From: a virus
Strand: one strand, 5' to 3'
IMG/VR virus record: IMGVR_UViG_3300042731_007991
Coordinates: 1 to 28,452 of that record
DNA: 28,452 nt
Within the stretch, counting starts at the first letter, position 1. Each line of letters opens with the position of its first letter. Shown here one piece after another: positions 1 to 28,452 of this stretch. The position numbers and the translations under genes are program-made. A model generated the notes under the pieces. That model worked only from the letters and a program-made list of their open reading frames with translations, was not told the DNA's origin and did not search any database.

Positions 1-10
1 TCTCAGCGCC

Positions 11-397
11 TCATTCCGGGGCGATTGCGACGCCCCTTCCCTTTCGTTCATTTCCAAATCCACCATCCATTTTTGCCGTTTTTCGTGAATGACATCGCTT
101 GCATCGACTTCGCAAATTCACTTTATCATGTGTTCCACCATCGGCCAGGGCGACCAGGTGATCAACTTCAGTCGCTGGCTGGCCGCAATCAATGCAGAAT
201 GGATTCTCTTGCAAATGTCTGTCACGTATCTTTCGCCATTCCGCATCATATCCACGTCGAGCTGCCGATGGTCGATGATCATCATATCGCCGATGATGCC
301 CCTGGAGCTTTTTTTTGCATTCCGGGCAATATCGCTTACTCCTTACTAAATTGACGCAATTCTCGCCAGCACAGATTCTCGCCGCTCTAGGCATCAT
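11..397 (-). CDS. HNH endonuclease (phage, terminase-associated type)
   Basis: 128 aa. The C-terminal half carries a textbook HNH fold: two CxxC knuckles (CIDC near residue 69, CKRC near 98), the first catalytic His in VDHLVALADGG, the Asn in DKVNLRS and the last His in CHSRK. The N-terminus adds a further Cys cluster (C9, C14, then CPEC). HNH proteins of this size usually sit beside terminase small and large subunits in tailed phages and take part in DNA nicking at packaging. That link is known of the family; the terminase itself would lie off the left edge. The start (ATG ATG) overlaps the end of the upstream gene by 11 bp, so the two are translationally coupled. The stop lies 10 bp from the window edge, so the gene is complete. 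Confidence 0.9.
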   Translation of the reverse strand: MMPRAARICAGENCVNLVRSKRYCPECKKKLQGHHRRYDDHRPSAARRGYDAEWRKIRDRHLQENPFCIDCGQPATEVDHLVALADGGTHDKVNLRSRCKRCHSRKTAKMDGGFGNERKGRGVAIAPE

Positions 398-656
398 TCA
401 CCTGGGGCTCATCATCATTCGGCAATATCACTCCATTAGCCTCAGCGAAAAAAATCCAGGTCTCTTTCTGTCCGAGGGTAATCAAATTGGCATATTGATT
501 TCGCAATTCGTCAAATTGCTTTTGTAGATCTTTTAAGTCTTGAGATTTCAAAACCATACTCAACTGTTGCAATTCATGATTCAATTTAATCCAATCATCA
601 TTGATCTTCTTGGTAATTTCGCCTACCCGGTCCATTGTAATTTTTCGTCTGACCAA
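387..656 (-). CDS. hypothetical small helical protein
   Basis: 89 aa with a TTG start, chosen because GAGGT sits six bases upstream; an internal ATG seven codons later is the alternative. Residues 10-60 are rich in Lys, Leu, Gln and Glu with heptad-like spacing, so a short coiled coil is likely. The tail is acidic (NDDEPQVND). It lies between a longer coiled-coil protein and the HNH endonuclease on the same strand and overlaps the latter. No family recognised. Confidence 0.65.
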   Translation of the reverse strand: MVRRKITMDRVGEITKKINDDWIKLNHELQQLSMVLKSQDLKDLQKQFDELRNQYANLITLGQKETWIFFAEANGVILPNDDEPQVNDA

Positions 657-723
657 TAGATTACCTCACAAAATAAAAGCTCTGAAAAAAGCCTTTACAC
701 GCCTCGGATGATGTTTAAGCCAA

Positions 724-1242
724 TTAGCTTTTAAGATATTCCATCTCTTCTTTAATGTTACCAATTTTCTTTTTCTCCCAATCGATTTGATTTTTGATCT
801 CTTGGGGAATGGCCATTCCATACATAGCGGCCTGTTCTTCTAGGCTGTTAAGATTCTCCGTGTGTTGTCGCAATTGGAGCTTCAATGACCGAATTCGGTT
901 ATCTATGGTTTCTCGTCTTAGTTCGGCCGTTTCCTGCTTTATCCGTTCCGAATATCGGCCCTCCGGCATCTTCTCTAAAATCAAAAGCAACATTCGATCT
1001 ACGCGATCAATGTTGCTCGTTAAATAGTCGGATAGCTCCCGCAATACATCATCAATTGGTGGCTGCGCTTCCAACTTATCAATTGCTTTATCAGACCGTG
1101 AGGCAATCCATGACTGCACATCAGTAAGCGTCTTAATATTATTGATGGCCTGCTCGAGCGTTTCAATAGTTTGCTCAAGTGTGACCACCAATTGATAAAG
1201 CTGACGCAGGTATTCAAGGATCTGGGCCGATTCGTTACCCAC
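724..1242 (-). CDS. hypothetical coiled-coil protein
   Basis: 172 aa, GTG start. Two helical stretches with heptad character are visible: residues 5-45 (repeated LEQ/IETLEQAI pattern) and 100-170 (LKLQLRQHTENLNSLEEQA, then a Lys/Glu-rich end). No signal peptide, membrane segment or Cys residues. It is 13 bp downstream of the holin-like gene and 67 bp upstream of the next helical protein, so it belongs to the leftward lysis/packaging-side operon. It could be a small structural or regulatory protein. Function not recognised. Confidence 0.65.
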   Translation of the reverse strand: MGNESAQILEYLRQLYQLVVTLEQTIETLEQAINNIKTLTDVQSWIASRSDKAIDKLEAQPPIDDVLRELSDYLTSNIDRVDRMLLLILEKMPEGRYSERIKQETAELRRETIDNRIRSLKLQLRQHTENLNSLEEQAAMYGMAIPQEIKNQIDWEKKKIGNIKEEMEYLKS

Positions 1243-1255
1243 ATATCACGTGCCG

Positions 1256-1624
1256 TTATTTGTCGCCATATAATAGATGGCCATTCATCATGATCTTCTG
1301 CCCCAGCGTGCCGATCAATGTTAGCCAGGCGAAGTCAATCGTCCCGGCACTGAGCCAATCGACCAGACCGGCATCGGCAATGACTGGATAAGTAGCAATG
1401 TCAGAAGGAAGAATAAAATGAATGACAATAACAAATCCACTATAACCGAAAATATAAGGCAGAAAGATGCCAGTCACCCAGGCCCCGAGCTTGGCCCAAT
1501 CAAATGACCCGGTTCGTAATGCAGCAGCAATTGCCAGAAAGACATCGAGTACAATCAGGCCGGCTAAGATCTGAAATTGCGCTGTTTGTGCTATAGACCG
1601 AATGAGCGATAAAAGAAAATCCAT
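1256..1624 (-). CDS. holin-like membrane protein
   Basis: 122 aa with three to four hydrophobic segments (about residues 14-36, 43-70 and 90-108) separated by short polar turns, a short N-terminus and no long soluble domain. The start is preceded by GAGGAGA on the minus strand. Size, topology and position in a leftward phage operon near an HNH gene fit a phage holin, which would permeabilise the inner membrane during lysis. Conserved holin motifs cannot be confirmed by eye and no endolysin gene is visible in the window, so a generic small membrane protein remains possible. Confidence 0.6.
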   Translation of the reverse strand: MDFLLSLIRSIAQTAQFQILAGLIVLDVFLAIAAALRTGSFDWAKLGAWVTGIFLPYIFGYSGFVIVIHFILPSDIATYPVIADAGLVDWLSAGTIDFAWLTLIGTLGQKIMMNGHLLYGDK

Positions 1625-1653
1625 TCCATTCTCCTCTTTTTGGAAATAAAAAA

Positions 1654-1679
1654 GGCCCCACTCATTTGAGTGGAGCCCC
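1654..1679 (-). terminator. rho-independent terminator of the 61-aa gene
   Basis: Hairpin with ten-base arms containing one mismatch (1654-1663 with 1668-1677) and an ATTT loop, followed on the minus strand by a run of six T (complement of 1648-1653). It lies 24 bp beyond the stop of the gene at 1703-1888 and just before the ribosome binding site of the holin-like gene, so it separates the two. Confidence 0.85.
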
Positions 1680-1702
1680 GGAATTTTTTCATCTCTGGCA
1701 GG

Positions 1703-1888
1703 CTATTGTCTAATTGGTTCGCTGGGTGATGGTCCCCGAATCCAACGCAGCCGGCCTTTTTCGATTACCAAAACTATCTCAGCAAAGCCGAGCTGGCAGC
1801 CCATAGCCACTTTTTCCGCAATTTGTCGGACAGTCTTCTCAGACAAACTATAATCCTCCTCGGGAGGAGGCGAGGATATTCCTGACAT
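1703..1888 (-). CDS. small protein, DUF2292/YezD-like (weak), probably leaderless
   Basis: 61 aa: a Pro/Glu-rich N-terminus, then a short helix (EKTVRQIAEKVAM) and a strand-turn-strand (FAEIVLVIEKGRLRWIRGPS). The last part resembles the small DUF2292/YezD family, whose members end in a similar (V/I)xxGxVxxI pattern; the similarity is weak. No Shine-Dalgarno is seen. A strong promoter (1895-1923) would start the transcript on the A of the ATG, so translation is probably leaderless. With a terminator 24 bp downstream this is a one-gene transcription unit, possibly expressed in the lysogen. Confidence 0.6.
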   Translation of the reverse strand: MSGISSPPPEEDYSLSEKTVRQIAEKVAMGCQLGFAEIVLVIEKGRLRWIRGPSPSEPIRQ

Positions 1889-1894
1889 AATGTG

Positions 1895-1923
1895 ATTCTA
1901 GCACAATTGTTCCCATAGGTCAA
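1895..1923 (-). promoter_or_regulatory. sigma70-type promoter, minus strand
   Basis: On the minus strand TTGACC, a 17-bp spacer and TAGAAT, with an extended -10 TG (TGCTAGAAT). The predicted +1 is about base 1888, the first base of the start codon of the gene at 1703-1888. Confidence 0.7.
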
Positions 1924-1925
1924 TG

Positions 1926-1937
1926 GACCATACGAAC
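1926..1937 (+). repeat. 12-bp direct repeat flanking the integrase, copy 1
   Basis: GACCATACGAAC, identical to 2880-2891. This copy lies four bases past the integrase stop codon; the other lies just upstream of the integrase start. Confidence 0.6.
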
Positions 1938-1940
1938 TCG

Positions 1941-2861
1941 CTAAATTCCCCAATTCGCCACCGGACTCGCCGAATGATGGGCTGCCGAAATATCCGCCCT
2001 GGCCAAGTCCAAATACCGCTTTACCATCATCATATCGCTGTGACCGAGGATTTTTTGCAATGTATAAGGATCTCCACCATTCCGCAAGTAGTTAATCGCA
2101 AAGGTATGTCTGAATCGGTGTGGATTCGCATTCTTCACACCAGCCTTTTCGGCTAATCGTTGCAAAAATACCTGGATGGCTCTGGGACCCAATGGCAGAC
2201 CGATCTGATTACAAAACACTGGGTCATCATCCCGAGTCTGCCGGCCAGCTAAATACGTCCAAATCATCTTCCCGGTCCGGGCCGATATCGGCACATATCG
2301 ACTCTTTTTCCCCTTGCCCTGCCGAATCTCCAATTCCCGATTTCTGAGATCAACGTCGGAAACGATCAAATTACATAACTCGCTCACCCTAATCCCGGTA
2401 TCCAATAGCGTTAAAATGATCACTTTATTTCGTAGAGCATTAGGATTGGCATGAGTCGACGGCTCTCGCTGGAAATGTCGCTGATATGGCCTGGACCGCC
2501 CAACGCCCGCCAATAGCAATTTTACATCCTGTTTAGAGAGAGGGCTAATTGCTGGATTTTCCGGCTTTGGCCAGGTCAGAGCCCGCACAATGTGCCGTTC
2601 GACAAGCTCCTCCTCCACCAGCCAAGTCCAAAGCGCTGACAATCCAATATAATAATTTAGCTTTGTTTTCTTACTAACTCCGTTCAGACTTCGGCTAAAA
2701 GCCTCGATATCGGTTTTTTCGATTTTTCCCACATCCATATCCCCAATAAATTTCAAGAACCGTTCAAAAGTCCGCCGATAATCTTTCAGTGTGTGGGGAC
2801 TCAACTCCTCAGCCTCGGCGTGCAATCGATACCCCTCGATGGCTTTGGACAACAAAATCAT
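1941..2861 (-). CDS. tyrosine recombinase / phage integrase (XerC/D-like)
   Basis: 306 aa from the ATG at 2861, chosen because AAAAGGAGCGCACAG lies directly before it; an open frame extends eight codons further upstream without such a site. The N-terminal SAM-like core-binding domain covers about residues 1-95. The catalytic domain has Arg in LDTGIRVSEL (about 157), Lys in KGKKSRY, HRFRHTF (His and Arg near 248-251), LGHSD (His about 274) and the Tyr nucleophile in KRYLDL (about 283). It catalyses site-specific recombination between attP and attB. The insertion typical of integron integrases (IntI) between the Lys and HxxR motifs is absent, so it is not IntI. It abuts the attP-like region at 2906-3235, the usual arrangement. 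Confidence 0.93.
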   Translation of the reverse strand: MILLSKAIEGYRLHAEAEELSPHTLKDYRRTFERFLKFIGDMDVGKIEKTDIEAFSRSLNGVSKKTKLNYYIGLSALWTWLVEEELVERHIVRALTWPKPENPAISPLSKQDVKLLLAGVGRSRPYQRHFQREPSTHANPNALRNKVIILTLLDTGIRVSELCNLIVSDVDLRNRELEIRQGKGKKSRYVPISARTGKMIWTYLAGRQTRDDDPVFCNQIGLPLGPRAIQVFLQRLAEKAGVKNANPHRFRHTFAINYLRNGGDPYTLQKILGHSDMMMVKRYLDLARADISAAHHSASPVANWGI

Positions 2862-2879
2862 CTGTGCGCTCCTTTTCCA

Positions 2880-2891
2880 GACCATACGAAC
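2880..2891 (+). repeat. 12-bp direct repeat flanking the integrase, copy 2
   Basis: GACCATACGAAC, identical to 1926-1937. It lies 18 bp upstream of the chosen integrase start. Confidence 0.6.
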
Positions 2892-2972
2892 ATCGGCCTA
2901 GACGTAGTATTGATAATAATTTGTCTCAGTATTGATAATTATGGGAAGCGTTTTTTTTGAGGGATACTGCCA

Positions 2973-3006
2973 TTCGCAGGGTCGGCAGGGGAGCCGACCT
3001 TGCGAA
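2973..3006. repeat. 14-bp inverted repeat inside the attP-like region
   Basis: Arms TTCGCAGGGTCGGC (2973-2986) and its complement with one mismatch (2993-3006), loop AGGGGA. There is no T-run on either side, so it is not an ordinary terminator. The first nine bases recur at 3104-3112 inside the tRNA-like element. It may be an integrase or excisionase site or a structural hairpin. Confidence 0.65.
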
Positions 3007-3034
3007 CAATGGTGTTGAAGGATAGAAAGGTGAG

Positions 3035-3165
3035 TGGGCGCTACTGGACTCGAACCAGTGACCTCACGGATGTGAACTATCCGACCGCCGGCGCTCACCA
3101 CAGTTCGCAGGGAAAGCCCATCCCCGCTTACTATCCGAACGCTAGTCAATTGAGCCTTAGCACCC
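3035..3165 (-). tRNA. tRNA-like sequence carrying a 54-bp insertion (pseudo-tRNA or att core)
   Basis: On the minus strand a 7-bp acceptor stem can form between 3159-3165 and 3036-3042 (GGGTGCT with AGCGCCC). There is a perfect T arm (3043-3059, loop TTCGAGT), a 7-nt variable loop and a 5-bp anticodon-like stem (3067-3083, loop AGTTCAC). If paired this way the anticodon would be TTC, but position 33 is G rather than the conserved U. The 3' half resembles tRNA-Val(CAC). The D-arm-like part is separated by extra DNA flanked by a 9-bp direct repeat ACTATCCGA (3076-3084, 3130-3138). Removing 54 bp restores a 77-nt tRNA-sized molecule. A working tRNA is unlikely as it stands; an att core or decayed tRNA fits better. 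Confidence 0.45.
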
Positions 3166-3287
3166 GAGTTACTTTTTTTATTTTATCCACTCAGATTAGA
3201 TAACGCAAATTATCAATACTGACTCCCTCAAAAAAGAGCGTTAACCCCTCCCCCCAACAAAATCAACCATCCGTACACCCGCCCCCC

Positions 3288-3337
3288 GTTTACCCTGTTT
3301 ACCTTGTTTACCTTGTTTACTCTGTTTACCTGTTTAC
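3288..3337. repeat. GTTTAC iteron cluster (candidate replication origin)
   Basis: Six copies of GTTTAC at 3288, 3297, 3306, 3315, 3324 and 3332, spaced 9, 9, 9, 9 and 8 bp. The complementary motif GTAAAC occurs with the same 9-bp period inside the replication gene (13843-13893). A run of eight T follows at 3342-3349 and a TTATCCACT, one base off a DnaA box, lies at 3183-3191. Iterons of this spacing are typical binding sites for a phage or plasmid initiator. Confidence 0.65.
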
Positions 3338-3453
3338 TTACTTTTTTTTCTTCTACTCTACGCTTCTACTCGAAAAATATAGAGGGGGGGCCTCCAAAAA
3401 TCGACCTTCTACGGCTCATTTTCGGCCGTAGAAGAGTAGAACGTAGAAAAATC
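3338..3453. repeat. TTCTAC/GTAGAA inverted repeats next to the iterons
   Basis: No gene is seen here. TTCTAC or TCTAC occurs at 3351, 3357, 3364 and 3407, and the inverse GTAGAA at 3428, 3436 and 3443. A perfect 10-bp hairpin forms from CTTCTACGGC (3406-3415) and 3425-3434 with a 9-nt loop. Together with the GTTTAC iterons this looks like an origin or a protein-binding array rather than a terminator. Confidence 0.5.
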
Positions 3454-4335
3454 CTAATCCCTGCATTCCCATCGAATATGCCATGGACCACTGATATTCT
3501 CGATCACCAAAAAATAATCACCGGTTTCGATAGCTTCCAGAGATTCGCCGGTAAGATCACCTTCCTGCATATCATTAACAAGAGTTTCTCCGCGCAATTT
3601 TGGATAGATTTGGACCAATCGTACAATCATAGATGCATAACCGCCATCACCCGGTTGAGTCTCCCATATGAAAACAGATTTCCGGCAATCCGATAACCGA
3701 TAATTTTGAGTCACGGCCGGCGTATCCCCTGAAATGTCCATTCCCTCGGCTATGGGGGCCGTATTATCGTGGCACTCTACTCTCACTTGCCAGGATTCGT
3801 CAGTATTTTCACTCGTAAAGTAATATTCTCCGCCAAGTAAGGGCTGCAATACTTGACCAACCATTTGGGGAGCCTCCACCATATCATTGACCAGGCCCAT
3901 TTCAGTGCCCTCGGCCACATTATTCAATCTAAGAATAAGCGAGGCATAACCACCAGCTCCACTCTGCACGCTATAATTAAAGATAGCCTTCTGGCAAACC
4001 GGCAGCATGAAATTATCAGAAACATCCTCTCCCGCAGTACTATATTCTAGCAAAACAACCGGCTCCTGGTAGATAGGCTCCGGCATTGGAGTCGGACTCG
4101 CCGGCGGCTCTGTCGGAACCGGCGTTTCCGTTGGCGCCGGCGGCTCCGTGGCCTCTGGCGGTGGAATCGTCGCCTCGATCACCACCGTCGACGTCGGCAA
4201 CTCAATCACTATCTCCTCAAACTTCCGATCACTAACCGATGACCACACCACCCCACAAATTCCACACATCACACAGGCCGCTATTATTCCCAGGGTTCCC
4301 AAAAGAAGCTTTTGAACTCCAGTCAGATTTTTCAC
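3454..4335 (-). CDS. membrane-anchored surface protein with two tandem repeat domains
   Basis: 293 aa, GTG start with AAGGAAG upstream. Residues 7-33 form an uncleaved signal anchor (LLLGTLGIIAACVMCGICG). Residues 45-90 are a Pro/Thr/Glu linker, and two related domains of about 95 aa follow (about 105-190 and 205-293). Each has a conserved Cys-Lys/Arg pair (CQKAIF, CRKSVF), GxGGYAS(L/M)I(L/V)RL, LVNDM and a final W(Q/H)(V/I)R(V/W)EC. Such linkers are common in Chloroflexota exoproteins. It is the only gene between the attP-like/origin region and the repressor, so it may be a lysogenic-conversion gene displayed outside the cell. The domain family is not recognised. Confidence 0.75.
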   Translation of the reverse strand: MKNLTGVQKLLLGTLGIIAACVMCGICGVVWSSVSDRKFEEIVIELPTSTVVIEATIPPPEATEPPAPTETPVPTEPPASPTPMPEPIYQEPVVLLEYSTAGEDVSDNFMLPVCQKAIFNYSVQSGAGGYASLILRLNNVAEGTEMGLVNDMVEAPQMVGQVLQPLLGGEYYFTSENTDESWQVRVECHDNTAPIAEGMDISGDTPAVTQNYRLSDCRKSVFIWETQPGDGGYASMIVRLVQIYPKLRGETLVNDMQEGDLTGESLEAIETGDYFLVIENISGPWHIRWECRD

Positions 4336-4382
4336 TTACATCTTCCTTACCCCACCCCATTTATCGAAGAAATTTTAGACCT

Positions 4383-4393
4383 CATCGTATAAT
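4383..4393. promoter_or_regulatory. overlapping divergent -10 elements (weak)
   Basis: TATAAT reads rightward at 4388-4393, towards the small gene at 4428. On the other strand TGCTATATT forms an extended -10 towards the surface-protein gene. No convincing -35 is seen for either. Confidence 0.35.
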
Positions 4394-4427
4394 ATAGCAC
4401 AAACATCCATTTTCATGAGGATCTATC

Positions 4428-4634
4428 TTGACCAAGCTCGAGCGTCTACGTTGCATCGCCGACGACCCCCGGGCCGCCGCGCACTACCTTTACAAACACA
4501 GACACGAGCTGCCGCAATGCTATCGCCCCATTCTCGATAGCCCAATCGATCTACACGACCTTACTTCGATTTATTACTATCATCCATTACTTCCGTCAAC
4601 CGCCGCAGGATCTGAAACCTTTCCTCAGAACTGA
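4428..4634 (+). CDS. small hypothetical protein, convergent with the repressor gene
   Basis: 68 aa from a TTG start with TGAGGA six bases upstream. The N-terminal two thirds look protein-like (RCIADDPRAAAHYLYKHRHELPQ). The last 25 codons overlap the 3' end of the repressor gene on the other strand and are probably constrained by it. A -10-like TATAAT lies 35 bp upstream. It may be spurious, but the start signal is better than for typical random frames. Confidence 0.35.
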   Translation: MTKLERLRCIADDPRAAAHYLYKHRHELPQCYRPILDSPIDLHDLTSIYYYHPLLPSTAAGSETFPQN

Positions 4635-5100
4635 ACGTTCGCATTGCCTGCTCGATAGAATCCACCGATGGCCGCCGCCGGCCCGAGCTATCGCGCCGCG
4701 TCTCCTGCTCCATCAGCCGCCATCGAGCGTAATCATACACCTGCTGCAGCTCCAAATTATCCAATTTTTGCAACACCTCCATCACATCCTCAGCATCCAG
4801 CCGGTCCACCGCCGCCGGCATTGCATATCCCGCCCGACGCTCATTTATCGCCGCCGCTACCTGCTCCCCCCTCTGGGGGACTGGGGGGGGCAATAATTCA
4901 GCCATCACAAACAACTCAACCGGATCCCGCTCCAACGGCTCCGCAATCGCTGCACAAAAATCAAACGTCGGATTCCGCCGGTGCGCCATCACCTCCGTGA
5001 CAGAGGTGTGGGAAATATTAGCCCGCCGGCTCAATTCTCGCTGCGACCATCCCCGTTCGGTTAATTCACTGGCAAGCCAGGAAATCAATTTGTCATTCAT
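4561..5100 (-). CDS. XRE/CI-type phage repressor
   Basis: 179 aa. Residues 5-62 form a helix-turn-helix domain of the XRE type: WSQRELSRRANISHTSVTEVMAHRRNPTFD is the classic scaffold-recognition helix pair, followed by a helix ending VELFVMAE. Residues 95-175 are helical and may dimerise. No LexA/CI Ser-Lys protease motif is seen. It is divergent from the early operon across a 137-bp region with repeated half-sites, the position of the lysogeny repressor in a lambda-like switch. Residues about 70-79 (PPPVPQRGEQ) are encoded by an inserted copy of the C/G-rich repeat at 4864-4890, in the linker between the two domains. Confidence 0.85.
   Translation of the reverse strand: MNDKLISWLASELTERGWSQRELSRRANISHTSVTEVMAHRRNPTFDFCAAIAEPLERDPVELFVMAELLPPPVPQRGEQVAAAINERRAGYAMPAAVDRLDAEDVMEVLQKLDNLELQQVYDYARWRLMEQETRRDSSGRRRPSVDSIEQAMRTFSSEERFQILRRLTEVMDDSNKSK
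4864..4890 (+). repeat. C/G-rich repeat, in-frame in the repressor gene
   Basis: C-run, short loop, G-run and G-rich tail. The G-rich tail lies on the right although the host gene runs left. It encodes the Pro-rich inter-domain linker. Confidence 0.7.
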
Positions 5101-5120
5101 TTATGCCATTGTACTCTCTT

Positions 5121-5221
5121 ATTTGGAATTTTAAGGTTACAATTTGGATTTTAGTATTGACAAGGTACTACTATATGTGATATTATGGTGACACTTCTAA
5201 ATTCCAGATCGGAATTTATAA
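5121..5221. promoter_or_regulatory. operator half-sites of the lysogeny switch
   Basis: Related half-sites: TTTGGAATTTTAA (5122-5134), ATTTGGATTTTAG (5142-5154) and a perfect 8-bp inverted pair TAAATTCC (5198-5205) / GGAATTTA (5211-5218). They flank and cover the rightward promoter between the divergent repressor and early operon, so they are the likely repressor binding sites. Confidence 0.6.
5157..5186 (+). promoter_or_regulatory. early promoter (rightward)
   Basis: TTGACA at 5157-5162, an 18-bp spacer and TATTAT at 5181-5186, 51 bp upstream of the RHH gene. It would drive the long plus-strand operon and, with no strong terminator seen, possibly read on into the cassette array. Confidence 0.75.
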
Positions 5222-5237
5222 ATGCCAGGAGGACTCA

Positions 5238-5453
5238 ATGGCCGTAGCCAAATTAGCAATTTCTTTACCCAAAGATATCGCCAGTCTGCTGGATAACCAA
5301 GCCGCAACCTGGGAAATGAGCCGTTCCGGCACTATTGCCCGTATCATCCAGGAATGGCAGGCCACCCGCCGCTCCCATCTCCACCTCGTCGACACCACCG
5401 ACCGCTTTCCTCCCCTCCTCGATGACAACGGCATCGAACCGGAGGCCGCCTGA
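5238..5453 (+). CDS. ribbon-helix-helix (Arc/CopG-type) regulator
   Basis: 71 aa with CAGGAGG upstream. Residues 3-42 match the RHH plan: beta strand KLAISLP, first helix DIASLLDNQAATW, turn EMSRSG and second helix TIARIIQEWQ. The remainder is an acidic, probably flexible tail. First gene of the early operon, directly opposite the repressor: the place of a Cro- or Arc-like early regulator. It probably binds DNA as a dimer of strands, perhaps at the same operators. Confidence 0.75.
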   Translation: MAVAKLAISLPKDIASLLDNQAATWEMSRSGTIARIIQEWQATRRSHLHLVDTTDRFPPLLDDNGIEPEAA

Positions 5454-5677
5454 TGGATACCTTCCAAACCGGCCCTCGATCATCATCATTCCACCAAAAG
5501 CGAGCCGAGATCCTGGAGCGCCTCCAACAGCTCAACCAGATGGATGCCCAGGAGCTCCATTTCGTCAAACTCGGCCGCCTTGATCTCACCGACCACCGTT
5601 TCCGCCACGCCGAGCGCACCATCGAAACCCTTTACCTCTACCAGCAAGCCGACCAACTACCCGGGAGCGAGCAATGA
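5453..5677 (+). CDS. hypothetical early protein
   Basis: 74 aa. The start overlaps the previous stop (TGATG), so the genes are translationally coupled. Mostly helical and Gln/Leu-rich (RAEILERLQQLNQMDAQEL, then RHAERTIETLYLYQQA). No Cys residues and no membrane segment. Family not recognised. Confidence 0.65.
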   Translation: MDTFQTGPRSSSFHQKRAEILERLQQLNQMDAQELHFVKLGRLDLTDHRFRHAERTIETLYLYQQADQLPGSEQ

Positions 5678-5904
5678 ACATTGTCGAAGAAGTTGTCTTT
5701 TCCCGGGTCCTCCTGCGGAATGTTTTGCTCGTTCAAGACAATGATTACGACCGCTTCATCCTCATTATGAACCTACTCGGCTACAAAAGAATTGAACTGG
5801 CCGATTTCGCCAGAGTGAACCCCCAGGACATTTCTGAGACTATCAGAAAGTGCAAAATGAACGCCCGCCGAAAATTCAGACCATATGCCAGGGAGTTATC
5901 ATGA
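5674..5904 (+). CDS. hypothetical early protein, possible DNA-binding helix
   Basis: 76 aa; the start overlaps the previous stop (ATGA). Residues 38-70 (RIELADFARVNPQDISETIRKCKMNARRKFRPYA) have the length and polarity of a helix-turn-helix followed by a basic helix, so a small DNA-binding protein is possible. This is a pattern judgement, not a family match. Confidence 0.6.
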   Translation: MNIVEEVVFSRVLLRNVLLVQDNDYDRFILIMNLLGYKRIELADFARVNPQDISETIRKCKMNARRKFRPYARELS

Positions 5905-6125
5905 ACCTCATCACCGCCCTAAAACGTCTCCTAACAACCAACAAACCAACCATCCAACCACCAACCGGTAAACTCGAACTCATCCAGCATACCGGTCCCA
6001 CCCGAATGATCTCATCCCTTCACATCACCTACCCACATCAATACTCACTCCAATCCACCGTCATCTTCGCCACCGATCATATGCCGCCGGTAAAAATAGA
6101 CAGCTATCAAATATTCCTGAACTAA
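5901..6125 (+). CDS. hypothetical early protein
   Basis: 74 aa from the ATG overlapping the previous stop (ATGA). The open frame starts 17 codons earlier, but that part lies inside the upstream gene. A Thr/Pro/Asn-rich stretch (TNKPTIQPPT) comes from a CAAC-rich DNA tract at 5933-5966, similar to tracts at the starts of other genes in this operon. The rest is strand-rich. Function unknown. Confidence 0.55.
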   Translation: MNLITALKRLLTTNKPTIQPPTGKLELIQHTGPTRMISSLHITYPHQYSLQSTVIFATDHMPPVKIDSYQIFLN

Positions 6126-6175
6126 CCACATCCGTGTCGGACCTGCCCTCGGCATCGGGCCGCCCGGCATATTAT

Positions 6176-6230
6176 TTTCCTCCTTGGACCCCCCTCCCGC
6201 CCTGGGCAAGCGGGAGAGGCGGGAGGGGAA
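6176..6230 (-). repeat. C/G-rich repeat, apparently in reverse orientation
   Basis: Perfect 11-bp arms CCCCTCCCGCC (6191-6201) and GGCGGGAGGGG (6218-6228). The sequence beyond the left arm, read on the minus strand (GGGGGGTCCAAGGAGG), resembles the G-rich tail of the other copies, so this one may be inverted. Confidence 0.5.
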
Positions 6231-6244
6231 CAGACAAGGCCAAA

Positions 6245-7477
6245 ATGAACGCACAAACAAACCAACCAACTATCCAACCAACCAACCATCCAACTATCCA
6301 ACTATCCAACCAACCAATCATCCACCTATCCACCCAACTAACCGCCCTCATCACCACCCCCGACACCGCCCTCTGGACATCCTGGAACAACGCCTACCAC
6401 GGTTGGCTCCAGGCCAAGCGCAGGCTCAGCGACGCCGGCAACACCGTTCGCACCTACCAGACCGCCTATCGCCAATTCTACCAATGGGCCAACACCGCCC
6501 CCTGGGACATCACCCCCGATCACGCCGCCGCCTGGGCCGATTATCTCAGCGCCCACGGCCGGGCCAACGGCCGGGGGGGGCTCAAACCTAGCACCATCAA
6601 TCTCAAACTCGCCGCCCTGGCCAGCTTTTACGATCACATTCTCAAACATACCGACCTCTGGCCCGCCGACCGCCGCAACCCCTTCCACACCGTCGAGCGC
6701 ACCAAGATCACTCCCTATGGCCACGCCGCCTACCCCACTCACAGCCAGGCCCGCCAGCTCCTGCAAACCTGCAATCGCCGCTATCTCACCGGCCGGCGAG
6801 ACTACGCCCTCATTCTCGCCTACCTCACCACCGGCCACCGGGCCAGCGAGATCCTCAACCTCACCTGGGGGCAACTTCAGGCCGACCGGCCCCGCATCCG
6901 GGCCAAAGGCAATAAAACCATTCGCAGCGCCTTCGGCCTCCAGACCCGCCAGGCCATTCTTGATTATATCAAAGCCGATGGCCGTTTGTCTTGCATCCGA
7001 GAGGATGATTACATCTTCATTCCCATCGATCCCACCCGGGCCCAGCGCCTCCGCACCGAAAAGCCCCTGCCGGGAGCCTACGTCGTCTACCACCTGGCCG
7101 ACCCCACCCACACCCGCGACTTCGACACCTACGCCGAAGCCGCCCTCTACCACGACCTCCTCCTCGACTATGAGCAACCCACCCTGCTCAAACGCAACCG
7201 CCCCCTTACCAACGCCCAGGTCAACCGCAGTCTCAAAAAATACGCCGCCCGGGCTGGCATCGATCCCAAAAAAGCCCACCTCCACGGCCTCCGCCACGCC
7301 TTCGGCCGCCATATGGCCGACACCATGCGCACCGCCACTGGCGCCGTCGATTACGAACTTCTCCAAAAACAACTCGGCCATACCGGCATCGCTACCACTC
7401 AGATCTACGCCGAAACCATCCTCGACGGCGGCAACCCCTACCTCGCCAACATCGAAGCCGATTTAATTAGCAAATGA
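6245..7477 (+). CDS. second tyrosine recombinase
   Basis: 410 aa from the ATG at 6245. The frame is open back to a GTG at 6134, but that region holds a repeat copy. The N-terminus has a low-complexity stretch (TNQPTIQPTNHP and so on) encoded by a CAAC/CTATC tandem repeat. A SAM-like core-binding domain follows (about 45-160). The catalytic domain has TTGHRASEIL (Arg), AKGNKT (Lys), HLHGLRHAFGRH (HxxR), LGHTGIATTQIY (His and Tyr). All key residues are present. A long insertion of about 100 residues separates the Lys and HxxR motifs. It is inside the early operon, away from the attP-like site, so a resolvase or replication-linked role is as likely as integration. No IntI features are seen. Confidence 0.85.
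   Translation: MNAQTNQPTIQPTNHPTIQLSNQPIIHLSTQLTALITTPDTALWTSWNNAYHGWLQAKRRLSDAGNTVRTYQTAYRQFYQWANTAPWDITPDHAAAWADYLSAHGRANGRGGLKPSTINLKLAALASFYDHILKHTDLWPADRRNPFHTVERTKITPYGHAAYPTHSQARQLLQTCNRRYLTGRRDYALILAYLTTGHRASEILNLTWGQLQADRPRIRAKGNKTIRSAFGLQTRQAILDYIKADGRLSCIREDDYIFIPIDPTRAQRLRTEKPLPGAYVVYHLADPTHTRDFDTYAEAALYHDLLLDYEQPTLLKRNRPLTNAQVNRSLKKYAARAGIDPKKAHLHGLRHAFGRHMADTMRTATGAVDYELLQKQLGHTGIATTQIYAETILDGGNPYLANIEADLISK
6255..6342 (+). repeat. degenerate CAAC/CTATC tandem repeat in the recombinase N-terminus
   Basis: Repeated ACCAACCA and CTATCCAA units of 4 and 8 bp, translated as TNQPTIQP-like repeats. Similar CAAC-rich tracts lie near the starts of genes at 5901, 12335 and 18396. Confidence 0.6.
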
Positions 7478-7481
7478 TCAT

Positions 7482-7526
7482 CCCCCCTCCCAAAGGGAGG
7501 GGATTAGGGGGAGGGCCAATCCCCCA
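7482..7526 (+). repeat. C/G-rich repeat between genes
   Basis: CCCCTCCC, loop AAA, GGGAGGGG, tail ATTAGGGGGAGGG, then a short C-run. It fills the gap between the second recombinase and the next gene. Confidence 0.8.
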
Positions 7527-7544
7527 CCACCAAAGGAGCGCACA

Positions 7545-7847
7545 ATGTCAAACCAATATCATCGACTCGGCATCCTCCACAAAATCGATCCCCGCTTCGA
7601 CCTCGATGTCGAAGTCCGCAAAGCCATTCTCGACTTCCAGACCCGGTCCCACACCCGCGGCCATATCCCGGAGGAAGTTCACTTCCACTCCACCGAGCTG
7701 CCGGCCGAATCCTGCATCCAGGGCCTTATCGTCAAATACAATCCCGACGTCCGGCCCGGTTACCTCCGGGTCTGCACCAAACTCCTCACCCCCCTGGAAG
7801 AACTGGCCGCCGAGGTCGCCGGCCCCGTCCACGTTTTGTCGACATAA
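7545..7847 (+). CDS. hypothetical early protein
   Basis: 100 aa, start preceded by AAAGGAGCGCAC, the same ribosome-binding sequence used by the integrase and the gene at 18396. An alpha/beta composition with several His residues (VHFHSTEL) and one internal Cys pair far apart; no CxxC, signal or membrane segment. Codon use matches the phage genes (third-position C). Function not recognised. Confidence 0.7.
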   Translation: MSNQYHRLGILHKIDPRFDLDVEVRKAILDFQTRSHTRGHIPEEVHFHSTELPAESCIQGLIVKYNPDVRPGYLRVCTKLLTPLEELAAEVAGPVHVLST

Positions 7848-7856
7848 CACCAAATT

Positions 7857-7902
7857 CCCCCTCCCTTTGGGAGGGGGCCAGGGGGAGGGAGAGATCCCCC
7901 AG
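7857..7902 (+). repeat. C/G-rich repeat after the 100-aa gene
   Basis: CCCCCTCCC, loop TTT, GGGAGGGGG, tail CCAGGGGGAGGG, then ATCCCCC. Located 10 bp past the stop codon. Confidence 0.8.
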
Positions 7903-7903
7903 T

Positions 7904-7929
7904 ATCGATAATGACCATTATCGATACAG
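7904..7929. promoter_or_regulatory. 26-bp palindrome, probable operator
   Basis: Perfect 12-bp arms (GTATCGATAATG and complement) around AC, directly after a repeat copy and about 90 bp upstream of a membrane-protein gene. AT-rich with no T-run, so a dimeric protein site is more likely than a terminator. The gap 7848-8016 holds no gene. Confidence 0.6.
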
Positions 7930-7985
7930 TATCACCTTAAAAAATGGGGGTTTTCGGGCCGCCGGGGAAAATGGCCGCCCACTGT

Positions 7986-8006
7986 ATCATAACACAAAAA
8001 ATGGAG
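7986..8006 (+). promoter_or_regulatory. conserved leader / ribosome binding element
   Basis: ATCATAACACAAAAAATGGAGC ahead of the start at 8017 is almost identical to 18366-18386, ahead of the start at 18396. It ends in the GGAGC ribosome-binding core. Confidence 0.5.
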
Positions 8007-8016
8007 CCTGTGACAT

Positions 8017-8508
8017 ATGAAACCAATCGATCCCACCCTAATTTTCAATCTGCCCAACCTGGCCTACTGGGGCCTATTTTCCCTCCTCATCTTCATCGAA
8101 ACCAGCCAGATCGCCACCGGCTGGCCCGAAAGGGCCCGCTGGAGCCTGGGCTATCTCAGCCTCTTTGGTTCCAGCCTGCTGATGGTCACCCTGGCCGGCT
8201 GGAACTTCTATACCTGGCTCTTGTTACTGATCGCCGTGCTGCTCGTTCGCCTCAGCCGGCCCGAGCAGCTCCTGTCCATCTGGAACCACCCCAGCCGCGA
8301 AAGCTACCGCTGGACCGCCCAATACTTCACCGCCTTCATCATCTGCATCCCTATCATCATCTACCTCCATCTCGACCTCATCACCTGGATCTGCATCTTC
8401 TTTGCCCTGGGCCTGGCCGGCGCCATCAAAGTGGGTTACGCCGCCGCCGTCAACTCCCATCTCGCCGCCGAGCTCCGGCAGGCAAAGCTTCACAAAGAGG
8501 AACACTAA
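8017..8508 (+). CDS. integral membrane protein, early operon
   Basis: 163 aa with about four transmembrane segments (near residues 15-35, 46-62, 66-82 and 107-145) and short charged loops. The C-terminus (SHLAAELRQAKLHKEEH) is cytoplasmic-looking. Start at 8017, about 11 bases past the GGAGC of the leader element. It could be a superinfection-exclusion or membrane-docking protein, but no family is recognised. The stop overlaps the next start region by one base. Confidence 0.7.
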   Translation: MKPIDPTLIFNLPNLAYWGLFSLLIFIETSQIATGWPERARWSLGYLSLFGSSLLMVTLAGWNFYTWLLLLIAVLLVRLSRPEQLLSIWNHPSRESYRWTAQYFTAFIICIPIIIYLHLDLITWICIFFALGLAGAIKVGYAAAVNSHLAAELRQAKLHKEEH

Positions 8509-8774
8509 TGCCCTTTCAAGAAGACATCGACTGGAAATATCTCGACCGGATCATCGCCCTCGCCGACGACATTTTTCTTATCGCCGACGCCATCATCGAG
8601 ATCACCGACGATCCCGACGTCATCATCCAGGCCCGCAATATCCAGGCCGCCGGCCTCCAAATCGAAAAACGCAGCCGGGCCTATCGCCCCCGGCTCAAAG
8701 AACTTAAACAAAACCCTTCCCCCCCCAGCGGAAGGGGATCGCGAAGCACCCCGGAGCGGAGCGAAGTGGGTTGA
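8508..8774 (+). CDS. hypothetical acidic helical protein with repeat-derived tail
   Basis: 88 aa, starting at the last base of the preceding stop codon (TAATG). Residues 1-65 are helical and acidic (YLDRIIALADDIFLIADAIIEITDDPD). The last about 22 residues (PSPPSGRGSRSTPERSEVG) are encoded by the inserted repeat at 8714-8788, which evidently replaced the original stop. Function unknown. Confidence 0.65.
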   Translation: MPFQEDIDWKYLDRIIALADDIFLIADAIIEITDDPDVIIQARNIQAAGLQIEKRSRAYRPRLKELKQNPSPPSGRGSRSTPERSEVG

Positions 8775-8788
8775 GGGGAGAAATCTCC
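8714..8788 (+). repeat. C/G-rich repeat, long form
   Basis: C-arm, then GGAAGGGG, an extra GGAGCGGAGCGAAG segment and a G-rich tail. It spans the end of one gene and ends directly before the ATG at 8790, supplying a GAGGGGAGA ribosome-binding-like stretch. Confidence 0.75.
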
Positions 8789-8789
8789 A

Positions 8790-9014
8790 ATGAAAAAAAT
8801 GCCGAATTATCGCCTTCTCCCCGACAAATATCGTTATGTAGGCCGCCCTGGTAGATTTTGCGGGTTATATGGCCGTCAATGTTTTGGAGTGATGAATATT
8901 CGGACTGGAAAACGTGTTTGGGGAACAGGACCCGGACCACGTTCGGCCTTGGTGTGGTTTCCAGAATATGGATTATGCAATGTACCCACACGAACATTGA
9001 GGAAAATCAAATGA
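8790..9014 (+). CDS. hypothetical basic protein
   Basis: 74 aa, beginning one base after the repeat copy. Basic and Gly/Arg/Tyr-rich (YRYVGRPGRFCGLYGRQ), with three Cys not arranged as CxxC. Codon use is less C-biased than its neighbours, hinting at a different origin. The stop overlaps the next start (ATGA). Function unknown. Confidence 0.6.
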   Translation: MKKMPNYRLLPDKYRYVGRPGRFCGLYGRQCFGVMNIRTGKRVWGTGPGPRSALVWFPEYGLCNVPTRTLRKIK

Positions 9015-9763
9015 ATACCATCAACAACCTAGAAAACTTCATCCTGGCCCTGGCCACCAAAATCGGCCTCTGGATCACCCCCCTGGTGCCCGCTTATTTC
9101 GTGCACCGGGCCATGATCAAGAATCTCGACACCCCCATCATCTGGGCTTGGATTGGCGCCGCCGCCCTCGAAATCGTGGGCCTCGGTGCCACCAAAAATT
9201 TATTGCGGGCCTATACCTGGAACCAGGAGCGGCGCAAAAGCGACCCCGCCGCCCCCATCACCTGGAACATCGTCGCCGCCTCCATCTACTACCTCACCGC
9301 CTTCCTCCTGGTCCTCCTCATCGAATTCATCCCCTCCACCGTCCGCTTCGCCCCTGCCGCCTTCGTCATCCTCTCCGGCACCGCCGCCCTCGTTATTGCC
9401 TTGTCAGCCGATCACACCCGCCGTCAGAACCTCGTCAGCGAACGGTCAGCCATCAGGTCAACCAAACGTCAACCAACCTCCCCCCGGGGGGGCGAAACCG
9501 GTCAACAACCCGATATTGACCGTCTCCAGGCCGGCCGCAAACGTCAGCAGCACCTCGCCGAGCAGCGTCTCGCCGACTTCCTCGCTGACAATCCAAACGC
9601 CACCCACGCCCAGGCCGCCGACCACGTCGGTCGCTCCCGCCCCTGGGTCACCGGCAAAATAAATCACTGGCAACAAACCGGCCGCCTCGCCAAAAACGGC
9701 GCCGGCATAGAAATCACCTCCTCCCCATTAGGGGGGACCAAGAGGGGACGAGATCCCCAATGA
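9011..9763 (+). CDS. membrane protein with a C-terminal helix-turn-helix
   Basis: 250 aa from the ATG overlapping the previous stop; the open frame upstream is antecedent sequence. Four to five hydrophobic segments occupy residues 10-135. After a hydrophilic linker (140-185), residues 185-235 read as a DNA-binding helix-turn-helix (RLADFLADNPNATHAQAADH, then VGRSRPWVTGKINHWQQTGR). The linker is partly encoded by a short repeat copy (9478-9497) and the last about 13 residues by another (9718-9759). A membrane-tethered DNA binder could anchor phage DNA or act as a one-component regulator. This is inference. Confidence 0.7.
   Translation: MNTINNLENFILALATKIGLWITPLVPAYFVHRAMIKNLDTPIIWAWIGAAALEIVGLGATKNLLRAYTWNQERRKSDPAAPITWNIVAASIYYLTAFLLVLLIEFIPSTVRFAPAAFVILSGTAALVIALSADHTRRQNLVSERSAIRSTKRQPTSPRGGETGQQPDIDRLQAGRKRQQHLAEQRLADFLADNPNATHAQAADHVGRSRPWVTGKINHWQQTGRLAKNGAGIEITSSPLGGTKRGRDPQ
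9478..9497 (+). repeat. C/G-rich repeat, short form, in-frame
   Basis: Core palindrome of six C and seven G followed by CGAAA, encoding SPRGGE in the linker of the membrane/HTH protein. Confidence 0.55.
9718..9759 (+). repeat. C/G-rich repeat at gene end
   Basis: CTCCTCCCC, ATTA, GGGGGGACCAAGAGGGG, then GAGATCCCC, ending at the ATG of the zinc-ribbon gene. It forms the last codons of the upstream gene. Confidence 0.75.
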
Positions 9764-10125
9764 ATTGTCCAAACTGTCACGGTCCCACCACCGTCCAAAC
9801 ATCATACGATAACAAACACGGTCGTTATCGCACTCGAACCTGTTCCGCTTGCGATACTCGATTCGCCACCCTCTCCATCAAAGGCGGCCCGGAGCAATTC
9901 CAAAATATCATAAATGACCAGCCCAAACAGGATCCGGAGCCAGAGATCACTCCGCTCCAACTTCCGCCGTTCACACCTGCCCAACGCCTGCTAGAGCTAT
10001 ATGAATATCTCAAATTAAAAGCCATCTGGGCCAAAGCCGACCGCCTTGTCCGGCAAGATCACATCCTGCTCAAACCAACCACCGGCTATAGTCTGGAACC
10101 GGTAAAATCATTCTTTGCAGAATAA
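9760..10125 (+). CDS. zinc-ribbon protein (NrdR-like N-terminus)
   Basis: 121 aa, ATGA overlap with the previous gene. CPNC (residues 3-6) and CSAC (about 28-31) with the intervening RYRTRTC give the zinc ribbon seen at the N-terminus of NrdR repressors. The NrdR ATP-cone domain is missing; instead there is an acidic, Pro-rich linker and a helical segment (RLLELYEYLKLKAIWAKADRL). Likely a small DNA- or RNA-binding phage protein, not a true NrdR. Confidence 0.7.
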   Translation: MNCPNCHGPTTVQTSYDNKHGRYRTRTCSACDTRFATLSIKGGPEQFQNIINDQPKQDPEPEITPLQLPPFTPAQRLLELYEYLKLKAIWAKADRLVRQDHILLKPTTGYSLEPVKSFFAE

Positions 10126-10134
10126 GGAGAAAAT

Positions 10135-10833
10135 ATGGCCAAAATATCAGATATGCCCGGCCGCTTCGACGGCTCCTATACCCGCCTCTTCGGCGACGAA
10201 AGGCGTGGCCATCTCATCAGCCAGATCCACGCCGCCGCCATTCGAGCCGGCACCGAACTCCAAAAATATATCGAACAGCTTATCCCCCCCCACATCATCA
10301 ACACCATCGATGCCATCGTCGCCGGCCAATTAAAACACGCCCAAAAAGAAATCGTCATCTTTCCCCAAAAACCACGCGCCGGCGAAACCCCCGCCATCAT
10401 CTCCGACTTCGCCATCTTCATCCACCCCAAGCGCCATTTTATGGTCGTCGAACTCAAAGACGGCGACACCTTCGACACCCAGAAATCACCGGCCATCAAA
10501 ATCAACCTCCAGAGCATCACCGATTATCTGGTCCGGAGGGTCGGCTATAGTGGCCACTTCTACGTCTGCGCCTTCAATGCTCTTGACCCCCAGGATATCG
10601 TCGCCGGCTTCAAAAATCATTTCGACCACTCCCAGGTCCTCACCGGACCGGAGCTTTGCCGCCATCTCGGTATCAGCTACCAACAGGTGCTCCAGCTCAA
10701 GCTCGCCGACCAAGAGCAAAACCGCCGCTACTTCGACGAAATGACCGCCCTGATCCGGGCCGATGCCGACGCCCAGGCCTATGCCAACAAAGCCGAAGAA
10801 CTCAAAACCGGCCAACTTAGCTTACAATGGTGA
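10135..10833 (+). CDS. PD-(D/E)XK-like nuclease candidate (restriction-type)
   Basis: 232 aa with AAGGAG upstream. Residues 80-112 hold a plausible PD-(D/E)XK core: ISDFAIFI (Asp near 85) followed by HFMVVELKDGDTF (Glu-x-Lys near 103-105) and a basic strand-turn beyond. The N-terminal part (GSYTRLFGDERRGHLISQIH) and following helices would make the rest of the fold. The gene overlaps the start of a methyltransferase fusion, the arrangement of a restriction-modification pair. Whether it cleaves specific sites, and which type II family it belongs to, cannot be read from sequence alone. Confidence 0.6.
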   Translation: MAKISDMPGRFDGSYTRLFGDERRGHLISQIHAAAIRAGTELQKYIEQLIPPHIINTIDAIVAGQLKHAQKEIVIFPQKPRAGETPAIISDFAIFIHPKRHFMVVELKDGDTFDTQKSPAIKINLQSITDYLVRRVGYSGHFYVCAFNALDPQDIVAGFKNHFDHSQVLTGPELCRHLGISYQQVLQLKLADQEQNRRYFDEMTALIRADADAQAYANKAEELKTGQLSLQW

Positions 10834-12335
10834 CCCCAATGACCGATCAAATAACCATCATCCAGTTCAACTATGACACCCTCGACGCCGAAACCCGCAT
10901 CGTGGTGCAGCAGCGCACCGGCGAAATCAAGGCGTTGATGAAACGCACCGCCCAGGACATCATCGAGATTGGAGAGAAACTGATCGACGTGAAGGCCCGG
11001 CTGCCCCACGGCGAATTTGGTAGTTGGTTGGAAGCGGAATTTGAGTGGACATCAGAAACAGCAAGGCGATTTATGAATGTGGCCGACAAATTCAAAAACA
11101 ACAAATTGTTGAATTTGGAAATAGCCCCATCTGCCCTCTATCTCCTCGCCGCCCCCTCCACCCCCGACGAAGCCAGGCAAGCCGCGATCGATCGGGCCGA
11201 GGCCGGCGAGCGCATCACCCACGCCACCGCCAAAGAAATCGTCTCCGAGCAATACACCCCCATCTGGCAGCTCGAGCGGGCCATCCGTGAACGCTTCGAC
11301 CGGTCCAGCCTCCGCAAAGAAGACGTCGTCAAACGCCTGGAGGAGGTCAAAAACAAAACCTCCGCCGGCCAGGTCCTCCTGGACTCATTGATGACCGATA
11401 CAAACATATCCGGCCCTCGCCGCAAGGGGGATGTCAGGCAGGCCTGCAACAATCTAATCGAGCAACTAAAACGAGAGCTGGCCCCAAAGATTAAGCATTA
11501 TCATTGTAAATATTGGAAATGCACCAGCTCCGAACGTGCCTTTCCCGTTTCATCCGACACAATGACTTGCGAAGTTTGCGGAGCCAAGCACGTCATCGGT
11601 TTTTCCGGCTTGATATTAGCTCCAGACGAAGAAAAGCGCCTCGATCAGGAGCGTCAACAGTCTAATGGCGTCTCAGAGGTAATGTGGAATGAAGATGGTA
11701 CTGTGGCTACTGTCGAAGTCACTAATGGTGATGTAGCGGGCGGCTTATCAAAACTGATGGACGCAGAATCCCCGGAAACCGAGCGATTCTACAACTACAA
11801 GCGCGACGCCAAAACCAGCCGAGAGCAAAATATCTATGTCCCCCAGGGTTATGACGCCTGCCAAACCCCGGCCCACGCCCTCGATCCACTCGTGCCCTAC
11901 CTAGAAACTGATTCCGTCATCTGGGAGCCGGCCCAGGGCGAAGGCAACCTGGTCGAGGGTCTCTATGACTCCGGCTTTTCAGTCATCGGCTCCGATATCC
12001 TGACTGACCAGAACTTTTTTGAATGGGAGCCGGAAACCCCCTGGGACTATCTGATCACCAATCCCCCCTTCAGCATCAAATACAAATGGCTCGAGCGTTG
12101 CTACGAACTCGGCAAACCATTTGCCCTTCTCCTTCCGGTCGAAACCCTGGGGGCCTCAACTGCCATCAAGCTCTTCAAAGAGCACGAACTAGAACTCATC
12201 CTCATCGACAAACGAGTCAACTTCAAAATGCCCAATAAAGGCTGGAATGGTGGTGGCGCCCAATTTCCCGTCGCCTGGTTCACCTGGCAACTAAACCTTG
12301 GTCATCAACTAATCTACGAGGAGGCAACCTGGTAA
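10827..12335 (+). CDS. DUF3102 / adenine methyltransferase fusion
   Basis: 502 aa; the start overlaps the nuclease stop by 7 bp (ATG at 10827; an ATG at 10839 is also possible). Residues about 30-95 resemble the phage DUF3102 domain (DIIEIGEKLIDVKARLPHGEF...WTSETARRFMNVADKF). A Cys cluster (C229, C234, then CEVC) suggests a zinc finger in the middle. Residues about 345-500 form an N6-adenine methyltransferase-like fold: motif I EPAQGEGNLVEG (about 367) and motif IV LITNPPF (about 409). The product would methylate adenine in phage or host DNA. With the neighbouring nuclease it may form a phage-borne modification or restriction system, or act alone as an anti-restriction methylase. Confidence 0.75.
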   Translation: MVTPMTDQITIIQFNYDTLDAETRIVVQQRTGEIKALMKRTAQDIIEIGEKLIDVKARLPHGEFGSWLEAEFEWTSETARRFMNVADKFKNNKLLNLEIAPSALYLLAAPSTPDEARQAAIDRAEAGERITHATAKEIVSEQYTPIWQLERAIRERFDRSSLRKEDVVKRLEEVKNKTSAGQVLLDSLMTDTNISGPRRKGDVRQACNNLIEQLKRELAPKIKHYHCKYWKCTSSERAFPVSSDTMTCEVCGAKHVIGFSGLILAPDEEKRLDQERQQSNGVSEVMWNEDGTVATVEVTNGDVAGGLSKLMDAESPETERFYNYKRDAKTSREQNIYVPQGYDACQTPAHALDPLVPYLETDSVIWEPAQGEGNLVEGLYDSGFSVIGSDILTDQNFFEWEPETPWDYLITNPPFSIKYKWLERCYELGKPFALLLPVETLGASTAIKLFKEHELELILIDKRVNFKMPNKGWNGGGAQFPVAWFTWQLNLGHQLIYEEATW

Positions 12336-12559
12336 TGTCCAATCATCCAACCAACCAACCATCCAACCACCCTCTCTACCAACTCACCATCTACGCCGCC
12401 GCCCTCGATCTCGTCCAAAAAATAGACCAATGGCTCACCGCCGGCTACCACCTCCGCACCACCACCGGCCGCCTCATAACCACCCTCGACCAGGCCATCA
12501 ACGCCATCCAATACAACTATCTCGATCACACCTGCCTACCCTGGAGCCGCGATCAATGA
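12335..12559 (+). CDS. hypothetical protein, CAAC-repeat N-terminus
   Basis: 74 aa, starting at the last base of the previous stop (TAATG) and ending in an ATGA overlap with the replication gene. The N-terminus (NHPTNQPSNHP) comes from a CAAC-rich tract. The rest is a compact helical region with Tyr and Thr (AAALDLVQKIDQWLTAGYHL). Tight coupling on both sides suggests a role in replication. Function unknown. Confidence 0.6.
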   Translation: MSNHPTNQPSNHPLYQLTIYAAALDLVQKIDQWLTAGYHLRTTTGRLITTLDQAINAIQYNYLDHTCLPWSRDQ

Positions 12560-13944
12560 CCCAATTCACCATCTGGGAAAAAACCCTTACCCAACTCGAA
12601 TCCACCCTCCCCCGTGAGGCATTCACCACCTATCTGGCCGGCAGCCGCCAGGTCTCCCTCATCGATGGCACGCTCACCGTCGCCGTCTCCACCCCTACCA
12701 TCAAAGCGTGGCTAGAACATCGCCTCGCCCCCACCATCACCCGCGCCCTCACCCACGCCGCCGCCCCCCTCGATCCACCCCAGATCAAATACATCGTCGG
12801 TGAATCTCCTCCCCCCCAGCGGCGACCGAAGGAAGGATTAAGGGGGGGAGAGTCCTCACCCATCCGCCCCGACGGCCACCGCGATTCCTATACTGCCTAC
12901 GAGATCCTCACCACCGACTGGCCCGAGCCCATCTGGGCCATTCCCGGCCTGCTGCCCGCCGGCCTGGCCGGCCTTACCGCCCTGCCCAAAATTGGTAAAT
13001 CCTATCTGGCCCTCCAGCTCGCCCACGCCATCTCCACCGGTGGCCACTTCCTGGACCATCCCGTCCAGGCTGGCAAATTTCTCTATTTCGCCCTCGAAGA
13101 TCGGGTTCAGCGTCTCCGATCTCGGATGGATCAGCAGCAATGGGCTGCTGATCAGCAGCAAAAACTCAATAACTTCATCACCTATGACCAATTCCGCAGC
13201 GTCTACGGCAAACTCGACGACGGCGGCGCCGAGATCCTCCGTCAAAAAATCCTCTACCACAAATACACCCTCGTCGTCATCGACACCTTCTCTTGGGCCT
13301 TCCCCGGCGATCAGGACCGTGTCGACCAGATGTACGCCGCCCTGGGGCCCGTCAAACAAGTCGCTCTCAATAACAACTGCTGCGTCCTGGTTATCGACCA
13401 CCACAACAAGCGCGCCTCCTCTGGCCAGGAACTCATCCTCGATTGGCTCGGCTCCATCGGCAAAGCCGCCATCACCGACACCCTCTGGGGCCTCTATCGC
13501 GAACAGGGCAAAGCCGGCGCCCATCTCTTGATGACCGGCAAAGATATCGAAGAACAAACCCATCATATCATCTTCGACAAACAAACCGGCCTCTGGAGGC
13601 CCGATGCCTCCGCCGGCTTCCAGATCAACGACCACCACCAGGAAATCCTTGACATCCTCGTCGATCTCAATCGTGCCAGAGTCGGCGAAATCGCCAACGC
13701 CATCGAGCAAAACCGGGGCAACGCCCATAAGCGTTTACAAAAACTCGTCGCCGAAGGCTACATTACCCGCACCTTCGATCAAAACGGCGCCGTCTATTAC
13801 GAACCATCCCAGGACTACATTCTCAGTTTAGACACAATGTCGGTAAACACGGTAAACACGGTAAACACCGGGAAACAGGTAAACAAAGTAAACACCAACC
13901 CCTCCCCCCCTATGGGAGGGACTGAGGGAGGGCAGAACCCATAA
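12556..13944 (+). CDS. replication protein: DnaA N-terminal-like domain fused to RepA/RadA-type ATPase
   Basis: 462 aa from the ATG overlapping the previous stop; the frame is open 42 codons further upstream inside that gene. Residues 1-70 resemble domain I of DnaA, the part that contacts replicative helicase (IWEKTLTQLESTLPREAFTT, TLTVAVSTPTIKAWLEHRL). Residues about 84-101 are repeat-encoded linker. An AAA_25/RepA-like ATPase follows: Walker A in LPKIGKSYLALQLA (about 142-149), Walker B in TLVVIDTF (about 240) and a later VLVIDHHNK (about 278). A winged helix is likely at about 355-410. The tail VNTVNTVNT is encoded by iterons. It probably acts as initiator or helicase (loader) at the phage origin. 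Confidence 0.8.
   Translation: MTQFTIWEKTLTQLESTLPREAFTTYLAGSRQVSLIDGTLTVAVSTPTIKAWLEHRLAPTITRALTHAAAPLDPPQIKYIVGESPPPQRRPKEGLRGGESSPIRPDGHRDSYTAYEILTTDWPEPIWAIPGLLPAGLAGLTALPKIGKSYLALQLAHAISTGGHFLDHPVQAGKFLYFALEDRVQRLRSRMDQQQWAADQQQKLNNFITYDQFRSVYGKLDDGGAEILRQKILYHKYTLVVIDTFSWAFPGDQDRVDQMYAALGPVKQVALNNNCCVLVIDHHNKRASSGQELILDWLGSIGKAAITDTLWGLYREQGKAGAHLLMTGKDIEEQTHHIIFDKQTGLWRPDASAGFQINDHHQEILDILVDLNRARVGEIANAIEQNRGNAHKRLQKLVAEGYITRTFDQNGAVYYEPSQDYILSLDTMSVNTVNTVNTGKQVNKVNTNPSPPMGGTEGGQNP
12806..12859 (+). repeat. C/G-rich repeat, in-frame in the replication gene
   Basis: C-arm CCTCCCCCCC, a CGGCGACCGAAGGAAGG variant middle and a G-rich tail. It encodes the linker between the DnaA-like domain and the ATPase. 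Confidence 0.75.
13843..13893. repeat. GTAAAC iterons inside the replication gene
   Basis: GTAAAC at 13843, 13852, 13861, 13879 and 13888, with a degenerate GGAAAC at 13871, keeping a 9-bp period. It is the complement of the GTTTAC cluster at 3288-3337. Initiator genes often contain their own binding sites, so this may be a second origin-type site or an autoregulatory site. Confidence 0.65.
13899..13941 (+). repeat. C/G-rich repeat at the end of the replication gene
   Basis: CCCCTCCCCCCC, TAT, GGGAGGGACTGAGGGAGGG, ending just before the next ATG. It supplies the last about 14 codons of the replication gene. Confidence 0.75.
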
Positions 13945-14276
13945 TGACCACCTCCTCCACCCTCGCCCAAATAGCCGCCGAAATGCGCGCCTACGCCATT
14001 GATAACCCGCGTCTACACTCCACCATCAATATCAACCCCTACCGCCGGCGTCTATCCAAAGGCCTCAAAATCGTCCTATATCTGGGGCGCAATCACATCT
14101 GGCATCTCAGTCTCTATCGCACCGCCACCCCTCCCAGCCCCACCGAAATCGCCATTTGCCGCAACGTCTTCAACATCCCCAAAGATGCCGACCAAAAAAC
14201 CGACGACGTCCACGGCTGGCCCATCATCCGCATCACCTGGACCGAACCGGGTCAAATGAAACTTGTACCAAAATGA
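13944..14276 (+). CDS. hypothetical early protein, last phage gene before the cassette array
   Basis: 110 aa, overlapping the replication-gene stop by one base (TAATG). Strand-rich with alternating aromatic and basic residues (GLKIVLYLGRNHIWHLSLYR), no Cys pair and no signal. Codon use (third-position C) matches the phage operon, not the cassettes that begin 58 bp downstream. Function unknown. It could be a single-strand-binding or accessory replication protein by position only. Confidence 0.65.
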   Translation: MTTSSTLAQIAAEMRAYAIDNPRLHSTININPYRRRLSKGLKIVLYLGRNHIWHLSLYRTATPPSPTEIAICRNVFNIPKDADQKTDDVHGWPIIRITWTEPGQMKLVPK

Positions 14277-14277
14277 G

Positions 14278-14310
14278 TCGTATAATCCCGCCTAGAGCGG
14301 GATTATACGA
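14278..14310. repeat. 14-bp perfect hairpin at the left edge of the cassette array
   Basis: Arms TCGTATAATCCCGC (14278-14291) and complement (14297-14310), loop CTAGA. It begins two bases after a phage stop codon and lies 24 bp from the first cassette junction. There is no T-run, so it may be a recombination or attI-like structure rather than a terminator. The bases 14311-14333 (ending TTG) would be the remaining left-flank sequence. Confidence 0.6.
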
Positions 14311-14362
14311 ACATTCGTTCGGTGAATAAATTGTTAGGCGGATGATAGAAAAGGAGAAAAAA

Positions 14363-14632
14363 ATGGAACGTTGTCCAAAATGTACTGGTGAAGATGACAA
14401 TTGCGACCGATGCGACGGCCTGGGGGTTATTGACGTGCCAACTACTATCTATTTACAGATTGACTACGATATCGACGAGATAACCTGGTGCGTTGATAAA
14501 ATCTATGATAATGATCTTGAGTACACATTAGTTCCGCCTAACAAGCCGTTCGTGCCGACTGACAACGTTGATTTTAGCCGCAGGGTCGTCTTCCCGCCAC
14601 GGCCCTGGCAGCGGCACAACGGCGGGCGTTAG
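14363..14632 (+). CDS. cassette 1 protein, Cys-rich zinc-binding-like
   Basis: 89 aa from the ATG at 14363, with AAGGAG seven bases upstream; an ATG at 14342 is in frame but has no such site. It starts MERCPKCTG and has CDRC near residue 20, the CxxCxG spacing of DnaJ-type zinc knuckles. The last about 32 residues (from PPNKPF) are encoded by the attC site, and the stop TAG is part of its right-hand GTTAGGC box. Product unknown. Confidence 0.65.
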   Translation: MERCPKCTGEDDNCDRCDGLGVIDVPTTIYLQIDYDIDEITWCVDKIYDNDLEYTLVPPNKPFVPTDNVDFSRRVVFPPRPWQRHNGGR

Positions 14633-14634
14633 GC
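14536..14634 (+). repeat. attC site 1
   Basis: Left box GCCTAAC (14536-14542), right box GTTAGGC (14628-14634). Inner arms GCCGTT-C-GTGCCG and CGGCACAACGGC pair with one unpaired C, the extrahelical base typical of attC. Its last 41 bases up to GTTA are identical to attC 5. Confidence 0.9.
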
Positions 14635-14647
14635 GGATAAAAGAGTA

Positions 14648-14872
14648 ATGATGAAAAGAACACATATAAACCAATGGTTCAAGGGTGGTTGCGTGGAAAA
14701 TGTCCCAGCCTGGGTGGACGAAAACGACAACGTTTTTTTGGACAGGCATATTGTTGGGCAATTGATGGATTTATGGTTAGATTGGCCAAAAAACAGATGG
14801 GCGGTACGTTTTGATGTGATGTATCCGCCTAACAAACATTTGCAGGCCGACCCCGACAGCCGCCGCAAATGA
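14648..14872 (+). CDS. cassette 2 protein, hypothetical
   Basis: 74 aa (a second ATG is one codon in). Trp-rich and acidic (WFKGGCVENVPAWVDENDNVFLDRHIVGQLMDLWLDWPKN). The final about 15 residues, from PPNKHLQADPD, are attC-encoded. No family recognised; such small orphan proteins are typical of cassettes. Confidence 0.65.
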   Translation: MMKRTHINQWFKGGCVENVPAWVDENDNVFLDRHIVGQLMDLWLDWPKNRWAVRFDVMYPPNKHLQADPDSRRK

Positions 14873-14944
14873 GACGGCTCTGGGCGTGGATGAATCTGTG
14901 ATAGCCGCACACAGTAGGCGGGCGGCTGAAATGTGGCGTTAGAA
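14827..14944 (+). repeat. attC site 2
   Basis: Left box GCCTAAC (14827-14833), right box GTTAGAA (14938-14944). Inner arms ACATTT/AAATGT and CAG-G-CCG/CGGCTG with one extra base. 23 bases before the right box are shared with attC 4. Confidence 0.9.
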
Positions 14945-14960
14945 GGACTGATTGAGGCTT

Positions 14961-15806
14961 ATGAAACACATCGGAAGTTTTTCCACCGGCTTATCATCGG
15001 CAATCACAATTGAACGGATGTTAAACCGTTACGGTAAAAAAAACTGTGAAATTGTCGCAATGGACACGCTTGCAGAACATCCAGACAATTGGCGGTTTGC
15101 CGCTGATTGTCAAGCCAGATGGGAAAAAGAGATTGTAATTTTGTGCGATGGCCGCGACCCGTACCAAGTGGCTGAGGACAAACACATTATCCCCAACCAA
15201 AAAATAGCTCCCTGTACGTTTGAGTTGAAAATTGAGATATTTAGAAAATATCTACAACAATTTACTAAACCTGTAACCGTCCACATTGGATATGACATCT
15301 TTGAGGCCCACCGATGCGAAGCCACCGAAAATAGCTATAAATCTGAGGGGTATGGTATTGATTTTCCGTTACTCTGGAAGCCAATTGAACATAGACCATA
15401 CTCTCAGGTTGTGCGTGATGATTGGGGCATTGAGCCACCGCACACGTACAGCCTGGGCTTCTCCCACGCTAATTGCCTCAAAAAAGGCTGCGTGAAGATG
15501 GGGCAAGGTGATTGGATTAGATTCTATATCAATTTTCCAGATGCCTATTTGGAGCGTGAAACCTGGGAACAACGAATGAGAGAACACCCAACACGGCAGA
15601 ATTACGCAATATTGCGCGACCAGTCAAACGGAACGGTGAAGCCGTTGACTCTCAAGGAACTCAGAGAACGGTACGAGGGAGACAAAAAACTTCAACCATC
15701 GTTTTTTGATGAATTATCACCGGCTTGTATTTATTGCGGCGTGGGTGATTTTTTAACAACGTCACCTTCACGTCCTTCTAACAAGCAAATTGTACCGAAT
15801 TGCTAA
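14961..15806 (+). CDS. cassette 3: phage-type PAPS reductase-like ATP pyrophosphatase
   Basis: 281 aa from the ATG at 14961 (TTGAGG just upstream; an in-frame TTG three codons earlier is possible). The nucleotide loop is altered: FSTGLSSA stands where FSGGxxSA is usual. Further matches to phage PAPS-reductase-like proteins are AMDTLAEHPD, DGRDPYQVAED, PCTFELKIEIFRKYL, GYDIFEAHR, LGFSHANCLKKGCVKMGQGDW, AILRD and PLTLKELRERYE, with a C-terminal CIYC. Such proteins are ATP-pyrophosphatase-fold enzymes, some linked to DNA sulfur modification or tRNA/nucleotide chemistry; the substrate is not known here. The loop change may reduce activity. The last about 10 codons lie in the attC. Confidence 0.8.
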   Translation: MKHIGSFSTGLSSAITIERMLNRYGKKNCEIVAMDTLAEHPDNWRFAADCQARWEKEIVILCDGRDPYQVAEDKHIIPNQKIAPCTFELKIEIFRKYLQQFTKPVTVHIGYDIFEAHRCEATENSYKSEGYGIDFPLLWKPIEHRPYSQVVRDDWGIEPPHTYSLGFSHANCLKKGCVKMGQGDWIRFYINFPDAYLERETWEQRMREHPTRQNYAILRDQSNGTVKPLTLKELRERYEGDKKLQPSFFDELSPACIYCGVGDFLTTSPSRPSNKQIVPNC

Positions 15807-15902
15807 TCTTGCCGCGCTAACAACCCGGCCTTTAATCGTGGTAGTGTCGGCCACGTACACACATTATATACCCGCAATCGGCACATTTGCGGGCCGTTAG
15901 CT
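15776..15902 (+). repeat. attC site 3
   Basis: Left box TTCTAAC (15776-15782), complementary to the cassette's own start; right box GTTAGCT (15896-15902). Inner arms CAAATTGT and ACA-TTTG pair with one extra base. Confidence 0.88.
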
Positions 15903-15957
15903 GGACTGAGCGAACCTTAAATTTTGCAAAACTCCTTGACGAATTTGTGTAAAACAC

Positions 15958-15986
15958 TTGACATTGTATAGCAGATGTGCTATACT
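15958..15986 (+). promoter_or_regulatory. strong promoter with palindromic operator in cassette 4
   Basis: TTGACA (15958-15963), a 17-bp spacer and TATACT (15981-15986). A perfect palindrome, GTATAGCA (15966-15973) and complement (15978-15985) around GATG, fills the spacer and overlaps the -10, so a bound protein would block transcription. Confidence 0.85.
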
Positions 15987-16032
15987 ACAGGCAGTTAAGT
16001 AAGTCGTACACAAAAACCAAAGGAGACAAAAA

Positions 16033-16287
16033 TTGAACGCTCAACAACAGATGGTAGAATACGCAAAAAGCAGAATGAACGAGATGGGCCAAAGCACATT
16101 AACTCCCGAACAGTGGTGCGGCAAGATGATCTCTGAGGGGATCGTAATTAGTAGAGACCTTGAAGATATGGTTGTAGCCAACGCCAAACGCGAAGGCAAA
16201 ACCATCATCATCACCGAGACTACCAAAGTCGAAAGGCTGAACGGCACCGAAGAAACCACCGTCGAAGTGATGCGGATCAGCCTCTAA
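16033..16287 (+). CDS. cassette 4 gene 1, hypothetical
   Basis: 84 aa from a TTG start with AGGAG seven bases upstream; an ATG seven codons in (16051) is the alternative. N-terminal helix (QQMVEYAKSRMNEMG), then a strand-rich, Thr/Glu-heavy C-terminal half (TIIITETTKVERLNGTEETTVEVMRI). First gene of a two-gene operon with its own repressible promoter; it overlaps the RHH gene by one base. Layout resembles toxin-antitoxin cassettes, but no toxin family is recognised. Confidence 0.7.
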   Translation: MNAQQQMVEYAKSRMNEMGQSTLTPEQWCGKMISEGIVISRDLEDMVVANAKREGKTIIITETTKVERLNGTEETTVEVMRISL

Positions 16288-16580
16288 TGACTACTCAATT
16301 TAATGTCAGGCTCCCGGATGTGGTAATTGATGACATCAACTATCTATCAACCAAATACGGCTCCCAGTCAAAAGCAATTATTGCAGCCGTAACAAATTTA
16401 GCAACGGAATTTAAAACCAAAGAAAGGATGATCGGAATGAAGCTCTATTATTGCCCTGCTGGTGGACACCTATGGTATTACGGTGACGATGGCACTCCGT
16501 TATTTTACAAAAATCTCGGAGATGCCACCGATGAAGAGGTGGAAACAGCCGAGGAAAAATACTGCGGGTGTAATGATTAG
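16287..16580 (+). CDS. cassette 4 gene 2, RHH-domain protein
   Basis: 97 aa, starting at the last base of the previous stop (TAATG). Residues 4-45 follow the ribbon-helix-helix plan (FNVRLPDVVIDDINYLSTKYGSQSKAIIAAVTNLA). It probably binds the palindrome at 15966-15985 and represses the cassette. After residue 50 a separate small part begins (MKLYYCPAGGHLWYYG... CGCND), with its own ATG at 16437 and AGAAAGG upstream, so a second shorter protein may also be made. Confidence 0.72.
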   Translation: MTTQFNVRLPDVVIDDINYLSTKYGSQSKAIIAAVTNLATEFKTKERMIGMKLYYCPAGGHLWYYGDDGTPLFYKNLGDATDEEVETAEEKYCGCND

Positions 16581-16583
16581 TCC

Positions 16584-16668
16584 AGCTAACAAACATTTCC
16601 AGCCGACCCGTAGACCTGGCCATCGAGATCGACCAACCAGGCCGGGCGGCTGAAATGTGGCGTTATAT
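16584..16668 (+). repeat. attC site 4
   Basis: Left box AGCTAAC (16584-16590), right box GTTATAT (16662-16668). Inner arms ACATTT/AAATGT and CAGCCG/CGGCTG. Right part shared with attC 2. Confidence 0.9.
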
Positions 16669-16698
16669 GGCTCATTTGAGCCAGGAAGGAATTTAAAA

Positions 16699-16920
16699 AT
16701 GTATACTAGTAAAGCAGATATGGCATTTAATTTAGGCAGTAATCAAGGGGAACAATGTTGGTGTGGAGATGAGCAGGCCAGTGGGTATGTCCACCAAAAG
16801 GTGTGGCATCCTCATTCCTGTGGGTCCGAGCGGTGCAAAGAACTAGAAGCCCAGTATCAAGCCCTTCCCGCTGGCGAAGATTGGGAATGGGAAAAGATTT
16901 TTGGAGCGCCTGCCACATAA
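16699..16920 (+). CDS. cassette 5 protein, Cys/His-rich hypothetical
   Basis: 73 aa from the ATG at 16699, with AGGAAGGAA upstream; the frame is open further back into attC 4. CWCGDEQ near residue 20 and HPHSCGSERC near 40 give CxC and Cys/His pairs that could hold a zinc ion. It stops inside the attC left box (ACATAAC). Function unknown. Confidence 0.65.
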   Translation: MYTSKADMAFNLGSNQGEQCWCGDEQASGYVHQKVWHPHSCGSERCKELEAQYQALPAGEDWEWEKIFGAPAT

Positions 16921-17011
16921 CAAATCAATGCCGACTGACCAACCTTAATCTTAGCCGCAGGGCCGGTTTCCCGCCACGGCCCTGGCAGCGGCACAACGGC
17001 GGGCGTTATAT
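16915..17011 (+). repeat. attC site 5
   Basis: Left box ACATAAC (16915-16921), right box GTTATAT (17005-17011). The left box matches the cassette start less well than in other cassettes, and the left inner arm (AATCAATGCCG) pairs poorly with the right one. Right half identical to attC 1 over 41 bases. Confidence 0.85.
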
Positions 17012-17028
17012 GGCTAAAGGATGCCAAT

Positions 17029-17292
17029 GTGAATAAACTATATCAATCTCTTTACCAAGAATTTGGGGAGAACGAAACCCATAAAACTCGTCGTGAAATA
17101 ACAGCAAAGACTGGAAAGCAACCAAGTTACATAGAGCTGTTGGCGGAGTTGAGCCTGAAACAAGGGTATAAACCACCGCCATATAACAAATCGCTCAACG
17201 CCGAATTGCCTACCGCCGCAAATGGCGACGAATCGGAGCCATCGGCGCAATCAATTATCAAACTGTCAACGCTGGCCCGGCAATCGGGTTAG
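17029..17292 (+). CDS. cassette 6 protein, hypothetical
   Basis: 87 aa from a GTG start with AAAGGA upstream. The first 50 residues are helical and charged (NKLYQSLYQEFGENETHKTRREITAKTG). The remaining about 37 residues, from YNKSLN to the stop, are encoded by attC 6. The native domain may therefore be only about 50 aa. Function unknown. Confidence 0.6.
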   Translation: MNKLYQSLYQEFGENETHKTRREITAKTGKQPSYIELLAELSLKQGYKPPPYNKSLNAELPTAANGDESEPSAQSIIKLSTLARQSG

Positions 17293-17306
17293 CTCAACCG
17301 TTAGGT
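17181..17306 (+). repeat. attC site 6
   Basis: Left box ATATAAC (17181-17187), right box GTTAGGT (17300-17306). Inner arms CCG-A-ATTGCC and GGCAATCGG with one extra A. Confidence 0.88.
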
Positions 17307-17311
17307 GCTTT

Positions 17312-17581
17312 ATGACTAAACAAGAGAAATTCGTGATCGAGTATCTAAAAATGAATTATGCCACAGACATTTACGACCAAAATTTCCACGAGGAATTTTA
17401 CGAGCGTTTTGGTGGCAAGCGCGCCATTTATCATTTTGGTTCGTGCCCCGTTCATAAGGCACAGCGACTGCTGGCTCGGATGTATAAATCTGGTATGCTA
17501 AATCGTAGCAGAGTAACATTATCAGGTCACGAGCCGGGGTTTAGAAATTGGGTGTATGTTTACACCCTGCCCCGCACCTAA
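17312..17581 (+). CDS. cassette 7 protein, possible winged-helix
   Basis: 89 aa; ATG six bases after the right box of attC 6, with no clear ribosome binding site. Helices KFVIEYLKMNY and AQRLLARMYKSGML followed by a strand-like RSRVTL...WVYVYTL give a winged-helix look, with one Cys-His (CPVH). Ends inside the attC 7 left box. Function not recognised. Confidence 0.62.
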   Translation: MTKQEKFVIEYLKMNYATDIYDQNFHEEFYERFGGKRAIYHFGSCPVHKAQRLLARMYKSGMLNRSRVTLSGHEPGFRNWVYVYTLPRT

Positions 17582-17700
17582 CAAATCATTCAAGTGGAAT
17601 TACTAAGCCGTTTTTTTACCAACTATCCCGCGCCAGTATAGTGGGTTTACATTAGACGGTACGGTGCTGGTCCGTAATCCGCTTAATTCAAACGTTAGGC
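17576..17700 (+). repeat. attC site 7
   Basis: Left box ACCTAAC (17576-17582), right box GTTAGGC (17694-17700). Inner arms AAGTGG-A-ATTAC and GTAATCCGCTT pair with one extra A. Confidence 0.88.
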
Positions 17701-17726
17701 GGATACGCCGGAAAGGAAAATTAACA

Positions 17727-17936
17727 ATGGATGCACGCACCGGCCTACCGGTCGATTTAGATGAACTTGAACGACGGTTGGCAGAACAACAATGGCAGGC
17801 TTACCAAGCCGGCCTGATTGAACAGAAGCCGCGCTATGTACCCCTGGACGGTGACAAGACGCCGGTCAATACACAGCCGAAGCGCAAACGCCGGCGCGGC
17901 AAGGCCCGGCGTAGCTACAAAGATCATTGTCGATAG
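17727..17936 (+). CDS. cassette 8 gene 1, small basic-tailed protein
   Basis: 69 aa from the ATG at 17727 (GAAAGGAAAA upstream). Acidic helical N-terminus (LDELERRLAEQQWQAYQAGL), then a Lys/Arg-rich C-terminus (PKRKRRRGKARRSYK) suited to nucleic-acid binding. Nine bases separate it from the next gene. Function unknown. Confidence 0.65.
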   Translation: MDARTGLPVDLDELERRLAEQQWQAYQAGLIEQKPRYVPLDGDKTPVNTQPKRKRRRGKARRSYKDHCR

Positions 17937-17945
17937 GAGAGAACC

Positions 17946-18233
17946 ATGGTCAAACCACGTGGTCAAGTCAAGCGCAGCACGACTCCGCAAAAAGCGCATT
18001 ATGCCCAACTAGGTGAACCGGCAATCACTATCGCCGCCTGGTGCCCAGATGATGAAGCAAAAGAACCGCCAGAGCAGGTTCACCTGGTTCACGTCATTCC
18101 AGGTTTGGAAGAATATCCACTGATTCTGCGGTTTAAGTCGCCGGATACGCTAGGCTTCTTGATCGAAGAGTTGACAAAATATCGGCGGGAAGTCTGGCCA
18201 GATTGTGAGCCGGTGAAGGGAGAATCCGCCTAA
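17946..18233 (+). CDS. cassette 8 gene 2, hypothetical
   Basis: 95 aa with TAGGAGAGAACC before the ATG. Basic N-terminus, then a strand-rich middle (PAITIAAWC, VHLVHVIPG) and a helix near the end (TLGFLIEELTKYRREVW). The stop lies within the attC left box. It is probably co-transcribed with the preceding small basic gene. Function unknown. Confidence 0.68.
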   Translation: MVKPRGQVKRSTTPQKAHYAQLGEPAITIAAWCPDDEAKEPPEQVHLVHVIPGLEEYPLILRFKSPDTLGFLIEELTKYRREVWPDCEPVKGESA

Positions 18234-18300
18234 CAAACATTCTAACAAGCCAGCCAATCCAGCCGACTGATTGACGCGGCGGTAGCAGATTGGCGGCATT
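18228..18300 (+). repeat. attC site 8, degenerate (end of array)
   Basis: Left box GCCTAAC (18228-18234), complementary to the cassette start. A second left-box-like TTCTAAC lies at 18240-18246, followed by inner arm GCC-A-GCCAATC that pairs with GATTGGCGGC (one extra A). The right end reads GCATTAAA, with A18298 where the invariant G of GTT should be. Confidence 0.7.
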
Positions 18301-18304
18301 AAAA

Positions 18305-18359
18305 AAGCCTCCCGGGATGTCGGGAGGCTTACCACAGGCGAACGCACGATCTCCTGTGG
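18305..18359. terminator. two hairpins beyond the array; the first a minus-strand terminator
   Basis: A perfect 10-bp stem AAGCCTCCCG (18305-18314) / 18321-18330 with six A on its left (18301-18306), which is a T-run on the minus strand. A second stem CCACAGG (18332-18338) / 18353-18359 follows. The first could stop leftward late transcripts from entering the cassettes. The gap 18301-18395 holds no gene. Confidence 0.6.
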
Positions 18360-18365
18360 CCACCC

Positions 18366-18386
18366 AATCATAACACAAAAAAAGGA
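18366..18386 (+). promoter_or_regulatory. conserved leader / ribosome binding element, copy 2
   Basis: ATCATAACACAAAAAAAGGAGC ahead of the start at 18396, nearly identical to 7986-8006 ahead of 8017. Confidence 0.5.
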
Positions 18387-18395
18387 GCGCACCAA

Positions 18396-18800
18396 ATGAA
18401 ATCAACCAACCAACTCCTCCCCCTCCTCTTCCAACCACCAGCCGCCCGCACCCCAGACGGAATCCCGATACTCATCGTCACCTCCTCCATGGAGGCCACC
18501 GTGACCCAACAAACCAAACCCATCAAATGGCTCGACGAACGCCTCTACTGCAAACACGCCCGCCAAGAAGACATCGACGGCGCCGCTACCTGCCTCGAGC
18601 GCCAACAAAACGCCCAGGGTGCCATCTACTGCGGCCTCACCGGTCTGGCCCGCTGCCTCCCCTGCGCCTTCGATGAGCCCGAAAACAGCGATCTTTGGCA
18701 GCGCATCCGCGCTAGCGTCGCCAAATACCAGGAAGAAGGTTGGACCCCTTCTCCCCGGAGCGAAGCGAAGCGGGCTGAGGAGGGGAGAGACCCCCAATGA
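18396..18800 (+). CDS. hypothetical Cys-containing early protein
   Basis: 134 aa; AAAGGAGCGCACCAA precedes the ATG. Residues 45-95 hold about five Cys (LYCKHARQ, ATCLERQ, YCGLTG, RCLPCAF) that may bind zinc. The N-terminus is hydrophobic but too short and interrupted for a clear membrane segment. The last about 17 residues (SPRSEAKRAEEGRDPQ) come from the repeat at 18745-18795. Codon use matches the phage operon, so this gene was probably contiguous with the one at 13944 before the array arrived. Function unknown. Confidence 0.65.
   Translation: MKSTNQLLPLLFQPPAARTPDGIPILIVTSSMEATVTQQTKPIKWLDERLYCKHARQEDIDGAATCLERQQNAQGAIYCGLTGLARCLPCAFDEPENSDLWQRIRASVAKYQEEGWTPSPRSEAKRAEEGRDPQ
18745..18795 (+). 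repeat. C/G-rich repeat, long form, at gene end
   Basis: CCCCTTCTCCCC, GGAGCGAAGCGAAGCGGG middle, GAGGAGGGGAGAG tail and CCCCC, ending at the next ATG. Confidence 0.75.
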
Positions 18801-19444
18801 CCACCATCCACCTACCCAAAGGCACCGCCCCGATCCGCCTCACCGCCACCGACGCCGGCCGCCTCACCATCACCAACGACAACAATATCTGGCTCCAGCT
18901 CTCCGACCCAGATCTCCCCGCCCTCCTTCACCAACTCGCCCGCGACCTCAGCCACGGCCCCGGCGTCATCCAATCCCCCCCCCTCTCCCCAGGGAAGAGG
19001 GGGCCGGGGGATGAGGGCCAATACCAACAATTCCAAATCAATTCTGATCCCCCACCCAACCACACCCTCACTCTCGCCGACCTCCAGGGTCTCACCCTCG
19101 AACAAGCCTACTCTCTCCTCATCGAACGCTTCCGCCACTCCACCGCCGACATCTACGATGCCCTCCTCGATGACTACAAAAAACTCACCGGCCGCCAATA
19201 TTCCTCCCCCCCTCCGGGGGGGACCGAGGGGGGGCAAATCCCCGCCACTGAATCAACTTCCAACCTCACCACCAACCTCGCCCGCCTCCGCCCCCATCTT
19301 GCCGACATCATCAAACCCAATGGCCAGGCCAACAAATCAGAGATCGCCCGTCTCCTCGACCTCCCCGCCGGCGGCTCCGCCTGGTCCTATATCACCCAAC
19401 TCGCCGCCGCCATCGAACTCGAGCACACCAAAAAAGCAGCCTGA
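18797..19444 (+). CDS. hypothetical early protein with two repeat-encoded segments
   Basis: 215 aa, ATGA overlap with the previous gene. N-terminal strand-rich domain (1-55), a middle helical region (90-135) and a C-terminal helix-turn-helix-like part (residues 155-205, IIKPNGQANKSEIARLLDLPAGGSAWSYITQL). Repeat copies are read in frame as SPPLSPGKRGPGDEG (about 61-75) and SPPPGGTEGGQIP (about 137-149), both between structured parts. Last gene of the rightward operon; faces the late operon. Function unknown, perhaps DNA-binding. Confidence 0.62.
   Translation: MTTIHLPKGTAPIRLTATDAGRLTITNDNNIWLQLSDPDLPALLHQLARDLSHGPGVIQSPPLSPGKRGPGDEGQYQQFQINSDPPPNHTLTLADLQGLTLEQAYSLLIERFRHSTADIYDALLDDYKKLTGRQYSSPPPGGTEGGQIPATESTSNLTTNLARLRPHLADIIKPNGQANKSEIARLLDLPAGGSAWSYITQLAAAIELEHTKKAA
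18975..19018 (+). repeat. C/G-rich repeat, in-frame
   Basis: C-run with CTCTCCCC, loop A, GGGAAGAGGGGGCCGGGGG tail. Encodes a linker in the 215-aa protein. Confidence 0.75.
19204..19244 (+). repeat. C/G-rich repeat, in-frame (second in the gene)
   Basis: CTCCCCCCCTCC, GGGGGGGACCGAGGGGGGG tail and ATCCCC. Encodes a second linker in the same protein. Confidence 0.75.
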
Positions 19445-19447
19445 ATC

Positions 19448-19473
19448 AAAAAAGGGCAGGCCCATGCCTGCCC
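19448..19473 (-). terminator. terminator of the late operon
   Basis: 8-bp perfect stem GGGCAGGC (19454-19461) / 19466-19473 with loop CCAT. Six T follow on the minus strand (complement of 19448-19453). It ends leftward late transcription 55 bp past the last late gene. Confidence 0.85.
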
Positions 19474-19478
19474 TAAGT

Positions 19479-19529
19479 TCCCCCTCCCTGTGGGACGACC
19501 GAAGGGAGGCTGGGGAGAGGGATCCCCCC
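19479..19529 (+). repeat. C/G-rich repeat between late gene and terminator
   Basis: CCCCTCCC, TGT, GGGACGACCGAAGGGAGG, GAGAGGGATCCCCC. Plus orientation although the nearest gene is on the minus strand. Confidence 0.75.
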
Positions 19530-19918
19530 TACTCCGCAAGCCGATGCGCCACGAATCGCCACGCCTCTATTTGTCGCAAATTTTCACTCATCAATCGTCG
19601 AATGTAGCTCCGCAGCGTCGTCAAATCGGCGCTATCCACCAGTGGTATATTTTCCTCAAGCCACGCAATCTCTGTCGTGGCATCTCCTTGTAATTCCTGC
19701 AAATCGACTTTCGCCGCAAACTCCTCGATATGCCGGCCAGTATCAATTAATGCCTGAGCCTCAATCGAATTTGCATCTAACCAATCCTCCGGCGTTTGAT
19801 ATTCTCTAATAGTCGTTTCGACCACAGCCAGGCGAATAAGACCAGAGGCATCTGGGCCATAAATTTGAAATGATAAATAATCGTCCTCTTGATTGACCGC
19901 TCTAATTTTAATTGTCAT
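19529..19918 (-). CDS. hypothetical protein, last gene of the late operon
   Basis: 129 aa, ATGA overlap with the upstream gene. Strand-rich N-terminus (MTIKIRAVNQEDDYLSFQIYG) then helices with many acidic residues. Following the putative receptor-binding gene it may be a tail-fibre chaperone or a minor tip protein. No family recognised. The only Cys-free small gene of this operon beside the terminator. Confidence 0.65.
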   Translation of the reverse strand: MTIKIRAVNQEDDYLSFQIYGPDASGLIRLAVVETTIREYQTPEDWLDANSIEAQALIDTGRHIEEFAAKVDLQELQGDATTEIAWLEENIPLVDSADLTTLRSYIRRLMSENLRQIEAWRFVAHRLAE

Positions 19919-21006
19919 CCTGTAGCCTCATAATCTATAGCTCCGAACCAAATATAATCGTCTGCGCCGGCGCCACGAGATTGATGTAATCGTGCCCACA
20001 TCTGCCCATATGTTGGCGCAGATGTTGGGGTTTGTTCAAAAATTAATCGATGCGATAGTGCAATTGGGTTATCCCCAACATATACTCTTACAAGTTTTGT
20101 AGACTTAAAAACCGCAACCCTCAAGAAAATGGGTCGCAGCGGAGCAATGTCCAGATTTACCCAACTACCAGAATGAGACCCCCCTGCTCCGTCTGCCTCT
20201 TCTCCTCTAATCCTCCAAAGTGAACTGGCGCTATCCCACTGTAAATGCGCGCGACCATAGATAGTTGCATCTATGGCTCCCGCATTATTTGCGCAGATGC
20301 TGAAATAATAATCAACATCTGCCGAGTAATTATAATAACGGAATAATACTGGCCCTAATATAAAGCTGTGGACATTTTCGGATCCACCTTCTAAATCAAG
20401 TAACGATTGTCTATAATATTCCCATGAGGTATTACTATTGCTTCCAACTATCCTCCAAAACGAATAGATGTCATTTGTATTTGTCGCCTTCGGAGCATCA
20501 TTTTCGGTCCACCCCGATGGAAAGCTACTATCATTATCACGGAAATGTGATGTAATTCCGGAATTATTAATCGTATCAATAAGTGGATAATCATACCATT
20601 TTGCTACAACTGTGCGCCCTTGTTGATCTTCTAAATTACCGTCGGCGTCTATAGCAAACGCCACCGCGCCACCGTCGCTCTCCCATAGCTGATAGATCTT
20701 CCCTCCGGCTGGCGTCGCTCCTATCCCTCCCTGCCCAAACACCACAAATAGCCGGTAACTGGCAAAATAGAGCACATCCACGTAATTTCCGACCTGCACG
20801 TTAACAAATTGACCTCGCCACCGGCACCGCTGCTGATTATGCTGTCCTACCACCGCCTCGATCCAACCATTGTCCGTCGCATACAAATCCTTATCCGCCA
20901 CAGACATCACCTCACAGCCTGGAATCAGCTCCGGCGGCGTAAATAATCCTACCAGATCCGTCGCCAGCCGCTCGATCTCCCGCATCGTCTCTACACTCAA
21001 CGCCAT
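19915..21006 (-). CDS. tail-tip / receptor-binding protein candidate
   Basis: 363 aa. Residues 1-130 look like a structural attachment part (RLATDLVGLFTPPELIPG, repeated strand patterns to YQLWESDGG). Residues 135-360 form a strand-rich, Trp/Tyr/Asn/Ser-rich domain (SSFPSGWTE, YYNYSADVDYYF, GSHSGSWVNLDIAPLRPIFLRVAVF) with the look of a concanavalin-type or carbohydrate-binding beta sandwich. The DNA of this half is visibly less C-rich than its neighbours, which suits a host-range module exchanged between phages. Its position distal to hub and tape measure supports receptor binding. Not a family match. Confidence 0.65.
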   Translation of the reverse strand: MALSVETMREIERLATDLVGLFTPPELIPGCEVMSVADKDLYATDNGWIEAVVGQHNQQRCRWRGQFVNVQVGNYVDVLYFASYRLFVVFGQGGIGATPAGGKIYQLWESDGGAVAFAIDADGNLEDQQGRTVVAKWYDYPLIDTINNSGITSHFRDNDSSFPSGWTENDAPKATNTNDIYSFWRIVGSNSNTSWEYYRQSLLDLEGGSENVHSFILGPVLFRYYNYSADVDYYFSICANNAGAIDATIYGRAHLQWDSASSLWRIRGEEADGAGGSHSGSWVNLDIAPLRPIFLRVAVFKSTKLVRVYVGDNPIALSHRLIFEQTPTSAPTYGQMWARLHQSRGAGADDYIWFGAIDYEATG

Positions 21007-21023
21007 CTCAAAACTCCTATCGG

Positions 21024-21061
21024 CTCCCCTCTCCCCTTGGGAAAGGGGCTGGGGGTGAGGG
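21024..21061 (+). repeat. C/G-rich repeat between late genes
   Basis: CTCCCCTCTCCCC, TT, GGGAAAGGGG, CTGGGGGTGAGGG tail. Confidence 0.7.
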
Positions 21062-21068
21062 TAAGGGC

Positions 21069-22148
21069 TTATCCATTCTCCGCCTCCAGCCGCAGCATCG
21101 TCCGCGCCGTAAAATTGCTCAGCAATTCCACCACCACCTTATGGATCCAAAACTTCTTACTGTTCCAATTGATCCCATCCGCCAGGCTCATATAAGTAAT
21201 CTGGACCCGGTCCAGCAGCTCGACCAGCAGTCCCACCCCACTCCCGATCCTGACCTCCACCGTATAATCCCGATTCTCGAACTTGAAAATTCGCTCGGAG
21301 ATCGTGTTCATCAACGCATTCGTCGTCGCCACGTAGCCCGACCGCTCCACAATCGGCCCCGGATTCGCATCCGTCGGATATCGGCCCCGCAATTGCAGCC
21401 CCCGCGGCGTCACCCCATGCAATATTACCTGCCCGATCTCCTCCCCGTTCCGCCGCTCGAACCGTAACGGTTCCGCCAGCCAATCATTCCCCAGCGTAAA
21501 TACCGGCGTCGGCAACGCCCCCCCAAACATCGGGTGGGGCCCAAAATGCAATACGCCATTCTTGCTCACGTACAATAAATACCGGTCGATCTCCGCAATC
21601 TCCCGCAGCCGCTCCCAAAAATTCCCCTCCTTCACTTCATATTCATCCACCGCGCTGCTGCTCGAAAAATCAAAATCCAGGCTCACAAACCCTTCCGGAG
21701 ACGTTACCGTCGAAAACGCCCCTCCCCACAATGAATTATCATACAGCGCCGCCTGGTCCGCCCGCATCAAATTGCAATGCCCCCCAAAAATCTCATAAAC
21801 GATCTTGGCATACGTCATATCAATAATCTGGTGACGATTGGCCGGGCTGGCCTCATCCCTAAAAAATATCCCTTGCACCCGCCCCTTTTTCATAAATTCC
21901 TGGGCCGTATACCCGTTCCACGGCGCCACCGACGTCTGAAACGTCTTCTCCCATGGCTCCGGCAGCAAATGCCCCGCAAACCCCGGCCTGGGCAATGCCT
22001 CCCATCCCCCGGCGTACAAATCAAACCAGCTCTCTAACTGCTGGTAGAACTCAAGCCTTTCCGCCTCCCCAATCACCGACCCGGAAGTGCGCCACCCCCC
22101 ATCCTCCACACTTCCCTCAATTCGTGCAATAATATCAACACCCGCCAT
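21069..22148 (-). CDS. tail hub / baseplate-type protein
   Basis: 359 aa, no signal peptide. Strand-rich throughout, with an N-terminal part (VDIIARIEGSVEDGGWRTSG), a central part (KIVYEIFGGHCNLMRADQAALYDNS...FWERLREIAEIDRYLLYVSKNGVLHFGPHPMF) and a C-terminal part (VILHGVTPRGLQLRGRY...NRDYTVEVRIGSGVGLLVELLDRVQITY). The phrase of a short helix ahead of a strand-turn-strand reading a local parameter (LYVSKNGVLHFGP) is common in phage hub proteins of the gp27-like fold. It sits between tape-measure-side genes and the tip gene, as hub proteins do. Fold assignment is inference. Confidence 0.6.
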   Translation of the reverse strand: MAGVDIIARIEGSVEDGGWRTSGSVIGEAERLEFYQQLESWFDLYAGGWEALPRPGFAGHLLPEPWEKTFQTSVAPWNGYTAQEFMKKGRVQGIFFRDEASPANRHQIIDMTYAKIVYEIFGGHCNLMRADQAALYDNSLWGGAFSTVTSPEGFVSLDFDFSSSSAVDEYEVKEGNFWERLREIAEIDRYLLYVSKNGVLHFGPHPMFGGALPTPVFTLGNDWLAEPLRFERRNGEEIGQVILHGVTPRGLQLRGRYPTDANPGPIVERSGYVATTNALMNTISERIFKFENRDYTVEVRIGSGVGLLVELLDRVQITYMSLADGINWNSKKFWIHKVVVELLSNFTARTMLRLEAENG

Positions 22149-22179
22149 TCATCATCCCCTCGGCATACACTGAAACAGC

Positions 22180-22226
22180 TCCCCCTCCCTGAGGGAGGGG
22201 GTTAGGGGGAGGGCGAAATCCCCGCC
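22180..22226 (+). repeat. C/G-rich repeat between late genes
   Basis: CCCCCTCCC, TGA, GGGAGGGGG, TTAGGGGGAGGG tail, then AATCCCC: a near-consensus copy. Confidence 0.8.
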
Positions 22227-22240
22227 ATAAATCATCCCCA

Positions 22241-23851
22241 TCATCGACTTACCTCCACTCCATTCACCCGTCCCATCGTTGCCTCGCTCACATCCTCACT
22301 CGTCACTCCCAGATTCGGGCTAAAAAACAACTCCCCGGCCCCCGAGCCCTGCCCCGCCAGAATCAAATCCAGTTCGGCTACCGGATGCCTGGCCGCCTCC
22401 CGCAGCGTCACCGGCCCATCATCCACCTTCGACCACGTGGTCCCCCCGGTCCGGCTCCGGTAAATGTCATCGTCACTGAACACCGCCACCAGGTCCGTCG
22501 GCTGCAATGGATCTATCAATAATGCCACGCAAAACTTATCGCTCGCCCAGCCGCCGTCATCCAGATCCAAAAATACATACCCCCCATCGTCACTTACTTG
22601 TACTTGCGCGTCGCTCCCATCCCGGCCCCGCAAATAAACGATCTCATCCGTCCCCGGCCTGGCCACCGGCATCAGCCCCCGACTTCGGCTGTCGATCTCC
22701 GCAAACGACGCCCCCCCAAACGTCACCCGCCTGGCCAGGCTCAACGTCGCCAGCTCGTACACCTCCAAAAACAACGTCCCATCCTCCGCCCCGGTCACGT
22801 ACAAATTCACCTGGTCCGTCGCCAGCCCCAGGTGTCGCCGGCCGATATCCCCGCCGTCGAATGGCGTCACCGAACCGCCGCTATAAAAATAAACCGTACC
22901 CGCCGCCGAGGCCATCAAATATAACGTGGTGCCCAGTCGAAAATAAGAACGGATGTATCCCCCCACCGCGCCCAGGCTGCCGTCCGCCACAAAATCACTC
23001 CCATTCCAGATATAGGCGTCATTTTGATTCAACAGATGCATCATGATCGCATCGCTGCCCACGTTGTAAACCAGAATCGGCCGGGCGCTATGAGTGGTGG
23101 CCAGCGCCGTCGGCGACGCCCCCCAATCATTTTTATCCGTCCTGTAGATCGTATAAGGGCTGCCCCCATCATGATAGAATAGATAATCATCCGTGTGGCC
23201 AATCAAAACACCGCCCGCCGCCAGCCCGGGACTCTGCTCCGCCCAATCCCCGGCCGATCTCACCGCCAGGTCGTCGCCCGAATCCTGAAAAGCCACCATT
23301 TTGCTATATCTACCCAGCCAGCCCTGCAAATGATCGATGCTCGGCAAAATAAGCTCGGGAGACGTATTGTAAGCCAGCTCCCACGTATCCACGCCCCACG
23401 TCGTGCCGTCCGCCGAGCTATTGATCGACGATGCCCCTCCTCCGGCTTTGGCCGTCGCCACCAGGGTTGTGCCATCCGTCGATAACGACGGATGATAACC
23501 GGTATCCGCCAGCGCCTGCGTCCCCACGTTATTCACCAGGATCCGCACCCGGGTCCAGCTCGTTCCCCCGTCCCATCTGGACACCACCACGTAAGATCCG
23601 GCCCCCGCCCCCTCGTTATAATGGATCGCATATAACGTCCCCTTGAACCAGCAGATATCAAAAATCCCGTGAGGCGAGCTGCCGCCCGTAAAATAACCCC
23701 CGGAAATATCCGTCAATGTCGCCCCATCCCAGCTAAAAACTTTCGTGCTGGTCCTGAAATAGAACGTGTCGAAATCCGGGTTCACCGTGCCAGCTGTGCC
23801 GGCATACTCCGTCCCCGTCGTCGTTTCCGTATCAACTAACGTCCAGGCCAT
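22241..23851 (-). CDS. tail-associated beta-propeller-like protein (BNR-type repeats)
   Basis: 536 aa made of repeated short strands with Asp-box-like turns: SADGTTWGVDTW, SDDGGYVFLDLDDGGW and SRTGGTTWSKVDDG match the S-x-D-x-G-x-(T/S)-W pattern of sialidase/BNR blades. Several WDG, YFYSGG and LYLMAS strands fill the spaces. It is one base from the PKD/propeller gene upstream and was probably formed from the same building blocks. In a tail it would serve as a side fibre or glycan-binding surface. Enzymatic activity is not suggested by any catalytic residue seen. Confidence 0.65.
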   Translation of the reverse strand: MAWTLVDTETTTGTEYAGTAGTVNPDFDTFYFRTSTKVFSWDGATLTDISGGYFTGGSSPHGIFDICWFKGTLYAIHYNEGAGAGSYVVVSRWDGGTSWTRVRILVNNVGTQALADTGYHPSLSTDGTTLVATAKAGGGASSINSSADGTTWGVDTWELAYNTSPELILPSIDHLQGWLGRYSKMVAFQDSGDDLAVRSAGDWAEQSPGLAAGGVLIGHTDDYLFYHDGGSPYTIYRTDKNDWGASPTALATTHSARPILVYNVGSDAIMMHLLNQNDAYIWNGSDFVADGSLGAVGGYIRSYFRLGTTLYLMASAAGTVYFYSGGSVTPFDGGDIGRRHLGLATDQVNLYVTGAEDGTLFLEVYELATLSLARRVTFGGASFAEIDSRSRGLMPVARPGTDEIVYLRGRDGSDAQVQVSDDGGYVFLDLDDGGWASDKFCVALLIDPLQPTDLVAVFSDDDIYRSRTGGTTWSKVDDGPVTLREAARHPVAELDLILAGQGSGAGELFFSPNLGVTSEDVSEATMGRVNGVEVSR

Positions 23852-23852
23852 C

Positions 23853-24713
23853 CTACACCTCGCTCCAGTTCACCGCCCCGGCCGTGCTCGCTCTCATCCC
23901 CCCCGCCTCTTCCGTCACAAATACCCAGCTCCGCTCCTCGCCAAACCCATTCACCCAGTTCGCAATAGCGAACAGCCGGCCGTCCGGCGCAAACTCGAGC
24001 TGCATAAATCTCAAATCATCCACCGCCGGTCCCGGGCTGTCGCCCCCATAATTACTCACGTTCGCCGGACTTTTCTCGACCCAACTATCCCCCCCGCCAT
24101 TCGATACGAAGATTCCCCCATCGGTCGCAATCCATACCGTTTTATCCCCATCCGCCAACGATTGTGTCGCCGGATCTATTTTCAGATCATTCACCGCCAG
24201 GTCATAATCGACCAGGCCGGTATTTTTCGCCGTCCACGACTGTCCCCCGTCGGGTGTATACCATACCCCATCCTCAGCCGCAATAAAATAGCTATTCCCC
24301 GGCTCCCGCACCATCTGGATCGCTCTCGCCGGCGAGCTTTTCCTCCCCGTCCCATCCTCCACCACCAGGGTCACCTCAAACTCTCCGGCCGCCGCCCAGC
24401 TTACCGTCCCATTATCACTCACGCTCGATGCCGGCGTTCCCCCCTCAAATGTAAATGCATAGCCGGTCACCGATCCATCCGGATCATAACTATCCCTCCC
24501 ATCAAATGCCACGCTATCCCCCACCAGGCACGGATTCGGGTCCAGTTCCAGCATCGCCACCGGCTCCTTCCCCTCGCTGATCCCCATCTCATTCGGATCC
24601 GTACAGCAAAAAAACCGGGGCGTAAACACCGGCCCCAGCTCGCTCTCAAATCGCCACGCCGTCGCAGCCTTTAATTTTTCTACAAACTCACTACTAAACG
24701 GAGTCGTCGCCAT
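23853..24713 (-). CDS. tail protein with PKD domain and BNR/sortilin-like repeats
   Basis: 286 aa, GGAAGGTGA upstream. Residues about 53-132 form a PKD (Ig-like) domain: PNPCLVGDSVAFDGRDSYDPDGSVTGY...WAAAGEFEVTLVVEDGTGRKS. Residues 140-275 carry BNR/Asp-box strands (YTPDGGQSWTAKNTG, VSNGGGDSWVEKSP) of the sortilin-type propeller. PKD and BNR domains usually bind carbohydrate or other surfaces, so a host-recognition accessory is likely. Directly precedes the larger propeller gene in the same operon. Confidence 0.72.
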   Translation of the reverse strand: MATTPFSSEFVEKLKAATAWRFESELGPVFTPRFFCCTDPNEMGISEGKEPVAMLELDPNPCLVGDSVAFDGRDSYDPDGSVTGYAFTFEGGTPASSVSDNGTVSWAAAGEFEVTLVVEDGTGRKSSPARAIQMVREPGNSYFIAAEDGVWYTPDGGQSWTAKNTGLVDYDLAVNDLKIDPATQSLADGDKTVWIATDGGIFVSNGGGDSWVEKSPANVSNYGGDSPGPAVDDLRFMQLEFAPDGRLFAIANWVNGFGEERSWVFVTEEAGGMRASTAGAVNWSEV

Positions 24714-24718
24714 AAATC

Positions 24719-24794
24719 ACCTTCCCCCCCAGCGAGGAGGATTGCGCAGCATCCCGGAGCAAAGCGAAGGGGCCGAGGGAGGGAGAAGCCCCCT
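24719..24794 (+). repeat. C/G-rich repeat, long form, between late genes
   Basis: CCTTCCCCCCC, AGCGAGGAGG, then the GGAGCAAAGCGAAGG long-form segment and GAGGGAGGG tail. Overlaps the 3' end of the next minus-strand gene by two bases. Confidence 0.75.
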
Positions 24795-25146
24795 AACTCC
24801 CCTCATCAATGATTACCTGCACCACCAACTCCACCCCCGTCACACTCCGGTCCAGCGGGCTCTGGTACCGGCTGATCTTCTTACTCACCACCCCCGCGCT
24901 ATACACCACATTCGCCCCCGTCGGCACATCCCCCGGCGCATACGCCTGCAGGCTCGTCAACACCCGATTCTCAAAATTGTCCCAATTGAAAGGCTGCCCC
25001 GCCAGCGCCGGCGCCTGCATCCTGAAGATCTTATAAGCCCCTACCGCCTCCGTTCCATTCAGAACGCCATCAATAACCGCATCCTTCCACACGTCATTCG
25101 CCGGCTGTGGCAGCAATGTTACTCCATTAATCGCAATCGTCGCCAT
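24793..25146 (-). CDS. minor tail protein, hypothetical
   Basis: 117 aa from the ATG at 25146 (GGGGGGGAGGTGTTT upstream); an in-frame ATG two codons earlier lies in the spacer. Strand-rich (MATIAINGVTLLPQP, SVTGVELVVQVIIDEG) with a central helical region. Located just after the tape-measure gene, where distal tail or tail-completion proteins usually sit. Family not recognised. Confidence 0.6.
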   Translation of the reverse strand: MATIAINGVTLLPQPANDVWKDAVIDGVLNGTEAVGAYKIFRMQAPALAGQPFNWDNFENRVLTSLQAYAPGDVPTGANVVYSAGVVSKKISRYQSPLDRSVTGVELVVQVIIDEGS

Positions 25147-25150
25147 AAAC

Positions 25151-25195
25151 ACCTCCCCCCCAGCGGGGGGGATCGAGGGGAGGAGATATCCCCGC
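25151..25195 (+). repeat. C/G-rich repeat between late genes
   Basis: CCTCCCCCCCAGCGGGGGGGATCGAGGGGAGG, then ATATCCCC; plus orientation. Confidence 0.75.
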
Positions 25196-25204
25196 CCGCC
25201 TCCC

Positions 25205-26857
25205 TCACCGCTTCAACTGCCGTCTCAGCAACTCCACCGTCAACCGGATCGCCTCATCCGCCGAATCCCCGGTGCTGCTGCTGGCGCTCACCCCATCGAT
25301 GTAGACATTGGTCATATTGCTCACCGGCCCGCCGGCGCCCACCCCGGCCATCGCCGGCATATCCATTCCCCCGAACTTGCTCGAAAAATCCGGCAACTGA
25401 TCCACCGCGCTCTTCAACCCCCGGATCCCCATCTCCAGCGGCGTCGGGCTGCCCGGAATCAACCACTCCGGCAAACTCATATCCGTATCCGCAAACGTCT
25501 TCTTCAACGATTCCCAGCCCGTCTGTAGATCCCGAATCGGCTGAGTCAATCGCTCGATACCCCAGGCCAGATTATCGAACCAGGTCACTACCAGATCAAC
25601 GCTTCCCACGATCAAATCCAGCGTGATCCGCAATAACTCGATCCCCGCCTGTACCGAATCCGCATTCTCGTCGACCACCCCCAACGCCACCGCAATCCGC
25701 CTGATCGCATCCCCAATTTCAGCCGCCGCCGGCCCTAATTTCGTAGACATCTCCTCAGCAAAATCCTCCAGCACAGGCTGAGCTCGCTCCATGGCTTCCT
25801 GCATTCCCGGCAATGCCTCATTGGTCATATCCAAAATGGTATCAGTTATCGGCGTCAAAGCCAACAAGCCTTTATTTTTGATCTGCTGCCAGGCATCTCC
25901 CAGCGTTTGCGCTCGATTGGCCGCATCATCCAGGCCGCCGCTGGTGCCTTCCAAAGCCGCTATTGCCTCATCTAGCTCAAATCGACCCTCCCGGATCGCC
26001 GCCGCCATATCAGGGCCGGCCCTCGCCCCAAATACTTCCATCGCAATAGCCAGGCCCTCACTTTCATTGGTCGCATTTTTTATTTTATCGATGGTATCGG
26101 TCAAACCATCTCTTAAATCGATATTATCCTTGGCAAAATGCCCGGCCGCGATCCGCAGTGAACCAAGTACTAGCTCAGAATTGACCCCCTCCTTTTCCCA
26201 CTTACCGAACAGCGCAATCGATTCCTCCAGGCTAAATCCCATCTGCCGCAGCGGCGCCCCAAATTGCACTACCTTCTGCGCCAGCGTATCCACCTGGATC
26301 CCAAATGCCTGGCTCGCCCCAAAGAGCTGATCCATCAATTGTCCGGAATCCTCTGCCTGGACCCCCCAATCCCCCATCACCCGGGTCACCAGCCGAACAT
26401 TCTCCACTGCCTCACCGCCGGCCAGCCTGGTCAACTTCAACAGGTCGTCGCTAAATGTCTCCAATCCATCCCCGGTCAATCCCAGCCGGGTATTTGTCTC
26501 GGCCACCACCCCCCCCAAGGTCTCGAAATCCTGATCAAAGCCGCCCACGCTGCTCTTGAGATCCTTGGCCACTTTCTCCAGGTCGACCAAGGCCTCCCCG
26601 CTGGCCCCCGTTCCCGAAATAATAGCATTAGTCGCCTGCTGGAAATCAACCGACATATCAAAGACTTGCTTGCCGGTCGCCGCCGCCGCCGCGCCCAGTC
26701 CCACCACTGCCGCCAGAGGAGCCGCCGCCGCCCCTTTGCCCAAAAGCTCTAATGCTCCGGCCAGTCTATTCTTGCCGGACGCCATATCCTTATCGAACTT
26801 ATTAAAATCCGCCCGAATCGGAACAAACGCCTCACCTAATTCACTTTTACCGGCCAT
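25205..26857 (-). CDS. tail tape measure protein (TP901 core type)
   Basis: 550 aa. N-terminal GEAFVPIRADFNKFDKDM, a small hydrophobic run near 42-63 and a long helical middle with Ala/Gly-rich alternation. Recognisable phage tape-measure core: SVDFQQATNAIISGTGASGEALVDLEKVAKDLKSSVGG, RLGLTGDGLETFSDDLLKLT, FGAPLRQMGFSLEESIALFGKWEKEGVNSELVLGSL. At about 0.15 nm per residue, a family-wide rule, the tail would be near 80 nm. It starts 11 bp inside the previous gene, and lies directly after the frameshifted chaperones, the conserved order in siphoviruses. C-terminus acidic and Pro-rich without lysozyme domain. Confidence 0.92.
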   Translation of the reverse strand: MAGKSELGEAFVPIRADFNKFDKDMASGKNRLAGALELLGKGAAAAPLAAVVGLGAAAAATGKQVFDMSVDFQQATNAIISGTGASGEALVDLEKVAKDLKSSVGGFDQDFETLGGVVAETNTRLGLTGDGLETFSDDLLKLTRLAGGEAVENVRLVTRVMGDWGVQAEDSGQLMDQLFGASQAFGIQVDTLAQKVVQFGAPLRQMGFSLEESIALFGKWEKEGVNSELVLGSLRIAAGHFAKDNIDLRDGLTDTIDKIKNATNESEGLAIAMEVFGARAGPDMAAAIREGRFELDEAIAALEGTSGGLDDAANRAQTLGDAWQQIKNKGLLALTPITDTILDMTNEALPGMQEAMERAQPVLEDFAEEMSTKLGPAAAEIGDAIRRIAVALGVVDENADSVQAGIELLRITLDLIVGSVDLVVTWFDNLAWGIERLTQPIRDLQTGWESLKKTFADTDMSLPEWLIPGSPTPLEMGIRGLKSAVDQLPDFSSKFGGMDMPAMAGVGAGGPVSNMTNVYIDGVSASSSTGDSADEAIRLTVELLRRQLKR

Positions 26858-27203
26858 TCAATGCCTCAAGATCAATATTCTCGGTCATATCCTTGAACTC
26901 CCGCCGCCGTTTATCCAGCTCCTCGCCCTGTAACGGCTTCGCCTTCTTCGCGGTTAACAGCCGCGCCAATGGGGGCAATCGCTTCGCTCGCATCAATTTC
27001 GCCGTCAGCCAGGCTATCGTCACCTCATCCCGCCGGTGTCGTTCCATTTGCCACAAATATGCCTCGATCGTCAAAAACGTCTCCGCCGGCGTCATCGCCC
27101 AAAACTCCGCCGCCGAGATCCCACACCGCAGCGCCTGCACCAGCAATTGCTCAAAATATCCTTGAGCTTGTCGAAAGGACCCGGGCTCATCAACCCGGGT
27201 CAC
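26847..27203 (-). CDS. tail assembly chaperone, downstream (T) part
   Basis: 118 aa from a GTG start overlapping the previous stop (GTGA). Motif GISAAEFWAMTPAETFLTIEAYLW is typical of short tail chaperones of the rcc01693 kind. It helps assemble the tape measure and tail tube. A -1 slip at 27206-27212 in the upstream gene would fuse this frame onto it, giving a product of about 240 aa, as in the gpG-gpGT pairs of tailed phages. Residues near 9-18 (SFRQAQGYF) come from a REP-like stretch with the sequence TTCGACAAGCTCAAGG on the minus strand. Confidence 0.8.
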   Translation of the reverse strand: MTRVDEPGSFRQAQGYFEQLLVQALRCGISAAEFWAMTPAETFLTIEAYLWQMERHRRDEVTIAWLTAKLMRAKRLPPLARLLTAKKAKPLQGEELDKRRREFKDMTENIDLEALNGR

Positions 27204-27212
27204 AAATTTGGG
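27179..27212 (-). other. candidate programmed -1 ribosomal frameshift site
   Basis: On the minus strand a slippery heptamer C CCA AAT (27212-27206), in phase with the upstream gene, overlaps a second one, A AAT TTG (27209-27203). The stop TGA follows at 27202. A perfect 8-bp hairpin (27178-27185 with 27194-27201, loop CTCATCAA on the plus strand) lies immediately beyond, four to five bases after the first heptamer. A -1 slip leads straight into the downstream chaperone frame. Confidence 0.65.
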
Positions 27213-27571
27213 TCATCACTCCCCCCTTTGGGGGGCTGGGGGGGACTATCACCCCGGTATATCAACACGGCCGTCATCGCCTCAGTCACCGCTGCGACCA
27301 CCGTCACCAATCCCACCGTATCTACTACCTGGTAAGCCTCCCTGGCAGGCACACTTCTCCGGTCTCCACTCTCCCTATTCGCCGCTTCCATCCCCGTCCG
27401 CAGCAATTCCACCACGTCGCCGATTGCCGGCCGCCCGTCGATCAATTCCCTGGCCACGCCCAGGGCCGATTTATCCAACCGCTTCTCTGCGCTGGCCAGG
27501 GCAAAATTCGTAAACAGAATTCTGATCTTCCCGTCAGGCGTCTCGATCACCTGCTCGCCCCTGGCGCCCAT
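27200..27571 (-). CDS. tail assembly chaperone, upstream (G) part, GTA-gp10-like
   Basis: 123 aa, start overlapping the previous stop. Short strands then a helical body (GKIRILFTNFALASAEKRLDKSALGVARELIDGR...DVVELLRTGMEAANRE) as in GTA-gp10/tail-chaperone proteins of siphoviruses and gene transfer agents. The C-terminus (RGDSPPQPPKGGSDDPN) is encoded by the inserted repeat at 27219-27256, directly upstream of the frameshift site. It would bind the tape measure during tail assembly. Confidence 0.75.
   Translation of the reverse strand: MGARGEQVIETPDGKIRILFTNFALASAEKRLDKSALGVARELIDGRPAIGDVVELLRTGMEAANRESGDRRSVPAREAYQVVDTVGLVTVVAAVTEAMTAVLIYRGDSPPQPPKGGSDDPNL
27219..27256 (+). repeat. C/G-rich repeat, in-frame in the chaperone gene
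   Basis: CTCCCCCC, TTT, GGGGGGCTGGGGGGG tail, then CCCC. Plus orientation inside a minus-strand gene. Confidence 0.75.
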
Positions 27572-27978
27572 TAGCTCCCCACCTCGGCCCAGAATCCATC
27601 GATGGTCAGGCTAATACTGATCGTCGCCTCCGCCTGGTCCGGAAACGACTCACTCATAGAATCGATCTTGGCATTCACCGTCTCCTCCACCACACCATCC
27701 ACCTCACGCGCCACCAGGATCAGCTCCCCATTCCGGTTAGCTGCCCGCAGCGCCAGATAAGCCGCATCCGTTGGCACATATAGCGCATCCAGGCTGATCG
27801 ATCCGCTGAATCGCCCCGGCAGCACCCTCATGGCCCGCGAGTCTTTACAGGATACGTCAATCGTGTCGCTCGACTCCTCGATCGTCGCATCCCGCTGGCA
27901 GCCGACAACCTCATACGTCGGCGCTCCCGCCGTCCCGGTATTCGCCAACAGCAAAAGATCAGTTCCATTCATTCCCAT
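27571..27978 (-). CDS. major tail tube protein (TP901-1 family)
   Basis: 135 aa with AGGAGG before the start. Signature strands of phage tail tube subunits: GTDLLLLANTG, VVGCQRDATIEESSDTIDVSCKDSRAMRVLPGRFSGSISLDALYVPTDAAYLALRAA and EATISISLTIDG. It polymerises into the tube around the tape measure. Immediately upstream lies the DUF3168-like completion gene and downstream the chaperone pair, the conserved order. Confidence 0.9.
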   Translation of the reverse strand: MGMNGTDLLLLANTGTAGAPTYEVVGCQRDATIEESSDTIDVSCKDSRAMRVLPGRFSGSISLDALYVPTDAAYLALRAANRNGELILVAREVDGVVEETVNAKIDSMSESFPDQAEATISISLTIDGFWAEVGS

Positions 27979-27989
27979 CTGATAACCTC

Positions 27990-28409
27990 CTACGAACCAC
28001 TAATATCTTGCATCTTTATGCTCAAACTGATGATCCGCCCATATGCGTCCAATTCATCCGCAACCACAGGCCCGGAACAATCAGAAATCAGCCAGCTAAA
28101 TCCTGCCACATCCAACTCCTGCCGGTGCAATAATGCCCGCACCCTCTCCGCGATCGCTTCAATTATTACCGCACTCCCGGAAGCCTCATCATAGCACCGC
28201 ACATCCCGCAGCGCCTCCCGTCCCCGGGTCGTCTTCGTATCGAACGGCGCCTGGCTGATCTCGCCCGCTGTCACGATATACGGCAAATCAGCATCTCCCG
28301 GCGCCGGGTCCGTCGTAAAAATCGCCGGCAGCCCCTTATACGTCGCCAGCAACCCCACCAGCGTCGAATCTCCCGCCAACTTATCATAAATTGCCTGCGT
28401 CAAACTCAT
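27990..28409 (-). CDS. tail completion protein, DUF3168-like
   Basis: 139 aa. Opening MSLTQAIYDKLAGDSTLVGLLATYKGLPAIFTTDPAPGDADLPYIV, then the central DTKTTRGREALRDVRCYDEASGSAVIIEAIAERVRALLHRQ and a final strand pair, match the DUF3168 (gp17-like) neck/tail-completion family that closes the head-tail joint. First gene of the tail block in this window; head genes would be off the right edge. Confidence 0.88.
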   Translation of the reverse strand: MSLTQAIYDKLAGDSTLVGLLATYKGLPAIFTTDPAPGDADLPYIVTAGEISQAPFDTKTTRGREALRDVRCYDEASGSAVIIEAIAERVRALLHRQELDVAGFSWLISDCSGPVVADELDAYGRIISLSIKMQDISGS

Positions 28410-28419
28410 CGTCGCCTTG

Positions 28420-28452
28420 CCCCCCCTCTCCCTGGGGGAGAGGGGGCTGGGG
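28420..28452 (+). repeat. C/G-rich repeat at the window edge (partial)
   Basis: CCCCCCCTCTCCC, TG, GGGGAGAGGGGGCTGGGG, cut by the end of the window. Confidence 0.7.

Follow-up and report, generated by a model that had tools for sequence, protein, structure and literature searches.

An integron cassette array without an integrase within the early operon of a phage genome

Introduction

Within the early operon of a viral contig lies a stretch of DNA which, from its letters alone, was read as an array of integron gene cassettes. Is this locus a genuine cassette array and, if so, how could a phage fill it? The sequence-only reading took such an array to be a new vehicle for cassette spread, which is overstated: Qi et al. 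2023 had already counted 17 CALINs among phages and presented a prophage whose CALIN has an attI of its own, and they showed that IntI1 recombines 5 of the 6 phage attC sites put to the test (PMC9892861). The phage CALINs with which the present locus is compared are those of Tetrasphaera phage TJE1, Polaribacter phage P12002L, Pseudoalteromonas phage PH101 and Shewanella prophage M16-3 (PMC9892861).

Results

An array of eight cassettes

The window, i.e. the whole 28,452-nt stretch of DNA that was analysed, contains at 14334-18298 a row of head-to-tail integron cassettes that lacks an integrase (a CALIN) and is located within a phage early operon (Table 1). The eight G|TT junctions and eight attC-like sites predicted earlier were all located at the predicted positions, with the end of the array corrected to about 18298. 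A CALIN is characterised by two or more attC sites that carry extrahelical bases and R''-L''...L'-R' boxes; here all attC sites lie on the + strand and left boxes are complementary to the start of their own cassette. No integron integrase (IntI) was found on the 28-kb contig, which is possibly a fragment, or in related viral records. Two tyrosine recombinases were considered and rejected, both being far below the TIGR02249 cut-off of 265 bits: that at 1941..2885 (-) scored 39.5 bits and left model positions 169-210, an IntI-specific stretch, unmatched, and that at 6134..7477 (+) scored 36 bits. A complete integron would have an intI gene with attI; the contig has no intI and its left junction is only attI-like.

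Table 1 Features of the array and its surroundings in the window
Feature	Position	Strand	Remarks
DUF3102 phage gene	10827..12335	+	Pfam; bait for relatives L110-L114
Phage replication gene, AAA helicase/primase-like	12430..13944	+	Pfam AAA_25; PHROGs
Phage gene, 110 aa, no family	13944..14276	+	immediately left of array
Perfect 14-bp hairpin	14278..14310	.	inverted repeat between phage gene and array; terminator-like on minus strand
Left junction TCGGTGAATAAATTG|TTAGGC, attI-like	14319..14339	+	PWM match
Cassette 1	14334..14628	+	ORF 14342-14632, small protein, zinc-ribbon-like by eye; junctions, left box 10-base match
attC 1	14536..14634	+	R1 E 1.6e-5; stem score 25.5
Cassette 2	14629..14938	+	ORF 14648-14872, no family; left box 12-base match
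attC 2	14827..14944	+	R1 E 1.3e-5; 84% identity over 116 nt to G002 phage-contig attC (BLAST)
Cassette 3	14939..15896	+	ORF 14961-15806, PAPS-reductase/SspD-like ATP pyrophosphatase; left box 11-base match
attC 3	15776..15902	+	stem score 25; R1 E 0.14
Cassette 4	15897..16662	+	ORFs 16033-16287 and 16287-16580; left box 12-base match
Promoter-like TTGACA-17-TATACT, cassette 4	15958..15986	+	11/12 consensus bases, with TG
attC 4	16584..16668	+	R1 E 2e-7; fold z -5.6
Cassette 5	16663..17005	+	ORF 16699-16920, no family; left box partial, 5-base match
attC 5	16915..17011	+	R1 E 0.66; outer arm decayed, inner arms intact
Cassette 6	17006..17300	+	ORF 17029-17292, no family; left box 10-base match
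attC 6	17181..17306	+	R1 E 0.015; stem score 21
Cassette 7	17301..17694	+	ORF 17312-17581; phrog_24457 E 3.7e-9, phage family of unknown function; left box 9-base match
attC 7	17576..17700	+	R1 E 2.2e-5
Cassette 8	17695..18298	+	ORFs 17727-17936 and 17946-18233
attC 8	18228..18304	+	degenerate; left boxes nested at 18228 and 18240; right box ATTAAAA; left box 11-base match
Phage right flank, terminator-like hairpin and leader	18300..18392	+	homologous to L110 14744-14834, alignment p<=0.002
Phage gene right of array	18396..18800	+	homolog L110 14837-15097, 49%
Phage tail module	19915..26857	-	Pfam PhageMin_Tail and tape measure; convergent with early operon

Anatomy of the attC sites

The region was scanned for TAAC...GTTA stems with complementary arms, with 300 dinucleotide shuffles of the same region as a control. 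Six sites (14536, 14827, 15776, 16584, 17181 and 17576) scored 19-26, in the range obtained with the same scanner for class 1 integron attC sites (19-33), while the shuffled region (n=300) yielded a mean of 0.07 sites at a score of at least 18, with a maximum of 2. A check with an attC covariance model had also been proposed. The model used, R1, was trained on 17 attC sites, all from outside the window (class 1 plasmid integrons, a Shewanella phage and Chloroflexota intI loci), and it placed six of the eight sites at the top with E values of 2e-7 to 0.14, site 5 being weak. These seven matched sites, all on the + strand, outrank everything else in the window except the reverse of 16584; site 8 (18228/18240-18304) was not scored by R1. 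An Rfam search of the window gave zero matches at the gathering threshold.

Real attC sites carry their extrahelical bases on the left arm. When the arms are aligned, the bases left unpaired lie on the left (L'') arm in all eight sites of the array, attC 2 alone having an additional single gap on the opposite arm, deep in the stem. The earlier claim that the left box of each site is complementary to the first bases of its own cassette, only in part for cassette 5, was borne out: cassette 5 has one mismatch, and the matching across the eight cassettes (Table 1) was equalled by only 0.02% of permutations (p = 2e-4).

Two sites required correction. The outer arm of site 5 is lost, and the right part of this site is 91% identical to attC 1 over 80 nt. 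The right box of site 8 is non-canonical and its left box is doubled, in nested form; its inner arms, GCC-A-GCCAATC, pair. The degeneracy of these two sites and the lack of an IntI on the contig are consistent with a relic, i.e. a piece of a host integron captured once by illegitimate or homologous recombination, passively carried and decaying, which phages would share by descent while cassettes are lost or replaced through ordinary phage recombination. Illegitimate capture has indeed been suggested for phage CALINs (Qi et al. 2023, PMC9892861). However, six of the eight sites still have complete attC arms with the extrahelical bases on the left one.

Cassettes and their cargo

The ORF of cassette 3 matches phrog_424 (E 4.7e-33) and SspD (E 3.7e-11). 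The second ORF of cassette 4 appears ribbon-helix-helix-like by eye, its only match being phrog_949 (E 0.011), and the second ORF of cassette 8 has a counterpart with 69% identity in a related phage, L117, where it is an ordinary early gene. All cassettes are co-oriented with the early operon, from which they would be transcribed; a promoter-like sequence also lies inside cassette 4 (Table 1), its spacer and -10 being spanned by a palindrome, TATAGCA-GATG-TGCTATA.

Phage flanks and the boundaries of the array

Tail, replication and regulatory genes surround the array, as in a tailed-phage genome, and its flanking genes have homologs in other viral contigs, in agreement with the earlier placement of the array in a phage early operon. 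These features, and the same arrangement in a second contig, L111, argue against an assembly chimera or a piece of host chromosome mis-called as virus, which would fit the source (a 28-kb metagenomic contig, possibly a fragment) and the GC content of the array (0.47, versus 0.56-0.63 in the flanks) but is very improbable.

On the left, the product of 13944..14276 has a homolog adjoining the left of the L111 array (tblastn, L111 3824-4099, 37% over 102 aa, E 1e-11; 42% by pairwise alignment), and L111 has a hairpin of different sequence at the corresponding place (4150-4180). An attI of the Chloroflexota kind would have its motif in front of G|TTRGGC. A position weight matrix (PWM) built from 20 Chloroflexota attI candidates gave the left junction of the window a score of 8.3, within the top 0.4% of 1032 GTTR sites. 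Against shuffles, the match had p=0.002 in the window and, more weakly, p=0.06 in L111, with none in L006; we therefore describe a putative attI-like site for the window alone.

On the right, the phage flank is homologous to a region of L110 that is not preceded by an array. The right boundary is set by L110; on the left, however, the genes of L110 are different ones, and it was rejected as an empty site. The predicted empty site would read AATAAATTG|TTAAAAAAGCC, with 14333 joined to 18299; no clean empty site was found. That a phage captured these cassettes, as first proposed, is an inference, the right boundary alone being set, by homology to L110.

Arrays in related viral contigs

What the sequence-only reading did not foresee is that the locus is common to a related phage, L111, with other cassettes. 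At the orthologous place L111 carries an array with four attC sites, which starts 52 bases after the stop of the homologous gene, versus 57 in the window. Its attC sites (4549, 4974, 5312 and 5962) have R1 E values of 1.3e-5 to 2.3e-3 and follow the left-box rule (10-12/12). No cassette common to the window and L111 was found by tblastx or tblastn. That the place is kept while the cassette content is completely different speaks against a passively decaying relic; in its favour, no attC was found after the last cassette of L111.

Arrays were also found further afield. G002, a phage contig largely unrelated to the window phage, has eight attC sites (R1 E <= 1.2e-4 in L006), several of them 84-91% identical to attC sites of the window, and the viral contig L112 has an array with one attC that is 84% identical over 121 nt to a G002 attC. 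Families of attC are thus common to G002 and L112, or to these contigs and the window, while the cassettes differ, which again counts against the relic; overall, we judge it unlikely.

No arrays were found in the related phages L115, L117 and L118, which share the tail module with L111 and the window, apart from one sub-threshold match in L115 (E 0.16), nor in L122-L125, which have close homologs of the DUF3102-linked domain. A single-protein search with the AAA gene gave zero viral relatives, and megablast against GenBank phages gave zero matches. Four contigs were dropped as chance matches: L005 and L007, in which GGCTGAAATGTGGCGTTA occurred within open reading frames, and L103 and L104, which matched CGGCACAACGGCGGGNGTTA and in which R1 found no attC. 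L007, though dropped, opened the way to the Chloroflexota genomes.

The probable host

IntI is encoded in 43 of 400 Chloroflexota genomes, in 18 of the 41 genomes of the family in which the DNA matches of the phage fall, and in all four genomes that have such matches. The arms of one G002 attC match those of an attC beside intI in the Chloroflexota genome G018 at 22/22 and 22/24 bases. Neither the 400 genomes nor the surroundings of intI in the best host family yielded a near-identical attC or cassette. A tail gene profile detected no such prophage in the 400 genomes, so the host is only indicated; it is probably a member of the Chloroflexota.

Discussion

We favour, at a probability of about two in three, the view that this integrase-less array occupies a cassette slot of the phage genome, served by an IntI that the host would supply in trans. 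The bottom strand of each cassette-terminal attC would fold into a hairpin bound by integron integrases, and circular cassettes would be joined in tandem at the G|TT site between the small early gene and the terminator. Since the phage has no known IntI, insertion and excision would need one in trans, which an integron-bearing host, probably of the Chloroflexota, may provide during infection or lysogeny. The locus would be a slot for the phage group as well, its relative holding an array there with wholly different cassettes. Against this view weigh the decay of sites 5 and 8, an attI-like match that is significant in the window alone, left-flank DNA that does not align with that of L111, the lack of arrays in L115, L117 and L118, and searches in which a clean empty site, a prophage of this kind and near-identical attC sites or cassettes in the sampled Chloroflexota genomes were not found.

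Turnover of one ancestral array would account for the two loci, but they may instead have arisen by two independent IntI-mediated insertions into the same attI-like or secondary G|TT site of related phages, with no ancestral array. The absence of arrays in L115, L117 and L118 and of any shared cassette, and the left-flank DNA of the window and L111, which differs and could not be aligned, are as such insertions would predict. That one short intergenic interval was hit twice is improbable unless the site is preferred, in which case it would already amount to a slot; we regard this alternative as rather unlikely.

The cassette-slot reading places the array beside known systems. Like the CALINs of Qi et al., it has attC cassettes, an integrase that is absent or separate, and phage genes on both sides (PMC9892861). 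In Shewanella prophage M16-3 an attI stands at the start of the CALIN, and in Tetrasphaera phage TJE1 the CALIN follows a terminator (PMC9892861). Unlike TJE1, with 3 attC sites, the window array has eight cassettes and, unlike the CALINs of Qi et al., it has an orthologously placed counterpart with other cassettes in a relative, attC families common to several uncultivated phages and a probable Chloroflexota host. The orthologous L111 array, with its entirely different cassettes, goes beyond that study (PMC9892861). Chloroflexota chromosomal integrons (intI loci) share the attC type and the G|TTRRRY junctions, and their attI motif may resemble the left junction of the window; in contrast to them, the window array is phage-borne and without an intI gene. 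The virus Rctr41k (KX853513.1) likewise has an attC array, of five sites, in which the boxes obey the cassette rule in three of the tested neighbouring pairs. Unlike the window phage, it encodes its own IntI-like integrase, which shares 47.8% identity with a Chloroflexota IntI, and because of this it resembles a complete integron.

Reports of cassette arrays in phages have so far concerned single cases. A broader proposal, which we advance tentatively and at somewhat less than even odds, is that a lineage of phages probably infecting Chloroflexota keeps a dedicated integrase-less platform, consisting of an attI-like site and an array, at a fixed place of the early operon. Refilled through the host IntI in trans, it would trade cassettes with the gene pool of the host and turn phage genes, such as that of cassette 8, into cassettes. 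If the array is indeed kept while all cassettes change between related phages, the integron enzyme of the host would serve as the gene-swapping device of these phages, and infection would carry cassettes between integron-bearing bacteria.

Anatomy and boundaries of the cassette array

The sequence-only reading placed eight integron cassettes at 14334-18300 of this 28,452-base IMG/VR virus record, and the sites are upheld by a stem scan, a covariance model and arm alignments. Scanning for TAAC...GTTA stems with complementary arms yielded six sites in the window, scoring 19-26 (class 1 integron attC sites score 19-33 under the identical scan), while dinucleotide shuffles of the region gave a mean of 0.07 sites at score >= 18 and a maximum of two. 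The same six rank top in the window with a covariance model built entirely from sites outside it, from class 1 plasmid integrons, a Shewanella phage and Chloroflexota intI loci (E 2e-7 to 0.14); site 5 obtained E 0.66 and site 8 received no score from this model. Unpaired bases were observed on the left arm, as is the attC signature, in all eight alignments, the one exception being a single additional gap on the opposite arm of site 2, deep in the stem. Thus, all eight sites have the same orientation.

When a cassette is circular, its right box is completed by the bases with which that cassette begins; the left box must therefore complement these bases. In cassettes 1-8, the left box matches its own cassette start in runs of 10, 12, 11, 12, 5, 10, 9 and 11 bases, a fit equalled by just 0.02% of permutations. 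The cassettes are 295-958 bases long with one or two ORFs each, and the GC content is 0.47 over the array versus 0.56-0.63 in the flanks. The promoter-like sequence of cassette 4 is overlapped by a palindrome and followed by a ribbon-helix-helix-like ORF; judged from sequence, this cassette is possibly self-regulated.

A terminator-like hairpin and a leader make up the right flank, which starts at TAAAA; the corresponding gene of phage contig L110 has a homologous flank (p <= 0.002), with no array before it. This homology sets the array end at ~18298 and predicts AATAAATTG joined to TTAAAAAAGCC as the empty site; a clean empty-site relative was looked for and none was found. The tape-measure protein of the tail module shows ~30% identity to characterised phages.

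An integron with its own integrase was considered and rejected: the two tyrosine recombinases of the contig reach 39.5 bits (1941-2885) and 36 bits (6134-7477) against an IntI profile cut-off of 265, and the former leaves the IntI-specific stretch (model positions 169-210) unmatched. No IntI was found in any related viral record searched.

Features of the window and of other viral records
Record	Position	Feature
Window	387-1624	Three small genes, perhaps a lysis module
Window	1941-2885	Tyrosine recombinase
Window	6134-7477	Tyrosine recombinase
Window		DUF3102 gene, left of array
Window		AAA replication gene, left of array
Window	13944-14276	110-aa gene, left of array
Window	14334-18298	Array of eight cassettes
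Window	15958-15986	Near-perfect sigma-70 promoter within cassette 4, TTGACA-17-TATACT with TG
Window	18300	Start of right flank
Window		Two early genes, then convergent tail module, right of array
Window	18979-19018	Inverted repeat rich in CCCC/GGGG, within a phage gene
L111 (IMGVR_UViG_3300049893_002132)		Second array, orthologous place
G002 (IMGVR_UViG_3300035130_000101), 70 kb		Phage, judged from gene content
L099 (G002)	13488-14144	Short tyrosine-recombinase-like gene
Virus Rctr41k (L096, KX853513.1)	4680-9434	IntI-like integrase, annotated 'xerD', then five attC sites
L142	9494-15615	TAACGGTTTGTRTATG...ATACACGTTGTTA family
L140	9532-11053	TAACGGTTTGTRTATG...ATACACGTTGTTA family
L137	16921-17440	TAACGGTTTGTRTATG...ATACACGTTGTTA family

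A second array at the orthologous place

A search with the DUF3102 gene returned five related viral contigs. In one, L111 (identity to the window 69% in the DUF3102-linked domain, 37% in the 110-aa gene and 49-68% in tail genes), an array starts 52 bases after the 110-aa gene, versus 57 in the window. Its four attC sites have E values of 1.3e-5 to 2.3e-3, and all four left boxes match their own cassettes at 10-12 of 12 bases. Its cassettes encode two HNH endonucleases, a DNA methyltransferase and small proteins, and sequence comparison of both arrays found no common cassette. The tail module is also common to L115, L117 and L118, in which no attC array was found above threshold.

Some cassettes resemble phage genes. 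An ordinary gene without attC, the last of the early operon in L117, shows 69% identity to the second ORF of cassette 8. In L117 this gene follows the homolog of window gene 18797, and in the window the ORF precedes 18797 itself. The match of cassette 7 is a phage family with no assigned function; cassette 3 matches a phage PAPS-reductase family and also SspD, and one G002 cassette, weakly, a Lar-like anti-restriction family (E 1.4e-4).

attC sites common to several phages

G002 carries eight attC sites and further decayed ones; stretches of 67-116 bases in several of its attCs show 84-91% identity to those of the window. It has the three-gene module in common with the window (40-64% identity) and is otherwise little like the window phage. 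Two attC sites are also present in viral contig L112, and one of these has 84% identity to a G002 attC across 121 bases. These likenesses show an attC pool common to several phages, with differing cassettes. The recombinase-like gene of G002 directly adjoins its cassette array, and only an N-terminal SAM-like domain is recognised in its product.

Virus Rctr41k, an uncultivated virus, apparently carries a complete integron, with three neighbouring attC pairs obeying the cassette rule; it is probably missing from the set of Qi et al. because its record is 'partial'. A second attC-like family was seen in three distant viral contigs; there, the starts of some neighbouring cassettes match left boxes at 10-11 of 12 bases. 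The covariance model gave these sites no score; they are perhaps Bacteroidota-type cassettes in phages.

Probable host and proposed mechanism

DNA similarity indicates a Chloroflexota host. Of the 400 Chloroflexota genomes sampled, 43 have an IntI above the cut-off; in the family with DNA matches to the phage the count is 18 of 41, and all four matching genomes are among the 18 (Fisher p 5e-6 against the remaining sample, a comparison within Chloroflexota alone). The left junction resembles the Chloroflexota attI motif in the window (p 0.002) and weakly in L111 (0.06); that of the G002 array piece shows no resemblance. Both arms of one G002 attC are common to an attC adjoining intI in a Chloroflexota genome. 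Several Chloroflexota genomes contain dispersed repeats that match the inverted repeat at 18979-19018 at 82-92%. No source integron was found in the sampled Chloroflexota genomes or beside intI of the matched family, and no prophage in the 400 genomes; the host is therefore indicated at most.

The proposal that a phage-borne array is a new vehicle goes too far, phage CALINs (arrays without integrase) having been on record since Qi et al. 2023 (PMC9892861), where IntI1 recombination was shown for attCs of other phages. For one phage locus keeping its array with every cassette changed, no precedent was found in the open-access literature searched. The array anatomy, its boundaries, its flanks and the second array are demonstrated, and recombination, the host, cassette expression and the direction of transfer are what we infer here. 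Most likely, host IntI would work in trans on bottom-strand attC hairpins, a division of roles in which the phage would supply the sites and the promoter, and the host the enzyme.
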